A DNA stretch of 64,000 nt. It comes from Chryseobacterium sp. POL2 (GTDB taxonomy: Bacteria; Bacteroidota; Bacteroidia; Flavobacteriales; Weeksellaceae). Shown here one piece after another: positions 1 to 64,000 of the stretch (positions are counted from its first letter, which is position 1; each line of letters begins with the position of its first letter). The notes below the pieces were generated by a model. It searched no databases. It worked only from the letters and a program-made list of their open reading frames with translations, and was not told the origin of the DNA. The position numbers and the translations under genes are program-made. The stretch lies in the NCBI RefSeq assembly GCF_011058315.1, contig NZ_CP049298.1, forward strand, positions 248,001-312,000, in the 5' to 3' direction.

Positions 1-2108
1 TAATTGCCGGAAGCGACAAACGTGGCGCCATATATGGTGTTTATGAATTTTCTAAACAAATAGGGGTTTCGCCTTGGCATTATTGGGCAGATGTTCCTGT
101 TGAGAAAAAAGATAATCTTTACTTCAAAAAAGGAACTTATACCGATGGTGAACCAGAAGTTGAGCTTCGAGGAATTTTTTTGAATGATGAAGAACCTTCA
201 TTAGGCGGTTGGGCAAGACATACTTATGGAGGATTTAATTCTAAGTTTTATGAAAAAGTCTTCGAGTTGGTTCTACGTCTCAAAGGCAATTATATGTGGC
301 CAGCGATGTGGGGAAGCGCCTTCTACGATGATGATCCACAAAATGGAGAATTAGCAAACGAAATGGGCATCGTTATGGGAACTTCGCATCACGAGCCAAT
401 GGCTTTGGCACAACAAGATTGGCGACGTTATATTAAGAAAAACAATTTGCCTAATATTTGGGATTATAATAAAAATGCTAAAGTCTTAAACGAATTTTGG
501 ACTAAAGGTATCGAACGCAGCAACAATTGGGAACGTCTGGTAACCATGGGTATGCGTGGCGATGGTGACGAAGCGATGGAGGAAGGGACTAATATTTCTC
601 TTTTGGAAAATATCGTCAACAATCAACGTAAGATTATCGAAAAATCAACTGGAAAAAAAGCCAACAAAACACCGCAAGTTTGGGCTTTATACAAGGAAGT
701 TCAGGATTATTACGACGCGGGAATGCGCGTTCCGGATGATGTCATGTTATTGTTTTGTGATGATAATTGGGGCAATGTGAGAAAACTTCCAGATCTTACA
801 AAACCTTTACACAAAGGAGGTTACGGGATGTATTATCATTTTGACTATGTCGGAGGACCGCGCAATACGAAATGGATTAATATTAGCCCAATTCAAAGAA
901 TTTGGGAACAAATGAATCTAACCTACGAACATGAAGTGAAAAAACTTTGGGTGGTGAATGTTGGGGATCTAAAACCAATGGAATTTCCGATTTCATTTTT
1001 TATGGATATGGCATGGGATCCAAAACGTTTTAATCAAGATAATTTGATGGCTTATACCGAAGAATGGGCTTCGCAACAATTTGGAGAACAACATTCGAAA
1101 GCAATTGCCAGAATGATTAATTTGTACACCAAATACAACCGTCGCGTAACGCCAGAAATGCTGGATGATAAAACTTACAATCTCGAAAATTATAACGAAT
1201 TCGAGCGTGTTGTTAACGAATACCAAAGCCTCGCGCTGGAAGCAAATAGATTGTATAACAAAATACCCCAAGCTTACAAAGATGCTTATTTTCAATTGGT
1301 TTTGTATCCGATAGATGCCTCTAGTAATTTGTACGAAATGTATTTCAATATCGCTAAAAATAAAAAACTCGCCTCAGAAAATAAACTTGAAGCTAATGTT
1401 TTTGCGGAGATTGCAAAGCAAAAATTCGAGTACGATACTCATTTGAGTAACAAATACAACAACGAAATTGCAGGCGGAAAGTGGAAACATATGATGGACC
1501 AAATCCATATTGGTTACACCAATTGGCAACAACCTCAAAAGAATGAAATGCCCAAAGTGCTTCATGTAGAAGATCATACTGCTTCAAAATTGTTTAAAGA
1601 ACAAGACGGTTATGTTTCTATAGAAGCCGAAAACTTTGCCAGAAAAAATAATTCAACAACTATTGAATGGAAAGTGATTCCGGATTTCGGAAAAACAAAA
1701 TCAGGGATTACAACTTTCCCACAAAAGCTTTACCCAACTTCAAAAGACGATTTGTATGTTGAGTATGATATCGATTTTGCAACAACAGGTACTTTCGATA
1801 TCGAATTATTATTAGCACCGACGCTTAATTTTAATCACAACAAAGGATTACGTTACGAGTTGTCTTTAGACGGAAAAAATCCTCAAACAATTAATTTTAA
1901 TGGACATTATAAAGGCGAATTGGCAGAATGGCAAGCAGAGCACATCATCAAATCAAAATCTAAAATAGCGATTGATAAGCGAGGAAAACATTCGTTGAGA
2001 TTCAAAGTTTTGGAACCTGGTATTGTTCTTCAAAAAATACTCATTAACACTGGCGGGCTAAAGCCGTCTTATCTAGGCGCGCCAGAAAGTCCTTATACAC
2101 AAAATTAA
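1..2108 (+). CDS. GH115 xylan alpha-1,2-glucuronidase, 5' end cut by window edge
   Basis: The reading frame is open from base 3 and gives 701 residues without an N-terminus, so the gene begins outside the window. A TTG at 180 is in frame, but conserved family sequence (SDKRGAIYGVYEFS, then GVSPWHYWADVP) is already present upstream, so 180 is not the start. These motifs and the following LRGIFLNDEEP and GNYMWPAMWG segments are typical of glycoside hydrolase family 115. Known members remove (4-O-methyl)glucuronic acid from internal xylose units of intact glucuronoxylan. The C-terminal quarter looks like the all-beta accessory region of the family. One base separates its stop from the epimerase start at 2110. 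The rest of the xylan locus follows, which supports the substrate. Confidence 0.93.
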   Translation, partial: IAGSDKRGAIYGVYEFSKQIGVSPWHYWADVPVEKKDNLYFKKGTYTDGEPEVELRGIFLNDEEPSLGGWARHTYGGFNSKFYEKVFELVLRLKGNYMWPAMWGSAFYDDDPQNGELANEMGIVMGTSHHEPMALAQQDWRRYIKKNNLPNIWDYNKNAKVLNEFWTKGIERSNNWERLVTMGMRGDGDEAMEEGTNISLLENIVNNQRKIIEKSTGKKANKTPQVWALYKEVQDYYDAGMRVPDDVMLLFCDDNWGNVRKLPDLTKPLHKGGYGMYYHFDYVGGPRNTKWINISPIQRIWEQMNLTYEHEVKKLWVVNVGDLKPMEFPISFFMDMAWDPKRFNQDNLMAYTEEWASQQFGEQHSKAIARMINLYTKYNRRVTPEMLDDKTYNLENYNEFERVVNEYQSLALEANRLYNKIPQAYKDAYFQLVLYPIDASSNLYEMYFNIAKNKKLASENKLEANVFAEIAKQKFEYDTHLSNKYNNEIAGGKWKHMMDQIHIGYTNWQQPQKNEMPKVLHVEDHTASKLFKEQDGYVSIEAENFARKNNSTTIEWKVIPDFGKTKSGITTFPQKLYPTSKDDLYVEYDIDFATTGTFDIELLLAPTLNFNHNKGLRYELSLDGKNPQTINFNGHYKGELAEWQAEHIIKSKSKIAIDKRGKHSLRFKVLEPGIVLQKILINTGGLKPSYLGAPESPYTQN

Positions 2109-2109
2109 A

Positions 2110-3177
2110 ATGACGATAAAACCAATTAACATACAGACAATTGGCGAAATGCCAGACGGGACTTTGGTTAAAGAATTTACGTTGACCAACCAAAATGGAA
2201 TGTCGCTTAAAGTTATCAATCTTGGCGGAATTATCACATCAGTATCAACGCCTGACAAAAATGGAGTTTTCCAAGACATTATTTTGGGATATTCGGATTC
2301 TGCCGATTATATTCTTGGAAATCCTAATTATTTTGGAGCCATTATCGGACCTTATGCTAATAGGATTGCTGGGGGAAAGTTTAAAATTAATCATCAAGTT
2401 TATAATCTAGAAGTTAACGACGGCGAAAATACTTTGCATGGTGGAAACTCTGGATTCCATAACCAAATTTGGGATGTTGAGATTTTGCAAAATACGGTTT
2501 TCCAAACCTTGAAATTGACCTATATTAGTCCAGATGGCAAAGGTGGTTTTCCTGGAAATCTTAAAGTAATAGTTTATTATACACTGACCAATAATGATGA
2601 ACTCCAGATTACTTACCAAGCTACGACTGACAAAACCAGCATTATTAATCTCACGCAACATGCTTATTTTAATCTTTCGGGAGATTTTTCGAAAGAGATT
2701 CTGGATCATGAGTGTCAATTCAATGCCTCTAGTTTTATTCCGATTGATAAAAATGCTATTCCGTTGGGAAATGTTAAAAGTGTTGAAAATTCCGCTTTCG
2801 ATTTTAGAATTTCAAAAAAAATTGGCGAGCATATTAACAGCGAAGAAGAACAAATCCAAGTCGGAAAGGGTTACGATCATACTATGGTGATGGATGGTGC
2901 TGGGTTTCGATATTTTGGGGAAATTTTCCACACGACATCGGGTAGAATAATGCAGATTTTCTCGGATCAACCAGGTTTTCAACTGTATTCGGGAAATCAT
3001 TTAGAATCTGATATTCGATGCAAAACTGATGAGAAGCTCAAAAAAAGAACAGGCTTTTGTATAGAAACTCAGGCTTTTCCAGATTCTCCAAATCAGGCAG
3101 AATTTCCAAAGTTTATCTTGAATCCAAATGAGACCTACCGTACCAAAACAGTTTTTAAATTTTTAATAAACAAATAA
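2110..3177 (+). CDS. galM: Aldose 1-epimerase (galactose mutarotase family)
   Basis: This 355-residue protein matches the usual mutarotase length. It interconverts the alpha and beta anomers of free sugars. The sequence shows TLHGG with His110, NLTQHAYFNLSG with His184 (the expected general acid) and GFCIETQAFPD with Glu319 (the expected base). No signal peptide is evident, so it probably acts in the cytoplasm. It starts one base after the GH115 stop and is surely co-transcribed with it. In a xylan locus it would act on xylose, arabinose or other released sugars; the exact sugar cannot be read from the sequence. Confidence 0.93.
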   Translation: MTIKPINIQTIGEMPDGTLVKEFTLTNQNGMSLKVINLGGIITSVSTPDKNGVFQDIILGYSDSADYILGNPNYFGAIIGPYANRIAGGKFKINHQVYNLEVNDGENTLHGGNSGFHNQIWDVEILQNTVFQTLKLTYISPDGKGGFPGNLKVIVYYTLTNNDELQITYQATTDKTSIINLTQHAYFNLSGDFSKEILDHECQFNASSFIPIDKNAIPLGNVKSVENSAFDFRISKKIGEHINSEEEQIQVGKGYDHTMVMDGAGFRYFGEIFHTTSGRIMQIFSDQPGFQLYSGNHLESDIRCKTDEKLKKRTGFCIETQAFPDSPNQAEFPKFILNPNETYRTKTVFKFLINK

Positions 3178-3839
3178 ATAATGTATAACAAAACCAATAT
3201 TAATAACGAAAAATTGGTCAATATTTAGCATTTGTATTGCGGTAATAAGTGCGATTTTAATTTTTTAATATCTTAAAAATCTTGATTGCCTCTATTTTTG
3301 GTGAATTTAATTGTTAATATTGATGTTTTTAAAGCAGTTATTAGATGAAATTATTAATAATTAAATGTTAAATTAATGTTAAAGTTAATCTATTGTCCTT
3401 TGCTTCAAAAGAAAATAAAAGCCCAAAAGGATATTGTAAAAAATACGATAAGTAAACTAAAGATTTTTTATAGACTTTATAAGACTGTTTTATAGCTTGT
3501 TATTAAAGATGTTGCCGTGAATAATTTGGACGGTTTTATTTTCTTATTTTGTATGATAAGTATGGGGCTTTTCTCTTTATTACTCGGTGTTTTGTTGTTG
3601 TGTTTTTGTTTGTATTCGCATTTTGTTGATTTGGATTCTTTGGTTTGTTAAGAGAAAATTTTATTTTAGAAAAACACAAATTGATGGTTTTGTAGATTAT
3701 AAAATGATAAAGTGGATTTTATGGAGAATAACCACATTTTAATAAAACTTTTAACTCATTAATTTTTTTTTGAAATGCAGAATTGGCGTTAAGACACCAA
3801 GATCGCCATACTTAACTTTTTTTAGCACCAGTAATTATT
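3178..3839. other. 660-bp non-coding gap inside the xylan locus
   Basis: This AT-rich stretch separates the GH115-galM pair from the esterase-to-GH67 run. No credible gene is visible. It contains short direct repeats around 3360-3385 (TTAATGTTAAA-like) and around 3467-3500 (TTATAGACT, TTATAAGACT, TTTATAG, about one helical turn apart), and a TATTTTTG box at 3293-3300 without a good -33 partner. It is long enough to hold the promoter and operators of the downstream operon. That role is an inference from position. Confidence 0.45.
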
Positions 3840-5762
3840 ATGAAAATATTTGTCAAAGCTTATCTCTCGCTTTTTGTTTGTTGCATTTTGGGAACGCTTC
3901 AAAATCTTGAAGCCAAAGTAAAACTTCCTGCTTTGGTCTCCGACGGAATGGTTTTACAACGTGACCAAAAACTTAGAATTTGGGGGAAAGCTGATGTGGG
4001 AGAAAAAGTTGATGTACATTTTAAGAACAAATATTACACAACAAAAGCCGATGCTAAAGGCGATTGGTCCTTAATCTTACCAGCAGTGAAAGCTGGCGGG
4101 CCATACACAATGCAGATTAATGATATTCTTTTAAAAGATATCCTCATAGGTGACGTGTGGCTGACTTCTGGACAATCGAATATGGAACTACCAATGTATC
4201 GTGTAAGAACACTTTATCCAGACGAGCTACAAAATGCTAACAATCCTAATATTCGGTTTTTTACAGTTCCTCAAAAATATAATTTTAAAAGTCCACAAAC
4301 AGATTTGGAAAACGGAACTTGGGAAATCACGAATCCACAAACGATAAACAATTTTTCTGCGGCAGCTTATTTTTTTGCAAAAGATATTAACGCTAAATAT
4401 AAAATCCCTGTAGGTATAATACATGCCAGTTTGGGAGGTTCTCCAATACAAGCCTGGATGGATATTAAAACATTAAGAAAATATCCCGAATATATTGCAG
4501 AAGCTCAAAAATGGAATAATGATGAACTTATAAAATCTACAGAGTTGAATGAAAAGTCATTAGCCGATACTTGGTATTCTGAGCTTAATCAAAATGATAT
4601 TGGGCTTAGCCAAGATTGGAAAAGTAATCAGACAAATTATTCGGATTGGAAGATTATAAAAATGCCTAGTTCTTGGGAGAATCAGGAAAGCGCTTTCGAC
4701 GGATCTGTTTGGTTAAAAAAAGAAATTTTTATTCCAAAAAATAAAGAAGGAAAAGCAGCTTTTCTTAATCTTGGTAGAATAAAAGATGCTGATGAAACCT
4801 ACGTTAACGGAATTAAAGTCGGCAATATAACGTATGAATATCCGCCACGTTGGTACAACATTCCCTCAGGTTTATTAAAGTCAGGTAAAAATATTATCAC
4901 CGTTCGTGTTATTAACGGAAGTGGAAAAGGCGAGTTTATCGCAGACAAACCTTATTATTTAGAAATTGACGGACAAAAAATAGATCTCAGGGGTGATTGG
5001 TATTACAAGATTGGGACAAAAATGGATCGCATAGCACCTGGACAAACTTTTATCCGTTGGAAGCCAACAGGATTATACAACGCAATGATACATCCTATAA
5101 TCAACTATAATATAAAAGGCGCGCTTTGGTACCAAGGAGAAAGTAATACGAGCAAACCAAAAGAATATGGCGATTTGTTAACAAGTTTGATCGACGATTG
5201 GCGAACGAAATTTCAGCAAAAAAATATGCCTTTTTTAATCGTTCAGTTGGCCAATTTTATGGAACCAAAAAAGCAAGCATTAGAAAGTAATTGGGCAGAA
5301 TTAAGAAATCAACAACGAAAAATTTCACAAAAGCTTTCTCATACAGGATTAGCTGTCGCGATTGATCTAGGAGAATGGAATGATATTCACCCTTTGGACA
5401 AAAAAAGCATCGGCGATAGATTGGCTTTACAAGCAGAAAAGCTTTCCTACAAAGCCAATATTATTGCAGATGGACCAATTTATCAATCCGTGAAATTCGA
5501 AAATAATAAAGCTATACTTAGTTTTAAAAAAGGAACTAATGATTTTCAAAATGTTCAAGAGCTGAAAGGATTTGCTATTAAAAATAAAGAAGGCAAATGG
5601 TTTTGGGCTAATGCCAAAATCCAAGCTGATAAGATTATTGTATGGAATGACGAGGTGTTAGAGCCAATTGCTGTTAGGTATGCGTGGGCTGATAATCCGG
5701 ATCATGCAAATCTCAGAAACCAATCTGGACTTCCTGCGTCGCCATTTACAACAGAAGAATAA
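3840..5762 (+). CDS. Secreted SGNH/sialate-O-acetylesterase-like carbohydrate esterase, likely xylan acetylesterase
   Basis: The 640-residue protein has an N-terminal signal peptide (about residues 1-25, ending LEAKV). It has a split SGNH hydrolase fold. Block I is GQSNM with nucleophile Ser113. A second block is WYQGESN near residues 430-436. The late DIHP motif supplies Asp515 and His517. Between the halves, about residues 260-370 form a beta-galactosidase-like jelly roll (VWLKKEIF, DADETYVNG). A SASA domain interrupted by a jelly roll is the architecture described for CE20 xylan acetylesterases and for Bacteroidota sialate O-acetylesterases. With xylanolytic neighbours and no sialic-acid genes, removal of acetyl groups from xylan is the better reading. 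It leads the run ending with GH67. Confidence 0.85.
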   Translation: MKIFVKAYLSLFVCCILGTLQNLEAKVKLPALVSDGMVLQRDQKLRIWGKADVGEKVDVHFKNKYYTTKADAKGDWSLILPAVKAGGPYTMQINDILLKDILIGDVWLTSGQSNMELPMYRVRTLYPDELQNANNPNIRFFTVPQKYNFKSPQTDLENGTWEITNPQTINNFSAAAYFFAKDINAKYKIPVGIIHASLGGSPIQAWMDIKTLRKYPEYIAEAQKWNNDELIKSTELNEKSLADTWYSELNQNDIGLSQDWKSNQTNYSDWKIIKMPSSWENQESAFDGSVWLKKEIFIPKNKEGKAAFLNLGRIKDADETYVNGIKVGNITYEYPPRWYNIPSGLLKSGKNIITVRVINGSGKGEFIADKPYYLEIDGQKIDLRGDWYYKIGTKMDRIAPGQTFIRWKPTGLYNAMIHPIINYNIKGALWYQGESNTSKPKEYGDLLTSLIDDWRTKFQQKNMPFLIVQLANFMEPKKQALESNWAELRNQQRKISQKLSHTGLAVAIDLGEWNDIHPLDKKSIGDRLALQAEKLSYKANIIADGPIYQSVKFENNKAILSFKKGTNDFQNVQELKGFAIKNKEGKWFWANAKIQADKIIVWNDEVLEPIAVRYAWADNPDHANLRNQSGLPASPFTTEE

Positions 5763-5777
5763 TTAAATTAATTTGAA

Positions 5778-7226
5778 ATGAAAAATATATCCTCAAAAAT
5801 ATCTGTCTTCGAAAAAGTAGGTTATAGTCTTGGAGATTTAGCCGCGAATTTGGTGTTCCAAACTTTAGTTACCTATTTAGCTTATTTTTATACAGACATT
5901 TATGGATTAAAAGCCGAAGATGCGTCTTTGATTACTTTATCGGTAGGTTTGGTCGCGGGCTTTGGATTCAATCCACTTATTGGGGCTTTGGCGGACAGAA
6001 CATTGTCCAAATGGGGAAAATTTCGCCCATGGATTTTGTTTACTGCCATCCCGTTGGGGATTGCAGCGCTGTTGGCTTTTAGTACACCAGATTTCGATTA
6101 TAAAGGAAAAGTAATATATGCGGCGATAACTTACAGCATTTTATTATTACTTTATGCTGCTAATAACTTGCCTTATTCCGCGCTTAGTGGTGTTATTACA
6201 GGCGATATGGGCGAGCGTAACAGCATCTCATCCTATCGTTTTGTAGCGGTGATGTTCGCGCAGTTTTTTGTTCAGGTTTTTATGTTGCCGATTATTTTAT
6301 CCGTTGGTAATGGTGATAAAGCTGCGGGAATAGAGGTGGTCATGACATGGCTGGCTGTTATTGGAACGCTGATGTTGCTCATTACATTTTTTACTACTAA
6401 AGAAAGAGTTGTTCCTACCGAAGCGCAGAAGTCCGATCTGAAATCTGATTTGAAAGATTTATTTAAAAACAAACCTTGGCTTATTATGCTAAGTGTTACA
6501 ACATTAGTTTTTATTACACTTGCCATGAAGGGTGGTGCTTACGTGTATTATTTTAATAACTATGTCGATGAAAAAGCTCTAGCAAGCTTTATCGCGCCAA
6601 TAACAGTTTTTTTTAATTCCATTGGGATGAATTTTTTCGGTGAAGATGTTAAATCTGCTGGTTTTGGACTTTTCAATGCAGGCGGTATTATTATGATGAT
6701 TATCGGAATTACTTTTTCTAAAAACTTAGCGGATAAATATGGTAAGAGAGATGTGTTCATGGCGTCTTTGTTTGTATCAACCTTGTTTATTCTAATGTTT
6801 ATGTTTTACCCTCCCGAGTCGGTGTCAATGATGTTTTTATCACAGATTTTGCATGGCTTTTTCTATGGAATTGGTACACCCTTGTTATGGGCGATGATTG
6901 CCGATGTAGCTGATTACTCCGAATGGAAAAATAAGCGTCGTGCCACAGCCATTATTTTTTCAGCGATGATGGTTGGGCTAAAAGTTGGTTTGTCAATAGG
7001 AAGTGCTTTGGTGGCGTGGGTTATTAGCCAATATGGTTATATTTCAATTGAAAGTGGTGTACACATGACACAACCAGAAAGCGTTGCGGAAGGAGCCAAA
7101 TTATTAGTGAGTGTTTTCCCTGCAATTCCTTTTCTTTTGGCTTGTGGATTACTTGCTTTTTACTCAATTAATAAAAAAATGGAAGTTCAAATCGAACATG
7201 ATTTGGCTGAAAGACGAAATAAATAA
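5778..7226 (+). CDS. GPH-family (MFS) sugar:cation symporter, probable xyloside transporter
   Basis: The 482-residue integral membrane protein has about 12 hydrophobic segments. The N-terminal EKVGYSLGDLAANL and the loop ADRTLSKWGKFRPWIL are hallmarks of the glycoside-pentoside-hexuronide:cation symporter family. Members import oligosaccharides or uronides across the inner membrane with Na+ or H+. It lies 15 bases after the esterase and two bases before the GH10 gene. This transporter/GH10/GH43 order is well known in xylan loci of Bacteroidota, so xylooligosaccharides, possibly glucuronylated, are the likely cargo. Substrate and coupling ion are inferred. Confidence 0.9.
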   Translation: MKNISSKISVFEKVGYSLGDLAANLVFQTLVTYLAYFYTDIYGLKAEDASLITLSVGLVAGFGFNPLIGALADRTLSKWGKFRPWILFTAIPLGIAALLAFSTPDFDYKGKVIYAAITYSILLLLYAANNLPYSALSGVITGDMGERNSISSYRFVAVMFAQFFVQVFMLPIILSVGNGDKAAGIEVVMTWLAVIGTLMLLITFFTTKERVVPTEAQKSDLKSDLKDLFKNKPWLIMLSVTTLVFITLAMKGGAYVYYFNNYVDEKALASFIAPITVFFNSIGMNFFGEDVKSAGFGLFNAGGIIMMIIGITFSKNLADKYGKRDVFMASLFVSTLFILMFMFYPPESVSMMFLSQILHGFFYGIGTPLLWAMIADVADYSEWKNKRRATAIIFSAMMVGLKVGLSIGSALVAWVISQYGYISIESGVHMTQPESVAEGAKLLVSVFPAIPFLLACGLLAFYSINKKMEVQIEHDLAERRNK

Positions 7227-7228
7227 TT

Positions 7229-8350
7229 ATGAAAAAACGTATTATTTTAATGACTTTGTTAGGATTAGTATCCTATAAAGTTGGTGCCCAAACTAAGAAG
7301 TCTGCAAGTTTGAAGCAGGCTTACGCTAAAGATTTCTATATCGGAACCGCGCTTAATCTTCAACATATTCATGACAAAGACAAAAAAGGAATTAACATTA
7401 TTAAAAAAGATTTTTCCTCCATTGTCGCTGAAAACTGCATGAAAAGCATGTTCTTGCAACCTGTAGAAGGGCAATTCTTTTTTGATGATGCAGACAAGTT
7501 TGTGGCATTTGGTCAGCAGAACAATATGTTTACCATTGGTCATACTTTGGTGTGGCATTCGCAAGCGCCAGATTGGTTTTTTGTTGATAAAGACGGGAAA
7601 AATGTATCTGCTGACGTTCTCAAGCAACGTATGAAAAATCATATCCAAACCGTTGTTTCTCGCTACAAAGGAAAGATTAAAGGCTGGGACGTTGTCAACG
7701 AAGCGATTATGGAAGATGGCTCTTACAGGAAATCTAAATTTTATGAAATTCTAGGAGAGGAGTTTATTCCTTTAGCGTTCCAATGGGCTCACGAGGCAGA
7801 TCCCGACGCCGAATTGTATTATAACGACTATAACGAATGGCATTCTGGAAAAGTACAACAAATAACCAAAATGATTAAAGATTTTAAATCTCGTGGAATC
7901 CGTATTGATGGTATCGGTATGCAAGCGCATGTCGGCTTAGATTACCCAAGTATTGAAGAATATGAAAAAGCCATTGTCGCTTATGCCAATGCAGGTGTTA
8001 AAGTAAGCGTAACCGAACTAGAAATTAGCGCTCTACCTTCTCCGCATAGGATATCATCCAACGTTGCCGATACACAAGCTTACGAAAAACAACTTAATCC
8101 TTACAATAATGGTATTTTACCAGCTGACGTAGAAGCGGCTTGGGAAAAACGCTATTTGGATTTTTTCAGTCTATTTCTAAAGCATAAAGACAAAGTGGAA
8201 AGAGTAACGCTGTGGGGCGTTACCGATGGCGATTCTTGGAAAAATGATTTCCCAATTGTTGGTCGAACAGATTATCCGCTCTTGTTTGATAGAAAATATA
8301 AGGAAAAACCAATTGTTAAAAAGCTGATACACTTAGCTAAAGAAAATTAG
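7229..8350 (+). CDS. GH10 endo-1,4-beta-xylanase
   Basis: A 373-residue protein with a signal peptide (about residues 1-20, ending VGAQ) and a single GH10 catalytic barrel. The acid/base Glu158 lies in WDVVNEAI and the nucleophile Glu263 in VTELEIS. Family blocks GHTLVWHSQ and GIGMQAHVG are also present. It hydrolyses internal beta-1,4-xylosidic bonds. The signal peptide has no lipobox, so a periplasmic location is likely, after outer-membrane uptake of long oligosaccharides. It starts two bases after the symporter stop and has no carbohydrate-binding module. Confidence 0.96.
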   Translation: MKKRIILMTLLGLVSYKVGAQTKKSASLKQAYAKDFYIGTALNLQHIHDKDKKGINIIKKDFSSIVAENCMKSMFLQPVEGQFFFDDADKFVAFGQQNNMFTIGHTLVWHSQAPDWFFVDKDGKNVSADVLKQRMKNHIQTVVSRYKGKIKGWDVVNEAIMEDGSYRKSKFYEILGEEFIPLAFQWAHEADPDAELYYNDYNEWHSGKVQQITKMIKDFKSRGIRIDGIGMQAHVGLDYPSIEEYEKAIVAYANAGVKVSVTELEISALPSPHRISSNVADTQAYEKQLNPYNNGILPADVEAAWEKRYLDFFSLFLKHKDKVERVTLWGVTDGDSWKNDFPIVGRTDYPLLFDRKYKEKPIVKKLIHLAKEN

Positions 8351-8370
8351 ATTTTTAAATATTAGAAAAG

Positions 8371-9345
8371 ATGATTATGAAGAAAGCAAAATATCTGTTC
8401 CCAAAAGATTATATGGCAGATCCATCTGTACATGTTTTTGAAGATAAAATTTATATCTATCCTTCACACGATCGCGAAAGCGGTATCGCAGAAAATGACA
8501 ACGGTGACCATTTCGATATGGCGGATTACCATGTATTTTCTTTGGATGATGTAGAAAATGGAGAAGTTACAGACCATGGCGTTGTGTTATCGGTACAAGA
8601 TATTCCATGGGCTGGCCGACAATTGTGGGATTGCGATGTGGCGCACAAAAATGGAAAATATTATATGTACTTCCCATTAAAGGATCAAAACGATATTTTC
8701 CGCATAGGCGTTGCTATAAGCGATAGACCTTATGGACCTTTTGTTCCCGAGAAACATCCGATAATGGGCAGTTACAGCATAGACCCATGTGTTTTTGAAG
8801 AAGATGGAAAACATTATATATATTTTGGCGGTATCTGGGGTGGACAACTTCAACGTTACCGAGATAACAAAGCTTTGGAAAGTGCCATTCTTCCAGAAAA
8901 CGACGAAGCAGCAATTTGTCCCAAAGTGTCCATTCTTCGCGATGATATGTTAGAGTTTGGAGAAGAGCCAAAAGATGTTTTAATTCTTGACGAAAATGGA
9001 AAACCTTTGCCTCATGGTGACCAGCATCGATTTTTCGAAGCTTCTTGGATGCATAAGCACAATGGCAAGTATTATTTCTCTTATTCTACAGGCGATACGC
9101 ATTTGCTTTGTTATGCAATTGGCGATAATCCTTACGGACCCTTCACTTATCAAGGTGTAATTTTAACACCAGTTGTTGGTTGGACAACGCATCATAGTAT
9201 TGTGGAATACAAAGGCAAAACATATTTGTTCTTCCATGATTCTGTACCGAGTGGTGGTAAAACCTGGCTTCGTAGTATGAAGGTTATTGAATTAGAATAT
9301 AATGAAGACGGGACTTTCAAAACCATTGAAGGTCTAGAAGCTTAA
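8371..9345 (+). CDS. GH43 beta-xylosidase / alpha-L-arabinofuranosidase
   Basis: This 324-residue protein is a single five-bladed GH43 domain without a signal peptide, so it is probably cytoplasmic. The catalytic acids are visible: Asp17 in MADPSV (base), Asp138 in SIDPCVF (pKa modulator) and Glu223 in FFEASWMH (acid). The repeated YYMYFPL and KHYIYFGG strands fit the fold. It lacks the C-terminal beta-sandwich of two-domain xylosidases. It probably splits imported xylooligosaccharides or removes arabinose; the sequence alone does not decide. A second ATG at codon 3 (8377) is an alternative start. Confidence 0.92.
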   Translation: MIMKKAKYLFPKDYMADPSVHVFEDKIYIYPSHDRESGIAENDNGDHFDMADYHVFSLDDVENGEVTDHGVVLSVQDIPWAGRQLWDCDVAHKNGKYYMYFPLKDQNDIFRIGVAISDRPYGPFVPEKHPIMGSYSIDPCVFEEDGKHYIYFGGIWGGQLQRYRDNKALESAILPENDEAAICPKVSILRDDMLEFGEEPKDVLILDENGKPLPHGDQHRFFEASWMHKHNGKYYFSYSTGDTHLLCYAIGDNPYGPFTYQGVILTPVVGWTTHHSIVEYKGKTYLFFHDSVPSGGKTWLRSMKVIELEYNEDGTFKTIEGLEA

Positions 9346-9371
9346 TTTTTTCGGTTTTAAAAATAAAAGTT

Positions 9372-11420
9372 ATGAATTTTAATCTGAGGCAATTAGCTTT
9401 CTTCTTACTGATTTGTTGCTGTATTCCATCATTTGTTTTAGCAGAAGACGGAAGCCAATTGTGGCTTCGTTTTCCTCATATTAAACAAGGGATTTCGAGT
9501 AATCAAATTTTTGTAAAAGGAAATTCGGCGACTATTAATATTGCAAAAAAAGAATTAATAAATTATTGGCAAGGTCAAGCAGTAGAACTAAAAACTGATA
9601 CTTCTTTAAAATCTTTGAAAGATGGTTTTAAAATAACTTCTGATCCGAAGAAAATTACTATAAGTTCATCTACAGAAATTGGTTTGTTGTATGGGGTTTA
9701 TCATATTTTGAGATTACAAGAAACTAAAGCGGATACGCAAAATCTTAATATCACCGAGAAGCCTTCTTATGACGTAAGAATCCTAAACCATTGGGACAAT
9801 CTTGACAGAACGGTGGAGCGTGGCTATGCTGGTTATTCGCTTTGGAAATGGGACGAGTTGCCTAATGTAATTTCGCCACGTTATGAGGCCTATGCGCGTG
9901 CCAATGCATCAATTGGCATCAACTCTGTTGTGCTTAACAATGTTAACGCGTCACCTAATATTCTTAAAAAAGACTATTTGGAAAAAGTAAAAGTTTTAGC
10001 GGATATCTTTCGTCCTTATGGTATTAAAGTTTATTTGTCCGTTAATTTTTCTTCTCCAAAAGTTCTTGGAAATCTCGAAAACTCAGATCCTCTCAATAAA
10101 AGTGTAAAAGTGTGGTGGAAGGACAAAACTTCTGAGATTTATAAGCTCATTCCAGATTTTGGAGGTTTTTTGGTAAAAGCCAATTCGGAAGGCCAACCTG
10201 GTCCGCAAGATTATGGTAGAACTCATGCCGATGGTGCTAATATGATGGCAGATGTTCTGAAACCCTTTGGCGGTATTGTTATGTGGCGAGCATTTGTGTA
10301 TAATCCGACGCCAGAAGATCGTGCAAAACAAGCTTATAATGAATTTGTCCCTTTGGATGGAAAATTTAGAGATAACGTAATCATTCAGATTAAAAATGGA
10401 CCAGTAGATTTCCAACCAAGAGAAGCTTTTAGTCCATTATTTGGGGCGATGAAAAAAACTTCCAAAATGGTAGAATTTCAGATTACACAAGAATATTTAG
10501 GTTTTTCAAATCATTTGGTATTTTTAGCACCTTTGTTTAAAGAAACTTTAGACAGTGACACTTATGCGTTCGGAAAAGGCTCTAGCATTGCAAAAATAAC
10601 CGATGGGACGCTGAAAACAACACAGTTGTCCGCGATTGCCGCTGTTGCCAATATTGGAGAAGATAACAACTGGACGGGACATCATTTCGCACAGGCCAAT
10701 TGGTATGCCTTCGGGAGATTGGCTTGGAACAACGATTTAACATCTGATCATATTGCTGATGAATGGCTGAAGCAGACTTTTACCACTGAAACAAACTTCG
10801 TTAATCCAATTAAAAATATGATGTTGACATCGCGTGAAACGGCTGTCGATTATATGATGCCATTAGGATTACACCATATTTTTGCAAACGAACATCATTA
10901 TGGACCAGAGCCTTGGGGAGATTATCCTGGAGCAAGACCAGATTGGACGCCTGTATATTATCACAAAGCAGATGCTAACGGATTAGGTTTTGATAGAACA
11001 ATGTCGGGAAGTAATGCCGTGTCACAGTACAATTCTCCTCTTAAGGAAATCTACAATAATATCAACACAACGCCAGAAAACCTCTTGTTATGGTTTCATC
11101 ATGTGCCTTGGGATTATCAAATGAAAAATAACAAATCCATGTGGGATAATCTGGCGTACAAATATGATAAAGGTGTAAAAGGTGTAAGAACTTATCAAAA
11201 AATTTGGGATCAAGTAGAATCGTATGTTGATAAAGAGCGATTTTTTGCGGTACAGTCTAAACTAAAAATCCAAGCTAAAGATGCTTTTTGGTGGAAAGAT
11301 GCGTGCTTGTTGTATTTTCAAGGTTTTTCTAAAATGCCAATTCCTTATGATATAGAACGACCAATCCATGAGCTAGAAGATCTTAAAAAAATAAAGCTTA
11401 ATATGAAACATCATAATTAA
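9372..11420 (+). CDS. GH67 alpha-glucuronidase
   Basis: A 682-residue protein, the normal length for GH67, with a signal peptide (about residues 1-24, ending FVLAED). The family releases 4-O-methylglucuronic acid from the non-reducing end of short xylooligosaccharides. Asp346 in GPVDFQPRE and Glu374 in QITQEYLG match the catalytic carboxylates of the family, and RILNHWDNLDRTVERGYAG is the conserved entry block. It is the last gene of the operon and is followed by a strong terminator. It complements GH115, which acts on internal glucuronosyl units of polymers. Confidence 0.95.
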   Translation: MNFNLRQLAFFLLICCCIPSFVLAEDGSQLWLRFPHIKQGISSNQIFVKGNSATINIAKKELINYWQGQAVELKTDTSLKSLKDGFKITSDPKKITISSSTEIGLLYGVYHILRLQETKADTQNLNITEKPSYDVRILNHWDNLDRTVERGYAGYSLWKWDELPNVISPRYEAYARANASIGINSVVLNNVNASPNILKKDYLEKVKVLADIFRPYGIKVYLSVNFSSPKVLGNLENSDPLNKSVKVWWKDKTSEIYKLIPDFGGFLVKANSEGQPGPQDYGRTHADGANMMADVLKPFGGIVMWRAFVYNPTPEDRAKQAYNEFVPLDGKFRDNVIIQIKNGPVDFQPREAFSPLFGAMKKTSKMVEFQITQEYLGFSNHLVFLAPLFKETLDSDTYAFGKGSSIAKITDGTLKTTQLSAIAAVANIGEDNNWTGHHFAQANWYAFGRLAWNNDLTSDHIADEWLKQTFTTETNFVNPIKNMMLTSRETAVDYMMPLGLHHIFANEHHYGPEPWGDYPGARPDWTPVYYHKADANGLGFDRTMSGSNAVSQYNSPLKEIYNNINTTPENLLLWFHHVPWDYQMKNNKSMWDNLAYKYDKGVKGVRTYQKIWDQVESYVDKERFFAVQSKLKIQAKDAFWWKDACLLYFQGFSKMPIPYDIERPIHELEDLKKIKLNMKHHN

Positions 11421-11457
11421 TTATTAATATCAAATCTGTATAAAAATGATTAAAAGT

Positions 11458-11489
11458 AAAATCTCTCATAATCTTGAGAGATTTTTTTA
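11458..11489 (+). terminator. Rho-independent terminator of the xylan operon
   Basis: A perfect stem AATCTCTCA/TGAGAGATT (11460-11468 and 11475-11483) with a 6-base loop is followed by a run of T. It lies about 40 bases after the GH67 stop. Confidence 0.85.
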
Positions 11490-11540
11490 TAATTTGATTC
11501 AGAACTTTTATTCAAAAAGTGAAATCTAACAAAATAAGAA

Positions 11541-11667
11541 CTAATTCGCGCGCGAAGGATAGTAGCGGATATCCTTTTTGTAAGCTTGGGAAAGTATGGT
11601 ACAAAAAGATAGCAGCGGATAGCCTGACCCGAGTTGTGGGAAAAGCTTTGGCGAGGGACGCGCCCTA
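11541..11667. repeat. GC-rich REP-like intergenic repeat, copy 1
   Basis: This patch stands out from the AT-rich surroundings. It has two direct copies of GATAGyAGCGGATAkCC (11558-11574 and 11608-11624; 15 of 17 bases equal). These flank a 9-bp inverted repeat CTTTTTGTA/TACAAAAAG. It ends with GACCCG followed by GGGACGCGCCC at 11655-11665, which touches the stop codon of the minus-strand peptidase gene. A related patch lies at 39262-39420. Dispersed sequences of this look occur in Chryseobacterium-type genomes; that is recollection, not a search. Confidence 0.5.
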
Positions 11668-12381
11668 AAAATAAGATTTGATGAAGCGCAATTTGTGCGT
11701 ATGTTTGTTTTGGTCTTTGTTGAAAATCCCCAAAGAGTCCAAATGGTCGATGCGAACTTTGCCGTGGGCATGGATGATTTTTTGATTTTCTAAAACGATG
11801 CCGACATGTACGATTTTCCCCTCCGAGTTTTCGAAAAAGGCGAGGTCGCCAGGTTGGGCCTCTTCTAGAAAAGTCAATGGCTCGCCACTTTCGGCTTGTT
11901 GTGAAGCGTCACGAAGAATTTTGAGGTCGTGGATTTTGTAAATCATCTGCGTAAAACCGCTGCAATCCAACCCGAAAAAGCTCTTGCCACCCCACAAATA
12001 AGGAACATTAAGAAATTCTTTGGCGCAAATGACAATGCTCTCGCGCTTGTCAGCACTGCGCGTGACAATGGGTGTTTTGTAAGTAACCTCCGAACCTAAA
12101 GACAAAAGAATATTGCCATTGTCTGTGGCTGCAGCGTCGAAAGTTTCTGTGATGTAATTGGTTTTTCGGGTGTTGAGATAAGTCTCGGAAACGGGTGTTA
12201 TTTGTTTGGTGTCCATCCAGCCTTCGTAGCCATCGTAATGCATTTTGATTTTGGTAAAGTTGTTTTTCACTTCCAAAATATCGGCAGATTCGCCAAAAAG
12301 CATTTGTGTGACCATCTCGCTACGGTCAGTATTTTCGGCCCTTACTGGTGCTATGGATACATTACAAATTCCTTTTTCCAT
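11665..12381 (-). CDS. SH3b - NlpC/P60 (C40) peptidoglycan endopeptidase, YkfC-like
   Basis: A 238-residue protein with an N-terminal bacterial SH3-like part (about residues 1-60, with YDGYEGWMDTKQI) and a C-terminal NlpC/P60 domain. The catalytic Cys140 is in LDCSGF. Histidines follow in VHVGIV and HAHG, and PGDLAFF is the usual family block. Such enzymes cut gamma-D-glutamyl-diamino-acid bonds in peptidoglycan or its recycled peptides. No signal peptide is visible, which favours a cytoplasmic recycling role. Its start overlaps the stop of the O-methyltransferase gene by one base, so the two form an operon. Confidence 0.88.
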   Translation of the reverse strand: MEKGICNVSIAPVRAENTDRSEMVTQMLFGESADILEVKNNFTKIKMHYDGYEGWMDTKQITPVSETYLNTRKTNYITETFDAAATDNGNILLSLGSEVTYKTPIVTRSADKRESIVICAKEFLNVPYLWGGKSFFGLDCSGFTQMIYKIHDLKILRDASQQAESGEPLTFLEEAQPGDLAFFENSEGKIVHVGIVLENQKIIHAHGKVRIDHLDSLGIFNKDQNKHTHKLRFIKSYF

Positions 12382-13028
12382 TATTTTTTTCTGATTAAAT
12401 GAATACCGTCTCGCAAAGGTAAGATTAGATTTTCGAAATCGGGGTCTTCGGTCACGATTTTATTAACCAATTTTATCTGTTGTGTAGCTTTGTTGTTGGG
12501 ATGTTCTTCCAAAACTTTGCCATACCAAAGTACATTGTCAATTAGGATAATGCTTCCAGATTTTAATTTTGGTTTTATAAGTTGAAGGTAATTTTCGTAA
12601 TTTTCTTTGTCCGCATCAATGAATACCAAATCCCAGATAATATCTAAATTCTTAATTGTATGTGCTGCGTCGCCTAATATAAATTCGATTTGGGATGCAT
12701 AGTCACTTTGTTGGAAATATTTTTGAGGAATATAAGCTAGGTCTTCGTTTTTGTCCAAAGTATAAATTTTTCCATCTTCGGAAAGCCCTTCTGCCAAACA
12801 AAGTGTAGCGTAACCAGTAAAAGTGCCAATTTCCAAAATGTTTTTTGGCGTAATCATTTTGGAAAGGATACTTAGTAATCGTCCTTGCAAATAGCCCGAA
12901 ATCATGTGTGGCTGCGTTGTTTTTTGATAAGTTTCTTTACGCAGTTTTTTCAGGATGTCTGGTTCGGTGGAAGCGTGCGCTTCGAGATAACGATCCATAG
13001 GTAGGTCAAGTTCTTCGAAATAGCTCAT
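12381..13028 (-). CDS. Class I SAM-dependent O-methyltransferase (caffeoyl-CoA/catechol OMT family)
   Basis: The 215-residue length and NILEIGTFTGYATL (SAM-binding motif I), VFIDADKENYENY (motif with metal ligands) and ILIDNVLWYGKV identify the divalent-cation-dependent O-methyltransferase family. The natural substrate is unknown; bacterial members methylate catechols and other small hydroxylated compounds. No signal peptide is seen. It is the first gene of a two-gene minus-strand operon with the C40 peptidase. Confidence 0.88.
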   Translation of the reverse strand: MSYFEELDLPMDRYLEAHASTEPDILKKLRKETYQKTTQPHMISGYLQGRLLSILSKMITPKNILEIGTFTGYATLCLAEGLSEDGKIYTLDKNEDLAYIPQKYFQQSDYASQIEFILGDAAHTIKNLDIIWDLVFIDADKENYENYLQLIKPKLKSGSIILIDNVLWYGKVLEEHPNNKATQQIKLVNKIVTEDPDFENLILPLRDGIHLIRKK

Positions 13029-13062
13029 TGCTTAAGGTTCAAAGTTTAAAAAAATTAAAAAT

Positions 13063-13070
13063 CAAAGTTA
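13063..13070 (-). promoter_or_regulatory. -7 box (TAACTTTG) upstream of the O-methyltransferase
   Basis: On the minus strand the sequence reads TAACTTTG, an exact match to the Bacteroidota TAnnTTTG box. It lies 35 bases before the ATG. No clear TTG -33 box was found at the usual distance. Confidence 0.35.
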
Positions 13071-13083
13071 AGATTATTTAAAC

Positions 13084-13115
13084 AAAAAAACCTTGTCAAA
13101 GCGACAAGGTTTTAT
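13084..13115 (-). terminator. Terminator of the OmpA-family gene
   Basis: The stem CCTTGTC/GACAAGG (13091-13097 and 13103-13109) has a 5-base loop. Read on the minus strand it is followed by a T run (the A run at 13084-13090). It lies about 30 bases past the OmpA-like stop. Confidence 0.8.
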
Positions 13116-13141
13116 AGATTTTAGAAATTTTGAAAATCCCA

Positions 13142-13978
13142 TTATTTCTTAACTGGTGCGATGTCCATCAACTTCATAAACTCGTCTAACTTCGGCATGA
13201 TGATGATTTCTGTTCTACGGTTTTCTGCACGTCCAGATACAGAAGCATTGGTCGTTTTAGGATTGTATTCTGATCTACCTCCAGCTGTAATTCTGTTAGG
13301 GTTAACACCGAATTGTGTTTGCAGAATCTTCGCTACAGCAGTTGCTCTAAGTGCGGAAAGATCCCAATTGTCTCTCGGTACGGATGCGCTGTTAAGTGTT
13401 GCGTTATCTGTGTTACCTTCGATTAATACAGAATATGTGTCATAATCGTTGATAACTTTAGCAACTTTTCCTAAAACATCTTGCGCTGCTGGCAATACAT
13501 CGAATTTACCAGTTTGGTATAGCATTTTATCCGACAGGGAAATCATTACAACACCTTTCAGTACTTTAACGTCAACATCTTGATCTGCGATATTGTCTAA
13601 AGAACGTTTTAGTTTGTTAGACAATGCCATATTCAAACTATCATTTTTAGAATTTGTAGAGATCAATTGCTTGATGTATTTGTTAGAAGCATTAATTTCT
13701 CCAACTAACTTGTCAATGTTGGTGGAGCTTTTTCCAGAATTGCTAAGGCACGCATCAAGACTAGATTTTAATGCATTATTTTGTCCCATTAGCAAGTCGT
13801 TTTGGCTTTGTAATCCAGAGTTTTTGGAAGTTAAATCTTGGATTTGTCTTTGTCTATCAGCGGCGTCGTTAACACATTGTTGATAGTTAAGGTTAAGGGC
13901 GTCGAATTGCTTTTTACTCACACACGATGTTGCAGTAATAGCCATTGCAGTGACACCAAGAATTTTAAATAATCTCAT
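13142..13978 (-). CDS. OmpA-family peptidoglycan-binding lipoprotein
   Basis: A 278-residue protein with a lipoprotein signal (lipobox TATSC, Cys19). A coiled-coil middle (about residues 25-110) is rich in Gln, Asn and Leu. The C-terminal OmpA domain carries LIEGNTDNA, WDLSALRATAVAKIL and GRAENRRTEIII, the motifs that bind diaminopimelate in peptidoglycan. It probably tethers the outer membrane to the wall. It is monocistronic, divergent from tilS and closed by its own terminator. Confidence 0.92.
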   Translation of the reverse strand: MRLFKILGVTAMAITATSCVSKKQFDALNLNYQQCVNDAADRQRQIQDLTSKNSGLQSQNDLLMGQNNALKSSLDACLSNSGKSSTNIDKLVGEINASNKYIKQLISTNSKNDSLNMALSNKLKRSLDNIADQDVDVKVLKGVVMISLSDKMLYQTGKFDVLPAAQDVLGKVAKVINDYDTYSVLIEGNTDNATLNSASVPRDNWDLSALRATAVAKILQTQFGVNPNRITAGGRSEYNPKTTNASVSGRAENRRTEIIIMPKLDEFMKLMDIAPVKK

Positions 13979-14000
13979 AGTTATGATTTTAAGAATTTGT

Positions 14001-14008
14001 CAAATTTA
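14001..14008 (-). promoter_or_regulatory. -7 box (TAAATTTG) of the OmpA-family gene
   Basis: Minus-strand TAAATTTG lies 23 bases upstream of the ATG at 13978. It matches TAnnTTTG and is back to back with a plus-strand box at 14032. The -33 element is not obvious. Confidence 0.4.
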
Positions 14009-14031
14009 CAAAATGCTTTTAAATAAAGGCT

Positions 14032-14039
14032 TATCTTTG
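14032..14039 (+). promoter_or_regulatory. -7 box (TATCTTTG) of tilS
   Basis: TATCTTTG matches the Bacteroidota TAnnTTTG consensus and lies 33 bases before the chosen TTG start of tilS. No convincing TTG is seen 19-20 bases upstream. Confidence 0.4.
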
Positions 14040-14072
14040 CTTTGATTATAACGTAAAACTTAGTAATACATT

Positions 14073-15356
14073 TTGCTTAGTTCCTTTAATTTTAGCCAAT
14101 CATTAAAAAAGCTTCTTCCACAAGCGCAGCAAAAAACATTCCTTTTAGCCGCGAGTGGTGGCGTGGACTCTATGGTTTTGCTGGATTTGTGCCATCAGTT
14201 GCAGCTTAATTTTGAAGTGGCGCATGTTAACTATCATCTTAGAAATGAGGATTCTAAGCTCGATATGCAACTGGTTGAAAATTGGTGCTCCGAAAAAAAA
14301 ATAAAATTTCATCTTTACGAGGTTTCACAAAAAGATAACCAACCAAAAAATTCAATTGAGAATTGGGCGCGCGACATTCGGTACAGATTTTTTAATAAAA
14401 TTTTAATAAAAAATAATATCGATTTTGTAATTACGGCGCATCATCTTAATGACAGATTGGAAACTTTTATCATTAATCTATCCAAAGCTTCTGGCCTGAA
14501 AGGCTTAAAATCTATTCCAGAAAAAACAGAAAAAATTCTGCGTCCTTTATTGGATTTTTCACGACAAGAGATTGAAGATTATGCGAAACAGCATCAAATA
14601 ATTTTTCGCGAAGATTATACCAATGCAGAAAATATTTATGTAAGAAACAAAATCAGAAATCAGATAACGCCTTTGTTGAAAGAACTTAACAAAGATTTTC
14701 TAGAAAATTTTAAAACCTCACTCGAGATTATAAAAGATTCTAAAAACTTTATTGACCAACAAATTGATTTAGTTCTTGAAACGATTAAAATTCCGCATGA
14801 TGAACTTTTAATTCTTAATCAAACCGAACTGGCTTTACAAACCGACTTTGTAAAATATGAAATCCTGAATCGCTTCGGAATGACAAGTTCTACAGAAATT
14901 AAAAAATTGATAACAGCCGAGAAAGGGAAAATTTTCTTTACACATTCTCATCAGTTTTCTGTGGGAAGACAAGAGATTTTAGTACAAGAACTGAAAGAAG
15001 AAATCGAAGTTGTTGAAGAATTTATTTTAGAAACAACTATAGTGTCTGATGCGGAAATTTTGGTTTCGGTTCCTGAAAATTTTAAAAATCCGTTTTGGGA
15101 ATTTGATGCTGAAAAAATTGTTCTGCCTTTAAAATTAAGACCACTAAAAATCGGTGATGTTTTTTCTCCAAAAGGAATGAAAGGGAAAAAGAAAGTTTCA
15201 AAATTTTTGCGTGACGAAAAATTAAGTATTAGCGATGCTGCTGCTGTTCGGGTTTTGGTGGATGCTGAGGATCAAATTCTCGGCGTTTTTCCATTGCGAC
15301 AATCTCAGCATTTTATTATTTCTGATAAAACAAATCAAACTTTAAAATTAATTTGA
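14073..15356 (+). CDS. tilS: tRNA(Ile)-lysidine synthase
   Basis: A 427-residue protein. It converts C34 of tRNA-Ile(CAU) to lysidine with ATP and lysine, so that AUA is read as isoleucine. The PP-loop ATP site SGGVDS is at residues 28-33. HVNYHLRNEDS and TAHHLNDRLETFIINL are family blocks, and the C-terminal part (about 350-427, with KGKKKVSKFLRD) is the TilS C-terminal domain. The start is TTG, chosen because the protein then begins about 25 residues before the PP-loop as in the family. Confidence 0.94.
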   Translation: MLSSFNFSQSLKKLLPQAQQKTFLLAASGGVDSMVLLDLCHQLQLNFEVAHVNYHLRNEDSKLDMQLVENWCSEKKIKFHLYEVSQKDNQPKNSIENWARDIRYRFFNKILIKNNIDFVITAHHLNDRLETFIINLSKASGLKGLKSIPEKTEKILRPLLDFSRQEIEDYAKQHQIIFREDYTNAENIYVRNKIRNQITPLLKELNKDFLENFKTSLEIIKDSKNFIDQQIDLVLETIKIPHDELLILNQTELALQTDFVKYEILNRFGMTSSTEIKKLITAEKGKIFFTHSHQFSVGRQEILVQELKEEIEVVEEFILETTIVSDAEILVSVPENFKNPFWEFDAEKIVLPLKLRPLKIGDVFSPKGMKGKKKVSKFLRDEKLSISDAAAVRVLVDAEDQILGVFPLRQSQHFIISDKTNQTLKLI

Positions 15357-15527
15357 TATCATATATTGGTATTTTTTGTTTTTGTGTTAATTTTTATTGT
15401 CTTTGAATAAAGAATTATGCTGTAATTAACATATTTTAATACTAGGTACGAAAATTGTAGTTCTGTTTTTAAGACATTTTCTAGTCTTATGAATTTCAAT
15501 AATTGTTAATCTTAAAAATGTAATGCT

Positions 15528-16046
15528 ATGGCAGATTTTCAACCCAATGCAAGAGGAGATTCTAAAGTGAGAACCCGCAAAAATCTAGTGAAAATGGATA
15601 TGACGCCCATGGTTGATTTGGGCTTTCTATTGATTTCTTTTTTCATGTTTACGACCAATTTTTCCAAACCCAATGTTGTGGATCTTAGCCTTCCTGCTAC
15701 GACCGAATCAAAAGGAAATGAGATTGATCTTAGCAATTCTATCACCTTAATTTTAGGTGAAGGCAACCGTGTTTTTTATCATCAATTGGATCAAAAATCC
15801 TTGACTCCCAATCTTCTGAAAGAAGTGTCTTATGATAAATTTGGTTTAACAAACTTAATAGAAAAAGCCAAAAAAGCAGCTAAGAATCCAAGCATCTTTA
15901 CCATCATTATTAAACCGACAGATGATGCCAATTACAAAAACTTCGTTGATGCACTCGACGAAATGGCACTGACCAAAAGTCAACATTATGGCATCGCAGA
16001 TATGCGAGAGTGGGAAACCAAAATCTATGATGACAAACTAAAGTAA
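15528..16046 (+). CDS. ExbD/TolR-family biopolymer transport protein
   Basis: A 172-residue protein with one N-terminal membrane segment (about residues 28-48; MTPMVDLGFLLISFFMFTT) and a periplasmic domain, the ExbD/TolR layout. The Asp in PMVDLGF is the conserved membrane residue that couples proton flow. ExbD works with ExbB and TonB to energise outer-membrane transport. No exbB or tonB lies next to it, so it is probably one of several exbD paralogues in the genome. A terminator begins in its stop codon region. Confidence 0.88.
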   Translation: MADFQPNARGDSKVRTRKNLVKMDMTPMVDLGFLLISFFMFTTNFSKPNVVDLSLPATTESKGNEIDLSNSITLILGEGNRVFYHQLDQKSLTPNLLKEVSYDKFGLTNLIEKAKKAAKNPSIFTIIIKPTDDANYKNFVDALDEMALTKSQHYGIADMREWETKIYDDKLK

Positions 16047-16076
16047 CCTTGAGACATTTTTCAAGGTTTTTGTTTT
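16045..16076 (+). terminator. Terminator after the ExbD-family gene
   Basis: The stem AACCTTGA/TCAAGGTT (16045-16052 and 16061-16068) has an 8-base loop and a T-rich tail. The left arm begins inside the TAA stop. Confidence 0.8.
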
Positions 16077-16158
16077 AAAATTGATTTATAAAATAATTCG
16101 TCTTGTATTTATTGACAAAAACGTCTTTTTTATATATTTTAGAGCAAAAATATAATTT

Positions 16159-16656
16159 ATGAAAAAGCTGGTTTCTTTTTTGGCTTTAGTTGCGATAATC
16201 GCTTGTAAGAAGACAGACGAAACGACACATAAAAAGACAGATTCTTTAGAAATAATAGATTCCATTAACGCTGTAAGACAAAAGATTAACGATAGTATCC
16301 TGAGCCATAATCGATACAAAGATCTGGAAGGCGAACATGTTTTAACGCATAATATGATTAAAGGTCAAGGGAAAATCAGTTTCAAAAAAATAGGTAAAGA
16401 CCAATACAAAATGGATGGTTTTCAAGAGTCTGGCAAAAATTATATTAAAATAAAAGGAACGGGAGAGATGATTTCTAAAAATAATCTGAGATTCCATGGA
16501 CGGATAGAACAAAGAATCCAGGATTTCGAAAACGGAATGCTCGATGTCAGAAGTGGCAAGAAAATCTTTTATACAAAAGATGATGGCAAAAGTTTTAAAT
16601 TACACGATGCTGTTAACCAAGCGGGTTTTCCGGATCAAATCTATATAAAATTTTAA
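16159..16656 (+). CDS. Small lipoprotein of unknown function
   Basis: A 165-residue protein with a lipoprotein signal peptide (lipobox AIIAC, Cys16) and a Lys/Thr/Asp-rich linker after it. The rest is a small, mostly beta-strand-like polar domain without a motif I recognise. It lies three bases upstream of an alpha/beta hydrolase gene and is probably co-transcribed with it. No function is proposed. Confidence 0.75.
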   Translation: MKKLVSFLALVAIIACKKTDETTHKKTDSLEIIDSINAVRQKINDSILSHNRYKDLEGEHVLTHNMIKGQGKISFKKIGKDQYKMDGFQESGKNYIKIKGTGEMISKNNLRFHGRIEQRIQDFENGMLDVRSGKKIFYTKDDGKSFKLHDAVNQAGFPDQIYIKF

Positions 16657-16659
16657 AAA

Positions 16660-17424
16660 ATGCTCAATTACGAAATTTCAGGAAAAGGCAAAGAAACGTT
16701 GATTTTACTTCATGGTTTTATGGAGAATTTGACGATTTGGGATGATATGGTGCCGAGTTTGTCCAAAGACTTTCAATTGGTAAAAGTGGATCTTCCTGGA
16801 TTTGGAAAGTCAAAACCTACAGCAGAAATACAAACGATGGAATCCATGGCGGAAGATGTTAAAACATTGGTTGAACATTTGGATTTAGAAAAATTCCATC
16901 TTGTAGGACATTCTATGGGCGGTTATATCAGTTTGGCTTTTGCTGAAAAATATCCCGATTTTTTGAAAAGTTTTACTTTGTTTTTCTCAACTTATTTTGA
17001 AGATGATGCGGAAAAAAAGAAAATTCGCGAAAAAAGTCTTCGAGTGATTAAAGAGAATTACCAAGCTTATGCGGCTGCTGGGATACCAAATCTTTTCGGT
17101 CCCGAAGCTAGAAAATTAAAAAAAGATAAAATAGAACTTGCCAAGCAAATTGCTTATTCTGCGGATATAGAAGGTGTTTTGGCTTGTACGAAAGGAATGA
17201 TCCTTCGTCCTGACCGCAAGTCTGTTTTAGAAAATTTTGACGGCAAAATCCTATTGTTGGCGGGAAGATTTGATAACGCTGTTAATGCTACAAAGACGAT
17301 TGCAGAACTTCCAGAACGTGACAATATCAAAGCCTATCTTTTGGATTGTGGACACAACGGACATTGGGAAAAACCAAGTATTTGTACCGAGATTATTAAT
17401 ACAGAATTGCTGAATGAAATATAA
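16660..17424 (+). CDS. Alpha/beta-fold hydrolase
   Basis: The 254-residue protein has the oxyanion block LLHGFMENLTIWDD near the start, the nucleophile elbow GHSMGG with Ser85, an acid in GRFDNAV and a late His in CGHNGHWEKP. This is the BioH/RsbQ/esterase-like group. No signal peptide is present. The substrate cannot be read. Its 3' end overlaps the following acyltransferase gene by 11 bases, which indicates translational coupling. Confidence 0.88.
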   Translation: MLNYEISGKGKETLILLHGFMENLTIWDDMVPSLSKDFQLVKVDLPGFGKSKPTAEIQTMESMAEDVKTLVEHLDLEKFHLVGHSMGGYISLAFAEKYPDFLKSFTLFFSTYFEDDAEKKKIREKSLRVIKENYQAYAAAGIPNLFGPEARKLKKDKIELAKQIAYSADIEGVLACTKGMILRPDRKSVLENFDGKILLLAGRFDNAVNATKTIAELPERDNIKAYLLDCGHNGHWEKPSICTEIINTELLNEI

Positions 17425-18481
17425 TCTCCCGAATATCACCTCGGCTAGATTTTTTCTAGCCTTGTTGGTGGTTTTGTTTCATGTCATGCAATTTGCTGAA
17501 AAACGCGGTTTTCCGAGCAATACAGATTGGGCAATTCTCAACAAAGGTACAGAAGCTGTTTTTGCATTTTTTTCGTTGAGTGGTTTTTTAATCATCAGAA
17601 ACCTTTATCTCGAAAAGTTGAATACTGGAAGTGTGTCTATCAAAGATTTTTATAAACGAAGAATTTTCAGGATTTTCCCTTTGTATTATGCGGTTCTTAT
17701 TTTCGGATTGTTGTATTACAATGTAATTTTGCCCTATTTTGGCTTCGAGATAGAAAGACTTTATTCTTATACTGAAGCGATATTGTTGGGCGGCACTTTT
17801 TTCTCTAATATTCTTAAAACCTATCAGCCAGGCGGCATTATAGAAGTTCTTTGGTCTATTGGTATTGAAGAACAATTTTACATTCTGATTGCCCCTTGTT
17901 TTTTAATTTTCTCTAAAAAGAATATTGTTTGGTTACTCGCTGTTTTTAGTATCGTCTATTTTATATTGTACAACTTTGACGTTATTGAATTTCTGAAGAA
18001 GTATGTGATGTATTTTTATTTCTTTTCAGTGAGTGGGCTTTTTGCGATTTTTACCATTCAATATCCGAATTATAAAATCCCGAATTGGATTAAAATATCG
18101 ATTTACGCTTTTGTATTATTTTACTTTTTTTCGGATTGGATTTTAGAAAACACGGCAGAATGGATGTATCAATTGATAAGTACACTTTTTTTTCCTTTGA
18201 TGATTATTAGTTTAATAAGTCAACCGATTTCTTTTTTAGAAAATAAAACGCTAAAATACTTCGGAAAAATCTCTTACGGAATCTACATGCTTCATGCCAT
18301 CGTTATGCAGATTGTAGGATTTATGGTTTTAAAATTTATTCCGTTTGAGACGATTAATCCAAATCTATTTATCATTAGTTTTACGTTTGCAAATATAATT
18401 TTGACTTTGATATTTGCTCATATTTCCTATCAATATTTTGAAAAATTTTTCCTGAAATTAGGACACAAAAAAGAGGACTAA
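17414..18481 (+). CDS. Acyltransferase family 3 membrane protein (OafA/YrhL type)
   Basis: A 355-residue polytopic membrane protein. NITSARFFLALLVVLFHV at the N-terminus (with the conserved RFFxAxxVxxFH pattern), the KDFYKRRIFRIFPLYY segment and GIEEQFYI identify the acyltransferase-3 family. Members transfer acetyl or other acyl groups to surface glycans. It overlaps the upstream hydrolase gene and converges on the nrnA-like gene, with a 4-base overlap of the two 3' ends. Confidence 0.9.
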   Translation: MKYNLPNITSARFFLALLVVLFHVMQFAEKRGFPSNTDWAILNKGTEAVFAFFSLSGFLIIRNLYLEKLNTGSVSIKDFYKRRIFRIFPLYYAVLIFGLLYYNVILPYFGFEIERLYSYTEAILLGGTFFSNILKTYQPGGIIEVLWSIGIEEQFYILIAPCFLIFSKKNIVWLLAVFSIVYFILYNFDVIEFLKKYVMYFYFFSVSGLFAIFTIQYPNYKIPNWIKISIYAFVLFYFFSDWILENTAEWMYQLISTLFFPLMIISLISQPISFLENKTLKYFGKISYGIYMLHAIVMQIVGFMVLKFIPFETINPNLFIISFTFANIILTLIFAHISYQYFEKFFLKLGHKKED

Positions 18482-19482
18482 AAATCCTCTTTTTCTATAA
18501 TGTTTTTAAAATCTTCGATAGTATCTTCTATACTTTTAAAGTATTTTCCGCCAGATGCGTTGATGTGTCCACCGCCGTTGAAGTGTTTTCTTGCCAACTG
18601 ATTGGTGTCGACATCATCTTTGGATCGGAAAGATATTTTGATGAAATCTTCATAAAGATCTTCCATGAAAAACACGGACATTCTCGTCCCAGAAATACTT
18701 AATCCGTAATTAACAAATCCTTCGGTGTCACCTTTTTCGAATCCTAACGCTTTCAGTTCCTCACGTTTTAACCACATAATGGCAACTTTTCCATTGTTTA
18801 CAACTTCAATACGGCTAAGAACGAGCGATAACAAATTGAGTCTAGAAATGGTGTTGTTATCCCAAGTATTACTAGAAATTTTTGCGGGATCTGCACCTTT
18901 TTCGATAAGATTAGCAACAATTCTGTGTGTTGTAGCACTTGTTGACCGAAATCTGAAACCACCAGTATCCGTCATAATACCTGTATAAAGACATTCTGCG
19001 ATATCTTGATTAACCAAATCTTCTTCTTCTAAAGCCTGAATAAAATGATAAACCATTTGACAAGTCGCTGGCACATTGGTGTCGGAATAAACAAAATCAA
19101 ATTGTTCTGGCATTTGGTGATGGTCAATCAATATTTTTTTTGCTCTTGATTTATAAATCCAATCTCCAATAATTCCTGCACGAACCGTGGCATTGTAATC
19201 CAAACAAAAAATAACATCTGCATTATAAATGGCTTCTCCAGCTTGTTTTCTTTTGTATTCTCCAATGATTGTTTTTTTTGCTTCGGGCATCCATTTTAAA
19301 AATTTCGGGAAATCATTTGGCGTAATAACCGTTGCATCAATACCTTTTGCTGCAAGAAAATGTTTGAGTCCAAGACTGGAACCTATAGCATCGCCGTCTG
19401 GATTATGATGTGTCGTGATGACAATATTTTTATCGGGAGAAAGTAGTTGTTTTATAGATGAAAGTTCGGAGTCGCTGAACAT
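18478..19482 (-). CDS. nrnA: DHH-family phosphoesterase, NrnA-like oligoribonuclease / pAp phosphatase
   Basis: A 334-residue DHH-DHHA1 protein. The motifs are TTHHNPDGDAIGSSLGL, FCLDYN, ILIDHHQMP (the DHH signature) and the C-terminal GGGHINASGG of the DHHA1 domain. NrnA enzymes degrade short RNA and 3'-phosphoadenosine 5'-phosphate. The two-domain size and absence of CBS or extra domains fit NrnA rather than RecJ. The gene is convergent with the acyltransferase and divergent from era. Confidence 0.88.
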   Translation of the reverse strand: MFSDSELSSIKQLLSPDKNIVITTHHNPDGDAIGSSLGLKHFLAAKGIDATVITPNDFPKFLKWMPEAKKTIIGEYKRKQAGEAIYNADVIFCLDYNATVRAGIIGDWIYKSRAKKILIDHHQMPEQFDFVYSDTNVPATCQMVYHFIQALEEEDLVNQDIAECLYTGIMTDTGGFRFRSTSATTHRIVANLIEKGADPAKISSNTWDNNTISRLNLLSLVLSRIEVVNNGKVAIMWLKREELKALGFEKGDTEGFVNYGLSISGTRMSVFFMEDLYEDFIKISFRSKDDVDTNQLARKHFNGGGHINASGGKYFKSIEDTIEDFKNIIEKEDF

Positions 19483-19505
19483 GATTTTTTTAATTTATAA
19501 GATTG

Positions 19506-19513
19506 CAAAGGTA
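19506..19513 (-). promoter_or_regulatory. -7 box (TACCTTTG) of the nrnA-like gene
   Basis: Minus-strand TACCTTTG matches TAnnTTTG and lies 23 bases upstream of the ATG. A TTTG on the same strand is about 25 bases further up, slightly more than the usual spacing. Confidence 0.4.
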
Positions 19514-19668
19514 ATCAAATTCTATAGTTTTATTTTAACAAAGCATTTTTTGTAAAAAAATAGGTCTCAAATTTTGAAGTCTACTTGGTCGTTACTTTTT
19601 TTGTTTGTGCCTTAATATTTTAAACTCTTTTATTAAACATATTTCGTGATTCTCGATTTATAAATCCT

Positions 19669-19676
19669 TAACTTTG
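19669..19676 (+). promoter_or_regulatory. -7 box (TAACTTTG) of era
   Basis: TAACTTTG followed by CAAA lies 20 bases before the era ATG and exactly matches the Bacteroidota -7 consensus. The -33 region reads TTCGTG, a weak match. Confidence 0.45.
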
Positions 19677-19696
19677 CAAATCTTAAAAGAATAAAA

Positions 19697-20572
19697 ATGC
19701 ACAAAGCAGGATTTGTAAACATAGTTGGTAAGCCAAATGCAGGAAAATCAACACTTCTCAATCAATTGATGGGCGAGAAGTTGGCGATTGTAACCCAAAA
19801 GGCACAAACCACAAGACATAGAATTTTCGGAATTTATAATGAAGAAGATTTGCAAATTGTTTTTTCTGACACGCCAGGCGTTTTGGATCCCAAATATGGT
19901 TTACAAGAAAAAATGATGGATTTTGTTAAAGAAAGTCTTCAGGATGCTGACGTATTCTTGTTTATTGTAGATGCTTTGGATAAAGAGGAACCGTCCGAAT
20001 TTTTAATAGATAAACTAAATAAAATCCCAGTTCCTGTTTTATTGTTACTAAACAAAGTTGACCTTAGTAACCAAGCTGAATTGGAAGCAAAAGTAGAATA
20101 TTGGCATAACAAAATTCCGAAAGCGGAGATCTTACCAGTTTCTGCGCTTAAAGCTTATAATACAGAATATATTCTTCCGAAACTGAAATCGCTTTTACCA
20201 GAAAATCCACCTTATTACGATAAAGATCAATTTACAGACAAGTCAGAACGTTTTTTTGTGAACGAATGTATTCGTGAGAAAATCCTTTTGAATTATGATA
20301 AAGAAATTCCTTATTCTGTAGAAGTTGTCACGGAGATTTTCAAAGAAAAAGAAGGCGTTATCTTAATCGACTCTATTATATATGTAGAACGCGATTCGCA
20401 AAAAGGAATTATCATAGGTCACAAAGGAGATGCGATAAAAAAAGTAGGTACAGAGGCAAGAATAGATTTAGAAAAATTCTTTGGAAAAAAAATCCATCTT
20501 AATCTTTTTGTAAAAGTGAAAAAAGATTGGAGAAAAAACGAACGTGATCTCAAAAATTTCGGTTACAGATAG
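19697..20572 (+). CDS. era: GTPase Era
   Basis: The 291-residue length is normal. P-loop GKPNAGKS is at residues 11-18, switch II has DTPG, and NKVD and SAL are the guanine motifs. The C-terminal KH domain carries GIIIGHKGDAIKKVG. Era binds the 3' end of 16S rRNA and helps assemble the 30S subunit. DoxX follows 57 bases downstream. Confidence 0.97.
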   Translation: MHKAGFVNIVGKPNAGKSTLLNQLMGEKLAIVTQKAQTTRHRIFGIYNEEDLQIVFSDTPGVLDPKYGLQEKMMDFVKESLQDADVFLFIVDALDKEEPSEFLIDKLNKIPVPVLLLLNKVDLSNQAELEAKVEYWHNKIPKAEILPVSALKAYNTEYILPKLKSLLPENPPYYDKDQFTDKSERFFVNECIREKILLNYDKEIPYSVEVVTEIFKEKEGVILIDSIIYVERDSQKGIIIGHKGDAIKKVGTEARIDLEKFFGKKIHLNLFVKVKKDWRKNERDLKNFGYR

Positions 20573-20628
20573 GCCTTTTGGAACTTATTTTGTAGCTTTG
20601 GCTAAAAACGATCCCAAAAAACATACTA

Positions 20629-21051
20629 ATGAAACTTATTTCATCCGAAACTAATCCTAGCTTAGTTAATGTAGCAGCGCTTGTTCTGCGCCTTTTTGTA
20701 GGTTTTTCAATGTTGACGCATGGTTATCCGAAATTAGAGAAATTAATGGGTAATGGCGAAATTCAGTTTATGGATTTCTTAGGATTGGGACCAATTATTA
20801 CTTTGGTTTTAGTAGTCATTGCAGAAGTTATATGTTCCGTATTTATAATACTAGGTTTTTTAACGAGATTTGCAAGTTCGGTTCTCATCATGACCATGTT
20901 GATTGCTATATTTATGGCGCATGGCGCAGATCCATATTCAGGTAAAGAGATGGCGGTTTTATACCTTTTCCATTATATCGTTTTGATGCTTATTGGGCCA
21001 GGACGATTCTCAATAGATCAATTATTTACAAAAAAGAAAATTCGTTACTAG
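20629..21051 (+). CDS. DoxX family membrane protein
   Basis: A 140-residue protein with four hydrophobic helices. LRLFVGFSMLTHGYPKLEKL near the N-terminus is the typical DoxX block, followed by AEVICSVFIILGFLTRFAS. The family is loosely linked to thiol redox and oxidative stress. The stop codon lies in the loop of the terminator hairpin. Confidence 0.88.
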   Translation: MKLISSETNPSLVNVAALVLRLFVGFSMLTHGYPKLEKLMGNGEIQFMDFLGLGPIITLVLVVIAEVICSVFIILGFLTRFASSVLIMTMLIAIFMAHGADPYSGKEMAVLYLFHYIVLMLIGPGRFSIDQLFTKKKIRY

Positions 21052-21072
21052 ATAAGGTAACGAATTTTTTAT
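21037..21072. terminator. Bidirectional terminator between convergent genes
   Basis: The stem ATTCGTTAC/GTAACGAAT (21040-21048 and 21057-21065) extends through A/T pairs on both sides. It has T runs in both directions. It serves the DoxX gene (+) and the small membrane protein gene (-), and the DoxX stop codon sits in its loop. Confidence 0.85.
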
Positions 21073-21224
21073 TTCTGACTGCAACTTCCGAAAATTGCAT
21101 CGGCACCAAAATAAAATATAGCCAACCAAACTAAGCCTTTTGCGGTGAAAAATATCAATCCGCCAATGCCAACTCTTTTGAACCAAAGTTTCAATTTGGA
21201 GTTTTTATTATCGTTTTGTTCCAT
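21069..21224 (-). CDS. 51-residue single-pass membrane protein
   Basis: Read by hand on the minus strand: ATG at 21224, stop TAA at 21071-21069. The N-terminal 17 residues are polar and basic (MEQNDNKNSKLKLWFKR). A hydrophobic helix follows (about residues 19-46, including GIGGLIFFTAKGLVWLAIFY). A short tail contains one Cys. The KRxGIGGxxFFxxKGLxWL pattern resembles small membrane proteins I associate with Flavobacteriia. Function is unknown. Convergent placement and a shared terminator support a real gene. Confidence 0.7.
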   Translation of the reverse strand: MEQNDNKNSKLKLWFKRVGIGGLIFFTAKGLVWLAIFYFGADAIFGSCSQK

Positions 21225-21440
21225 TAAAAATTTTTAACAAATTTAAAACTTGGAATTGATTTAAACAAGTTATTTAGATTTAATGTAAATAATTAACAAA
21301 CAATGGTTAGTTTGTTTCTGTGCCCATTATTATTGACTTTTTGTGGATTTCTGTTGTATGATTTTTATTTTTGAAACATGATTTTTGTTAGGATTTGAAA
21401 ATTATTGTCTATTTTAGCCAAAGACAAATCAAATATAATA

Positions 21441-22988
21441 ATGAATACACAAAACCAATTTTCAATTCAGAAATCATTGGAGAATTTAGGAATCAATGCC
21501 AAGAACTTAGGAAGCTCTACAGGTGTTGATTTTTTTGCATCAGGAGAAATTATCAAAAGTTATACGCCGACAGATGGGCAAGAGATAGCATCTATTGCGA
21601 CAAGCTCGGAGGCGGATTACGACAAAGTTATTGCAAAAGCGGAGAAGGCTTTTCTAGAATTCAGACAAATACCAGCGCCTAAAAGAGGAGAAATTGTAAG
21701 ACAATTTGGAGAAAAATTAAGACATTATAAAGATGACTTAGGAAAGTTAGTGTCTTATGAAATGGGGAAATCTCTACAAGAAGGACTTGGTGAAGTGCAA
21801 GAAATGATTGATATCTGTGACTTTGCAGTTGGATTATCCAGACAGCTTCATGGCTTTACTATGCATTCAGAAAGACCTGGACATCGTATGTACGAGCAAT
21901 ATCATCCTCTAGGAATTGTTGGGATTATCTCGGCATTCAATTTTCCAGTAGCTGTATGGAGTTGGAATACCACGCTTGCGTGGATTGCAGGAAATGTTTG
22001 TATCTGGAAACCTTCAGAAAAAACGCCTCTATGTGCGATTGCTTGTCAAAATATTATCGCAGAAGTTATCAAAGAAAACAATTTGCCAGAAGGAATTTCT
22101 AACCTTATCGTTGCGGATCATGTTATTGGTGACAAAATGGTGAATGATAAAAAAGTGGCACTTATTTCTTTCACAGGATCAACAAGAGTTGGTCGCGAGG
22201 TTAACAAAAATGTTGCAGCACGTTTCGGGAAAAGTATTTTAGAATTGGGTGGAAACAACGCAATTATTATCTCTAACCAAGCCGATTTGGATATGAGTAT
22301 TATTGGTGCTGTTTTTGGCGCTGTTGGTACAGCAGGGCAACGTTGTACATCAACAAGACGATTAATCATTCAGGAAGATGTTTATGATGAAGTTAAAAAC
22401 AGATTGGTTAAAGCTTATGGACAACTAAAAATCGGAAACCCATTGGATCAGCACAATCATGTGGGACCGCTTATCGATAAAGATGCCGTAAATCAATATC
22501 TTAATTCCATTGAAAAATGCAAACAGGAAGGCGGCAACTTTGTTGTTGAAGGTGGTGTATTAGAAGGTGTAGGTTATGAAAGCGGTTGTTATGTAAAACC
22601 TTGTATTGCAGAAGTTGAGAATAATTTTGCAATTGTTCAACACGAGACTTTTGCACCGATTTTATATTTAATCAAATACAAAACTTTAGACGAAGCTATT
22701 GCTTTACAAAATGATGTGCCGCAAGGTTTGAGTTCTGCTATTATGACTCAGAGTCTTAGAGAATCGGAGTTATTCCTTTCCAATGCAGGATCAGACTGCG
22801 GTATTGCCAATGTTAATATTGGGACGTCTGGCGCCGAGATTGGAGGTGCTTTCGGAGGCGAGAAAGAAACTGGTGGTGGCCGCGAAAGTGGATCCGATGC
22901 TTGGAAATATTATATGAGACGCCAGACCAATACGATCAATTATTCGACAGGATTGCCTTTGGCACAAGGAATTAAATTCGATATTTAA
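21441..22988 (+). CDS. ALDH7-family L-aminoadipate-semialdehyde dehydrogenase
   Basis: A 515-residue aldehyde dehydrogenase, starting at the ATG at 21441. The in-frame start 36 bases upstream would add a tail not expected in the family. Catalytic Cys302 is in AGQRCTSTRR and Glu268 in LELGGNN. IISAFNFPVAVWSWN and the C-terminal ETGGGRESGSDAWK are characteristic of the ALDH7/antiquitin group. Next to lysine 6-transaminase, the expected reaction is oxidation of 2-aminoadipate 6-semialdehyde (in equilibrium with piperideine-6-carboxylate) to 2-aminoadipate with NAD(P)+. Confidence 0.92.
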   Translation: MNTQNQFSIQKSLENLGINAKNLGSSTGVDFFASGEIIKSYTPTDGQEIASIATSSEADYDKVIAKAEKAFLEFRQIPAPKRGEIVRQFGEKLRHYKDDLGKLVSYEMGKSLQEGLGEVQEMIDICDFAVGLSRQLHGFTMHSERPGHRMYEQYHPLGIVGIISAFNFPVAVWSWNTTLAWIAGNVCIWKPSEKTPLCAIACQNIIAEVIKENNLPEGISNLIVADHVIGDKMVNDKKVALISFTGSTRVGREVNKNVAARFGKSILELGGNNAIIISNQADLDMSIIGAVFGAVGTAGQRCTSTRRLIIQEDVYDEVKNRLVKAYGQLKIGNPLDQHNHVGPLIDKDAVNQYLNSIEKCKQEGGNFVVEGGVLEGVGYESGCYVKPCIAEVENNFAIVQHETFAPILYLIKYKTLDEAIALQNDVPQGLSSAIMTQSLRESELFLSNAGSDCGIANVNIGTSGAEIGGAFGGEKETGGGRESGSDAWKYYMRRQTNTINYSTGLPLAQGIKFDI

Positions 22989-23025
22989 AATTTAACCAAA
23001 TCAAACCAAAATAACTTAAAATAAT

Positions 23026-24342
23026 ATGAGTACAGTTACAACCAATGAAGTGAAAGAAGTCTTAGGAAGACATATTCTTGCAGATGGATTCGACTTCGTA
23101 ATGGATTACGAAAAATCTCATGGATCTTGGATTGTTGACCGATTAACAGGCAAAGAATATCTCGATATGTTTTCGATGTTTGCGTCAGCATCTATCGGGT
23201 ACAATCACCCATACGTTTTGCAAAGAGCAGAATGGTTGGGCAAAATGGCCGTTTACAAGCCCACACTTAGTGATGTTTATTTGCAAGAATATGCAGATTT
23301 TATGAAGGTTTTTGAACGTGTTGCCATTCCAAAAGAATTAGAATATTGCTTCTTTATCGAAGGTGGCGCACTTGCTGTTGAAAATGCTCTTAAAGCTGCT
23401 TTTGACTGGAAAACCAGAAAAAACTGGCAAAAAGATATCAAAACCGAAGGAAGCATTGCGATACATTTTAAACAAGCATTCCACGGAAGAAGTGGCTATA
23501 CATTATGTTTAACCAATACTTCGGATCCTAGAAAATACCAATATTTTCCAAAATTCGAATGGCCAAGAATTCTTAATCCGAAAATCCATTTCCCAATTAC
23601 GGAAGCCGGAATGGAGGAAACGATGAGAAACGAAAGTTTAGCATTACTAAATATTGAAGAAGCTATTTTAACAAATCCTGATAAAGTGGCATGTATTATC
23701 ATAGAGCCCATCCAGGCGGAAGGTGGTGATAATCATTTCCGTGATGAGTTTTTTGTGGAGTTAAGACGTATCTGTGATGAGAACGATGTGCTTTTAATCT
23801 TTGATGAAGTGCAGACAGGTATTGGGATGACAGGCACAATGTGGGCTTTTCAGCAGAGTAGTATCAATCCAGATATCATCACGTTTGGGAAAAAAACTCA
23901 AGTTTGTGGCATTCTTGCCAATAAGGAAAAAATGAACATGGTGGCGCATAACGTCTTCACAGAAAGTTCGCGTATTAATTCGACTTTTGGCGGTAATTTT
24001 ATTGATATGTTGCGTTTCCAATTGGTATTGGAAGTTATTGAACAAGAAGGCTTAATCGAAAAATCAAAAAAAGCAGGAGACTATCTTTTGAATGGATTGA
24101 AAGCTTTGGAACAAAAATTCCCAGATGAAGTATTTGCTTCCAGAGGAAAAGGTCTAATGTGCGCATTTGATTTAAAAGATGCTGAAACCAGAAATTGGTT
24201 GCAAAGCAGATTGTACCAAGAAGGAGTTATTATTTTAACTTGTGGCGATCAGTCTTTACGTTTCAGACCACACCTTAACGTAAAGGAAGAAGAATTACAA
24301 ATTGTTTTAGATAAGATAGAAGAAATTTTATTAAAAAAATAA
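23026..24342 (+). CDS. lat: L-lysine 6-transaminase
   Basis: A 438-residue class-III PLP aminotransferase. The blocks FIEGGALAVENALKAAFDWK, HFKQAFHGRSGYTLCLTNT and TFGKKTQVCGI (PLP lysine at 289 or 290) are distinctive for lysine epsilon-aminotransferase rather than ornithine or GABA enzymes. It moves the epsilon-amino group of lysine to 2-oxoglutarate. It lies 37 bases after the ALDH7 gene on the same strand, and together they turn lysine into 2-aminoadipate. Confidence 0.93.
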   Translation: MSTVTTNEVKEVLGRHILADGFDFVMDYEKSHGSWIVDRLTGKEYLDMFSMFASASIGYNHPYVLQRAEWLGKMAVYKPTLSDVYLQEYADFMKVFERVAIPKELEYCFFIEGGALAVENALKAAFDWKTRKNWQKDIKTEGSIAIHFKQAFHGRSGYTLCLTNTSDPRKYQYFPKFEWPRILNPKIHFPITEAGMEETMRNESLALLNIEEAILTNPDKVACIIIEPIQAEGGDNHFRDEFFVELRRICDENDVLLIFDEVQTGIGMTGTMWAFQQSSINPDIITFGKKTQVCGILANKEKMNMVAHNVFTESSRINSTFGGNFIDMLRFQLVLEVIEQEGLIEKSKKAGDYLLNGLKALEQKFPDEVFASRGKGLMCAFDLKDAETRNWLQSRLYQEGVIILTCGDQSLRFRPHLNVKEEELQIVLDKIEEILLKK

Positions 24343-24426
24343 ATCCAAAAACTTTTGTTGTTTTGTTAGAAAATTTGTAATTTTAAAAGCAGAAAGATAG
24401 AGGAAGTTGAATTAAAAATTCATTTT

Positions 24427-24654
24427 ATGAGTGTTACAACAAAAGTTTCAGTTTTTGAAAGTAATAACCAGCAGGAGATACAATTGATAAAATCTAAATT
24501 AGAATCTGCGGGGATACAAAGTGAGGTTGATAATAGTTATTTATCATTTATGACGACACCAACTGCTACCAATATGATGCTGAAAGTGGATTTAAGAGAA
24601 GAACAAAAAGCATTTGAGATTATTGATGCTTATTTACAAGAGAACCAAAAATAA
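24427..24654 (+). CDS. DUF2007 small protein
   Basis: A 75-residue protein with the DUF2007 pattern: KVSVFESNNQQEIQLIKSKL, then GIQSEVDN, then LKVDLREEQKAFEIIDAY. The fold is a small ferredoxin-like alpha/beta domain sometimes called a signal-transducing protein. No function is established. It is the last chromosomal gene before the integrated element and has its own terminator. Confidence 0.85.
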   Translation: MSVTTKVSVFESNNQQEIQLIKSKLESAGIQSEVDNSYLSFMTTPTATNMMLKVDLREEQKAFEIIDAYLQENQK

Positions 24655-24683
24655 TTTCATATTTTAAATTTTACGTTTTACAG

Positions 24684-24721
24684 AAATCGAGATTCAATTA
24701 ATTTTGGGTCTCGATTTTTTT
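24684..24721 (+). terminator. Terminator after the DUF2007 gene
   Basis: The stem AAATCGAGA/TCTCGATTT (24684-24692 and 24709-24717) has a 16-base loop and a T tail, 30 bases past the stop. Confidence 0.8.
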
Positions 24722-24848
24722 ATGCTTTTTTGAAATATAAAATTATAAATTATTTGGAGTAGATATTTAGCCTTTAATACTGTTTAGTGAAAAATAGCAG
24801 AAAACAGCCTGTAGAAATCTGTCTAAAACCGCATGTGTAGGCAGTTTG

Positions 24849-24866
24849 TAATAGTGGAGAATACGG
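24849..24866. repeat. Left attachment site (att repeat, displaced tRNA-Ala 3' tip)
   Basis: The sequence taatagtggagaatacgg is identical to 38533-38550. Its last 12 bases are the complement of the tRNA-Ala 3' end. This is the expected outcome when an element inserts in a tRNA gene and brings its own copy of the 3' end. Confidence 0.85.
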
Positions 24867-24980
24867 CTCTACTTTTTTAGATTTTATAAAACATACTAAT
24901 TTTCCAAAATGTTCTATTTTAAGTATTTGTATCTTGTTTTGTGTTTAAAAGTGTTGCAAATAAAAATAAAAGGTTTAATT

Positions 24981-25014
24981 TTACCAAACAAAAATAAACA
25001 ATTCTGTTTGGTAA
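24981..25014. promoter_or_regulatory. Perfect 10-bp inverted repeat next to the integrase start
   Basis: TTACCAAACA (24981-24990) and TGTTTGGTAA (25005-25014) are separated by 14 bases, and the right arm ends one base before the ATG at 25016. The same 9-mer TTACCAAAC recurs near the right end (38459) and, inverted, before the DnaA-like gene (31275, 31286). It may be an arm-type integrase site or an autoregulatory operator. The role is inferred. Confidence 0.55.
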
Positions 25015-25015
25015 T

Positions 25016-26407
25016 ATGGCAACTGTTTCCTACTTATATCGATCAACTAAACCAATAGGTTTTTTAACCGTTCGCGTTACTTTCAGATTGAAGTCTTCTG
25101 AGCCAATAAAAGGCTTTAAAGACGTTTATGAAATAAAGCGGAAAAACGGTCCCGTTATTTCGGAAATCACCAAAGAGAAAAATAGAGAAAGATATATCAA
25201 GGATGTGGTTCTTGTTGCTGCGACTAAAATTGAAGTCGAAAAACATTTTTATCTAAAACAATACAATTCAAAATCTAAAGACTCATCAATTCAAAAAAGG
25301 CAAGCTGAGATAAGTCAGAAAGAAAACGAGCTTCGAATATTTTTAACTGATGAAATTAGCAAATACCCACTAGAATCAATCAATACAGATTGGTTGAAGG
25401 CAACTGTGGGGCATTACTATTCACCCAAGGAGAAGATAGAAAATTCCGTCCCGCAAGATCTTTATAGTTTTTTACAATTTTATGCTGATGATAAGGCAAG
25501 AGAATTTGAAAAATACAATTCTTTACTTGAAGATAAGTCAATGCGTGAAAAGAACCCGATAACACTACGTAAGAAGCTAAAAACAATCCAAAAGAAAGTT
25601 TTAGAACTGCAAAATCTGGAAGGACGTCCGATATTGATAAGAGATGTTAATGTAAGTTTCAAAAATAGATATTTTGATTATTGCATGTCTATAAACTACG
25701 CTTATGATACTATTAAGAAAGATCTTGGATTCATTCGCTCTTGTTGCTACAAAGCCGAATCTCTTGGTATGGAAATAAGTAATGATGTCGCAGATGTGAA
25801 AATAAAAAATCTTACAAAATCAATAGAAGATGTTTATTTGTCATTTTCGCAATTAGACAAAATAAGAGATCTTGAATTAAAAACAGAAGACTTATACCTT
25901 GACAAATACAGAGATTGGTGCATAATATCTTGTTATTCTGGACAAAGAATATCTGATTTTTTAAGGTTTGAAAACAGTATGATAGAAAATGATATCATTT
26001 ATTTCATTCAAGAAAAAACGAAAAAGAAAATTGCGGTTCCACTTCATCCAGAAATTAAAAGAATACTAGAAAAGTATGATAATGATTTTCCTCCAAAAGT
26101 TAGTGATCAGAAATATAATAAATACGTAAAAGAAGTTTGTCGCCTAGCTGGTTTTACTCAGCTGGTAAGAGGTCGGAAAAAAATCAAAAATGAAGAAGAT
26201 CAATTTCGAAGTGTTACGAAGGATTATGAGTTCTGCGAGTTGGTTTCTGGACATACAGGAAGGCGGTCTTTTGCGACTAACTATTATGGAAAAATGCCAA
26301 CATCATACATACGTCTTATAACTGGACATTCTTCAGAAAAACAATTACTAGAATATTTGAAAAAAGCTGATGCTGATATTTCAAAAGACATTGCAAATTA
26401 TTTTTAA
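25016..26407 (+). CDS. int: Tyrosine recombinase / integrase
   Basis: A 463-residue protein. The N-terminal third is a basic arm-type DNA-binding/core-binding region and residues about 280-463 form the catalytic domain. The active-site set is complete: Arg311 in GQRISDF, His413 and Arg416 in GHTGRRSF, His438 in TGHSS and Tyr447 in LLEYLKK. It lies 150 bases inside the left att repeat and is surely the enzyme that inserted the element into tRNA-Ala. An inverted repeat directly before the ATG suggests self-regulation. Bacteroidota phage and transposon integrases share this layout. Confidence 0.93.
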   Translation: MATVSYLYRSTKPIGFLTVRVTFRLKSSEPIKGFKDVYEIKRKNGPVISEITKEKNRERYIKDVVLVAATKIEVEKHFYLKQYNSKSKDSSIQKRQAEISQKENELRIFLTDEISKYPLESINTDWLKATVGHYYSPKEKIENSVPQDLYSFLQFYADDKAREFEKYNSLLEDKSMREKNPITLRKKLKTIQKKVLELQNLEGRPILIRDVNVSFKNRYFDYCMSINYAYDTIKKDLGFIRSCCYKAESLGMEISNDVADVKIKNLTKSIEDVYLSFSQLDKIRDLELKTEDLYLDKYRDWCIISCYSGQRISDFLRFENSMIENDIIYFIQEKTKKKIAVPLHPEIKRILEKYDNDFPPKVSDQKYNKYVKEVCRLAGFTQLVRGRKKIKNEEDQFRSVTKDYEFCELVSGHTGRRSFATNYYGKMPTSYIRLITGHSSEKQLLEYLKKADADISKDIANYF

Positions 26408-26426
26408 TTTATAAATATTATTAATT

Positions 26427-26948
26427 ATGAGATCAACTACACTACAAAACAGTTACATTAAAGAAAAGGGATTGCCAGGATATGAACCAGAAATGGAGAT
26501 AGATATTTTGGTAAATATTGCAAAAAATGTTAATAGTAGCTTTTATGATGTAACGCAAGATAATAACGCAGGATTAGATATAGATAATATACTTAAAAGA
26601 GTTGAGAAGATAGCTGATAATCTATCTTATTTACTCGATTCTATTTATGATAAAAACATAATGTTTCACAAAGTGAATGAAGAAAAACATGATCTTAAAG
26701 GAAAATTTGAAACTGAAAAGTATTTAAAAAATTCGATGTATAGTTTGTTAGGAAAAAACAATTTACTCAATGAATATCATGATACACATAGGTATGCTTA
26801 TGCATGGGATAATCCACTGGCTTTTAGTAAAACAAACATGTATTATGAATATAGGAACAAACTTAATCAGTCAGACCGGCTAAAATTTGATGATTTATTA
26901 CGACGAGAGCGTGAAATAGAAGAAGATCACTTACAAAAAGTACAATAA
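26427..26948 (+). CDS. Element protein of unknown function (173 aa)
   Basis: A soluble, acidic and basic mixed protein with no signal peptide, membrane segment or motif that I recognise. The middle (about residues 45-95) looks helical, and the C-terminus (LLRREREIEEDHLQKVQ) is a charged helix. It starts 19 bases after the integrase stop and overlaps the next gene by one base, so it belongs to the int transcription unit. Confidence 0.65.
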   Translation: MRSTTLQNSYIKEKGLPGYEPEMEIDILVNIAKNVNSSFYDVTQDNNAGLDIDNILKRVEKIADNLSYLLDSIYDKNIMFHKVNEEKHDLKGKFETEKYLKNSMYSLLGKNNLLNEYHDTHRYAYAWDNPLAFSKTNMYYEYRNKLNQSDRLKFDDLLRREREIEEDHLQKVQ

Positions 26949-27142
26949 TGACAGCAGAACAAGCTTACCCAGCGATAAAAACTTTAATAGAGCAAGTGCA
27001 AGATTTGGGCGAACGTAAAAAATTAGAAAACTTGATACTAGGGGCAGTGGAAAGTAGAGAAAGAAAAAAAGCCCAAATTCTTGCCCAGCTCGATAAAAAG
27101 GAAAGATATCAAATAAAGTCTAAAACAAAGAAAAAGCTTTAG
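26948..27142 (+). CDS. Element small basic protein (64 aa)
   Basis: A 64-residue, lysine-rich, wholly helical-looking protein (QDLGERKKLENLI, ESRERKKAQILAQLDKKE) ending in a basic tail. Its ATG overlaps the preceding stop by one base. A nucleic-acid-binding or adaptor role is possible but not shown. Confidence 0.6.
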   Translation: MTAEQAYPAIKTLIEQVQDLGERKKLENLILGAVESRERKKAQILAQLDKKERYQIKSKTKKKL

Positions 27143-27186
27143 AACTGTATCAGAAACATCAATATAGAATTTAATTTATGTAATCT

Positions 27187-28161
27187 ATGGACTATAAAAA
27201 GTATTTTGAAAATGATATAAAAAGTATTCCTTTTTCAGATGTAATTGACAAAGAAGCCTTTTACCTAGAATATAGAGAAACCGACGTATTTCCAGACATT
27301 AATATTTTTCTATCAAAAGCTTTTGAAAACATTAGTGAAAACTTAATTAATGATGAAATTGTACTTCAAAAAGAAGCTGAGTTTCTTGCATTAATGAAAG
27401 ACAAAAGCAAAGCTGGCAAATTGAAGTTGTTAGAATACTCTAAGCCGTCTATAGCAACGACTAAAACATTTAAGGCTTTAGTACAAATACAAGAGGCTTA
27501 TGATTTTATTTTGGATTTAATTGTAAAGGATGAAGATTACGAAAATGACAAGTTAACATTAATTCACTTAATTAGAAGTATTTTATCTCCCTATAATCAA
27601 CAGGCTGTATTAAAAGCTATTATAGATGACAATAGTATAGCGACAAGAATTAAGTTAGGAGAGTTTGATAACAGTATGTCTAAGCTTGAAGCCGTACGAT
27701 TTGACGGATTAAAAAACAGAACTAAGAAGGATGATTTAGATTTTACTAAAAAAAGCTTTGAAAAGCTTAAGCGGGATCTGAGAATGTTAATTCCTATAGA
27801 GATAAATAATCTTGAAAAGCCACATAGAGTCGAGCTTGATGAGAGAGTTTTAAAGTTTTTTTATAATGCTGAATTACCAGCAAAAATATTTACTGAGTGG
27901 AAATTGTTTTTTGGAAAAAAACACGCTTTAACACATTTTTCTTTTTTATTTTGGAAAATGGTAGATGATAATTTCATTGAAGATGAAAATGGGAAAGAAA
28001 GACCTAGAAAAACGCACAGGAATTATATTGATTTTGTTAATGAAATTTTTGACGAAGATGTAATAAATAGGAATCAATTAAAACGACCAAATGAGCCCGG
28101 ATTAATGGATAATAATATTAGAATAATAAAATATAAAGAAGTAAAAGATTCTTTTATTTAG
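27187..28161 (+). CDS. Element protein of unknown function (324 aa)
   Basis: A 324-residue soluble protein without recognisable motif. It has a helical N-terminal half and a C-terminal half containing ILSPYNQQAVLKAII, FTEWKLFFGKKHALTHFSFLFW and ENGKERPRKTHRNYIDFVNE. The last part looks like a conserved block of Bacteroidota mobile-element proteins, but I cannot name a family. It closes the int unit and is followed at once by a strong terminator. Position between int and the control region is typical for cargo or regulatory genes. Confidence 0.65.
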   Translation: MDYKKYFENDIKSIPFSDVIDKEAFYLEYRETDVFPDINIFLSKAFENISENLINDEIVLQKEAEFLALMKDKSKAGKLKLLEYSKPSIATTKTFKALVQIQEAYDFILDLIVKDEDYENDKLTLIHLIRSILSPYNQQAVLKAIIDDNSIATRIKLGEFDNSMSKLEAVRFDGLKNRTKKDDLDFTKKSFEKLKRDLRMLIPIEINNLEKPHRVELDERVLKFFYNAELPAKIFTEWKLFFGKKHALTHFSFLFWKMVDDNFIEDENGKERPRKTHRNYIDFVNEIFDEDVINRNQLKRPNEPGLMDNNIRIIKYKEVKDSFI

Positions 28162-28196
28162 AGAGACTGTCCTTTTAAGACAGTCTCTTTTTTTTG
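28162..28196 (+). terminator. Terminator of the integrase unit
   Basis: The stem AGAGACTGTC/GACAGTCTCT (28162-28171 and 28179-28188) is perfect over 10 bp, with a 7-base loop and eight T. It begins right at the stop of the 324-residue gene. Confidence 0.9.
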
Positions 28197-28201
28197 AACA
28201 C

Positions 28202-28248
28202 AAAATAACACGTAGCATGTCTATTGATAACACGCTACGTGTTATTTT
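28202..28248. promoter_or_regulatory. Overlapping palindromes, probable operator or replication control site
   Basis: A 15-bp perfect inverted repeat AAAATAACACGTAGC/GCTACGTGTTATTTT has a 17-base spacer. Inside the spacer a second ATAACACG pairs with the same right arm across 3 bases (28227-28234 with 28238-28245). Thus there are three ATAACACG half-sites, two direct and one inverted. The right arm ends 18 bases before a TACTTTTG -7 box at 28267. This suits an operator for the HTH protein at 28301. An origin or attenuating structure is also possible. Confidence 0.55.
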
Positions 28249-28266
28249 TTTTGATTTTCGGTGGTC

Positions 28267-28274
28267 TACTTTTG
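28267..28274 (+). promoter_or_regulatory. -7 box (TACTTTTG) for the element's HTH/replication genes
   Basis: TACTTTTG fits TAnnTTTG and lies 26 bases before the ATG at 28301. The -33 region falls over the end of the large palindrome and lacks a clean TTG, which would be consistent with a regulated promoter. Confidence 0.4.
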
Positions 28275-28300
28275 TTAAAACATTTTAAAACCGAAAAGTA

Positions 28301-28561
28301 ATGGATAAAACGACATTAGTAATGGTACCAGAAAGTGAATATAAAAATCTACTTCAAAAGGTGGATACAATATTCGATTCCATCGTAAAAAAAACACAAG
28401 AACCCATCTCCGAACATATTTCAAAAAATGAAGTTCTTTTTATGTTAGGGATTTCACGCGGAACATATTGGCGCTGGGTAAAAGACGGCAAACTTAAAGA
28501 ATATGGCATCGGCGCAAAAAGATACTGCAAACGCAGCCAAATCCAAGAACTTTTAAAATAA
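28301..28561 (+). CDS. Excisionase-like helix-turn-helix protein
   Basis: An 86-residue protein. Residues about 43-85 match the HTH_17 / MerR-like excisionase domain: ISKNEVLFMLGISRGTYWRW, then VKDGKLKEYGIGAKRYCKRS, then IQELL. Such proteins bend DNA for excision or regulate element genes. The start follows a palindrome-containing promoter region. It may be Xis or a transcription regulator; the sequence does not decide. Confidence 0.8.
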   Translation: MDKTTLVMVPESEYKNLLQKVDTIFDSIVKKTQEPISEHISKNEVLFMLGISRGTYWRWVKDGKLKEYGIGAKRYCKRSQIQELLK

Positions 28562-28619
28562 AAAAAAGCCTAATCAGTGAAGGGAGACAGGCTTTAATTT
28601 AAATCTTAAAAAAAATGAT

Positions 28620-28853
28620 ATGGACAAATATACTACTGTTCCGGTTCAGGAGCAAAAATTACGGCAATTCTTTATCAGACACCAGCGGAATGGTGCCACT
28701 ATGCTAATGGCAGCTAAGGCGACAGGCATCGAGCGCGCGAGCGTATGCCGTTATATCGCGGTTTTCGAAAGAAAAAATATTGTCAATTTCCACGGATTCC
28801 ATTTGTGCCCTATTTCGGGTCATCGGGCTGGTTTTTACTCGATAAAAAAGTGA
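28620..28853 (+). CDS. Small winged-helix/HTH protein (77 aa)
   Basis: A 77-residue protein with a helix-turn-helix pattern in GATMLMAAKATGIERASVCR followed by YIAVFERKNIV and a wing-like ISGHRAGFYSI. Similar small HTH proteins are common in Bacteroidota prophages just upstream of replication genes. It is probably DNA binding. It ends 32 bases before the ATG of the replication-type gene. Confidence 0.65.
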   Translation: MDKYTTVPVQEQKLRQFFIRHQRNGATMLMAAKATGIERASVCRYIAVFERKNIVNFHGFHLCPISGHRAGFYSIKK

Positions 28854-28885
28854 AATATAACATCAACATAAATCAGCGCGCCATA

Positions 28886-29845
28886 ATGGAAAATAGTGCC
28901 AATATTGATATTGTGGATGCTGCCATACTTGACTTTATGGTTTCTTTTTCTGCTTCGCCTAAAATTGATAAAATCATAGAAAGCAACACTGTTTTCTTTT
29001 GGTTTTCACATGACGCGATTATTAGCCAATTACCTATGCTTAAGCTTAAAAAAGATAGTGTTTACAAGCGTCTAATCAAGCTTTGCGAAAAAGGGTTTTT
29101 AATAAAATTTCCAGCAAGTCAAAAACTAAACCGATCTTATTACGCTATCTCCGAAAAATCATTTGCGTTAAGCTTCGAACCTTCGGAAAATATTCCGAAG
29201 GGGTACGGAAATAAATCCGAAGGACCTTCGGAAAATAATCCGAACGATAATAATATAAGTAATAATCTAAATAAAATAAATACTACTACTTACTATGAGC
29301 CCGAAAAAGCAAAAATTTATTTAAAAAATAATCAACAAGTCCAAATGGATAGATTGATGATGCAGCATAAGCTTTCCAAAGATCAACTAGACTCTAAAAT
29401 TGATGAATTTGTGAATTATGCTGAAAGTGTAAATAAAAATAAATGGATTGATAATTCTGATCTCGCAAGACATTTTGAATCTTGGTTATCCAAAAGACCG
29501 ATTGTCATTAATAATTACAAGAACTGGACGGAAAAAGAATTTTGTGAGGAGGTTGAAAAAGTTGGCGGAAAAAACAGAAAAGAATATCTGCGAAAATTTA
29601 TTGATGTCTTCAAACAAACTGGCGAAAATGGCAAAATGAGGTTTCAGAATCGTACAGCATGGGACACAGCAACAGAACTCAAATTGTTTATTCAAAAAGA
29701 GTTAAATAGTGTACATATTGATTTTCCAGCTAGACAAAAAGACAAGGTTTCGGCTAGGACGATACTCGCACAGCGACTTGCAGAAAATACTAAGCGAAAT
29801 AAAGAAAACGGTAATACTACAATAGATATAGAAATTGTCGAATGA
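28886..29845 (+). CDS. Phage-type replication protein with winged helix (319 aa)
   Basis: The ATG at 28886 was chosen; an upstream in-frame start at 28745 would lie inside the preceding gene. The N-terminal 110 residues look like a winged helix (WFSHDAIISQLPML, KKDSVYKRLIKLCEKGFL). A Ser/Asn/Pro-rich linker follows (about residues 115-145). The C-terminal part, FVNYAESVNKNKWID then LARHFESWLSKRP, resembles the helicase-loader/DnaD-like end of phage O-type replication initiators. It probably starts element replication. The 3' end overlaps the next gene by four bases. Confidence 0.65.
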   Translation: MENSANIDIVDAAILDFMVSFSASPKIDKIIESNTVFFWFSHDAIISQLPMLKLKKDSVYKRLIKLCEKGFLIKFPASQKLNRSYYAISEKSFALSFEPSENIPKGYGNKSEGPSENNPNDNNISNNLNKINTTTYYEPEKAKIYLKNNQQVQMDRLMMQHKLSKDQLDSKIDEFVNYAESVNKNKWIDNSDLARHFESWLSKRPIVINNYKNWTEKEFCEEVEKVGGKNRKEYLRKFIDVFKQTGENGKMRFQNRTAWDTATELKLFIQKELNSVHIDFPARQKDKVSARTILAQRLAENTKRNKENGNTTIDIEIVE

Positions 29846-30177
29846 AAAATTTTAAACGTAAAATAAAAAAAAGCTATTCGTGGAATTATTTCAAAAAAAA
29901 GTATGGGATAAGCCTTTTTGAACTACATACAGAAAGATTATCTAATTTGATACAAATGTCCAGACTTTTTCCTGCTTTAGAATACTTGGAAGACTATGAA
30001 ATAATTAATCGTAATAATGTAATTGATATTCTTTTAACTGAGTCGGCTCTAATTTATGTTGTTTATAAAATTAACGAAACTAATTTTTATGAGAAAAGCT
30101 CTCGCGTTAATATAAGAAAGTTGATAGAAGAGTTAAAATTTAAATGTGAAATAAATCAAGATTTTTCTTTGAATTGA
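29842..30177 (+). CDS. Element protein of unknown function (111 aa)
   Basis: A 111-residue basic protein without recognisable motif; the N-terminus (MKNFKRKIKKSYSW) is strongly basic. It overlaps the upstream replication-type gene by ATGA and lies 4 bases before the DUF5681 gene, so it is translated from the same message. Confidence 0.6.
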   Translation: MKNFKRKIKKSYSWNYFKKKYGISLFELHTERLSNLIQMSRLFPALEYLEDYEIINRNNVIDILLTESALIYVVYKINETNFYEKSSRVNIRKLIEELKFKCEINQDFSLN

Positions 30178-30181
30178 AATT

Positions 30182-30589
30182 ATGAAAGATCCAAGACAGA
30201 ATAACATTGCCGGGAAAGGATTCGATAAGAACCCTCAAAACATTAATAGGAAAGGAAGACCTAGAAAAACCTATACCGTAATCAATGATATATTTAAAGA
30301 CAAAGGCATTCAGCCTGTCTCTAAGTCGGAATACATTGAATTGTTCAGTAGGATAATGAATGCTACAGAAGCCGAAATAAATACGCTTAAAAGTGATAAA
30401 AACACACCGTTAGCTCTAAGAATAATCTTAGCAGAATTAAGCTCAAAAAACAAAAATAAAATTATTCGCGATCTACGAAATTTTATGTTTGGCCAATCTC
30501 AGCAAGAAATTATTCAAACCGTTAAAGCGCGCGTAATCACGCAAGAAGAAATTAAAAGATACAAGCGAATACTAGAAGATGAAAACTAA
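30182..30589 (+). CDS. DUF5681-type protein, small-terminase-like
   Basis: A 135-residue protein. The N-terminus GKGFDKNPQNINRKGRPRK matches the DUF5681 pattern (G-x-F-x-x-N-P-x-N-x-x-G-R-P-K). This occurs at the start of phage small-terminase-like proteins. The C-terminal half is helical (IKRYKRILEDEN). It may recognise DNA for packaging or replication. No large terminase gene follows. Confidence 0.6.
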   Translation: MKDPRQNNIAGKGFDKNPQNINRKGRPRKTYTVINDIFKDKGIQPVSKSEYIELFSRIMNATEAEINTLKSDKNTPLALRIILAELSSKNKNKIIRDLRNFMFGQSQQEIIQTVKARVITQEEIKRYKRILEDEN

Positions 30590-30644
30590 AAACAACGAGA
30601 AAACAACGAAACATAACATAATTATTAATCAAAATTTCAAAAAA

Positions 30645-31193
30645 ATGGAAACAACTATTCAAAAAAGTGCAATTAGTGAAACACGAGTAAACAAAACTAC
30701 TGAAGATGTCCTTTTAGACATTATTCTGGATCGAATGGAAGAAGATCTAATGATTGCTATCGAAAGAATGAGAGATTGCAGTGAAAAGGATTCTTTATGG
30801 CATGAAATGAAAGAAGAAGCCGCTAAGTTAACTGATGATCTTTTCATTGCGCAAAAGAATCGCGAGACTTTCAAACAATTACTAATTCAAAGAGCTAAAA
30901 ATGAATATGGCTTAGATGTGAAAGAGATTACTTTCGAAAGAAGTGTTATTTATGATAGCGAAGAAGATTGTTTAGCTGGCGTAAATGGATCGGTTATGTA
31001 CATTGATTCATTAAATGATCTTCCCATGATGTCACCGCAAGATATGATTTGTGAAATAGAACATCTTTTAAAAGATGGTTACATCGTGCGAGTTAAAGGA
31101 GAAGATTTAACACTACGATCATTGGAAGACATTGATAAAATATTCAAGCCACAATTTCCAGAATTACAGAGGGTAGCATTCGCAGATTTATAA
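30645..31193 (+). CDS. Element protein of unknown function (182 aa)
   Basis: The ATG at 30645 sits behind an A-rich leader typical of strong starts here. The alternative ATG at 30579 would overlap the DUF5681 gene by 11 bases and add 22 low-complexity residues. The protein is acidic and helical (MEEDLMIAIERMRDCSEKDS, EEAAKLTDDLFIAQKN), followed by a mixed C-terminal part. I do not recognise the family. Confidence 0.6.
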   Translation: METTIQKSAISETRVNKTTEDVLLDIILDRMEEDLMIAIERMRDCSEKDSLWHEMKEEAAKLTDDLFIAQKNRETFKQLLIQRAKNEYGLDVKEITFERSVIYDSEEDCLAGVNGSVMYIDSLNDLPMMSPQDMICEIEHLLKDGYIVRVKGEDLTLRSLEDIDKIFKPQFPELQRVAFADL

Positions 31194-31274
31194 AGTTCGA
31201 ATCCTTATTACTCTATTATAGAATTTATTAAAGTATTAAAAATCAAGACTTTAAAAAATAATTTAACCTAAGTT

Positions 31275-31294
31275 GTTTGGTAAAGGTTTGGTAA
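31275..31294 (+). promoter_or_regulatory. Two direct GTTTGGTAA 9-mers before the DnaA-like gene
   Basis: GTTTGGTAA occurs at 31275-31283 and again at 31286-31294, one helical turn apart, ending 18 bases before the ATG at 31313. The reverse complement forms the inverted repeat at the integrase start and lies near the right end of the element. Confidence 0.5.
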
Positions 31295-31312
31295 TGTGAA
31301 AACTCATTAAAA

Positions 31313-31897
31313 ATGAAGATATCCAACTATGAAATTTTAGCGAATGTACTAAAAGTTAGCAGAATTTCTTTAAATGATTTTTTTGGAAAGACAAAGACGC
31401 AAAGAATTGTTTTTGCACGCGCATTATTTTCTAATGCTGCAAATGATAACGGATCTTCATTTGGTGAAATTGCCAAGTTTACCAAACAGCACAGGTCAAC
31501 TTCCCATTATCATGTACAAAACTATGCTGTTTTCTTTAGATTCTATACTGATTTTAAAGAAAAAGCGGTGCAATTAAACAAACAATTATTAACCATAAAA
31601 CAAATATTTGAAATGAGCGAGAAAATCGAAAAAGACGGGAAAGTCTATTATGAAGAATCAGCAGTTGCAAACGCAATTGGAACCGCGGTAAAAACTGCAC
31701 TAGAAGCGGTTTCCGTTGGATTAGAAAAAAAAGAAGAAACGGATCAAGATGATTTGGAAGACAAAGAGCCAAGTTCAGGCGTAAAAGAGTATCTAAAAGA
31801 TGCTTCAGGCGAAAGCCTTGGAGGTCGTGGGCTTGACTTTGATCGAGCAAAACAAAACTTGATGGCGAAGGGGCCGCTTGGAGGAAAAACAATTTAA
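31313..31897 (+). CDS. Stand-alone DnaA domain-IV-like DNA-binding protein
   Basis: A 194-residue protein. Residues about 1-85 line up with the DnaA C-terminal DNA-binding domain: a first helix with VLKVSRISLNDFFGKTKTQR, then IVFARALFSNAA, then SFGEIAKFTKQHRSTSHYHV, where HRSTSHYHV stands for DnaA DHTTVLHA. The AAA+ part is missing. The C-terminal half is acidic and linker-like and ends in a Gly-rich stretch. It could be an element replication or regulatory protein binding 9-mer boxes. The match is by eye. Confidence 0.55.
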   Translation: MKISNYEILANVLKVSRISLNDFFGKTKTQRIVFARALFSNAANDNGSSFGEIAKFTKQHRSTSHYHVQNYAVFFRFYTDFKEKAVQLNKQLLTIKQIFEMSEKIEKDGKVYYEESAVANAIGTAVKTALEAVSVGLEKKEETDQDDLEDKEPSSGVKEYLKDASGESLGGRGLDFDRAKQNLMAKGPLGGKTI

Positions 31898-31912
31898 TAT
31901 TCACCAAAACCG

Positions 31913-32545
31913 ATGAATAATAGAAAATTAAAACAAAGATCGAGATTCAATAAAGTTGCGGCTATGGTTGCGTTGTATGAATTGAGAGCTGAAAAAGAGT
32001 CTGTTTATAGATACTTATTCAATGATTCTAATCCTTTTCTTTCGGAAATAGAATTTGGCTTTATTGACCGTTGTCAAACACGAAATATGATTCATGTAGC
32101 GTTTTATAATGCTCCAATACTTCAAGATTTTGAAATAGCAAAAACAAAAGATGAAGCAACAAACTACCTAATAGAGCTGGATAATCATTTTAAAGAGGTT
32201 AGCCATCATTCAGAAATTAATGATTTCTGTTTTACTCTATTTTGCAAATATGTGATTCGTGGGGAACTTCCAATTTTTACTAGTAAATCAATTATGTTAA
32301 TCGAAATTTTTAATTTTTTCGCAAAACATGACTATGATATAAAAATTGTAAATGAGAAAGTTGAGCAAAATCCACTTTTAAAGAAAATGTTAAAAGATTT
32401 TTTGCCGATGTCAGTATTGAGACATGTCTTTTTAGAAATAGAAAATAAAATTCAAGAAGCTGAAAGTAATGGACAAAATTTGAAAGAAAAGTTAAGCGAT
32501 ATTATTTCAAATTTTACAGATAGAATTTTTCAAAAACTTAACTAA
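31913..32545 (+). CDS. Protein of unknown function upstream of the tape measure (210 aa)
   Basis: A 210-residue soluble, mostly helical protein with no motif I recognise. It sits 31 bases before the tape-measure gene, the place where tailed phages usually encode tail-assembly chaperones. I looked for a programmed frameshift near its end and saw no convincing slippery site. The chaperone role is a positional guess only. Confidence 0.6.
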   Translation: MNNRKLKQRSRFNKVAAMVALYELRAEKESVYRYLFNDSNPFLSEIEFGFIDRCQTRNMIHVAFYNAPILQDFEIAKTKDEATNYLIELDNHFKEVSHHSEINDFCFTLFCKYVIRGELPIFTSKSIMLIEIFNFFAKHDYDIKIVNEKVEQNPLLKKMLKDFLPMSVLRHVFLEIENKIQEAESNGQNLKEKLSDIISNFTDRIFQKLN

Positions 32546-32575
32546 AAAACTAATAACCAAGAAAACTTAATTAAA

Positions 32576-35500
32576 ATGGCAGGATTAGAAGATGGAATAA
32601 AATTTAAGATAGGAGCCGATCACAGCGAGTTTATGAAGGCTGTAGAAGAGAGTGGTATAAGACTTAAGGGATTTACTCAATTTGCACGTGAAGCAGGCGA
32701 AAACATTGATAGTGCTTTTGTTGAAGCTTTAAAAACTATTGAAGCACAAAAAACGGCATTAGCCGAGTTGCAGAAAAAATATGATGATCTTCAAAAAACA
32801 CCAACAAAAATTGGAAATGATGAAGAAGTAGCGGCATTTACACAAGAGATTAATCGACTCAAGGAAGAAATTGATTTGTATAAAAATAAAATCAATGAAA
32901 TGAATCTTGTTTTAGAGTCATTCAGCAATAAAAATGTCAATCTAACGCAGGATCTTGAAGAAGTCCGCGAAAAAATAGTTAAAACCACATCTGAAAACTA
33001 CACTATTGAAGCTCTTGGCGTAACAAAAGAAAATATAGTTATCCAAAAGCAATATATTAAAGAACTGGAGTCACAATTAAAAGAACTTCAGAAAACTATT
33101 GACGACATGGCACCTAGTAAGGCTAAACTTACTGTTATGGGAGAAGCGTCTTCGATAGCTAAAGAAATTGAATTAGAAAAAAAGGCTTTACTAGAATTAG
33201 AGGAAGCTTTACGTAATACGGAAAAAGAGCATATTTCTTTACGTGAAAAATTATCGACTGTGCGTTCAGAAATGGAAGCGTTATCAGCAGATAACAAAAG
33301 AAATACAGCTGAATATAATGAGCTTAAAGAAAAGGCTCAAGAATATTCAGCGCAATTAAAACAAGTTGCTGACGATTTAAAGCCAAACATTGATAATCAT
33401 GATAATCTTCGCGAAAAACTTTCTTCTGTAAAAACAGAAATGGAAGCTTTAATGCTTTCCGGTAAAGGACAATCCGAAGAATATGAAGAATTGAAGGGAA
33501 AGGCCCAAGAGTATTCTCAAATGATTGTCCAAGTCGCTAAAGATATTAAGCCGCTCGAAGAAAAAAACACCACATTACAATCCAAGCTACGTGCTGTAAA
33601 AGAAGAAATGCTTCAATTGGCTGCTGCTGGCGAAAAAGATTCAGCGCAATATAACGAATTGCGAAAGCAAGCTATCGCGTACCAAAGTGAGCTTCAACAG
33701 ATGAATAAAGAATTAAAGTCTTTATCAGGAAGCACTAGCATCACCGCGATGGTTAATTCATTAGGATTATTGTCTGGAGGACTTTCTGCCGCCAATGGAT
33801 TTATGGCAATGTTTGCAGGTAATAATGAAAACCTAGACAAAATTATGGTTCGTTTGCAGGCTACAATGTCGGCGGCGATAGGTATTCAGCAAATCCAAAA
33901 TAGTTTGGCCAAAGAATCTGGCGTTATACAGTCCGTTGTAGCAGTGCAGACTTTAGCAAAGGCGAAAGCCGAAGCATTAGCAACAAAAAACACAATCGGC
34001 GCTACAATAGCGCAAAGAGCTTTTAATCTAGTCGCAAAAGCTAATCCTTATGTTTTATTGGCTGCTGGTTTGGTTACTGTTGTAGGCGCGTTGGTTATGT
34101 TTTCTGGTAAGACTAAGAAAGCGGCAGAAGATCAAGAAAAGTTAAATAAAGCCACAGCAGACGGTGCGGCCGAAAACATTGTTAAGTATAAGCAATTACA
34201 AACCGCTTGGAATGCACTTGGTGGTGATTTGAAGAAGCAACAAAAATACATTGAAGAAAATAAAGATAAGTTCCATGAGCTTGGTAGAGAAGTTAATAAT
34301 GTTAATGAAGCTGAAAAATTCTTTAATACTAATTCAAATGATTTTATAGAATCTTTAAAGTTACGAGCTGAGGCAGCAGCTCACGCCCAAATCGCGGTTG
34401 AAAAATATAAAGAAGCGATTTTAGCCGATAAAGAAATAGAACAATTCGACAAAGATTGGGAAAACGCTGGTTTTTTTGGTAAAGTATGGCTGGGGGCAAA
34501 AGCTTCATATAATAGAATGGATGTTGCTGTAGGCGGTAAAGGTGGTGACAAATCAAGGGTAGAAGCTCAAAAAGAACTTGAGAAAGAACTTGAACTCAAA
34601 AAAAGAGCTGATGAACTAGGAAAAAAAGCTGCTAATCCATACAATGGAGGAAGTGGGAAAACACCCAAAACCAAAACGGCTAAAAAGGCGGCTGACGAGT
34701 TTCTTCCTCCTGGTTCTGTTGCTGAAATTCAGAAAAGATTATCGGAAATTGATAAAGCACTTTCAAAAGCAACTGGCGACAAACAAATTGCTGATCTAAA
34801 AACGAAGCGTATTGCTTTAGCTAAAGAATTGGCAGAAGCTGAAAAGAAAATCCAAATACAGAGCTTACAACAGCAATTTGACGAATCTCAAAAGCTTTGG
34901 ACTGATTATTATTCAACGATCGAAAGCCTTGGAAAACCAACAGCTGACAAAATTTATGGTGATCTACTCGCAAATGATTCTTCCCAATTTGAGCAATTGC
35001 AAAAGAAACAGCAAGAACTTTTGGCGAAAGCCAACACGGCCGATAAAGATGGTAAATCTTTAATCACTGATGAAGAAAAAGAGGTTTTAAGCGAGGTTTC
35101 CCAAATCATTAATGAGATGTTGGGCAAGCAGTCACAACTGGACCAATTTAAGCAAAATGTCGCTGACACTCTTTCTACGATGGCCACAGAAGCGGAAAAA
35201 ATTAAGTACTTAGAAGATATTCAAAAAACAGCTTCAAAAGACAGCGGTGAGTATGCTTATGTTGTGGAGCAGGAACGCGCAATACAAGACCAACTTCGCC
35301 AACAATACCAGCAATTCCTTAATGACCATAGAAGCTTTGAAGAGCAGAAAGCGATAATTACTGAAAGGTTCGCAAAAATTCGTGAGCAGATCGCAAGTGA
35401 TGAAACTTTGTCGGCTTCTCAAAAAAGTGATGCTATGGCGAAAGCAGGGCAAGCAGAAGCAGACGAGTTTTCTCGTGCTTTTATGGATAGTATTTCAAAC

Positions 35501-36925
35501 AATCCAGCATTCAGACAGGCTTTTGCAAACATGGAACATCAAGCTACTTCAAGCCTAGAAGCTTTACGTGGAAAATTAATTAAAAAATTAGAAGATTTAA
35601 AAGCATCTGGAAAAGGAACGATAGAAGCTATTGAACAACTTAAAAACTCTATTGGAAGCATCAACGATATGTTGTCTTCCAGAAATCCTTTTGTTGATTT
35701 AAAAAAGCTAATAAAAGACCTAGGAGATGAGAGTTTAACTACATCTCAAAAGATTGCCTTAATAAATGAAGCTAATCAGAAAGTGCAATCTAATATTGGA
35801 TTCTTAAAAGGAGCCGTTAATGACATCCAAGGTATTGCAAAAGATTTAGGATTAAGCTTAGATAATGCGTTTGGAGATGCTTTAGAAAAGATAGGAGGGG
35901 TTTTAGATGGATTAGACCAGATGTCAGATGGTTTAACAGATATGGCGAAAGGCTTTGCAACAGGAAATCCAATCCAAATGGTTACTGGAGGGATCAAAGC
36001 GATTGGTGGTATTGTAAAAGCTGTGGGTTCTCTTTTTAACAATGACCGAAAAAAAGAAAGAAACATTAAAAAATGGGCAAATGAAGTCGCAAATTTAAAA
36101 GAACAATATGAGCAACTCCAGCACGCTATCAATAAAGCATTGGGAGAAGATGTCTATAAAAACCAACTAGATCAAGTTAAAAACCTTCAACAGCAACAAG
36201 CGAAATTGCGACAAATGATTAGCGAGGAACGCAGCAAGAAAGATACTGATGACGGTAAAATTGCTGATTGGGAAAACCAGATCAGACAAATGGATAGAAT
36301 GATTGATGATATACGCGATAATATCATTAAAGATGTTCTTCAAACCGATGTTAAGCAACTAGCTTCTGGACTTGCTGATGCATTAGTAGATGCTTTTGAA
36401 AAAGGCGAAGATGCGGCAAAGTCACTAGATAAAGTTGCAAATGATGTGTTCAAAAACATGGTGAAGCACGCGCTTCAAATGAGAATGCAAGATGGTTTAC
36501 AAGATGTCTTAAATCAAGTCTTAGCGGCTGCAGGTTTTGATAAGAACGGAAACGGATCATTTGCAGGATTCTCACCAGAGCAGATAGCCTATTACAAAAA
36601 TCTCATTGCGCAGGTTGGATTACAACAACAAGGCTTTCTTGATGCTTACAGCTCATTATTTGCCGATGGTATTTCAGCTTCAAATCTTGAAGGCGCAATA
36701 AAAGGCGTAAGTGAAGAAACGGCTTCTATCATAGCAGGTCAAATGAACGCTATCAGAATTATGCAAGCGGAAGCCTTACAAGGGCAACAAAGTGGATTCG
36801 ACTTAATGCAACAACAACTTAACCAACTCGTAATGATCGAATTTAACACGAGATATTTACGATTGATTTACGCCGCAATGGGAAAGTCAAATAACGATGA
36901 TTTGAGAGCTAACGGATTAATTTAA
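32576..36925 (+). CDS. Phage tail tape-measure protein
   Basis: A 1449-residue protein. The N-terminus (GIKFKIGADHSEFMKAVEES) is typical of Bacteroidota tape measures. Residues about 50-380 are coiled coil. Within these, three tandem 56-residue repeats begin near residues 222, 278 and 334 (LREKLSTVRSEMEAL, LREKLSSVKTEMEAL, LQSKLRAVKEEMLQL). Hydrophobic segments lie at about 390-410 and 490-512, and a Gly-rich hydrophobic stretch at about 1090-1170. The C-terminal part (KWANEVANLKEQYEQLQHAI, then VKQLASGLADALVDAFEKGE) is also conserved in the family. With the lambda rule of about 1.5 angstrom per residue it would specify a tail near 200 nm. Confidence 0.88.
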   Translation: MAGLEDGIKFKIGADHSEFMKAVEESGIRLKGFTQFAREAGENIDSAFVEALKTIEAQKTALAELQKKYDDLQKTPTKIGNDEEVAAFTQEINRLKEEIDLYKNKINEMNLVLESFSNKNVNLTQDLEEVREKIVKTTSENYTIEALGVTKENIVIQKQYIKELESQLKELQKTIDDMAPSKAKLTVMGEASSIAKEIELEKKALLELEEALRNTEKEHISLREKLSTVRSEMEALSADNKRNTAEYNELKEKAQEYSAQLKQVADDLKPNIDNHDNLREKLSSVKTEMEALMLSGKGQSEEYEELKGKAQEYSQMIVQVAKDIKPLEEKNTTLQSKLRAVKEEMLQLAAAGEKDSAQYNELRKQAIAYQSELQQMNKELKSLSGSTSITAMVNSLGLLSGGLSAANGFMAMFAGNNENLDKIMVRLQATMSAAIGIQQIQNSLAKESGVIQSVVAVQTLAKAKAEALATKNTIGATIAQRAFNLVAKANPYVLLAAGLVTVVGALVMFSGKTKKAAEDQEKLNKATADGAAENIVKYKQLQTAWNALGGDLKKQQKYIEENKDKFHELGREVNNVNEAEKFFNTNSNDFIESLKLRAEAAAHAQIAVEKYKEAILADKEIEQFDKDWENAGFFGKVWLGAKASYNRMDVAVGGKGGDKSRVEAQKELEKELELKKRADELGKKAANPYNGGSGKTPKTKTAKKAADEFLPPGSVAEIQKRLSEIDKALSKATGDKQIADLKTKRIALAKELAEAEKKIQIQSLQQQFDESQKLWTDYYSTIESLGKPTADKIYGDLLANDSSQFEQLQKKQQELLAKANTADKDGKSLITDEEKEVLSEVSQIINEMLGKQSQLDQFKQNVADTLSTMATEAEKIKYLEDIQKTASKDSGEYAYVVEQERAIQDQLRQQYQQFLNDHRSFEEQKAIITERFAKIREQIASDETLSASQKSDAMAKAGQAEADEFSRAFMDSISNNPAFRQAFANMEHQATSSLEALRGKLIKKLEDLKASGKGTIEAIEQLKNSIGSINDMLSSRNPFVDLKKLIKDLGDESLTTSQKIALINEANQKVQSNIGFLKGAVNDIQGIAKDLGLSLDNAFGDALEKIGGVLDGLDQMSDGLTDMAKGFATGNPIQMVTGGIKAIGGIVKAVGSLFNNDRKKERNIKKWANEVANLKEQYEQLQHAINKALGEDVYKNQLDQVKNLQQQQAKLRQMISEERSKKDTDDGKIADWENQIRQMDRMIDDIRDNIIKDVLQTDVKQLASGLADALVDAFEKGEDAAKSLDKVANDVFKNMVKHALQMRMQDGLQDVLNQVLAAAGFDKNGNGSFAGFSPEQIAYYKNLIAQVGLQQQGFLDAYSSLFADGISASNLEGAIKGVSEETASIIAGQMNAIRIMQAEALQGQQSGFDLMQQQLNQLVMIEFNTRYLRLIYAAMGKSNNDDLRANGLI

Positions 36926-36938
36926 AAATTTTATACAG

Positions 36939-37418
36939 ATGGGATTTACATCAGATTTTGATTTGGAAGAGTTTAAGCGATATAGCGCGCAGTATGTAGA
37001 TAATGTTTCAGCGGTTGTGTACTACGCTTTGGAATCCGCAATGATTGAGCTGGTTAACTATGCTAAAATGACTAATACCTACATAGATCAGACAAATAAT
37101 TTACGTTCGTCAATAGGTTATGTTATTTACCAAGATGGAGAGTTAATAAAATCAAGTTTCTCAGCTTCTGGTTCGGGAGCGGGTGGCGATGGAAAAAAGG
37201 GGGTTGAAACAGGATTAGCTTTTGCTAAACGTGTTGCTGAAGAAGATGGGGATAAAGGACTTGTATGTGTTCTAGTAGCAGGTATGGAGTATGCAAAGTA
37301 TGTTGAGAGTAAAAATCTAGACGTTTTGACGGGTGCAACTCTACAAGCTGATAATGTGTTTCAGGCAGAATGGAATAACATTAAAGATGCATTGAAGAAA
37401 ATAAAATTCAATAAATAA
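36939..37418 (+). CDS. HK97-gp10-like tail/connector protein candidate
   Basis: A 159-residue protein. An N-terminal helical part (YYALESAMIELVNYAKM) is followed by NNLRSSIGYVIYQDGELIKS and VAGMEYAKYVESKNLDVLTG. The last resembles the YAxYVE-GT block of HK97 gp10-like tail-completion proteins. It lies 13 bases after the tape measure. In many phages gp10-like genes lie upstream of the tape measure, so order differs here. The family call is tentative. Confidence 0.45.
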   Translation: MGFTSDFDLEEFKRYSAQYVDNVSAVVYYALESAMIELVNYAKMTNTYIDQTNNLRSSIGYVIYQDGELIKSSFSASGSGAGGDGKKGVETGLAFAKRVAEEDGDKGLVCVLVAGMEYAKYVESKNLDVLTGATLQADNVFQAEWNNIKDALKKIKFNK

Positions 37419-37438
37419 TAATTAGTAAATTTTAAAAA

Positions 37439-38026
37439 ATGGAAAACGAGACAAAAAAAGTAGAATTTGAAAGAATTATAATTTCTTTCGATGAGGTGAG
37501 TTTTAATGAGGAAATAAATGTCCTGGAAGAAATTCTAAGCGAATGGAATACTGCAATAATTGAATTTAAAAATAAATTCAATTTAAAATTAAGCAGCAAG
37601 GAAACACAAGACATATTCTTGCAAAAATTAAATACTAAAGATTTTATACAAAAGTTATTTAGTGAAATAAAATCACCCTACTTACAGAAATTAGCTCAAG
37701 ATGAAGTTGGTTCGTACTTAAAAAAAATGTTTAGTGAGTTAGAAGTTTATAAATGCTTTAAAAGTGAAAAATTTATTTATAAAGATGATGGGTTTTTACT
37801 ATCTGAAAAGTATATTGAAGCGGTGAAAAAAAAGCATGAGAAAAGTATCAATTCAGCACAAGGAAAAGAATTTTACGATCTTCATGAGCAATCTTATCAA
37901 GCTATTAATAAGATGCTGGAAATTGCAAAAATAAAAGGAATTAACATGTCTTACTTAGCGCTTTTCGATATCAACCCTAAAACTTTATCATTCGAGAAAC
38001 GAAGTTTAGCTTATGATAGGTTGTAA
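37439..38026 (+). CDS. Element protein of unknown function (195 aa)
   Basis: The last clear gene of the element, a 195-residue charged helical protein with no recognised motif. It lies 20 bases after the gp10-like gene, and a strong hairpin terminator begins at its stop. Confidence 0.6.
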   Translation: MENETKKVEFERIIISFDEVSFNEEINVLEEILSEWNTAIIEFKNKFNLKLSSKETQDIFLQKLNTKDFIQKLFSEIKSPYLQKLAQDEVGSYLKKMFSELEVYKCFKSEKFIYKDDGFLLSEKYIEAVKKKHEKSINSAQGKEFYDLHEQSYQAINKMLEIAKIKGINMSYLALFDINPKTLSFEKRSLAYDRL

Positions 38027-38028
38027 CT

Positions 38029-38075
38029 AAACAAAATCAGTGAATGTTTTTTTATCATTCACTGATTTTGTTTTA
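38029..38075 (+). terminator. Strong terminator at the end of the element's gene run
   Basis: An 18-bp perfect stem AAACAAAATCAGTGAATG/CATTCACTGATTTTGTTT (38029-38046 and 38056-38073) encloses a 9-base T-rich loop. It starts two bases after the stop of the 195-residue gene. Confidence 0.85.
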
Positions 38076-38231
38076 TGGATTAAAAACTGATAGTAACAAT
38101 GTTAATCGCAGGTCAAAATATAGAAGTTTTGATGCTGACAGAGAACGTTTCAATATAGAATTTAGTTGCTTACTTAGTGACTATATCCGCAAATTTCTTG
38201 AAAAAGGAGTAATAAAAGTTTATTAAATTTA

Positions 38232-38252
38232 AATACGGTTTCAAACCGTATT
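38232..38252. repeat. 21-bp palindrome near the right end
   Basis: AATACGGTTT and AAACCGTATT are perfect 10-base arms around a single C. An imperfect repeat follows directly (AAAACCAAAGTG at 38255-38266, CACTTTTGGTTT at 38276-38287). They may bind Xis, integrase or a host factor. Confidence 0.5.
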
Positions 38253-38458
38253 ATAAAACCAAAGTGGTTTGAAATCACTTTTGGTTTCAAAAGTTCGAAA
38301 ATAGCACTTTTAAAATCAATAAAGAGGGAAAGGGGGAAACTACAATCCTACTTTCGGTCTCTACAGGCAAATTTTAGAGTAAAAAGACTGAAAATTATTT
38401 AGAAATATTATAAATTGCGTTCAATAGAATCAAAAGCAATCTAAAAGAATCTATTTTT

Positions 38459-38478
38459 TTACCAAACAAAAACCAAAC
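38459..38478 (+). promoter_or_regulatory. Putative right arm-type sites
   Basis: TTACCAAAC (38459-38467) and AACCAAAC (38471-38478) are direct repeats spaced about 11-12 bases apart. They mirror the TTACCAAAC inverted repeat at the left end. Proposed as arm-type integrase or regulator sites by symmetry only. Confidence 0.4.
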
Positions 38479-38532
38479 ATTCTATATTTTGTTTTGGTTT
38501 TTACTTCCTTATAATCAGTATGTTGCAATTTA

Positions 38533-38550
38533 TAATAGTGGAGAATACGG
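38533..38550. repeat. Right attachment site (att repeat within tRNA-Ala 3' end)
   Basis: Identical to 24849-24866. It covers the tRNA-Ala discriminator base, the 3' acceptor strand and part of the T arm, plus six bases beyond. Confidence 0.85.
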
Positions 38551-38612
38551 GATTCGAACCCGTGACCTTTTGACTGCCAGTCAAACGCGCTAGCCAACTG
38601 CGCCAATCCCCC
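38539..38612 (-). tRNA. tRNA-Ala (GGC anticodon)
   Basis: The minus strand folds as a 74-base tRNA without an encoded CCA. The acceptor is GGGGGAT with ATTCTCC, which contains the G3:U70 pair that identifies tRNA-Ala. The D arm is GCGC/GCGC. The anticodon arm is TTTGA-CTGGCAG-TCAAA, so the anticodon is GGC (codon GCC). The T arm includes GGTTCGAATCC. The integrated element abuts its 3' end. Confidence 0.95.
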
Positions 38613-38679
38613 AGAGTTTATAGTTTGCAATGTTAACACAAAAACTTGACATTCGCAAAGAAATTTAAAGCATTTTCGT

Positions 38680-38687
38680 TATATTTG
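38680..38687 (+). promoter_or_regulatory. -7 box (TATATTTG) of the NlpC/P60 lipoprotein gene
   Basis: TATATTTG matches TAnnTTTG and lies 20 bases before the ATG at 38708. No TTG is seen at the usual -33 spacing. Confidence 0.4.
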
Positions 38688-38707
38688 GGAGGTTTAAATG
38701 ATTTTTA

Positions 38708-39247
38708 ATGAAAAGTCTAGTCTATATTCTTATTGCTTCGGTGACTTTGTATTCTTGTTCAACCTCCAAAACGGTGAGTCGTAGTCACTCAAAGTCTAAA
38801 TCCTATAAGTCGACGAGCAATATTAAAAAATACGCATCAAACAATTCTGGTTATAAAGTTTCTAAAGACCGCAACTCTGTTGTGAAAGATGCACAGCAAT
38901 ATCTAGGTGTTCCTTACAAATATGGAGGTAATACAAAAACGGGTTTGGACTGTTCTGGTCTTGTGACCAAGGTTTTTGATGAAAACAGTTACAAGCTTCC
39001 AAGACGTTCTTCGGATCAGGCTGAGGTTGGCTCTTCTATTCGTGTGGAAGAAGTGATGCCAGGTGACTTGTTGTTTTTTGCAACTGCTGGAGGACGCAAC
39101 ATTTCTCATGTCGGGATTGTTAACAATATTGAAAAAAATGGCGAAATTAAATTTATCCACGCTTCGACAAGCAAAGGCGTTATTATTTCATCTCTCAATG
39201 AGTCTTATTGGAATAAAGCTTTTCTTTTTGCGCGCAGCATTCTTTAA
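38708..39247 (+). CDS. NlpC/P60 (C40) peptidase lipoprotein
   Basis: A 179-residue protein with a lipoprotein signal (lipobox LYSC, Cys17), a Ser/Lys-rich linker (residues about 20-50) and an NlpC/P60 domain. The catalytic Cys82 is in LDCSGL, PGDLLFF follows, and His residues lie in HVGIV and IHAS. This is the Spr/MepS-like size and layout, expected to cut peptidoglycan cross-links in the periplasm. A REP-like repeat follows directly, as it does for the other C40 gene at 11665. Confidence 0.9.
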   Translation: MKSLVYILIASVTLYSCSTSKTVSRSHSKSKSYKSTSNIKKYASNNSGYKVSKDRNSVVKDAQQYLGVPYKYGGNTKTGLDCSGLVTKVFDENSYKLPRRSSDQAEVGSSIRVEEVMPGDLLFFATAGGRNISHVGIVNNIEKNGEIKFIHASTSKGVIISSLNESYWNKAFLFARSIL

Positions 39248-39261
39248 TTTTGTTATTTTTG

Positions 39262-39425
39262 CGATGCGTTTTGCGTGAGGGCGAAGCACATTGTCGGAGC
39301 TCGTTATATTGCGGGCTGAGCGGTAGCGAAGTCCGCAATATAACAGCGACTGTGCGTAGACCGACCCGCGTGTTTTTTCGGAAGGCTTTAGTGCTTGGGA
39401 AAAACAAAGGGGCACGCCCAAAATT
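39262..39425. repeat. GC-rich REP-like intergenic repeat, copy 2
   Basis: The patch contains a perfect 12-bp inverted repeat GTTATATTGCGG/CCGCAATATAAC (39303-39314 and 39333-39344). It also has GACCCG and, at its end, GGGGCACGCCC (39409-39419) followed by AAAATT. The GACCCG ... GGGxxCGCCC frame is shared with 11541-11667. It fills the space between the C40 gene and dapD. Confidence 0.5.
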
Positions 39426-39449
39426 ATAAATAAAAGTAAATTATTAAAT

Positions 39450-40271
39450 ATGTCTTTACAGGAATTAAGAGAAACCATTGAAAAAGTATGGGAAAACAGA
39501 GAGCTTTTGAAAGAAACTCAGTACACAGATGCTATTAGAAATGTTGTTGAAAAATTAGATTTGGGAGAACTTCGTGTTGCTGAACCTACAGAAAACGGAT
39601 GGCAAGTGAATGAATGGGTGAAAAAAGCAGTGGTTTTGTATTTCCCTATTCAAACAATGGAAACTATTGAGGTGGGACCCTTCGAGTTTCATGATAAAAT
39701 TCCTTTGAAGAAAAACTACGCAGAAAAAGGCGTGCGCGTTGTTCCTCATGCTATTGCAAGACACGGAAGTTTTGTTGCAAGTGGCGTTATTATGATGCCT
39801 TCTTACGTTAATATTGGAGCTTATGTAGATTCTGGAACCATGGTGGATACTTGGGCAACGGTAGGAAGCTGCGCTCAAATTGGTAAAAATGTTCACCTTT
39901 CTGGTGGTGTAGGTATTGGTGGTGTTTTAGAGCCTCTTCAAGCTGCCCCCGTAATTATTGAGGATGATGCATTTATTGGTTCACGTTGTATTGTTGTTGA
40001 AGGTGTAAGAGTGGGTAAAGAAGCTGTTTTAGGAGCTAATGTTTGTTTAACGATGTCTACAAAAATTATTGATATTACAGGCGATGAGCCAGTGGAAATG
40101 AAAGGTTATGTTCCGGAGCGTTCTGTGGTGATACCTGGAAGTTATACTAAAAAATTCCCAGCAGGAGAATACCAAGTTCCTTGTGCATTGATTATTGGAA
40201 AAAGAAAAGAATCTACCGACAAGAAAACCTCTCTTAATGATGCTTTAAGAGAAAATAATGTCGCGGTATAG
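39450..40271 (+). CDS. dapD: 2,3,4,5-tetrahydropyridine-2,6-dicarboxylate N-succinyltransferase
   Basis: A 273-residue enzyme of the lysine/diaminopimelate pathway. It transfers succinyl from succinyl-CoA to tetrahydrodipicolinate. It shows the left-handed beta-helix hexapeptide pattern (VGSCAQIGKNVHLSGGVGI, FIGSRCIVVEGVRVGKEAV) and the DapD block GVLEPLQAAPVIIEDD. Length matches the family. It stands alone here, unlinked to other dap genes. Confidence 0.96.
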   Translation: MSLQELRETIEKVWENRELLKETQYTDAIRNVVEKLDLGELRVAEPTENGWQVNEWVKKAVVLYFPIQTMETIEVGPFEFHDKIPLKKNYAEKGVRVVPHAIARHGSFVASGVIMMPSYVNIGAYVDSGTMVDTWATVGSCAQIGKNVHLSGGVGIGGVLEPLQAAPVIIEDDAFIGSRCIVVEGVRVGKEAVLGANVCLTMSTKIIDITGDEPVEMKGYVPERSVVIPGSYTKKFPAGEYQVPCALIIGKRKESTDKKTSLNDALRENNVAV

Positions 40272-40302
40272 CATTTATTTATAAAAAACTAATAACTAAA
40301 CT

Positions 40303-41475
40303 TTGAAAACCAAATTCCTGAATTTTATATCGAATCCACGATATATAGGGATTATCTATATTGTTATAAGTGCCGTGTCGGCCTTGGCAAAGTACAACAG
40401 AGGACCCGGCGCTTATAATAATTATTTAATCTTTAAAAATGTATTTTTCAATACATTACAGCAACGCAACCTTTATGCATATTATCCCGATTTGTATTTT
40501 GATTGCAACCATTACGGGATTTTATTTAGTGCTTTGATTGCTCCTTTTGCTATAATGCCAGATTGGTTAGGGATTATATTGTGGAATGTTGCTAATACTT
40601 TGGTCTTTCTTTTCGCGATAAAAAATCTGCCTTTCAGTTCTAAGAATAAAGCTTTTTTTGCGTGGTTATGCTTGCAAGAATTTATTACCGCAGCGGTGAG
40701 TTTGCAGTTTAATATCGCATTGACAGGGCTTTTAATACTTTCCGCAACTTATATTTACAAGCAAAAAGAAATAAAATCTGCTTTGGCAATTGCCATAGGA
40801 ATCTTTGTCAAAATATACGGAATTGTCGGTTTTTCCGCCTTTTTCTTTATTAAAAATAAAATCAAATTCATTCTTGCTTTAGCCGTATTTTGTGTTTTAT
40901 TCTTTATAATTCCAATGCTGTATTCATCGACACATTTTGGCATACAATCTTATGTCGATTGGTACACAGAGTTGGTTCTTAAAAACAATAAAAACCAAGT
41001 TCTTGGAAATTATCAAGATATATCCTTGATGGGTTTTGTACGTCGTGTTTTGCAAGATGCCAGTATTTCTAATTTATCATTTTTGATGTTTGGTTTGCCA
41101 TTGTTTGCTTTACCTTATATCAGAATCAGTCAGTACAAACATTTAGCATTTAAGCTTTTAATATTGTCTTCGACTTTATTGTTTACAGTGTTGTTCAGTT
41201 CTGGGTCGGAGTCGCCAACATACATTATTGCTGTTGCCGGAGTTATGATTTGGTTTTTAATTCAAAAAAACAAAAAAACTTTGGATATTGCTTTGTTAGT
41301 ATTTGTTATCGTTCTGACTTGTTTCTCCAGTTCGGATTTATTTCCAAAATTTGTTAAAGAAAATTATATCATCAAATATTCGCTAAAATCTTTACCATGT
41401 AGTATTGTGTGGCTGAGAATTATTTATGAACTTATGACAAGAAATTTCGAAACCGATTATAAAGTTATTGCATGA
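40303..41475 (+). CDS. GT87-family (DUF2029) membrane glycosyltransferase
   Basis: A 390-residue polytopic membrane protein with about ten hydrophobic helices, starting at TTG. The early loop with YNNYLIFKNVF, LYAYYPDLYFD and HYGILFSALIAPF is the GT87/DUF2029 signature; members use polyprenyl-phosphate sugars. It overlaps the next glycosyltransferase gene by ATGA, so the two are translationally coupled. The product is probably a surface or periplasmic glycan, not identifiable from sequence. Confidence 0.82.
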   Translation: MKTKFLNFISNPRYIGIIYIVISAVSALAKYNRGPGAYNNYLIFKNVFFNTLQQRNLYAYYPDLYFDCNHYGILFSALIAPFAIMPDWLGIILWNVANTLVFLFAIKNLPFSSKNKAFFAWLCLQEFITAAVSLQFNIALTGLLILSATYIYKQKEIKSALAIAIGIFVKIYGIVGFSAFFFIKNKIKFILALAVFCVLFFIIPMLYSSTHFGIQSYVDWYTELVLKNNKNQVLGNYQDISLMGFVRRVLQDASISNLSFLMFGLPLFALPYIRISQYKHLAFKLLILSSTLLFTVLFSSGSESPTYIIAVAGVMIWFLIQKNKKTLDIALLVFVIVLTCFSSSDLFPKFVKENYIIKYSLKSLPCSIVWLRIIYELMTRNFETDYKVIA

Positions 41476-42395
41476 AACAAGTCAGCATTGTTATCCCTGC
41501 CTATAATGAAGAAGGAAATCTAAATAAAATTTTCCATGAAATTGATTTGGTTTTTAAAGACTTAAAAAATTACAATTACGAAATAATCTTTGTTAATGAC
41601 GGAAGTCGCGATAATACACAACATATTTTAGAAGAACTTTCCATAAAGTATCCACAAATAAAATACATTGAATTTTCTCGCAATTTTGGACATCAATTTG
41701 CCGTAAAAGCTGGTGTTGATGAGGCACACGGACAAATTGTAATTTCCATGGATGCAGACCTACAACATCCGCCTGTTTTAATTGTAGATATGATAAAAAA
41801 ATGGGAAGAAGGTTATGACATGGTCTATACCATTCGGAAATATCCTAAGCAGATTTCGTATTTTAAAAAGAAAACGTCCAATTTTTTTTATAAACTTCTG
41901 AGTGCAATATCCGATGTACAAATTGATAAAGGAAGTTCGGATTTTAGGCTAATGGATAGAAAAGTGGTGGACAGTGTCAAGACGATTGGCGAGTCCGACC
42001 TTTTTTTACGAGGACTGGCAAAATGGGTTGGGTATAAACAATACGCCATACACTTTGTAGCAGACCAACGCTTTTCTGGAAATAGCAAATATAATTTTAA
42101 CAAAATGTTGAAATTCGCGTTTACAGGTATTACCTCTTTCAGTGTAAAACCTTTGTATATGGCGGCTTATCTTGGCTTTTTGTTTTCTGGTATTGGGATG
42201 TTGTATATTCCTTACGTGATCTACGCTTTCATTACAAAAACTGAAATTTCGGGTTGGGCATCACTTATTATGACTATTGTGTTTTTTGGAGGTGTACAAC
42301 TTATCATTTTAGGAATTATAGGTATCTATATGGGCAAAATGTTCCGACAACTAAAACAAAGACCAACCTATATCATTAGGTCAAAAAACTTTTAA
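41472..42395 (+). CDS. GT2 polyprenyl-phosphate sugar transferase (DPM1/GtrB type)
   Basis: A 307-residue protein. The GT2 catalytic domain begins VSIVIPAYNEEGNL, has VNDGSRDNT and SMDADLQHPP (metal-binding DxD region). It ends in two membrane helices near the C-terminus, the GtrB/ArnC layout. It probably loads a sugar onto undecaprenyl phosphate for the GT87 enzyme encoded just upstream. The two genes overlap by four bases. Confidence 0.9.
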   Translation: MKQVSIVIPAYNEEGNLNKIFHEIDLVFKDLKNYNYEIIFVNDGSRDNTQHILEELSIKYPQIKYIEFSRNFGHQFAVKAGVDEAHGQIVISMDADLQHPPVLIVDMIKKWEEGYDMVYTIRKYPKQISYFKKKTSNFFYKLLSAISDVQIDKGSSDFRLMDRKVVDSVKTIGESDLFLRGLAKWVGYKQYAIHFVADQRFSGNSKYNFNKMLKFAFTGITSFSVKPLYMAAYLGFLFSGIGMLYIPYVIYAFITKTEISGWASLIMTIVFFGGVQLIILGIIGIYMGKMFRQLKQRPTYIIRSKNF

Positions 42396-42398
42396 ACC

Positions 42399-43172
42399 AT
42401 GATTTTACTGAGTTTCGATATTGAAGAATTTGATATGCCTTTGGAATATGACGGCCAAATTTCACTTGAGCAGCAACTACAAATTTCCAGAACCGGAACC
42501 ATTGCGATTTTAGATGTATTAAAAAAATACAATGCCAAAGCAACATTTTTTTCAACCGTTATTTTTGCAGAGAGCAATCAAGATATTATCCATAGACTTC
42601 TAGAAGAAGGTCACGAGTTGGCAAGCCATACATGGTTTCACTCCGATTTTAAAAATGAACATCTTAAAAGCTCGCGAGAACGATTATCAGAACTTTTCGA
42701 CACAGAAGTTATCGGCCTTCGTATGCCGCGGATGAGCCCCGTAGATGAAACCGAAGTTAAAACCGCAGGATACGTGTACAACTCGTCCATCAACCCGATT
42801 TTTTTGCCAGGACGTTACAATAATCTAGGTGTAAGCAAATCCTATTTTAAACTTAAAGAGGTTATCCAAATACCAGCCTCGGTTTCTCCAATTTTTCGGA
42901 TCCCTTTGTTTTGGTTGAGCTTTCATAATTTTCCGACTTTTCTGTACCGTTATTTAGCGAAGCGAAGTTGGAAGGATAATGGCTATCTCAACATTTATTT
43001 TCATCCTTGGGAGTTTGCAGATATTAAAAATTCTGAGTTTAAATTGCCTAACTTTACAACCAAGAATACAGGACAAGATATGATTGCAAGGTTTGATACG
43101 TTCCTAGAATGGTTGGTTAAAAACAAGCAAAAATTTTGTACCATCAAAGAGTTTGTAGACATCATAAATTAG
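42399..43172 (+). CDS. Polysaccharide deacetylase (NodB/CE4 family)
   Basis: A 257-residue protein with LLSFDIEEFDM (metal-binding Asp), ATFFSTVIFAES, GHELASHTWFHSDF (metal His pair) and a late YFHPWEF. This is the NodB homology domain of the subgroup found in exopolysaccharide clusters. It would remove N- or O-acetyl groups from a glycan or intermediate. No signal peptide is seen. It starts three bases after the GT2 stop. Confidence 0.87.
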   Translation: MILLSFDIEEFDMPLEYDGQISLEQQLQISRTGTIAILDVLKKYNAKATFFSTVIFAESNQDIIHRLLEEGHELASHTWFHSDFKNEHLKSSRERLSELFDTEVIGLRMPRMSPVDETEVKTAGYVYNSSINPIFLPGRYNNLGVSKSYFKLKEVIQIPASVSPIFRIPLFWLSFHNFPTFLYRYLAKRSWKDNGYLNIYFHPWEFADIKNSEFKLPNFTTKNTGQDMIARFDTFLEWLVKNKQKFCTIKEFVDIIN

Positions 43173-43178
43173 AGAAAT

Positions 43179-44282
43179 TTGAAAATCGCATACGACGCCA
43201 AACGTTTTTTTAATAACACTTCGGGATTGGGTAATTATTCGCGCGACTTGGTGCGGATGTTAGCGCAATATTTTCCCGATAACCAATACAGTCTTTTGGC
43301 AAAACGCCAAAGTGAGCGTGGAAAAGAGATTCTAGAACTTTCAGCCGTAGATTTTCAGCCTATTTCTAAAGGAAATATGTCTCGACAGTTTAAAATGGGA
43401 ATTGATGCTCAGAATCTCGATGCAGATATTTTCCATGGATTATCGGGCGAATTACCTTTAAAATGGAACAAAAAACCCATTAAGAAAATTGTGACCATCC
43501 ATGATTTGATATTTGTGCATTATCCCAAATTTTACTCTTTTTTTGATCGTAAAGTTCATTTTTGGAAATTTAAAAAAGCAGCACATTCTGCAGACAAAAT
43601 CATTGCTATTTCCGAGCAAACCAAACGCGATATTGTTAAATTTTTAAAAGTTCCGGAAGCTAAAATAGAAGTTATCTACCAAGGTTGTCACGAAGCTTTT
43701 AAAACCGAAAAAACCTTAGAAGAACTTAATGCCGTTAAAACTAAATACAATCTGCCAGAGCGTTTTGTACTGAATGTTGGTACGGTTGAAGAGCGAAAAA
43801 ATCTTTTCTCTGTCGTTAAAGCCTTGAAGGGAACTGATATTCCGTTGGTTGTGGTTGGCCGAAAAACCAAATATGCAGACCAAATTTTAAGCTTTATAAA
43901 AAAAGAAAATATGACAGCGCAGGTTCAGTTTTTGGAAGGCGTATCGATGGTGGAGTTGGCTTGTATTTATCAATTGGCGGACATTTTTGTGTATCCCAGT
44001 TTGTTCGAAGGTTTCGGTATTCCTGTTATAGAAGCTCATTTTTCCAAAACGGCGGTTATCACCAGCAATACGAGTTGTCTTCCCGAGGCTGGCGGTAAAG
44101 ATGCAGTCTATGTTGATCCTTTGAATAGTGATGATATCAAAGCCAAAGTTAATTTTATGTGGAATAATGCATCCGAAAGACAACGCCGCGCTGAGAGGTC
44201 TTATGATTTTGCAGTTGCTAATTTTAGTGATGAAAAAATTGCCAATGATGTGATGAGGGTTTATAATCAATTCATAAATTAG
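43179..44282 (+). CDS. GT4-family glycosyltransferase
   Basis: A 367-residue GT-B fold enzyme starting at TTG. FNNTSGLGNYSRDLV binds near the donor site. LNVGTVEERKN, VVVGRKTKY, and the C-terminal VYPSLFEGFGIPVIEAHF with its E-x7-E motif are GT4 hallmarks. It is the last gene of the four-gene glycan cluster. The sugar and acceptor are unknown. Confidence 0.9.
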   Translation: MKIAYDAKRFFNNTSGLGNYSRDLVRMLAQYFPDNQYSLLAKRQSERGKEILELSAVDFQPISKGNMSRQFKMGIDAQNLDADIFHGLSGELPLKWNKKPIKKIVTIHDLIFVHYPKFYSFFDRKVHFWKFKKAAHSADKIIAISEQTKRDIVKFLKVPEAKIEVIYQGCHEAFKTEKTLEELNAVKTKYNLPERFVLNVGTVEERKNLFSVVKALKGTDIPLVVVGRKTKYADQILSFIKKENMTAQVQFLEGVSMVELACIYQLADIFVYPSLFEGFGIPVIEAHFSKTAVITSNTSCLPEAGGKDAVYVDPLNSDDIKAKVNFMWNNASERQRRAERSYDFAVANFSDEKIANDVMRVYNQFIN

Positions 44283-44360
44283 ATTTCTCATGCTCATTTC
44301 GACCAGCTGAATGTTCATTCGAAATGACATTTTAGAGACAATTTCTTTATAGATAAAACT

Positions 44361-44390
44361 AAAAAAGCGATTCCTAAGAGTCGCTTTTTT
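44361..44390. terminator. Bidirectional terminator between the glycan cluster and the BlaI-like gene
   Basis: The stem AAAAAAGCGA/TCGCTTTTTT (44361-44370 and 44381-44390) has a 10-base loop and T runs in both directions. The stop codon of the minus-strand gene lies in the loop. Confidence 0.85.
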
Positions 44391-44904
44391 TATGTTTCTT
44401 TTTCTTCTTGTCTTTGTCTTTCTTTTCCTTTTTGTCTTTCTTTTTGCTGTTTTTTTCGATAGTATGTTTTTCGACTTCAGAAGACATATTGTCTTTAGTT
44501 TTCGCATTTTCGTCTAAACTATCTTCGATAACTTCAGCAAGACTTTTTTCTTCTTTAGGCGCTTCTTCAATTTTGGAAGTTGTAGCAACAGAAATGTTTA
44601 AATCCTTTAACAGGAGCCGCTCGTCATTATTATAAAAAAGGTCGAGTAGATTTTCTAGTTGAAACTTGCGGTAATCCTCAAATTTAATTTTTGGGATATA
44701 TTTAAAAATTCGGCCTTTCTTCTCAATGCTCAAATAGTTTTTCTCAACCAATATTTTTAAAAAAGTAGAAACCGTGTTTTGATGGGGTTTTGGTTCTGGA
44801 TAAGCGGTCATAATGTCTTTCATATACGCAGAATCCAGCCCCCAAATGACCAACATCAATTGTTCTTCCGAACTTGTCAAACTAAGAATTTTCATGCTTT
44901 TCAT
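44374..44904 (-). CDS. BlaI/MecI/CopY-family transcriptional repressor with Lys-rich tail
   Basis: A 176-residue protein. Residues about 8-75 form the Penicillinase_R winged helix: SSEEQLMLVIWGLDSAYMKD, HQNTVSTFLKILVEKNYLSI and KKGRIFKYIP. The rest is unusual: an acidic stretch (about 115-145) and a C-terminal tail made almost wholly of Lys and Asp (about 150-174). No BlaR1/M56 sensor gene is adjacent. It lies three bases after a PAP2 phosphatase gene and is probably co-transcribed. Targets are unknown. Confidence 0.83.
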   Translation of the reverse strand: MKSMKILSLTSSEEQLMLVIWGLDSAYMKDIMTAYPEPKPHQNTVSTFLKILVEKNYLSIEKKGRIFKYIPKIKFEDYRKFQLENLLDLFYNNDERLLLKDLNISVATTSKIEEAPKEEKSLAEVIEDSLDENAKTKDNMSSEVEKHTIEKNSKKKDKKEKKDKDKKKKKHKKSDS

Positions 44905-44907
44905 GTT

Positions 44908-45501
44908 TTAATTAACCAAATAATAAGCGACGCCAACCAGGCAAGCCAAGTTGCCACCAGAAATGACTTCTGCTAAGGTATGTCTTTTTAAGATAATTCT
45001 TGTAATGCCGATAATAATAGATAGTATAAACCAAAAAATTCCCCAACGGATGTCAAAATTTAAAAACAAAAAAGCGACAAAAATATTGAGCGACGTGTGC
45101 ATAGAACTTTTGATAAAAAAATTACTGATTTGCATCAAAATCAATAATATCCACAAAAACAAAATTTCATAATCCAGGTGTTGATGTACGACAAATTCAA
45201 AAGCCAAATAGATAAAGCACAGAAAAACGATGACGACATAGAGACTTTTGCGTTGTTCGCGATTCGAAACATCCATATTCGTGTAACGCCCTTTTTTAAC
45301 ATTCCAAATAATCCAAACGATGCAAGGCAAAGCTAAGATTAAGAGCAAAGCCCAAAGATTAGAAAAGCCTTTATCATAAGTCGTTTCGGCATTATTAAAA
45401 ACGATATAATAAATAATTAAAGAAACAATAGGATTGAAAAAATTAGAAATAATTTTCGAAATACTGATGAGTAAAGAATGTTTTGATGTTTTCTCTTTCA
45501 T
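44908..45501 (-). CDS. PAP2-family membrane phosphatase
   Basis: A 197-residue polytopic membrane protein, started at the internal ATG at 45501 because the 35 residues before it are basic, unlike the family, and crowd the pdhA promoter region. The PAP2 pieces KSSMHTSLN and RIILKRHTLAEVISGG (Ser-x-x-His and Arg-x5-His with Gly) are visible. Family members dephosphorylate lipid phosphates such as undecaprenyl pyrophosphate. Confidence 0.8.
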   Translation of the reverse strand: MKEKTSKHSLLISISKIISNFFNPIVSLIIYYIVFNNAETTYDKGFSNLWALLLILALPCIVWIIWNVKKGRYTNMDVSNREQRKSLYVVIVFLCFIYLAFEFVVHQHLDYEILFLWILLILMQISNFFIKSSMHTSLNIFVAFLFLNFDIRWGIFWFILSIIIGITRIILKRHTLAEVISGGNLACLVGVAYYLVN

Positions 45502-45662
45502 TGATCCAATTAGAATAGGTTGCAATTTACGTTTTAGATTTTTAAAAGGAGTGATTTTAATCTTAATAAATCGGTTGATTTTTAAGCTTATACTAATTAT
45601 AAACAAGGCTGTGCCAATAACTAAAGATATTTTCTTATTTTTGCTGAATATTTCGAAATCAT

Positions 45663-46664
45663 ATGAAAGAATTTTCCAAAGAGGTTTACCTTAAGTGGTA
45701 CGAGGATATGACGATGTGGAGAAGGTTTGAAGATAAATGCCGTTCTCTTTATTTAAAACAAAAAATCAGAGGTTTTTTACATTTATATAATGGTCAGGAG
45801 GCAATTCCTGCAGGATTTACACATGCTATGGATTTGTCAAAAGATAGCATGATTACAGCATATAGATGTCATATACATCCAATGGCGATGGGGGTTGATC
45901 CCAAAAGAATCTTGGCAGAACTTTGTGGTAAAGCCACGGGAACTTCCAAAGGTATGGGTGGATCTATGCACATCTTCAGCAAGGAGCATCGTTTTTATGG
46001 TGGACATGGGATTGTTGGTGGACAGATTCCTTTGGGTGCAGGTATTGCCTTTGCAGACAAATATTTTGACAGAAAAGCAGTTAACATCTGTTTTATGGGA
46101 GATGGTGCTGTACGTCAAGGTGCTTTGCATGAAACTTTCAACATGGCGATGAATTGGAAACTTCCAGTAGTTTTCGTTTGTGAAAATAACCAATACGCCA
46201 TGGGAACTTCCGTTAAAAGAACCGCTAATCACGAAGATATATACAAGCTAGGTTTGGGTTACGAAATGCCTTGTCTTCCTGTAGATGCTATGGATCCTGA
46301 AAAAGTTGCCGAAGCTGCTTACGAAGCTATCGAAAGAGCTAGACGTGGCGATGGTCCTACCTTTATCGAAGCCAGAACTTACCGTTATAGAGGACACTCG
46401 ATGTCGGATGCTGAGCCATACAGGACTAAAGAGGAAGTTGCAGAGCATAAAAAAGATGACCCTATCGAAATTGTGAAACACAGAATTCTAGAAAATAATT
46501 GGGCAACAGAAACAGAACTTGAAACGATGGATGAAAAATCAAGAGCATTTGTGGAAGAATGCATAGAGTTTATGGAAAATTCTCCATATCCAGAAGCTTC
46601 ACAAGTTTATGACTTTGTTTATGCAAGTCAGGATTATCCTTTTTTAGATAAATTAGAAAATTAA
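45663..46664 (+). CDS. pdhA: Pyruvate dehydrogenase E1 component, alpha subunit
   Basis: A 333-residue E1-alpha. The thiamine-pyrophosphate motif runs from GDGAVRQGALHE to VFVCENNQYAMGT. The regulatory-loop region YRYRGHSMSDAEPYR is also present. It decarboxylates pyruvate and passes acetyl to lipoate together with E1-beta. No E1-beta gene lies next to it; the E2 gene follows 94 bases downstream. Separate placement of pdhB is common in this group. Confidence 0.95.
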   Translation: MKEFSKEVYLKWYEDMTMWRRFEDKCRSLYLKQKIRGFLHLYNGQEAIPAGFTHAMDLSKDSMITAYRCHIHPMAMGVDPKRILAELCGKATGTSKGMGGSMHIFSKEHRFYGGHGIVGGQIPLGAGIAFADKYFDRKAVNICFMGDGAVRQGALHETFNMAMNWKLPVVFVCENNQYAMGTSVKRTANHEDIYKLGLGYEMPCLPVDAMDPEKVAEAAYEAIERARRGDGPTFIEARTYRYRGHSMSDAEPYRTKEEVAEHKKDDPIEIVKHRILENNWATETELETMDEKSRAFVEECIEFMENSPYPEASQVYDFVYASQDYPFLDKLEN

Positions 46665-46714
46665 TCATTAAATTATTTATTTGATGTTTGAAATTTGACG
46701 TTTGAATCTTCGGA

Positions 46715-46749
46715 TCAAATCTCGAATCTCAAATCTCGAATCTCAAATC
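46715..46749. repeat. Short tandem repeat in the pdhA-pdhC spacer
   Basis: The 14-base unit AAATCTCGAATCTC is repeated twice in full and once in part (46717-46749). It ends ten bases before the E2 ATG, where it could affect translation. Confidence 0.7.
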
Positions 46750-46758
46750 AATATAATT

Positions 46759-48378
46759 ATGGCTGAAGTAATCACAATGCCGCGTCTGTCCGATACTATG
46801 ACAGAAGGAAAAGTTTCCAAATGGCACAAAAAAGTTGGAGACGCAGTTAAAGAAGGCGATATCTTAGCAGAAATTGAAACAGATAAAGCTGTACAAGATT
46901 TTGAATCTGAATTAAACGGAACTTTATTATATATCGGTGTTGAAGAAGGTGCGCAAGCACCTGTTGACAATGTTTTAGCAATTATTGGTAATCAAGGAGA
47001 AGATATCTCTGCACTTATCGGTGGCGGTCAAATGCCTGCAAATAATGATGCTAAAGTAGAAGAAAAAACATCAGGAGCTGAGCCTGTTGCAAACGAGGTT
47101 GCGACAACTGCAGAAATGCCAGCAGGTGTTGAAATTATTACAATGCCAAGACTTTCTGATACCATGACAGAAGGTAAAGTTGCGAAATGGCATAAGAATG
47201 TTGGCGATGCTGTTAAAGAAGGTGACATCTTAGCAGAAATCGAAACGGATAAAGCGGTTCAGGATTTTGAATCTGAGTTTAACGGAACTTTATTATACCA
47301 AGGTGTTGCAGAAAATGATGCTGCAGAAGTGGACAAAATTTTAGCAATCATTGGCCCTGCTGGGACAGATGTATCTGCAATTGTGGCAGGAGGTAGCAAA
47401 CCTGTAGCTGCAACGATGTCTAATGCTCCAAAAGATACTGCTACGCCAACGGGGTCAACCCAAACTTCAACCTCTCCAGCTACAACATCTTCTAACGGAA
47501 GTCGTGTTCATATTTCACCTCTAGCTAAAAAAATGGCCGAGGATAAAGGTATTGACATTCAGTCTGTACAAGGTTCTGGCGAAGGTGGACGTATCGTAAA
47601 AAAAGATATTGAAAATTATCAAGCGCCAGCGGCACAAACTTCTGCATCACCTGCTCCAAAAGTAGTTGCTGCTCCAGCGGTTAATTTCGTGGCAGGAGAA
47701 GATACAGAAACCGTTAACTCTCAAGTTAGAAATGTTATTGCAAAACGCCTAGCTGAAAGCAAATTTACAGCACCGCATTACTATCTAATGGTAGAAATTA
47801 ACATGGATAAAGCCATCCAAGCGCGTAAAGAAATCAACAGCATTCCAGATACGAAAGTGTCTTTTAATGATATGGTGATTAAAGCAACAGCCATGGCTTT
47901 AAGAAAACATCCTCAGGTTAATTCTTCATGGGCTGGTGATAAAATCATTCACCATGCTAATATCAATGTTGGCGTGGCGGTAGCAATTCCTGACGGATTA
48001 GTTGTTCCTGTATTGAAAAATGCAGATTATATGAACTATACTCAGATTTCTGCTTCGGTAAAAGATATGGCTTCTAGAGCTAAAAATAAAGGTCTTAAAG
48101 CTAATGAAATGGAAGGTTCTACATTCTCAGTTTCTAACTTAGGAATGTTCGGGATTGAAACCTTTACATCAATTATCAACCAACCAAACTCAGCAATTCT
48201 TTCAGTAGGTGCTATCATCGAGAAGCCTATTGTAAAAGATGGTCAAATCGTTGTTGGTAATACTATGAAGTTATCTTTGGCATGCGACCATAGAGTGGTA
48301 GATGGTGCAACAGGTGCAGAATTCTTACAAACATTAAGGTTGTATTTAGAAAATCCATTATCTCTTTTGTTGGGCTAA
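46759..48378 (+). CDS. pdhC: Pyruvate dehydrogenase E2, dihydrolipoamide acetyltransferase
   Basis: A 539-residue protein, started at the ATG at 46759 (MAEVITMPRLSDTM) since 57 bases of in-frame repeat DNA lie upstream. It has two lipoyl domains with lipoylated Lys43 and Lys165 (both ETDKAVQDFES). An Ala/Pro/Thr linker follows each. A peripheral subunit-binding domain lies at about 249-287 (ISPLAKKMAEDKG). The catalytic domain has His511 and Asp515 in CDHRVVDGA. It forms the core of the complex. Confidence 0.96.
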   Translation: MAEVITMPRLSDTMTEGKVSKWHKKVGDAVKEGDILAEIETDKAVQDFESELNGTLLYIGVEEGAQAPVDNVLAIIGNQGEDISALIGGGQMPANNDAKVEEKTSGAEPVANEVATTAEMPAGVEIITMPRLSDTMTEGKVAKWHKNVGDAVKEGDILAEIETDKAVQDFESEFNGTLLYQGVAENDAAEVDKILAIIGPAGTDVSAIVAGGSKPVAATMSNAPKDTATPTGSTQTSTSPATTSSNGSRVHISPLAKKMAEDKGIDIQSVQGSGEGGRIVKKDIENYQAPAAQTSASPAPKVVAAPAVNFVAGEDTETVNSQVRNVIAKRLAESKFTAPHYYLMVEINMDKAIQARKEINSIPDTKVSFNDMVIKATAMALRKHPQVNSSWAGDKIIHHANINVGVAVAIPDGLVVPVLKNADYMNYTQISASVKDMASRAKNKGLKANEMEGSTFSVSNLGMFGIETFTSIINQPNSAILSVGAIIEKPIVKDGQIVVGNTMKLSLACDHRVVDGATGAEFLQTLRLYLENPLSLLLG

Positions 48379-48403
48379 CTTGGGAGCTAAATACTTATGA
48401 TAT

Positions 48404-48434
48404 AAATCCTTTCGATTTTCGGAAGGATTTTTTT
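48404..48434 (+). terminator. Terminator after pdhC
   Basis: The stem AAATCCTT/AAGGATTT (48404-48411 and 48422-48429) is followed by a run of T, 26 bases past the stop. Confidence 0.75.
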
Positions 48435-48453
48435 TGAATTCTAAAAAATAGAA

Positions 48454-48461
48454 TAAATTTG
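48454..48461 (+). promoter_or_regulatory. -7 box (TAAATTTG) of the DUF2490 gene
   Basis: TAAATTTG fits TAnnTTTG but lies only four bases before the ATG at 48466, so the message would be nearly leaderless if this box is used. Confidence 0.3.
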
Positions 48462-48465
48462 CAAC

Positions 48466-49182
48466 ATGAAAAAATTACTCCTTCCATTTGTAATAATCTT
48501 AGGAATTGTCGCGCAGGCTCAAAACAAAGAAAATCTTTCAGGATTTAATATGCTTTCTTTTACGTATAAATTTGCCCCAAAATGGATGGCTTATGTAGAA
48601 CTTCAGACACGCTCAATTGAAGATTATACTTATATCGATTACTACGAAACCAAAGGAGGAGTTGGCTATAGTATTAATAAAAACAATCAAGCATTTATAG
48701 GTGTAGGACGTTACGGAACTTATAAAAAGCACAAAATAAGCCAAGAAGAACACCGCGTTTGGTTACAATATACATTGACAAATCGTATCAAAAGTTTAAA
48801 GTTCGATCACCGTCTGAGGGCAGAACAACGTTTTTTTCACAATGCTATTACGGACGAAAATACGAATACACAGCGCTATCGTTATAGACTAAGTGCGACT
48901 TTGCCACTTAATAATACCAAAGTCCAACCAGGAACTATTTTTGCAAATGCTTTTGAAGAAGTTTTTGTTGGACCACAGGATCAATTTTTCAAAAGAAGTA
49001 GGACTTTTGCAGGAATTGGCTACCAATTCAATGATAATATGAATGCCACTTCAGGTTATATGTTCCAAAGAGAATTTGCTTCCAAAGGCAATACCACTTT
49101 ACATTTCTTGTATTTTGCCCTCAATTTTACGATAGACCCTTCGGATGACGAAAGAGATATCCATATTCCAATGGCTGATTAA
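48466..49182 (+). CDS. DUF2490 family outer-membrane beta-barrel protein
   Basis: A 238-residue protein with a signal peptide (about residues 1-18, ending VAQAQ). The DUF2490 pattern is clear: WMAYVELQTRS, YINxxxGxGY-like strands, and HRLRAEQRFF. Alternating strands predict a small outer-membrane barrel of unknown function. It converges on the HD-domain gene with a 4-base overlap. Confidence 0.85.
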   Translation: MKKLLLPFVIILGIVAQAQNKENLSGFNMLSFTYKFAPKWMAYVELQTRSIEDYTYIDYYETKGGVGYSINKNNQAFIGVGRYGTYKKHKISQEEHRVWLQYTLTNRIKSLKFDHRLRAEQRFFHNAITDENTNTQRYRYRLSATLPLNNTKVQPGTIFANAFEEVFVGPQDQFFKRSRTFAGIGYQFNDNMNATSGYMFQREFASKGNTTLHFLYFALNFTIDPSDDERDIHIPMAD

Positions 49183-49637
49183 TAAGTGCTCGTAAGATAT
49201 TGATAAGCAGTTAGATATTTGTTAAGACGTTTTAGGTCTTTACTTTCTATGGGTCTTGTGAAACGGCGAAGATCCATATTGTCTTTCAAATCATTGATTT
49301 TGACTTTTACTGCCAACGGATTTTTTTCAATACGTTTGATAAAATCATCATAATTTTCTTGCAATTCGGGATCTCCATTATCGCGTTTGGTTAAGCATTC
49401 CACAGCCTCGACAATATAAGCCGGAAATCCTTGTTCCAAAAGGTATTCAAACGAAAATTGGGGATGATCTTCTACCACATCATGCAACGCGCCAACTATT
49501 TTTTCATCAATGGTTTTGCCCGCTTCCATAACACGGAAAACGTGTCCTAGATAGGGCGCATCGTATTTGTCAGTTTGTCTTTTGTGGGCTTTTTGTGCAA
49601 TTTTAATTGCTTTATAAAGTAATTGAATATCTGCCAT
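49179..49637 (-). CDS. HD-domain phosphohydrolase (RelA/SpoT-hydrolase-like)
   Basis: A 152-residue single-domain protein. Metal-binding residues are seen in YLGHVFRVM, GALHDVVEDH (the HD pair) and VKINDLKDNMD. This resembles the hydrolase half of SpoT and small alarmone hydrolases, but such short HD proteins may act on other nucleotides. No synthetase domain is present. Confidence 0.8.
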   Translation of the reverse strand: MADIQLLYKAIKIAQKAHKRQTDKYDAPYLGHVFRVMEAGKTIDEKIVGALHDVVEDHPQFSFEYLLEQGFPAYIVEAVECLTKRDNGDPELQENYDDFIKRIEKNPLAVKVKINDLKDNMDLRRFTRPIESKDLKRLNKYLTAYQYLTSTY

Positions 49638-49887
49638 TAGATAAGTGTGACTTATGGATTATTTGCTAGTTATTTTTTGGTGAAATAGTTTTTATTTTCG
49701 AGACTTTTATCAAACTCAGATTTTTTTAACCAACAGATTTTAGAACGAATGTAATAATTAATACTTTCATAATCCTATTTTATAAAAGTAAAGTTATAAA
49801 ATTGACTTATTAGATAATCGTTTTTATAAAATATTTATCCAAAAAAACGCCAATCTGTAGGAGTGACGTTATTTCTGTTTTTAAGAT
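49638..49887. other. Non-coding region
   Basis: These 250 AT-rich bases between two minus-strand genes hold the upstream region of the HD gene and the 3' trailer of the M1 peptidase gene. No gene or clear hairpin is seen. Confidence 0.5.
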
Positions 49888-51501
49888 TTATAATTTATTA
49901 TATAAAATGTAATAGTTTTTGCTAAATTCTACTGGTTGAAAAGATTTTAATTCCGTTGTTTGCCAAGTGTCTTTAGGAATGATGCTTTCTCCTGAAGGAA
50001 GATAAAGCGGCATAGTAAATCCTTTAATTGTATGTGTCCAGCGGTATTCTAGTTTAGTTCCATTTTGTTTATATTCCAAAGTTGGGATATAGGTTGTTGT
50101 TAAATATTGATCAAAAATCGACTGTAAATTAATCCCCGATTTTTGAATGAAATAATTTTCAATTTGCTTTCCTGTAACGGTTTGGTGGTAAAAATCTTTG
50201 TTAAGTCCTCGTAGTATTTGACGGAATTTTTCATCGTCATTTATTACTTGTCGGATGGTGTGCAACATATTTGCGCCTTTGTAATACATATCGCCACTGC
50301 CTTCGTGTCGAACACCAAATTTTCCAATAATAGGTCGGTCATTTTGTATGGCTTTTCTGGTTCCTATCACATAAGCATTGGCATCTTCTTTTCCAAAAAG
50401 GCTTTCGGTGTACAGCGTTTCCGAATAACTTGTGAAAGCCTCATGGATCCACATATCGGCTTGGTCTTTCGCTGTAATATTATTGGCGAACCATTCGTGT
50501 CCAGATTCATGAATGATAATAAAATCCCATTTTAGCCCAACGCCAGAACCAGAAAGATCGCGACCCAGATAGCCGTTTTCAAATCGGTTTCCATAGGCGA
50601 CATTGCTTTGGTGCTCCATACCAAGATGTGGCGACTCCACAATTTTGTAAGAATCCTCATAAAATGGATAAGCACCGAACCAATATTCGAAAGACTTCAT
50701 CATAGGTTTGACCTGAGAAAATTGCTTCTTGGCTTTATCAAGATTGTAGTCCAAAACCCAATAGCTAAGATCTAATTTTCCTTTTTCACCATCAAAAGTT
50801 TCATTAAAATTAACATATTTTCCGATGGATGGAATAATAGAGTAAGCATTGATTGGATTTTTAACTTCCCACAAATACGATGTTTTTTTACCTAATTTTT
50901 TTGTTTCTATAAGTTTTCCGTTGGCAACGCCGACCAAATCTTTTGATGTTATAATTTTAAAACTAATGCCATAATCTGGTTCGTCCTCCCAAATATCTTT
51001 GCAAGGTAACCAAATGCTCGCGCCAATCCCTTCGTCTGCAGCGGTCATCCAAGGATTTCCGTTGTTGTCTGTTGTGAAAATCCAGCCGCCATCCCAAGGG
51101 GCTTTTTGGGCTATTACAGGATTGCCCTCGTAGTCAATGGTAATGCTAAGTTTTTCACCTTTTTTAAATGTCCTTTTTGTGGGAATAAAAATAAAATCAT
51201 CTTCATGCTTGTAAGTTGTGTTCTTGGCAAAACTGCTTTTTAGTTTTGCTGTTTTCATCGGTTGTTGAAGATCAATTTGGAAAGTTGGATTAACCACATC
51301 TGTAGTAATCTCAAAACTGATTTTGTTACTCCCTTTTATGCTTTTTGTTTGATAATCAGCTTCCAGAGTGATGTCGTATTTTTTAACGTCCCAAAAATTA
51401 CGGTATTCTGTATTAGAACCCTTTAAAGTGTCTTGTTTGGTAAAATTCTGTCCAAAGATGCCAATCGATACAAAACTTAATAATAGTGCTGTTTTAGTCA
51501 T
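49888..51501 (-). CDS. M1-family zinc aminopeptidase
   Basis: A 537-residue protein with a signal peptide (about residues 1-17, ending FGQN). The zinc site is complete: HESGH (His331, Glu332, His335) and Glu354 eighteen residues later in WIHEAF. The substrate-binding block GMEHQSN precedes it. The N-terminal half is the M1 beta-domain. It lacks the long C-terminal helical domain of PepN, as in other Bacteroidota secreted M1 peptidases. It probably trims peptides in the periplasm. Confidence 0.93.
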   Translation of the reverse strand: MTKTALLLSFVSIGIFGQNFTKQDTLKGSNTEYRNFWDVKKYDITLEADYQTKSIKGSNKISFEITTDVVNPTFQIDLQQPMKTAKLKSSFAKNTTYKHEDDFIFIPTKRTFKKGEKLSITIDYEGNPVIAQKAPWDGGWIFTTDNNGNPWMTAADEGIGASIWLPCKDIWEDEPDYGISFKIITSKDLVGVANGKLIETKKLGKKTSYLWEVKNPINAYSIIPSIGKYVNFNETFDGEKGKLDLSYWVLDYNLDKAKKQFSQVKPMMKSFEYWFGAYPFYEDSYKIVESPHLGMEHQSNVAYGNRFENGYLGRDLSGSGVGLKWDFIIIHESGHEWFANNITAKDQADMWIHEAFTSYSETLYTESLFGKEDANAYVIGTRKAIQNDRPIIGKFGVRHEGSGDMYYKGANMLHTIRQVINDDEKFRQILRGLNKDFYHQTVTGKQIENYFIQKSGINLQSIFDQYLTTTYIPTLEYKQNGTKLEYRWTHTIKGFTMPLYLPSGESIIPKDTWQTTELKSFQPVEFSKNYYILYNKL

Positions 51502-51684
51502 AGTTACAAAAATAAGAGGTTTCTAAAAACCGCTTAAAGTTACAAATCATTTTATTTTGGCGTGGTCATAAATTTTGTTAAAAGAAAATTAAATTGTCTT
51601 ATGACAAGTTTAGCTAAATCATTATTTAATTAAATTTGATTTAATAATATTTACAAATAATAGTATTTTTTATAATCTTGAATT

Positions 51685-52101
51685 ATGGATAAAATATTAG
51701 TAAAAATAGAGATTAATAAACCAATTAACCAAGTTTGGGAAAGTTACAATGAGCCAAAACATATTACAAAATGGTGTTTTGCAAATGACGATTGGCATTG
51801 TCCGCATTCAGAAAATGATTTGAGAACAGGTGGCGCTTTCAAATCCCGAATGGAGGCAAAAGATGGAAGTTTTGGTTTTGACTTTGGCGGTATTTATGAC
51901 GAAGTGAAAACCTTGGAACGTATACAATACCGCATGGAAGACGGTCGAGAGGTGGAAACTTGTTTTTCAAAATTGGATGCCAATCGTACAGAAATTGTTC
52001 AACAATTCGATCCAGAAATCGAAAATCCCGAGGAAATGCAACGCGAAGGTTGGCAAGCAATTCTTAATAATTTTAAGAAATATACCGAAACCGAATTTTA
52101 A
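51685..52101 (+). CDS. SRPBCC / AHSA1-like protein
   Basis: A 138-residue START-like protein of the AHSA1 group. The pattern KIEINKPINQVWESYNEP, then DDWHCPHSENDLRTGGAF, is typical. The fold binds hydrophobic ligands; bacterial functions are mostly unknown. It opens a plus-strand run of SRPBCC, VOC, DinB and hydrolase genes. Confidence 0.85.
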   Translation: MDKILVKIEINKPINQVWESYNEPKHITKWCFANDDWHCPHSENDLRTGGAFKSRMEAKDGSFGFDFGGIYDEVKTLERIQYRMEDGREVETCFSKLDANRTEIVQQFDPEIENPEEMQREGWQAILNNFKKYTETEF

Positions 52102-52136
52102 TTCAAAACAATCAACTCAGGTAAAAAAATAAAATT

Positions 52137-52985
52137 ATGATTAGTTCTAATATATTTCCTTGTTTTTGGTTTAATGCTAATGGCAAGGAAGCAGCGGAAA
52201 AATACAGCAATTTGTTCCCAAATACCAAGATTACAGTAGATACGCCGATGGTCATTATGCTTGATATGAATGGTCAACAAATGATGTTGCTGAATGGCGG
52301 ACCGACTTTTCAACCCAATCCAAGTATTTCGTTGATGGTGATGTGTGATACACCAGAAGAAGTTGAAAAATATTACAAAGCACTTTCACAAAATGGCGAA
52401 ATTTTGATGGACTTGGGCGCTTATCCTTGGAGTGAAAAATATGCGTGGATTTCTGATGAATACGGGGTGAGTTGGCAATTTTATCTCGGTGAGCATAAGG
52501 GACAAAAATTTGTACCGACTTTAATGTATATCCAACAAAATAATGGAAAATGTCGCGAAGCTATGTCGCTTTATACTTCGGTTTTTCCAAATTCTAAAAT
52601 CGATGGAATTATGGATCATCAAGAAGGCGATTTGAAAGGAATGATCGCGCATGCGCAGTTCACAATCGACGATTATTCGTTGTATGCGATGGATGGCGGA
52701 ACGATGCATGATTTTAATTTTTCAGAAGGTGTTTCGATTGTTGTGATGACGTCAAATCAAGAAGAAACCGACAGATATTGGAACGCGTTAACAGCAAATG
52801 CTGGACAAGAAAGTATGTGCGGTTGGCTGAAAGATCCTTATGGCGTTAGCTGGCAAATTACACCGCGCCGATTGATTGAATTGACGAATGATGCGGATTC
52901 TGAAAAAGCCAAAAAAGTTTTTGATGCAATGCTTAAAATGAAAAAAATTATCATTGCAGACCTCGAAATGGCTTATTCATCTTAA
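52137..52985 (+). CDS. VOC-superfamily protein with two PhnB-like domains
   Basis: A 282-residue protein with two PhnB-type units (about 1-135 and 136-282). Both show WFNANGKEAAEKYSNLFPNT-like and YIQQNNGKCREAMSLYTSVF openings and end in YGVSWQ. Often annotated as 3-demethylubiquinone methyltransferase-like, it shows no methyltransferase motifs here. The fold suggests a metal- or ligand-binding protein of unknown role. Confidence 0.85.
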   Translation: MISSNIFPCFWFNANGKEAAEKYSNLFPNTKITVDTPMVIMLDMNGQQMMLLNGGPTFQPNPSISLMVMCDTPEEVEKYYKALSQNGEILMDLGAYPWSEKYAWISDEYGVSWQFYLGEHKGQKFVPTLMYIQQNNGKCREAMSLYTSVFPNSKIDGIMDHQEGDLKGMIAHAQFTIDDYSLYAMDGGTMHDFNFSEGVSIVVMTSNQEETDRYWNALTANAGQESMCGWLKDPYGVSWQITPRRLIELTNDADSEKAKKVFDAMLKMKKIIIADLEMAYSS

Positions 52986-53010
52986 ATGTAAATTCGAATA
53001 AATAAAAAAA

Positions 53011-53787
53011 ATGTCACCAAAAGAATCTGGTTTTAAGCAAGTTAATAGCATTAATCTCTATTACGAAATCTATGGAGAAGGAAAAACTTTGGTACTGATT
53101 CATGGCGGTGGCGGTTCTATTGTAAACGATTTTGGGCTAGTAATTCCTGTCCTTTCAAAATATTATAAAGTCCTAGGAATCGACTTGCAAAATCATGGTA
53201 GAAGCGATCATAGATCTACTCCTGAAACTTTTGAACAAGACGCAGACGATGTTGCGGAACTTTTAGAACAACTGGATATTTCAAGTGCTTCTTTTCTAGG
53301 ATTCAGCAATGGAGGAAATACTGTGATGCAGATTGCGTATCGGCACCCAAAACTAGTGGAAAAATTGATTATAGGATCCGCCTTTTATAAACAGGAAGGC
53401 ATGATTCCTAATTTTTTCAAAGATTTTGAACATGTAAGTTTAGAAATGATGCCAAAGTCCCTGCAAGATAATTTTTTACAATTAAATCCTAGTAATGAGA
53501 AACTTCTTAATATGTTCGAAAAAGACAGCCAAAGGATGAAAAATTTTAAAAATTGGGACGAGGACATTTTGAAATCCATTCAAGCGAAAACCTTGCTGAT
53601 AAATGGAGCACAAGATATTGTTTTGAATGAACATATTTTGGAAATGAATCAGTTAATTCCGAATTCCGAAGTTTTGATTTTACCAGCAACTCATGGCGCA
53701 TATCTAATGCCCGATTTTGAGGGGAAGATTAATCACAAGTTAATTGATTGTACAACCGAAAAGATTCTTTCTTTTCTTGAGAATTAA
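53011..53787 (+). CDS. Alpha/beta-fold hydrolase
   Basis: A 258-residue protein. LIHGGGGSIVNDF is the oxyanion block, LGFSNGGNT carries the nucleophile Ser in a GxSxG elbow, NGAQDIVL supplies the acid and ATHGAYL the His. It belongs to the BioH/peroxidase-like group and has no signal peptide. Its substrate is unknown. It lies in the middle of the small-protein cluster. Confidence 0.87.
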   Translation: MSPKESGFKQVNSINLYYEIYGEGKTLVLIHGGGGSIVNDFGLVIPVLSKYYKVLGIDLQNHGRSDHRSTPETFEQDADDVAELLEQLDISSASFLGFSNGGNTVMQIAYRHPKLVEKLIIGSAFYKQEGMIPNFFKDFEHVSLEMMPKSLQDNFLQLNPSNEKLLNMFEKDSQRMKNFKNWDEDILKSIQAKTLLINGAQDIVLNEHILEMNQLIPNSEVLILPATHGAYLMPDFEGKINHKLIDCTTEKILSFLEN

Positions 53788-53810
53788 ATATAACGACAAA
53801 CAATATAGCT

Positions 53811-54221
53811 GTGTCAATCACTCGAATTTATGTCAATTTGCCCGTGAAAGATGTCCAAAAAACAAGAACGTTTTGGGTGAAATTAGGATTTTCTATTGAC
53901 GAACTTTATTCTAACGAAAACGGAATTTGCGTCGTCATGAAAGAGGAAAACATCTATGTTATGTTTTTGTTAGAAACTTTTTTCCAGACGTTTACAGACA
54001 GGCCAATTGCGAAAGGCGATACAACGCAAACACTTCTTGCAATCTGTGTTAATACGAGAGAAGAAGTGGACAATATGCTAGATATAGCCATAGAAAACGG
54101 TGGCTCATCATATAGTGGGGCACGCGATTATAGTTGGATGTACCAACGTGTATTTACGGATATCGATGGACATCAGTGGGAAGTTTTCTTTATGGACGCC
54201 TCTCAGTTTCCAAAAGAATAA
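53811..54221 (+). CDS. VOC-family (glyoxalase-like) protein
   Basis: A 136-residue protein starting at GTG. The VOC opening VNLPVKDVQKTRTFWVKLGF and the ending DGHQWEVFFMD are clear. It is a tandem paralogue of the broken gene that follows at 54246. Function is unknown; VOC proteins bind metals and small molecules, and some give resistance to toxic compounds. Confidence 0.85.
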   Translation: MSITRIYVNLPVKDVQKTRTFWVKLGFSIDELYSNENGICVVMKEENIYVMFLLETFFQTFTDRPIAKGDTTQTLLAICVNTREEVDNMLDIAIENGGSSYSGARDYSWMYQRVFTDIDGHQWEVFFMDASQFPKE

Positions 54222-54245
54222 TATTGTAATTTAAAAAAAAGGACA

Positions 54246-54656
54246 ATGACTATTAGCGAAGTTTACATCAATTTGCCAATTAAAGACGTGTAAAAGACAA
54301 AAGAATTTTGGTCAAAGTTAGGTTTTCAAATCAATGAACAATTTTCTGATGACAAAGCTGTTTGCGTGGTTTTTAAAGAAAATAGTATTTCTGCTATGTT
54401 TTTGATCGAGGACTATTTCGAAACATTCTCCGAAAAACCAGTCGCAAAAGGCGACACAACGCAGGTTTTGGTCGCTATTTCGTTAGGTAGCCGCGAAGAA
54501 GTTGATAAAGTCGTTAATACTGCTTTGCAAAACGGCGCTTATCAACACGAAGAACCACAAGACGATGGCTGGATGTATCAAAATTCGTTTTGGGATATCA
54601 ACGGTCATGGCTGGAATATTATTTTCGCTGACGTTTCGAAACTTCCAAAAGGATAA
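54246..54656 (+). pseudogene. VOC-family paralogue interrupted by an in-frame TAA
   Basis: From ATG 54246 the frame reads MTISEVYINLPIKDV, then TAA at 54291-54293, then KTKEFWSKLGFQINE and continues open to 54656, ending DINGHGWNIIF. The intact neighbour has Gln (CAA) at the same position (KDVQKTRTFW), so one C-to-T change explains the stop. The rest of the frame is intact, so the event is recent or a sequence error. A later in-frame GTG at 54366 would lack the first strand and is unlikely to give a working protein. Confidence 0.85.
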
Positions 54657-54677
54657 TTTAATCTAGAAAAAAAACTT

Positions 54678-55118
54678 ATGAAACATTTAAAATACAGCAT
54701 CGAGATAGATGCGCCAAAAGAAAAAGTTTGGGATGTTCTTTGGAATACCAAAACTTATAATCAATGGACAGCTTTTTTCTCGCCAGGATCAAGTTTTGAG
54801 ACCGATTGGAAAGTTGGCGGCGATACAAGATTTATAGACGCAGATTCCAAAGATGGGATGATTAGCACTATTAAAGAATTAAAAGAAAATGAACTTGTCA
54901 ATTTTGAACACCTCGGTATGATAAAAGATGGCATTGTTGACAAAGATTCCGACGAAGTAAAACAGTGGTCTGGCATAACAGAGCGTTATGAACTTATCGA
55001 CAACAATGGAAAAACACAGCTCAATGTTGATACCAAAACCAGTGATGATTATGTCGATTTTATGAATCAAGGTTTTGAAAAAGGATTGAATAAAATTAAA
55101 GAACTTTCTGAACAATAA
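54678..55118 (+). CDS. SRPBCC-domain protein
   Basis: A 146-residue START-like protein: KYSIEIDAPKEKVWDVLWNT, then NQWTAFFSPGSSFETDWKVG and a C-terminal long helix. It probably binds a hydrophobic ligand; no function is assigned. It lies 21 bases after the broken VOC gene and 4 bases before the DinB gene. Confidence 0.85.
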   Translation: MKHLKYSIEIDAPKEKVWDVLWNTKTYNQWTAFFSPGSSFETDWKVGGDTRFIDADSKDGMISTIKELKENELVNFEHLGMIKDGIVDKDSDEVKQWSGITERYELIDNNGKTQLNVDTKTSDDYVDFMNQGFEKGLNKIKELSEQ

Positions 55119-55122
55119 TCTC

Positions 55123-55647
55123 ATGGATACACCCAAATCACAGAAATTAGAAATTATTCTTCCAGCTTACAGAATGCATTCGCAGAATTTTATAAATGTT
55201 CTCGATACAGTTTCTGAAGAAGATGCTTTGAAAAGAATTGAAGATAAAACCAATCATATTATCTGGATGGCAGGTAATTTTGTGAACATACGTTATGGTA
55301 TGGCTTGGGTTTTGGGACTTCGCGAAGAAGATCCTTATTCTGATTTGTTTTTTCAAGGAAAAACTTTGAACACCGAATTAAAATACCCAAGTTTGGAAGC
55401 ATTAAAAAAGAACTTTCATCATATCTCGCCTTTGGTTTATCAAAAACTTTTGGAAGCAACAGACGAAGATTTGGACAAGATGTTTCCTATGGGGATGAAC
55501 ATTGATTTCTGCATAGAAAACACTCTCAATTTCGTGGGAATGTGTATTAGCAGAGAAGATTATCTGTGTGGACAACTCGGGCTCATGCGAAAACTCTTAG
55601 GTTACGAAGGCATGAAGTACGAGATTCATTCAGAAATTAAATATTAA
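55123..55647 (+). CDS. DinB-family four-helix protein
   Basis: A 174-residue helical protein. NHIIWMAGNFVNIRYGMAWV has the first metal-site region of the DinB/YfiT fold, and helices follow to the end. DinB-like proteins bind divalent metals; some are thiol transferases such as bacillithiol transferase. The His triad is not fully clear here. It starts 4 bases after the SRPBCC gene. Confidence 0.72.
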   Translation: MDTPKSQKLEIILPAYRMHSQNFINVLDTVSEEDALKRIEDKTNHIIWMAGNFVNIRYGMAWVLGLREEDPYSDLFFQGKTLNTELKYPSLEALKKNFHHISPLVYQKLLEATDEDLDKMFPMGMNIDFCIENTLNFVGMCISREDYLCGQLGLMRKLLGYEGMKYEIHSEIKY

Positions 55648-55707
55648 AACAAGGCTATGTTTAGTCTGTTAACTTTAATCACTAATATAACGTTAAATCA
55701 TAAAACT

Positions 55708-56145
55708 ATGGCAAAATTAAATTCGTACCTCAATTTTGATGGTCAAGCAGAAGAAGCATTCAATTTTTACAAATCCGTTTTCGGAGGCGAATTTGCTGGA
55801 GAAATCCACAGAATGGGCAATGCTCCAGGAATGGAGCAACTTTCCGAAGATTCAAAAAAACGTGTCATGCACATTGCTTTGCCAATTGGCGGCGACCTTT
55901 TGATGGGCTCGGATACCATTCCAGAATTCGGGCAAGCTTTGGTAAAAGGCAATAACAATTATGTTTCTATTTTTCCAGAATCCCGAGAAGATGCCGAACG
56001 TATTTTCAATGGACTTTCTGCTGGAGGCAAAATAGAAATGCCATTAGAGGATCAGTTTTGGGGTGATTATTTTGGAAGTTTCGAAGATAAATTCGGAATT
56101 GGCTGGATGGTAAATTACAGCAATGACGCTGGCTACGAAGGATAA
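55708..56145 (+). CDS. VOC-family protein, single PhnB-like domain
   Basis: A 145-residue protein; the ATG at 55708 (MAKLNSYLNFDGQAEEAF) was chosen over an in-frame start at 55657 because the fold begins there. FYKSVFGGEFAGEIHRM and FGIGWMVNY are PhnB-like. It closes the SRPBCC/VOC/DinB run and is followed by a terminator. Confidence 0.87.
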   Translation: MAKLNSYLNFDGQAEEAFNFYKSVFGGEFAGEIHRMGNAPGMEQLSEDSKKRVMHIALPIGGDLLMGSDTIPEFGQALVKGNNNYVSIFPESREDAERIFNGLSAGGKIEMPLEDQFWGDYFGSFEDKFGIGWMVNYSNDAGYEG

Positions 56146-56173
56146 TTTTTTATTTAAAACTAAAAAAATACAG

Positions 56174-56203
56174 AAACGAAGGGAAATCTCTCTTCGTTTT
56201 TTT
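56174..56203 (+). terminator. Terminator closing the VOC/SRPBCC cluster
   Basis: The stem AAACGAAG/CTTCGTTT (56174-56181 and 56192-56199) has a 10-base loop and a T run. Confidence 0.8.
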
Positions 56204-56223
56204 AATTTTGTCCAAGTTATCAG

Positions 56224-56880
56224 ATGAAGGACTATTACTATTTTCTTGGTATTTCTCAAGATGCTTCTGCGGAAGACATCAAAAAAGTCTATCGAAAATT
56301 GTCAATGAAATACCATCCTGATAAAAATGATAACGATGATTTTTTCGAGTTGCGGTTCCGAGAAGTTCAGGAAGCTTATGAAGTTTTAATTGATACCGAA
56401 CGTCGCAGATCTTACGATGAGCAGCTGAATAGCGCGCACCAGAATATAAAATCTAAACTTCCTCCAAAAATCCAGAAATTCCATTCCGACAAAATTAGAG
56501 CAAGATTAGGCGATGAGATCCGATTGTATTGGCAAACTTATGACGCCGATTTGGTGAAGATTTTACCTTTTGGTTTAGAAAAAGCGAGTGGTGAAAGACG
56601 TTTCAAAATAACGCAGTTTGATAGTCAGGGAAAATTTCAACTATTGTTACATGCGACCAATACAAGTTTACACAAAACCGTGGTACAGGCGATTACGATT
56701 ACAAAATTGGGCGAAAATGAAGTAGAGGAGAAGCCCGAAAGAAAACAGCGACTAGAAAATCCGCGTCAAGAAGATAAGGTGAAAACCACTGAAAGGAAAA
56801 GTCAGACTGAGATTTTAAAAATCATCAGTTTCGTATTATTTGTTGTCATTGTTTTATTATTTGCAAAGAAATGCTTCTAA
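56224..56880 (+). CDS. Membrane-anchored J-domain protein
   Basis: A 218-residue protein. Residues 1-68 are a canonical J domain with the HPD tripeptide in [10 protein letters not shown] polar middle and a Lys/Glu-rich stretch (about 170-195) lead to one C-terminal membrane helix (about 198-216). It lacks the zinc-finger and client-binding parts of DnaJ, so it is a specialised co-chaperone that recruits DnaK to the membrane. Its partner is unknown. Confidence 0.88.
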
Positions 56881-57029
56881 GCCATTTTGGCTCTTCCAGG
56901 ACATTTTTTGCAACGTTTTCCTTTTTTAAACTTTTTGCAACAATTTTTTTTACTACAAAACATTTCATCACTTGCTGAAAATGCAGGTGTCAAAGCTGGA
57001 ACTTTAAAAGCAATAATTGGCTGATTCAT
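56877..57029 (-). CDS. 50-residue Cys-rich basic protein
   Basis: Read on the minus strand from ATG 57029, chosen over an in-frame upstream ATG at 57092 that adds 21 atypical residues. The C-terminal half has six Cys among many Lys ([20 protein letters not shown] ends the block), suggesting a metal site. It converges on the J-domain gene with a 4-base overlap. Similar short Cys/Lys proteins occur in Flavobacteriia as I recall. Function is unknown. Confidence 0.6.
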
Positions 57030-57382
57030 AATGCAAATATAAATTAATTTAGAATAATTACAAACAATACTTTTATTAATTCTAAATAGCATTATAAGAT
57101 TTTTGTCATGTCATAAATACTTTTGGTAGTTTGGTAAAAGTTGATTTTTAAAAGTTTTTAAGCATTTGTCAATTCATAATTGATGTACAATTTTTAGTTT
57201 GTTTGAATTTTTATTATTTAATAATAGATTTCAGTCATAATTTAAGACATACTTTGTGGTTTTTTTGAAATGATGAAATTCATGTTTTCAATTGTTATGT
57301 TATCAATAATAGGCTTTGAGATTTCTGTTATTTATCGTAAATTTACACGCATTAATTTGATAATTTCTAATAAAAAGTATAG
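57030..57382. other. Non-coding region upstream of gcvP
   Basis: About 350 AT-rich bases hold the divergent start regions of the Cys-rich gene and gcvP. A TACTTTTG box lies at 57118-57125 on the + strand without a good -33 partner. I looked for a glycine riboswitch and saw no matching conserved core. Confidence 0.5.
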
Positions 57383-60238
57383 ATGAATACACAGCAGTTT
57401 GTGAACCGTCACATTAGCCTGAATGACGCTGACAAAGCGGCAATGTTAAAAAGAATAGGCGTTGATTCTATTGAAGAACTCATTTCGCAAACCATTCCAG
57501 ATGCCATCCGTTTAGAAAAAGATTTAGAGATTTCGGAAGCTCTTTCGGAGTACGAAATGCTTTTACATTCTAAAGACTTGGCTTCGCAAAATGCGATGTT
57601 CGATAATTACATTGGATTTGGATATCATAACACGATTTTGCCATCGGCAATACAAAGGAATATCTTAGAAAATCCATCTTGGTACACAGCTTACACACCA
57701 TATCAGGCAGAAATTGCACAAGGTCGTCTAGAAGCTTTGCTTAACTTCCAAACGGTAGTTTGTGATTTGACCGGTTTTCAGTTGGCTAATGCATCATTGC
57801 TAGATGAGTCTACTGCGGCTGCAGAAGCTATGCACATGTTTTTCAACAACAGAACTAAAGATCAAAAGAAAAGTAATGCGATTAAGTTTTTTGTTTCGGA
57901 TTTAGTTTTACCTCAAACGATTTCGGTTCTTAAAACCAAAGCAGAAGGTTTAGGAATTGACTTGGTTGTTGGTAATTATGAAGAACAACTTAACGATTCT
58001 TACTATGGTGTATTATTGCAGTATCCAGGGAAGAACGGCATTGTTATAGACTATACAGAAAAAATCGCGGAGTATAAAACATTAGACCTACAAGTGGTTG
58101 TAGCTTGTGATCCAATGGCGTTGGTGAAATTAAAATCGCCAGCTTCTATGGGCGCAGATTGTGCCGTTGGTACCACGCAACGTTTCGGAATTCCTATGGG
58201 GTATGGTGGCCCTCACGCGGCATTTTATGCTTGTAAAGAAGATTACAAAAGAGATATTCCTGGTCGTATCATAGGGGTTTCTCAAGATATATATGGAAGA
58301 CGTGCGCTTCGTATGGCTTTACAAACGAGAGAGCAACATATCAAACGAGAGAAAGCAACTTCCAACATTTGCACAGCGCAAGTATTATTAGCCGTTATGG
58401 CAGGGATGTATGCGGTTTATCATGGGCCTCAAGGTTTAGATTTTATCGCAAATCAAATTCATTACAAAACGAATGCGCTAAAAAGCACATTGCAAATTTT
58501 AGGTTATGATGTGGTTGCAGAACCTGTTTTTGACACTGTTAAATTCAGAATGCAAGAGGAGGAAAAAACGGCTTTACGTATGTTGATGCTTGATCATAAG
58601 ATTAACCTTAACTATTTCACAGAAGGTTTTGTAAGCATTGCTATTAACGAAACAAGCACACTTGCTAAACTTCAGAAATTAGTTAATACGCTTGCAAGCT
58701 TTAAGGGCAAACAAGCTTATCAATTAGAATTAAAAGAAGAAATTTCGATTCCTGCGGATATGCTTAGAAAAGACGAAATTCTAAAAGAAGAAGTCTTTAA
58801 CAAATACCATACAGAAACCGAATTAATGCGTTATATTAAACGTCTAGAACGTAAAGATTTATCATTAACACACTCGATGATTTCTCTAGGTTCTTGTACA
58901 ATGAAACTGAATGCTGCAACAGAAATGTTGCCTTTATCTTGGCCAGAATGGGGAAGTGTTCACCCATTTGTACCAAGAGATCAAGCAGCAGGTTACCAAA
59001 AATTAATTCAAGAATTAGAAAAAGATTTAGCTGAAATTACTGGTTTTGCAGGAACTTCACTTCAACCAAATTCTGGTGCGCAAGGAGAATACGCAGGACT
59101 TATGGTAATCCGCGAATATCATAAATCAAGAGGCGAACATCACAGAAATGTCGTTGTAATTCCACAATCTGCTCATGGTACCAACCCAGCTTCGGCAGCG
59201 ATGGCAGGAATGAAAATCGTTGTGGTTAAAAACTTAGAAAACGGAGAAATTGATTTTGAAGATCTAAAAGCTAAAGTTGAGCAACACTCAGAAAATCTTT
59301 CGGCGATTATGATTACTTATCCGTCAACCTACGGATTCTTCGATAAAAACGTGAAAGAAATTACAGAACTTATCCACGCACATGGCGGACAAGTCTATAT
59401 GGATGGCGCGAATATGAATGCGCAAGTAGGTTTCACAAGTCCAGGTAATATCGGGGCAGACGTTTGTCACCTTAACTTACACAAAACTTTTGCGATTCCT
59501 CATGGTGGCGGCGGTCCAGGCGTTGGCCCAATCTGTGTGGCAGAACATTTGGTGCCATTCTTACCGAGCAATGCCAATATCCAAACGGGTGGAAAAGAGG
59601 CGATTGATGCTATTTCTGCAGCGCCTTATGGTTCAGGTTTAATTCTTAATATTTCTTATGCTTACATCAAAATGTTAGGAACTTATGGTCTTAAAAAATC
59701 AACAGAGCATGCGATTCTTAATGCTAATTATCTGAAAGAAATTTTGGCAGATCATTTCCCAATTTTATATTCGAATGAAAATGGAAAAGTAGCTCACGAA
59801 TGTATCGTTGATTTCCGCCAATTCAAAGCTTTAGGAATTGAGGTTGCTGATGTTGCAAAGCGTTTGATGGACTACGGATTCCATGCGCCAACAGTTAGTT
59901 TCCCAGTAGCTGGAACTTTAATGATTGAACCAACAGAATCTGAAAGTAAAGCAGAAATCGACAGATTCGCGGAAGCGCTAATCGCAATCAAACATGAGAT
60001 TGACGAAATTGCAAATGGTGAAGCGGACAAAGACAACAATGTCTTGAAAAATGCACCACACACAGAGCAAGTTATTATTTCTGACGCTTGGGACAAACCT
60101 TATGGTAGAGAGAAAGCGGCTTATCCATTGGATTGGGTACGCGATCACAAATTCTTTGCAACCGTATCAAGAATTGATGAAGCTTATGGTGACAGAAACT
60201 TAATCTGTACTTGTGAGCCAATTGAAGCTTATATGTAA
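57383..60238 (+). CDS. gcvP: Glycine dehydrogenase (aminomethyl-transferring), P protein
   Basis: A 951-residue single-chain P protein, the fused form of GcvPA and GcvPB. It decarboxylates glycine and loads the aminomethyl group onto the H protein. The PLP lysine is Lys701 in LNLHKTFAIPHGGGGPG. N-terminal blocks SLLDESTAAAEAM and GAQRFGIPMGYGGPHAAF-like text (here TTQRFGIPMGYGGPHAAF) are conserved. gcvT and gcvH are not adjacent. A strong terminator follows. Confidence 0.97.
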   Translation: MNTQQFVNRHISLNDADKAAMLKRIGVDSIEELISQTIPDAIRLEKDLEISEALSEYEMLLHSKDLASQNAMFDNYIGFGYHNTILPSAIQRNILENPSWYTAYTPYQAEIAQGRLEALLNFQTVVCDLTGFQLANASLLDESTAAAEAMHMFFNNRTKDQKKSNAIKFFVSDLVLPQTISVLKTKAEGLGIDLVVGNYEEQLNDSYYGVLLQYPGKNGIVIDYTEKIAEYKTLDLQVVVACDPMALVKLKSPASMGADCAVGTTQRFGIPMGYGGPHAAFYACKEDYKRDIPGRIIGVSQDIYGRRALRMALQTREQHIKREKATSNICTAQVLLAVMAGMYAVYHGPQGLDFIANQIHYKTNALKSTLQILGYDVVAEPVFDTVKFRMQEEEKTALRMLMLDHKINLNYFTEGFVSIAINETSTLAKLQKLVNTLASFKGKQAYQLELKEEISIPADMLRKDEILKEEVFNKYHTETELMRYIKRLERKDLSLTHSMISLGSCTMKLNAATEMLPLSWPEWGSVHPFVPRDQAAGYQKLIQELEKDLAEITGFAGTSLQPNSGAQGEYAGLMVIREYHKSRGEHHRNVVVIPQSAHGTNPASAAMAGMKIVVVKNLENGEIDFEDLKAKVEQHSENLSAIMITYPSTYGFFDKNVKEITELIHAHGGQVYMDGANMNAQVGFTSPGNIGADVCHLNLHKTFAIPHGGGGPGVGPICVAEHLVPFLPSNANIQTGGKEAIDAISAAPYGSGLILNISYAYIKMLGTYGLKKSTEHAILNANYLKEILADHFPILYSNENGKVAHECIVDFRQFKALGIEVADVAKRLMDYGFHAPTVSFPVAGTLMIEPTESESKAEIDRFAEALIAIKHEIDEIANGEADKDNNVLKNAPHTEQVIISDAWDKPYGREKAAYPLDWVRDHKFFATVSRIDEAYGDRNLICTCEPIEAYM

Positions 60239-60280
60239 AATTGATATTTGGATTTTTAATCCTTTTTTAAATAAAATAAG

Positions 60281-60312
60281 AACAGCAACAAAATTTATTG
60301 TTGCTGTTTTTT
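60281..60312 (+). terminator. Terminator of gcvP
   Basis: The perfect stem AACAGCAACAA/TTGTTGCTGTT (60281-60291 and 60298-60308) has a 6-base loop and a T tail. Confidence 0.9.
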
Positions 60313-60347
60313 ATGTTTCAAGACCGAAATTTTGAGATAATTTTTAT

Positions 60348-61019
60348 TTAGTCATTATTAATTGCATCAGCCAAAAATTGATTGAACGGATGTATGATTT
60401 TAAAAACATCTACAGCGTTTTTAACAACATGAGGATCCAAAATTTCTTTATCCGATAATTCATGAAAAACAGTGAATTGCTTGAATTTTAGATAATCTTC
60501 CATAGGATCTTCTTTGTCAAATCCTTGTGGAATCCTCACTAATTTTTCACCGCGCATTTCTAGTTTTTCCTTAAAATTTTTGTTATTAATAATGTTTAAA
60601 AAGCTTTGAGATTCAGTACTTATTTTTTGTCGAATAAGTTTCAGATTGGCAGTTTCGGTCATATAAACGCCACCCGCCAAAAAAGATTTGCCAGGTTCTA
60701 GATGAATGTAATAACCAGAATGGCTCAAGGTTTTGCTGCCTTTTTCTCGCAAAGAAGCGCCCATATTGGTTTTGTAAGGTATTTTATCTTTTGAAAATCG
60801 TGTGTCTTTATAAATTCTGAAAACACAAGATTTTGCTTCCAGTCGTTCGACACTTTCATCAAAATTCGCAATTCCGTGGATGATGTCGTCAACAACTTTT
60901 ATGAAGTTCTGTTGCGCTTCGATATATAAAGCTTTGTTTTCGTTGAACCAATCGCGCTTGTTATTGCGTTGCAATTCTTTTAGAAAGTCTAAAGTAGATT
61001 CCAGAATATAATGTTCCAT
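60348..61019 (-). CDS. DUF2461 family protein
   Basis: A 223-residue protein from the ATG at 61019; the in-frame extension to 61085 overlaps the terminator of the upstream gene. TLDFLKELQRNNKRDWFNEN, VFRIYKDTRFSKDKIPYKTN and GYYIHLEPGKSFLAGGVY are the DUF2461 blocks. It is conserved and soluble, with unknown function. Confidence 0.87.
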   Translation of the reverse strand: MEHYILESTLDFLKELQRNNKRDWFNENKALYIEAQQNFIKVVDDIIHGIANFDESVERLEAKSCVFRIYKDTRFSKDKIPYKTNMGASLREKGSKTLSHSGYYIHLEPGKSFLAGGVYMTETANLKLIRQKISTESQSFLNIINNKNFKEKLEMRGEKLVRIPQGFDKEDPMEDYLKFKQFTVFHELSDKEILDPHVVKNAVDVFKIIHPFNQFLADAINND

Positions 61020-61071
61020 CTTAGATATTTTTATAAAATTAGACTTTTTTAAGCTTTTGATATTTAAAAAT

Positions 61072-61102
61072 AAAAAAATCCTCAATAATTATTTGAGGAT
61101 TT
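61072..61102 (-). terminator. Terminator of the DbpA-like helicase gene
   Basis: The stem AAATCCTCAA/TTGAGGATTT (61076-61085 and 61093-61102) has a 7-base loop. Read on the minus strand it is followed by a T run. Confidence 0.85.
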
Positions 61103-61110
61103 ATATTGCT

Positions 61111-62418
61111 TTATAATGCGATTTCAATTTTTACTTTTTTACCTTTTAGCTTTCTATTAACAAGATTGGCAAGTAAGTTTTTGACTTTAGTTTCTTTAAC
61201 CGCAACGTAAGCGCTGGTATCCTTGACTTCGATAAGACCGACATCATCTTTTTCCAAACCACCAGTTTTGATAAGGTATCCAACGATATCGACTTTGTTG
61301 ATTTTGTCTTTTTTTCCTGCGCTGATGTACAAGGTTTTGAAAGCTGCGGTCTGTGGAAGTTTGTAATCTGTGCTTAGTTTGACTTCTTCAACATTTGGTT
61401 TTATAAAAGGATATTGTTCTTCTGTGGTCATGATGAGATAGGCAATTCCTGAGGCATTCATACGCGCTGTACGACCATTTCTGTGGATAAAAGCATCTTC
61501 TTTTGGAGGAAGCTGATAGTGGATAATCGCTTCAACTTCTGGAATGTCGAGGCCGCGCGCTGCCAAATCTGTCGTTATCAAAATACGGATACTTCCGTTT
61601 CGGAACTTTAGCAAAGCGCGCTCGCGTTCGTCTTGTTCCATCCCGCCATGAAAAGATTCGTGGGTGACTTTGTTTTGTTTTAAAAGTTCACTTATTCGGT
61701 TAACCGCATCGCGATGGTTGCAGAATATCAAGGTGTTTTTTGCGCCAATTTTTCCGATAAGCGCAATTAAAGTTTCCAGTTTTTCCTCTGGTTCACTCAT
61801 TACTTTTTTCAAAGTGAGATTAGATTTAACTTGCTTTTCGCGTAAGAAGTCAATGTACTTAGCTTCTTCAAGTCCAGTAAAATCAGGGATTTCCTTAAGG
61901 TCGGTTGCGGATGTTAGCAAACGATGTTTCAGACCATTCATTTTTCCTATGATAAAAGACATGTCTTCTGTAAATCCAAATTCCAGAGATTTATCAAACT
62001 CATCCAATACCAAAGTTTCTATAGTTTTTGGATTAAAATTTTGATTCCGAATATGAAATGCAATTCGTCCAGGCGTCCCAACCAAAACTGCTGGCGGCTC
62101 GATAAAATTGTTCTCTTCAATCTTGACAGCGTGTCCGCCATAACAAGAATTGACTTTAAAACCGGTTCCCATACTTTTGAAAACCTGTTCAATTTGCAGA
62201 GCCAATTCTCTGGAAGGCGCCATGATAAGTGCTTGTACGCCTTTTTTGTCTTTTTTTAGATTTCGTAAAATCGGGAACAAAAAGGCTAAGGTTTTTCCAG
62301 AACCTGTGGGAGAAAGTAAGACTAAATCTTGATGTTTGTCGCTGGTTTTGTAAGCTGCATGTTGCATGGTATTGAGCGACTCAATCTGTAGTTTAGCTAA
62401 AATAGTATCGATTTGCAT
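61111..62418 (-). CDS. dbpA: DEAD-box-type RNA helicase, DbpA-like
   Basis: A 435-residue helicase. Motifs in order: SPTGSGKT (I), APSRELALQ (Ia), GTPGR (Ib), LDEFDK (II), TSAT (III), and HRNGRTAR (VI). Motif II is DEFD rather than DEAD. The C-terminal 75 residues form a DbpA-type RNA-binding domain (KVDIVGYLIKTGGL, KDDVGLIEVKDTSAYVAV). In E. coli that domain targets hairpin 92 of 23S rRNA during 50S assembly. The gene stands alone with its own terminator. Confidence 0.9.
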   Translation of the reverse strand: MQIDTILAKLQIESLNTMQHAAYKTSDKHQDLVLLSPTGSGKTLAFLFPILRNLKKDKKGVQALIMAPSRELALQIEQVFKSMGTGFKVNSCYGGHAVKIEENNFIEPPAVLVGTPGRIAFHIRNQNFNPKTIETLVLDEFDKSLEFGFTEDMSFIIGKMNGLKHRLLTSATDLKEIPDFTGLEEAKYIDFLREKQVKSNLTLKKVMSEPEEKLETLIALIGKIGAKNTLIFCNHRDAVNRISELLKQNKVTHESFHGGMEQDERERALLKFRNGSIRILITTDLAARGLDIPEVEAIIHYQLPPKEDAFIHRNGRTARMNASGIAYLIMTTEEQYPFIKPNVEEVKLSTDYKLPQTAAFKTLYISAGKKDKINKVDIVGYLIKTGGLEKDDVGLIEVKDTSAYVAVKETKVKNLLANLVNRKLKGKKVKIEIAL

Positions 62419-62568
62419 TTTGCAAAGTTAATCTAAAGCAAGAGTCAATAAAAATTAATTTTATTTTTAAGTTCTGTCATATTAAACAGAAATGGACATA
62501 GGCGTAAAAAAATAAATTTAGTTTTCAATTAAATTACTATTTTAGGGACTTTATTTAAAACAAAAAAT

Positions 62569-63999
62569 TTGGAGACACAACAACAAACTACAGAATCTAA
62601 AACCGAATTAAAACGCGGGCTTAAAAATCGTCATATTCAATTGATTGCTTTGGGAGGCGCGATTGGTACAGGATTATTTCTTGGTATTGGCCCGGCCGCG
62701 GTTTTAGCAGGTCCATCTGTAATTTTGGGATATGCCGTTGCAGGACTTATCGCATTTTTTATTATGCGACAATTAGGAGAAATGGTTGTTCAGGAACCTG
62801 TATCTGGGAGTTTTAGTCATTTCGCGTACAAGTATTGGGGAAGTTTTGCCGGTTTTGCTTCTGGCTGGAATTATTGGTTGTTGTACATTCTCGTAAGTAT
62901 GGCAGAGTTGACCGCTATTGGAGTATATGTACAGTTTTGGTGGCCCGAGATTCCGTTGTGGGTATCAAGTTTGTTTTTCTTTTTTGTTATTAATGCCCTT
63001 AACTTAGCTTCTGTAAAAGTGTATGGTGAAGCAGAATTTTGGTTCTCTATTGTTAAAGTTGTTGCGATTATAGCGATGATTATTTTTGGAAGTTATTTGT
63101 TGTTAAGTGGAACAGGAGGCGAGGATGCCAAAGTCTCAAACCTTTGGAACAACGGTGGATTTTTCCCAAAAGGTTGGATAGATTCTGACGGGCAAGGTGG
63201 ATTTGTGGGACTTTTGGCGGCTATGGCATTGATTATGTTTTCGTTTGGCGGTTTGGAGCTTGTCGGCATTACTGCTGCAGAAGCCGAAAATCCTGAGAAA
63301 AATATTCCTAAAGCGACCAATCAAGTTATCTATAGAATTTTGATTTTCTATGTTGGTGCGTTAATTATTTTGTTTTCGTTGTCACCTTGGGAAAAAATTA
63401 CGGCCGGAAGTAGTCCTTTCGTTATGGTTTTTGAACGACTAAATGGTTTCCAATTAGATGTGTTTGGGACGACCATTTATTTTACAAAACTCATTGCTAA
63501 TGTTCTTAATATTATTGTTTTAACAGCGGCGCTATCTGTTTATAATAGTAGTGTTTACAGTAATAGTCGCATGTTATTCGGGCTTGCAGAACAAGGAAAT
63601 GCCCCGAAGTTTTTAACCAGATTAAACAAAAGTCATGTTCCTGTGATGGCGATTTTGGTATCGGCCGCTTTTGCTGCAATCTGTATCGTTATTAATAAAT
63701 TAATTCCAGAAGAAGCATTAGAGATATTGATGTCTTTGGTCGTTTCTTGTTTGGTGATTAACTGGATTATGATTAGCTACACACATCTTAAATTCAAGCA
63801 AGCGCAGAAAGGTGAAAAAACAAAGTTTCCAAGTTTTGCATATCCTTTGACCAATTATATTTGTTTGGTTTTCTTATTCGGGGTTCTGGTAATTATGTGG
63901 TTTACAGGACTTAAAATTTCAGTGGAATTAATTCCGATTTGGCTCATATTTTTATACTTATGTTATTTGGGAGTGAAGCGTTATAAAAGAGGAAATTAA
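62569..63999 (+). CDS. AAT-family amino-acid permease
   Basis: A 476-residue protein with about 12 membrane helices, starting at TTG. RGLKNRHIQLIALGGAIGTG is the N-terminal signature of the amino-acid transporter (AAT) branch of the APC superfamily (AroP, LysP, GabP, ProY). Further blocks are FASGWNYWLLYI and FSFGGLELVGITAAEAENP. It imports an amino acid with protons; the substrate is not clear. The gene is complete and ends one base before the window end. Confidence 0.9.
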   Translation: METQQQTTESKTELKRGLKNRHIQLIALGGAIGTGLFLGIGPAAVLAGPSVILGYAVAGLIAFFIMRQLGEMVVQEPVSGSFSHFAYKYWGSFAGFASGWNYWLLYILVSMAELTAIGVYVQFWWPEIPLWVSSLFFFFVINALNLASVKVYGEAEFWFSIVKVVAIIAMIIFGSYLLLSGTGGEDAKVSNLWNNGGFFPKGWIDSDGQGGFVGLLAAMALIMFSFGGLELVGITAAEAENPEKNIPKATNQVIYRILIFYVGALIILFSLSPWEKITAGSSPFVMVFERLNGFQLDVFGTTIYFTKLIANVLNIIVLTAALSVYNSSVYSNSRMLFGLAEQGNAPKFLTRLNKSHVPVMAILVSAAFAAICIVINKLIPEEALEILMSLVVSCLVINWIMISYTHLKFKQAQKGEKTKFPSFAYPLTNYICLVFLFGVLVIMWFTGLKISVELIPIWLIFLYLCYLGVKRYKRGN

Positions 64000-64000
64000 A

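Follow-up and report, generated by a model that had tools for sequence, protein, structure and literature searches.

A compact integrative element of Chryseobacterium sp. POL2 with its own tail tape measure protein is probably a phage satellite that would build chimeric virions

The window analyzed here comprises 64,000 nt of the Chryseobacterium sp. POL2 genome (GCF_011058315.1, contig NZ_CP049298.1, positions 248,001-312,000, forward strand). An integrated element occupies positions 24849-38550, and all of its genes are intact and lie on the + strand, in agreement with a preliminary description made from the DNA sequence; the coordinates below refer to the + strand unless stated otherwise. 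The element measures 13.7 kb between two 18-bp att repeats (24849..24866 and 38533..38550), also recognized in that description, which match at 18/18 bases and form part of a longer, 26-bp repeat that is 92% identical. The target gene, a tRNA-Ala(ggc) at 38538..38612 on the - strand, shares its 3' end with the right copy. G001, the sole congeneric genome in the search set, has the tRNA but not the element, and its homology to the right flank of the window ends at 38538. Head genes at this position in a close relative had been proposed as the mark of a simple deletion, and none were found in G001. A perfect 18-bp inverted repeat directly 3' of the last long gene (38029..38073) is possibly a terminator. 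Neither a divergent repressor nor a master regulator was recognized in the element, and a PADLOC search of nine element proteins returned no match, leading us to discard the idea of a carrier of defence cargo.

The left part of the element contains genes for integration and, presumably, replication. The first encodes a 463-aa tyrosine integrase (25016..26407; PF00589 E 1e-7, phrog_1 E 1e-23), homologues of which open most of the other compact elements described below, and further downstream lies an 86-aa HTH_17 excisionase/AlpA-like protein (28301..28561; PF12728 E 1.6e-8) whose homologues in relatives occupy the corresponding position; both genes had been named correctly at the outset. Between them are a 173-aa protein with no family match below E 0.09 (26427..26948), a 64-aa protein searched against Pfam, PHROGs, and NCBIfam (26948..27142), and a 324-aa protein (27187..28161) whose place in the integrase-HTH interval is taken in four relatives by proteins of 239-274 aa, and for which profile comparison with a single-sequence profile found no likeness to head proteins. 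The HTH_17 gene is followed by a 77-aa winged-HTH-like protein with weak HTH matches and a homologue in G284 (28620..28853), and by a DUF7833 protein of 319 aa from its likely start (28886..29845; the longest ORF starts at 28745) with a homologue in G293. The earlier designation of the latter as a replication-type protein has gained a family match (PF25200, E 9e-6), while the role in replication itself is suggested by gene position and a winged-helix-like N-terminus. One HTH protein also gave a stray match to a PHROG terminase small subunit (E 0.07). Two additional proteins, of 111 aa (29842..30177; Pfam and PHROGs searched) and 204 aa (30579..31193; Pfam, PHROGs, NCBIfam, and profile comparison), complete this set.

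The largest gene encodes a tail tape measure protein (TMP) of 1449 residues (32576..36925), as previously recognized, with matches to phrog_21917 (E 3e-140) and phrog_9959, 'tail length tape measure protein' (E 6e-49). Downstream lies a 159-aa protein (36939..37418) first labelled gp10-like; the HK97 gp10 likeness was retained, and the fold now points to a tail completion protein of the gpZ / HK97 gp10 / 80-alpha gp51 type. VIA-align matched its AlphaFold model to chain P of 9mu2, the SaPI1 neck, with Z 8.7 and rmsd 3.5 over 100 of 109 residues. The program itself cautions that best Z values of 7 to 8 are frequent without true kinship, and 8.7 is just above this range, but we trust the match because of its lead over the next row (Z 4.5), its coverage, and the place of the gene in phages. 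The protein is thus predicted to fold like the SaPI1/80-alpha tail completion protein gp51, as which chain P was taken, its range of 7-115 being that given in the structure paper. In 9mu2, the DNA end is capped by gp51, which is also paired with the TMP N-termini. 9mu2 was absent among the matches listed by Foldseek against the PDB, and likewise with sequence profiles, and a PDB sequence search led nowhere. A homologue in a Porphyromonas phage carries the annotation 'neck protein'.

Searches of Pfam and PHROGs with 16 element proteins, and of NCBIfam with 10 of the 16, gave no match worth keeping for capsid, portal, large terminase (TerL), tail tube, tail tip, or lysis, and HMMs built from the head and tail genes of relatives likewise found nothing in the element, so that its description as lacking visible capsid, portal, large terminase, and lysis genes holds. 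The TerL HMM missed several evident prophages, and the absence of TerL therefore leans on the portal and capsid HMMs together with gene sizes. Six unknown proteins compared, as single sequences and hence at low sensitivity, with TerL, portal, capsid, MuF, tail tube, chaperone, scaffold, neck, and o195 profiles reached a probability of at most 2.1%. The gene set of a complete siphophage (TerL, portal, capsid, tail tube, and tip) is not present in the element. Neither an SPP1-type portal nor a cap_E capsid gene was found in the window's own genome, and a resident helper was rejected on this ground.

Comparison of 40 TMP loci in the bacterial family distinguished 26 head-bearing prophages, 10 compact elements without head genes, including that of the window, and 4 unassigned loci (G024, G062, and G249 at contig ends, and G140 with a different TMP). 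Two of the loci are from G248; a second contig piece of G249 (L107) and the TMP places of, for example, G034, G331, G333, and G156 fall outside the 40, and the G085 element was assessed among the ORFs listed. The nine further elements combine TMP and integrase without head genes and occupy several tRNA and tmRNA sites. The gene set had been called uncommon and a search for further copies in different tRNA sites had been proposed; with a quarter of the loci (10/40) compact and head-less, the element is not a lone remnant. An att-like direct repeat is found in 8/10 elements, located at the 3' end of a tRNA gene (Ala, Arg, Glu, or Asn) or of tmRNA, although these repeats are short in G303 (13 bp), G269, G174, and G318 (15 bp), and the 24-kb span implied for G174 may include other DNA. 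No tRNA was found at the G085 and G284 elements, and the repeat search covered the other eight.

Typical of the compact elements is o195, a 195-aa protein (37439..38026) detected by HMM in 6/10 elements and beside the TMP in 0/26 prophages. Two more members, in G284 and G318, were added by eye to alignment A1 at 17% and 13% identity to the window's protein, and later profile matches there arise by construction. These counts exclude weak second matches in G269 and G317 as well as weak matches in G286 and G183, which lie in Mu-like prophages, and in G479, which adjoins an integrase. Foldseek against the PDB and viral models found no significant match for the o195 fold, and a PDB sequence search led nowhere.

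One explanation for such a locus is the decay of a siphophage through deletions that removed the head, tube, and tip genes and by chance left the TMP and its neighbour. It draws on the TMP, tail completion protein, and small terminase (TerS), all of which have homologues in phage records and in complete prophages within the bacterial family. Against it stand ten elements with a similar reduced plan, several att sites, and shuffled gene order, the o195 family that was not seen beside the TMP in prophages, intact frames, dedicated integrase and replication-type genes, and the purifying selection described below, and we regard decay as improbable. Moreover, the G269 element and the G286 prophage share 84% identity in TerS, 70% in the TMP (over 1326 columns), and 40% in the completion protein, and therefore these genes were exchanged singly rather than being leftovers of one deletion.

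Synteny also bears on the 135-aa protein at 30182..30589. Its earlier label, DUF5681, stands as DUF5681-like, and it is now probably identified as the terminase small subunit: it is 54% identical to a G286 prophage protein just upstream of HNH-TerL-portal, and the DUF5681-like homologue has TerL downstream in 31/53 IMG/VR loci. No terminase model matched it, and a PDB sequence search led nowhere. A 77-bp stretch common to G269 and G286 was considered as a possible packaging site but was not adopted, because in G286 it overlaps the end of a coding frame.

The 194-aa protein (31313..31897) had been described as a DnaA-like DNA-binding protein. This did not hold up as its main function, since the DnaA-C-like match of its N-terminus is below the cut-off (PF08299, E 1e-4) and its C-terminus carries a motif common to phage scaffolds, making it a candidate capsid-remodelling factor that may act as a scaffold mimic. 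An HMM of scaffold C-termini from 12 seeds, run on 5034 ORFs, placed 13 scaffolds on top, followed by four ORFs of the compact elements (E 2.6e-6, 0.001, 0.03, and 0.15); the compact elements contribute 474 of the 5034 ORFs. Another C-terminal type is present in 6/5034 ORFs, namely 2 scaffolds and 4 compact-element proteins including the window's, all held within one TMP clade; this second motif was set post hoc, after viewing the sequences, and a looser form also matches the unrelated 64-aa ORF of the window. Different endings occur in 13/26 phage scaffolds, and G136 and G174 showed no C-terminus of the scaffold kind. Outside the C-terminus, single-sequence profile comparison found no scaffold likeness, and a viral-contig scan with the protein led nowhere. 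Directly upstream of the TMP is a 210-aa protein (31913..32545) with no homologue in the other 319 genomes searched of the bacterial family; its single-sequence profile did not resemble the family's putative phage tail chaperones, and its candidacy as a tail assembly chaperone was dropped for lack of this similarity.

In the one pair of satellites close enough to measure well, G136 and G174, dN/dS was 0.23 at dS 0.63, and the TMP is under purifying selection in this pair. In a quick TMP tree, from which G140 was left out, 10 of the 41 rows are satellites and the remaining 31 are phages or prophages (3 being phage records); the satellite label requires five changes on this tree, of which well-supported branches force four. 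A viral-contig scan with the TMP C-terminus led nowhere. Median TMP length is 1431 aa in satellites compared to 1478 aa in phages (Mann-Whitney p 0.02, kinship ignored); satellite TMPs being just slightly shorter, tail shortening was rejected as the main purpose. The satellite may impose its own tail length on the helper.

Possession of a TMP might also serve interference, with the TMP and its partner poisoning helper tail assembly as a defence device and never being incorporated. Satellites often interfere with helper assembly, and in the accounts we drew on, the TMP is the target of the tail-assembly-blocking defences Tab and PLE11 Rta, and Tai likewise blocks tail assembly. However, a fragment would suffice for blocking, whereas the satellite TMP is full length and phage-like throughout, as the G269-G286 comparison illustrates, and the DNA-end plug or post-TMP gene beside the TMP in some elements fits building rather than poisoning. 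The Vibrio PLEs, in which incorporation is reported (PMC12987554), also provide a precedent against a decoy. We consider this explanation unlikely, if less so than decay. It could also be envisaged that the element is packaged in wholly helper-made particles while its TMP does something else, for instance forming a membrane channel or a separate tail-like particle, given that tail tube, chaperone, and tip genes were unrecognized and a TMP is unlikely to be alone in a tail. No sheath, secretion, or receptor-binding gene was recognized in the element, the partner is a predicted neck plug, and we know of no free function of a TMP without a tube; this reading seems very remote.

The element is, in our assessment, quite likely a phage satellite that makes chimeric virions. 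A helper would contribute the head and the tail shell, and the satellite would contribute the terminase specificity, the scaffold signal, the plug, and the TMP. This reading draws on sequence and structure models. The preliminary description had offered both a satellite imposing its own tape measure and a siphophage remnant, and the nine relatives, varied sites, shuffled order, o195, and purifying selection favour the former. The element would integrate at tRNA-Ala by means of its tyrosine integrase and, when a related siphophage becomes active, would excise and replicate, its late genes joining the helper assembly line. Its small terminase would steer the helper large terminase to satellite DNA, and the 194-aa protein may redirect capsid assembly by offering the helper capsid protein a C-terminus that resembles a scaffold's. 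We infer the terminase role, induction, packaging, capsid change, and chimeric tails from these data. The nearest whole type of such a siphophage is the G286 prophage of Epilithonimonas xixisoli. The satellite would likely benefit by resisting defences directed at the tail or at entry that target the helper TMP, and possibly by excluding the helper genome. Since the TMP is the point of attack for some defences based on exclusion or on blocking tail assembly, we tentatively suggest that cells closed to the helper could still admit the satellite or support its assembly.

The expectation that satellites do not usually bring a tape measure has to be amended with respect to the Vibrio PLEs, which do, and the window element adds a probable TerS, a completion protein, and a scaffold-like C-terminus. 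According to the 2026 PLE report (PMC12987554), satellite TMPs were first shown in PLEs, the first satellite family known to manipulate tail assembly, with the benefit left open; the PLE TMP is incorporated in virions, its loss lowers transduction by 96-99.9%, and all PLEs carry a tail assembly chaperone gene with tmp. Like the window element, the PLE of Vibrio cholerae encodes its own TMP with neighbouring partner genes, while its helper supplies the capsid and most of the tail (PMC12987554), and capsid remodelling is reported (PMC10945586). In contrast, the PLE TMP is accompanied by the chaperone, and in some by a baseplate hub, and the helper is a contractile phage (PMC12987554); no tail chaperone was found in the window element, whose family pairs the TMP with a completion protein or post-TMP gene, has a probable TerS and scaffold-type C-termini, and would involve siphophages of Bacteroidota. 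The completion protein was detected in 3/10 elements (window, G303, and G269), and the predicted TMP-plug pair is not universal.

Other satellite classes share part of this plan. SaPI/PICI elements resemble the window element in its 13.7-kb size, tRNA att site, integrase, AlpA-like HTH, replication-type gene, and probable TerS, and in possible capsid redirection by scaffold mimicry, of which CpmB and Rcm are the examples described in PMC12409344. In SaPI-type packaging the element's own small terminase cooperates with the large terminase of the helper, and SaPI1-type redirection relies on a small protein that has motifs in common with the helper scaffold and binds the capsid protein through them; the window element offers a syntenic TerS candidate for the first and a common C-terminal motif for the second. 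PICIs, as characterized in PMC6092414, typically measure 12-15 kb, a range that includes the element, have an integrase, replication module, and master regulator, occupy att sites never used by prophages, and are defined by the absence of phage structural genes. The integrase and HTH_17 gene are clear here, the DUF7833 replication-type gene is a weak counterpart, and no master regulator was identified; unlike a PICI, the element carries two structural genes, TMP and the neck (completion) protein, and no lysis gene was recognized. Some cf-PICIs are reported to have predicted tmp genes (PMC12987554), but cf-PICIs have their own genes for capsid, portal, and the two terminase subunits (PMC10690885), whereas library and custom HMMs detected no TerL, portal, or capsid in the window element. 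The G286 prophage and RAP44-type Riemerella siphophages have a homologous TMP and tail completion protein, and G286 additionally TerS and an LGGK-type scaffold C-terminus, but they possess TerL, portal, capsid, tail tube, and tip, and o195 was not found beside their TMP.

The compact elements look like a satellite family separate from the PLEs, set apart by its partner set, and the literature searched holds no description of this satellite type in Bacteroidota. Should the family prove to be another TMP-bearing lineage, with other partners, tail reprogramming would be a repeated strategy, and the partner genes suggest what is matched, in the window a plug that would cap the DNA end and pair with the TMP. 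The analysis also names a helper type, the G286 phage, and matching satellite types, the G269 and window elements, and it would account for tail-only 'prophage remnants' as a class, which annotation might otherwise call decayed.

The compact element occupies positions 24849-38550, with all of its genes reading on the + strand as reported in the preliminary description, and both copies of the flanking 18-bp att repeat were confirmed at 24849-24866 and 38533-38550 (26 bp at 92% when extended), the right copy overlapping the 3' end of a tRNA-Ala(ggc) gene. The searched set contains one other genome of the genus, G001; there, host genes follow the corresponding tRNA-Ala, and integrase is absent among the ORFs of at least 80 aa after it. 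Homology of the right flank to G001 ends at base 38538, and the left-flank alignment reaches about 24742. Since other host genes separate the tRNA from the left flank in G001, this genome does not present a clean empty site. Two stem-loops followed by T runs lie at 28160-28248, between the 324-aa gene and the HTH_17 gene, and perhaps separate the integrase operon from the remaining genes. Elsewhere in the window, a Flavo-1 small RNA (Rfam RF01705) is found at 11539-11633.

Pfam searches identified an integrase (PF00589), an HTH_17 protein, and a DUF7833 replication-type protein, and the match to PHROGs left the presence of the tape measure protein (TMP) unambiguous. The reported lack of capsid, portal, large terminase, and lysis genes also held: Pfam and PHROGs, run on 16 proteins, and NCBIfam, run on 10 of these, gave no convincing match to head, tube, tip, or lysis families. 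PADLOC detected no defence families in the nine element proteins tested.

Of 316 genomes from the bacterial family, Weeksellaceae, to which Chryseobacterium belongs, 43 gave TMP matches, and iterative HMMs were employed to annotate TMP neighbourhoods at 39 places, the window, and three phage records, giving a count base of 40 bacterial TMP loci. Portal, capsid, or large terminase (TerL) genes lie beside TMP in 26 of these, four are unassignable, and ten contain no portal, capsid, or TerL in the stretch examined by HMM. Some evident prophages escaped the TerL HMM, and portal and capsid therefore bear most weight. The ten compact elements are those of the window, G303 (Chryseobacterium salipaludis), G269 (Chryseobacterium sp. 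FP211-J200), G293, G318, G284, G233, G136, G085, and G174. An integrase was detected by HMM in nine and, in G233, recognised by eye where one is expected; a RepZn replication-type gene is present in eight (HMM), and a DUF7833-like one in the window and G293. Direct repeats at tRNA or tmRNA 3' ends were identified for eight of the ten, with spans of 13.5 to 24.4 kb: at tRNA-Ala in the window (18 bp), tRNA-Arg in G293 (23 bp), tRNA-Glu in G303 (13 bp) and G318 (15 bp), tRNA-Asn in G233 (a second tRNA copy), and tmRNA in G136 (17 bp), G269, and G174 (15 bp each). The proposed check for head-less relatives at other tRNA sites thus returned nine more elements, repeats in most of them lying at various tRNA or tmRNA genes. 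In G233 (L068) and G136 (L091), an oppositely oriented cluster, comprising several unknown genes and a gene for a small protein that by eye resembles an XRE repressor, lies past the o195/TMP end; it is likely a regulator and cargo region, which the window element lacks.

The relative order of TMP and three further proteins, namely the small terminase (TerS), the completion protein, and a 195-aa protein (o195), varies among elements. The 135-aa protein previously labelled DUF5681 is present, and is relabelled here as a probable TerS. Because terminase models gave no match, this assignment is by synteny: the protein shares 54% identity with a protein in a prophage of G286 (Epilithonimonas xixisoli) that precedes HNH-like, terminase-like, and SPP1 portal proteins (PF05133, 3e-40), and 31 of 53 IMG/VR loci with relatives have a downstream TerL in the same orientation, several of these contigs being near-copies. 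Four of the ten (window, G303, G269, and G293) have a TerS by HMM, and a 102-aa protein in G318 resembles it by eye.

The gp10-like protein matched HK97-gp10_like only weakly in Pfam (0.015), and a relative in a Porphyromonas phage record is flanked by genes for head closure and tail completion. Its AlphaFold model (mean pLDDT 78.5) matched chain P of 9mu2 with Z 8.7 (rmsd 3.5, 100 of 109 residues; next row Z 4.5), upholding a gp51/HK97 gp10-type fold, and the protein is relabelled here as a tail completion protein. The 9mu2 entry shows the neck of SaPI1 together with DNA, the tail completion protein, and TMP; as described there, gp51 is built over residues 7-115, caps the DNA end, joins three TMP N-termini in a sheet, and has HK97 gp10 and lambda gpZ as equivalents (PMC11661146). 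Chain P was taken as gp51 because its range is 7-115. Three of the ten (window, G303, and G269) have the completion protein by HMM; G318 (BLAST), G233, and G136 (both by eye) have instead the gene that comes after TMP in phages.

By HMM, o195 is present in six of the ten (window, G303, G269, G293, G233, and G085), with G284 and G318 added by eye. A profile of these eight sequences matched in 13 of the 316 family genomes: apart from the eight themselves, strongly in G291 (1e-13) and, at the end of a contig, in G272, and weakly in G183, G286, and G317. The G291 match belongs to a small tmRNA-linked element without TMP (L139-L140, G291:C1, around 2694481-2699503, beside a tmRNA-like tag) that carries an integrase, HTH proteins, and the o195 relative (E 6e-13), and is possibly a minimal cousin of the compact elements. 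Weak o195-like proteins occur in prophages judged Mu-like by eye, at L132 (G286:C2) 112319-112951 (E 5e-5) and L134 (G183:C3) 92360-93001 (E 8e-8). Across 395 genomes drawn from the order, overlapping the family set, four match, all weak except the window's. The o195 model (pLDDT 83) gave no significant structural match.

The C-termini of 12 of the 26 phage scaffolds were made into a profile, which, run against 5034 ORFs (474 from compact elements), ranked 13 scaffolds first and then four ORFs, all in compact elements: G284 (2.6e-6), G085 (0.001), G318 (0.03), and G293 (0.15). The remaining 13 phage scaffolds have a different C-terminal end. Six of the 5034 ORFs carry another pattern, in which LGGK[TE][ILV] or a near variant comes after a [VI]xxY[LI] stretch: the G286 and Porphyromonas phage scaffolds, plus proteins of the window, G303, G269, and G293. 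All six fall within one ten-row TMP clade. The pattern's specificity is descriptive, as it was written after the sequences were seen, and the bare terminal motif also matches an unrelated 64-aa window ORF. Another G286-like scaffold (IMG/VR) ends in LGGKAV, and three more distant scaffolds have no such ending. The window carrier is the 194-aa protein, which is present as described; in place of the initial DnaA-like reading, its scaffold-type C-terminus, together with the reported competition of SaPI CpmB and Rcm with helper scaffolds by way of motifs common to both (PMC12409344), makes it a candidate capsid-remodelling factor.

The TMPs of G136 and G174 share 80% identity, with dN/dS 0.23 at dS 0.63; silent sites in other satellite pairs are near or beyond saturation. 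Between the G269 satellite and the G286 prophage, identity is 70% for TMP, 84% for TerS, and 40% for the completion protein. In a quickly built TMP tree, the satellite label requires five changes; well-supported branches force four of these, and the label clusters more than in shuffles (2 of 500 as low). Based on these data, satellites appear to keep TMP and now and then to renew it from phages or hand it to them. The G269 satellite and G286 prophage also have in common a 77-bp stretch of 80% identity outside TMP, TerS, and the neck genes (L039 17595-17666 and L197 1763-1839).

No description of Bacteroidota satellites of this type was found by title or abstract in the open-licence literature, and a search of the window's own genome for related portal or capsid genes gave none. 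Vibrio PLEs are reported to make chimeric virions: the PLE TMP becomes part of the particle, tails are shortened by 10 nm, and without tmp transduction falls by 96 to 99.9% (PMC12987554). The likeness lies in a satellite-encoded TMP. Between the two alternatives raised initially, a siphophage remnant or a satellite, the best reading, from sequence and structure models, is the satellite, one that would build chimeric virions.
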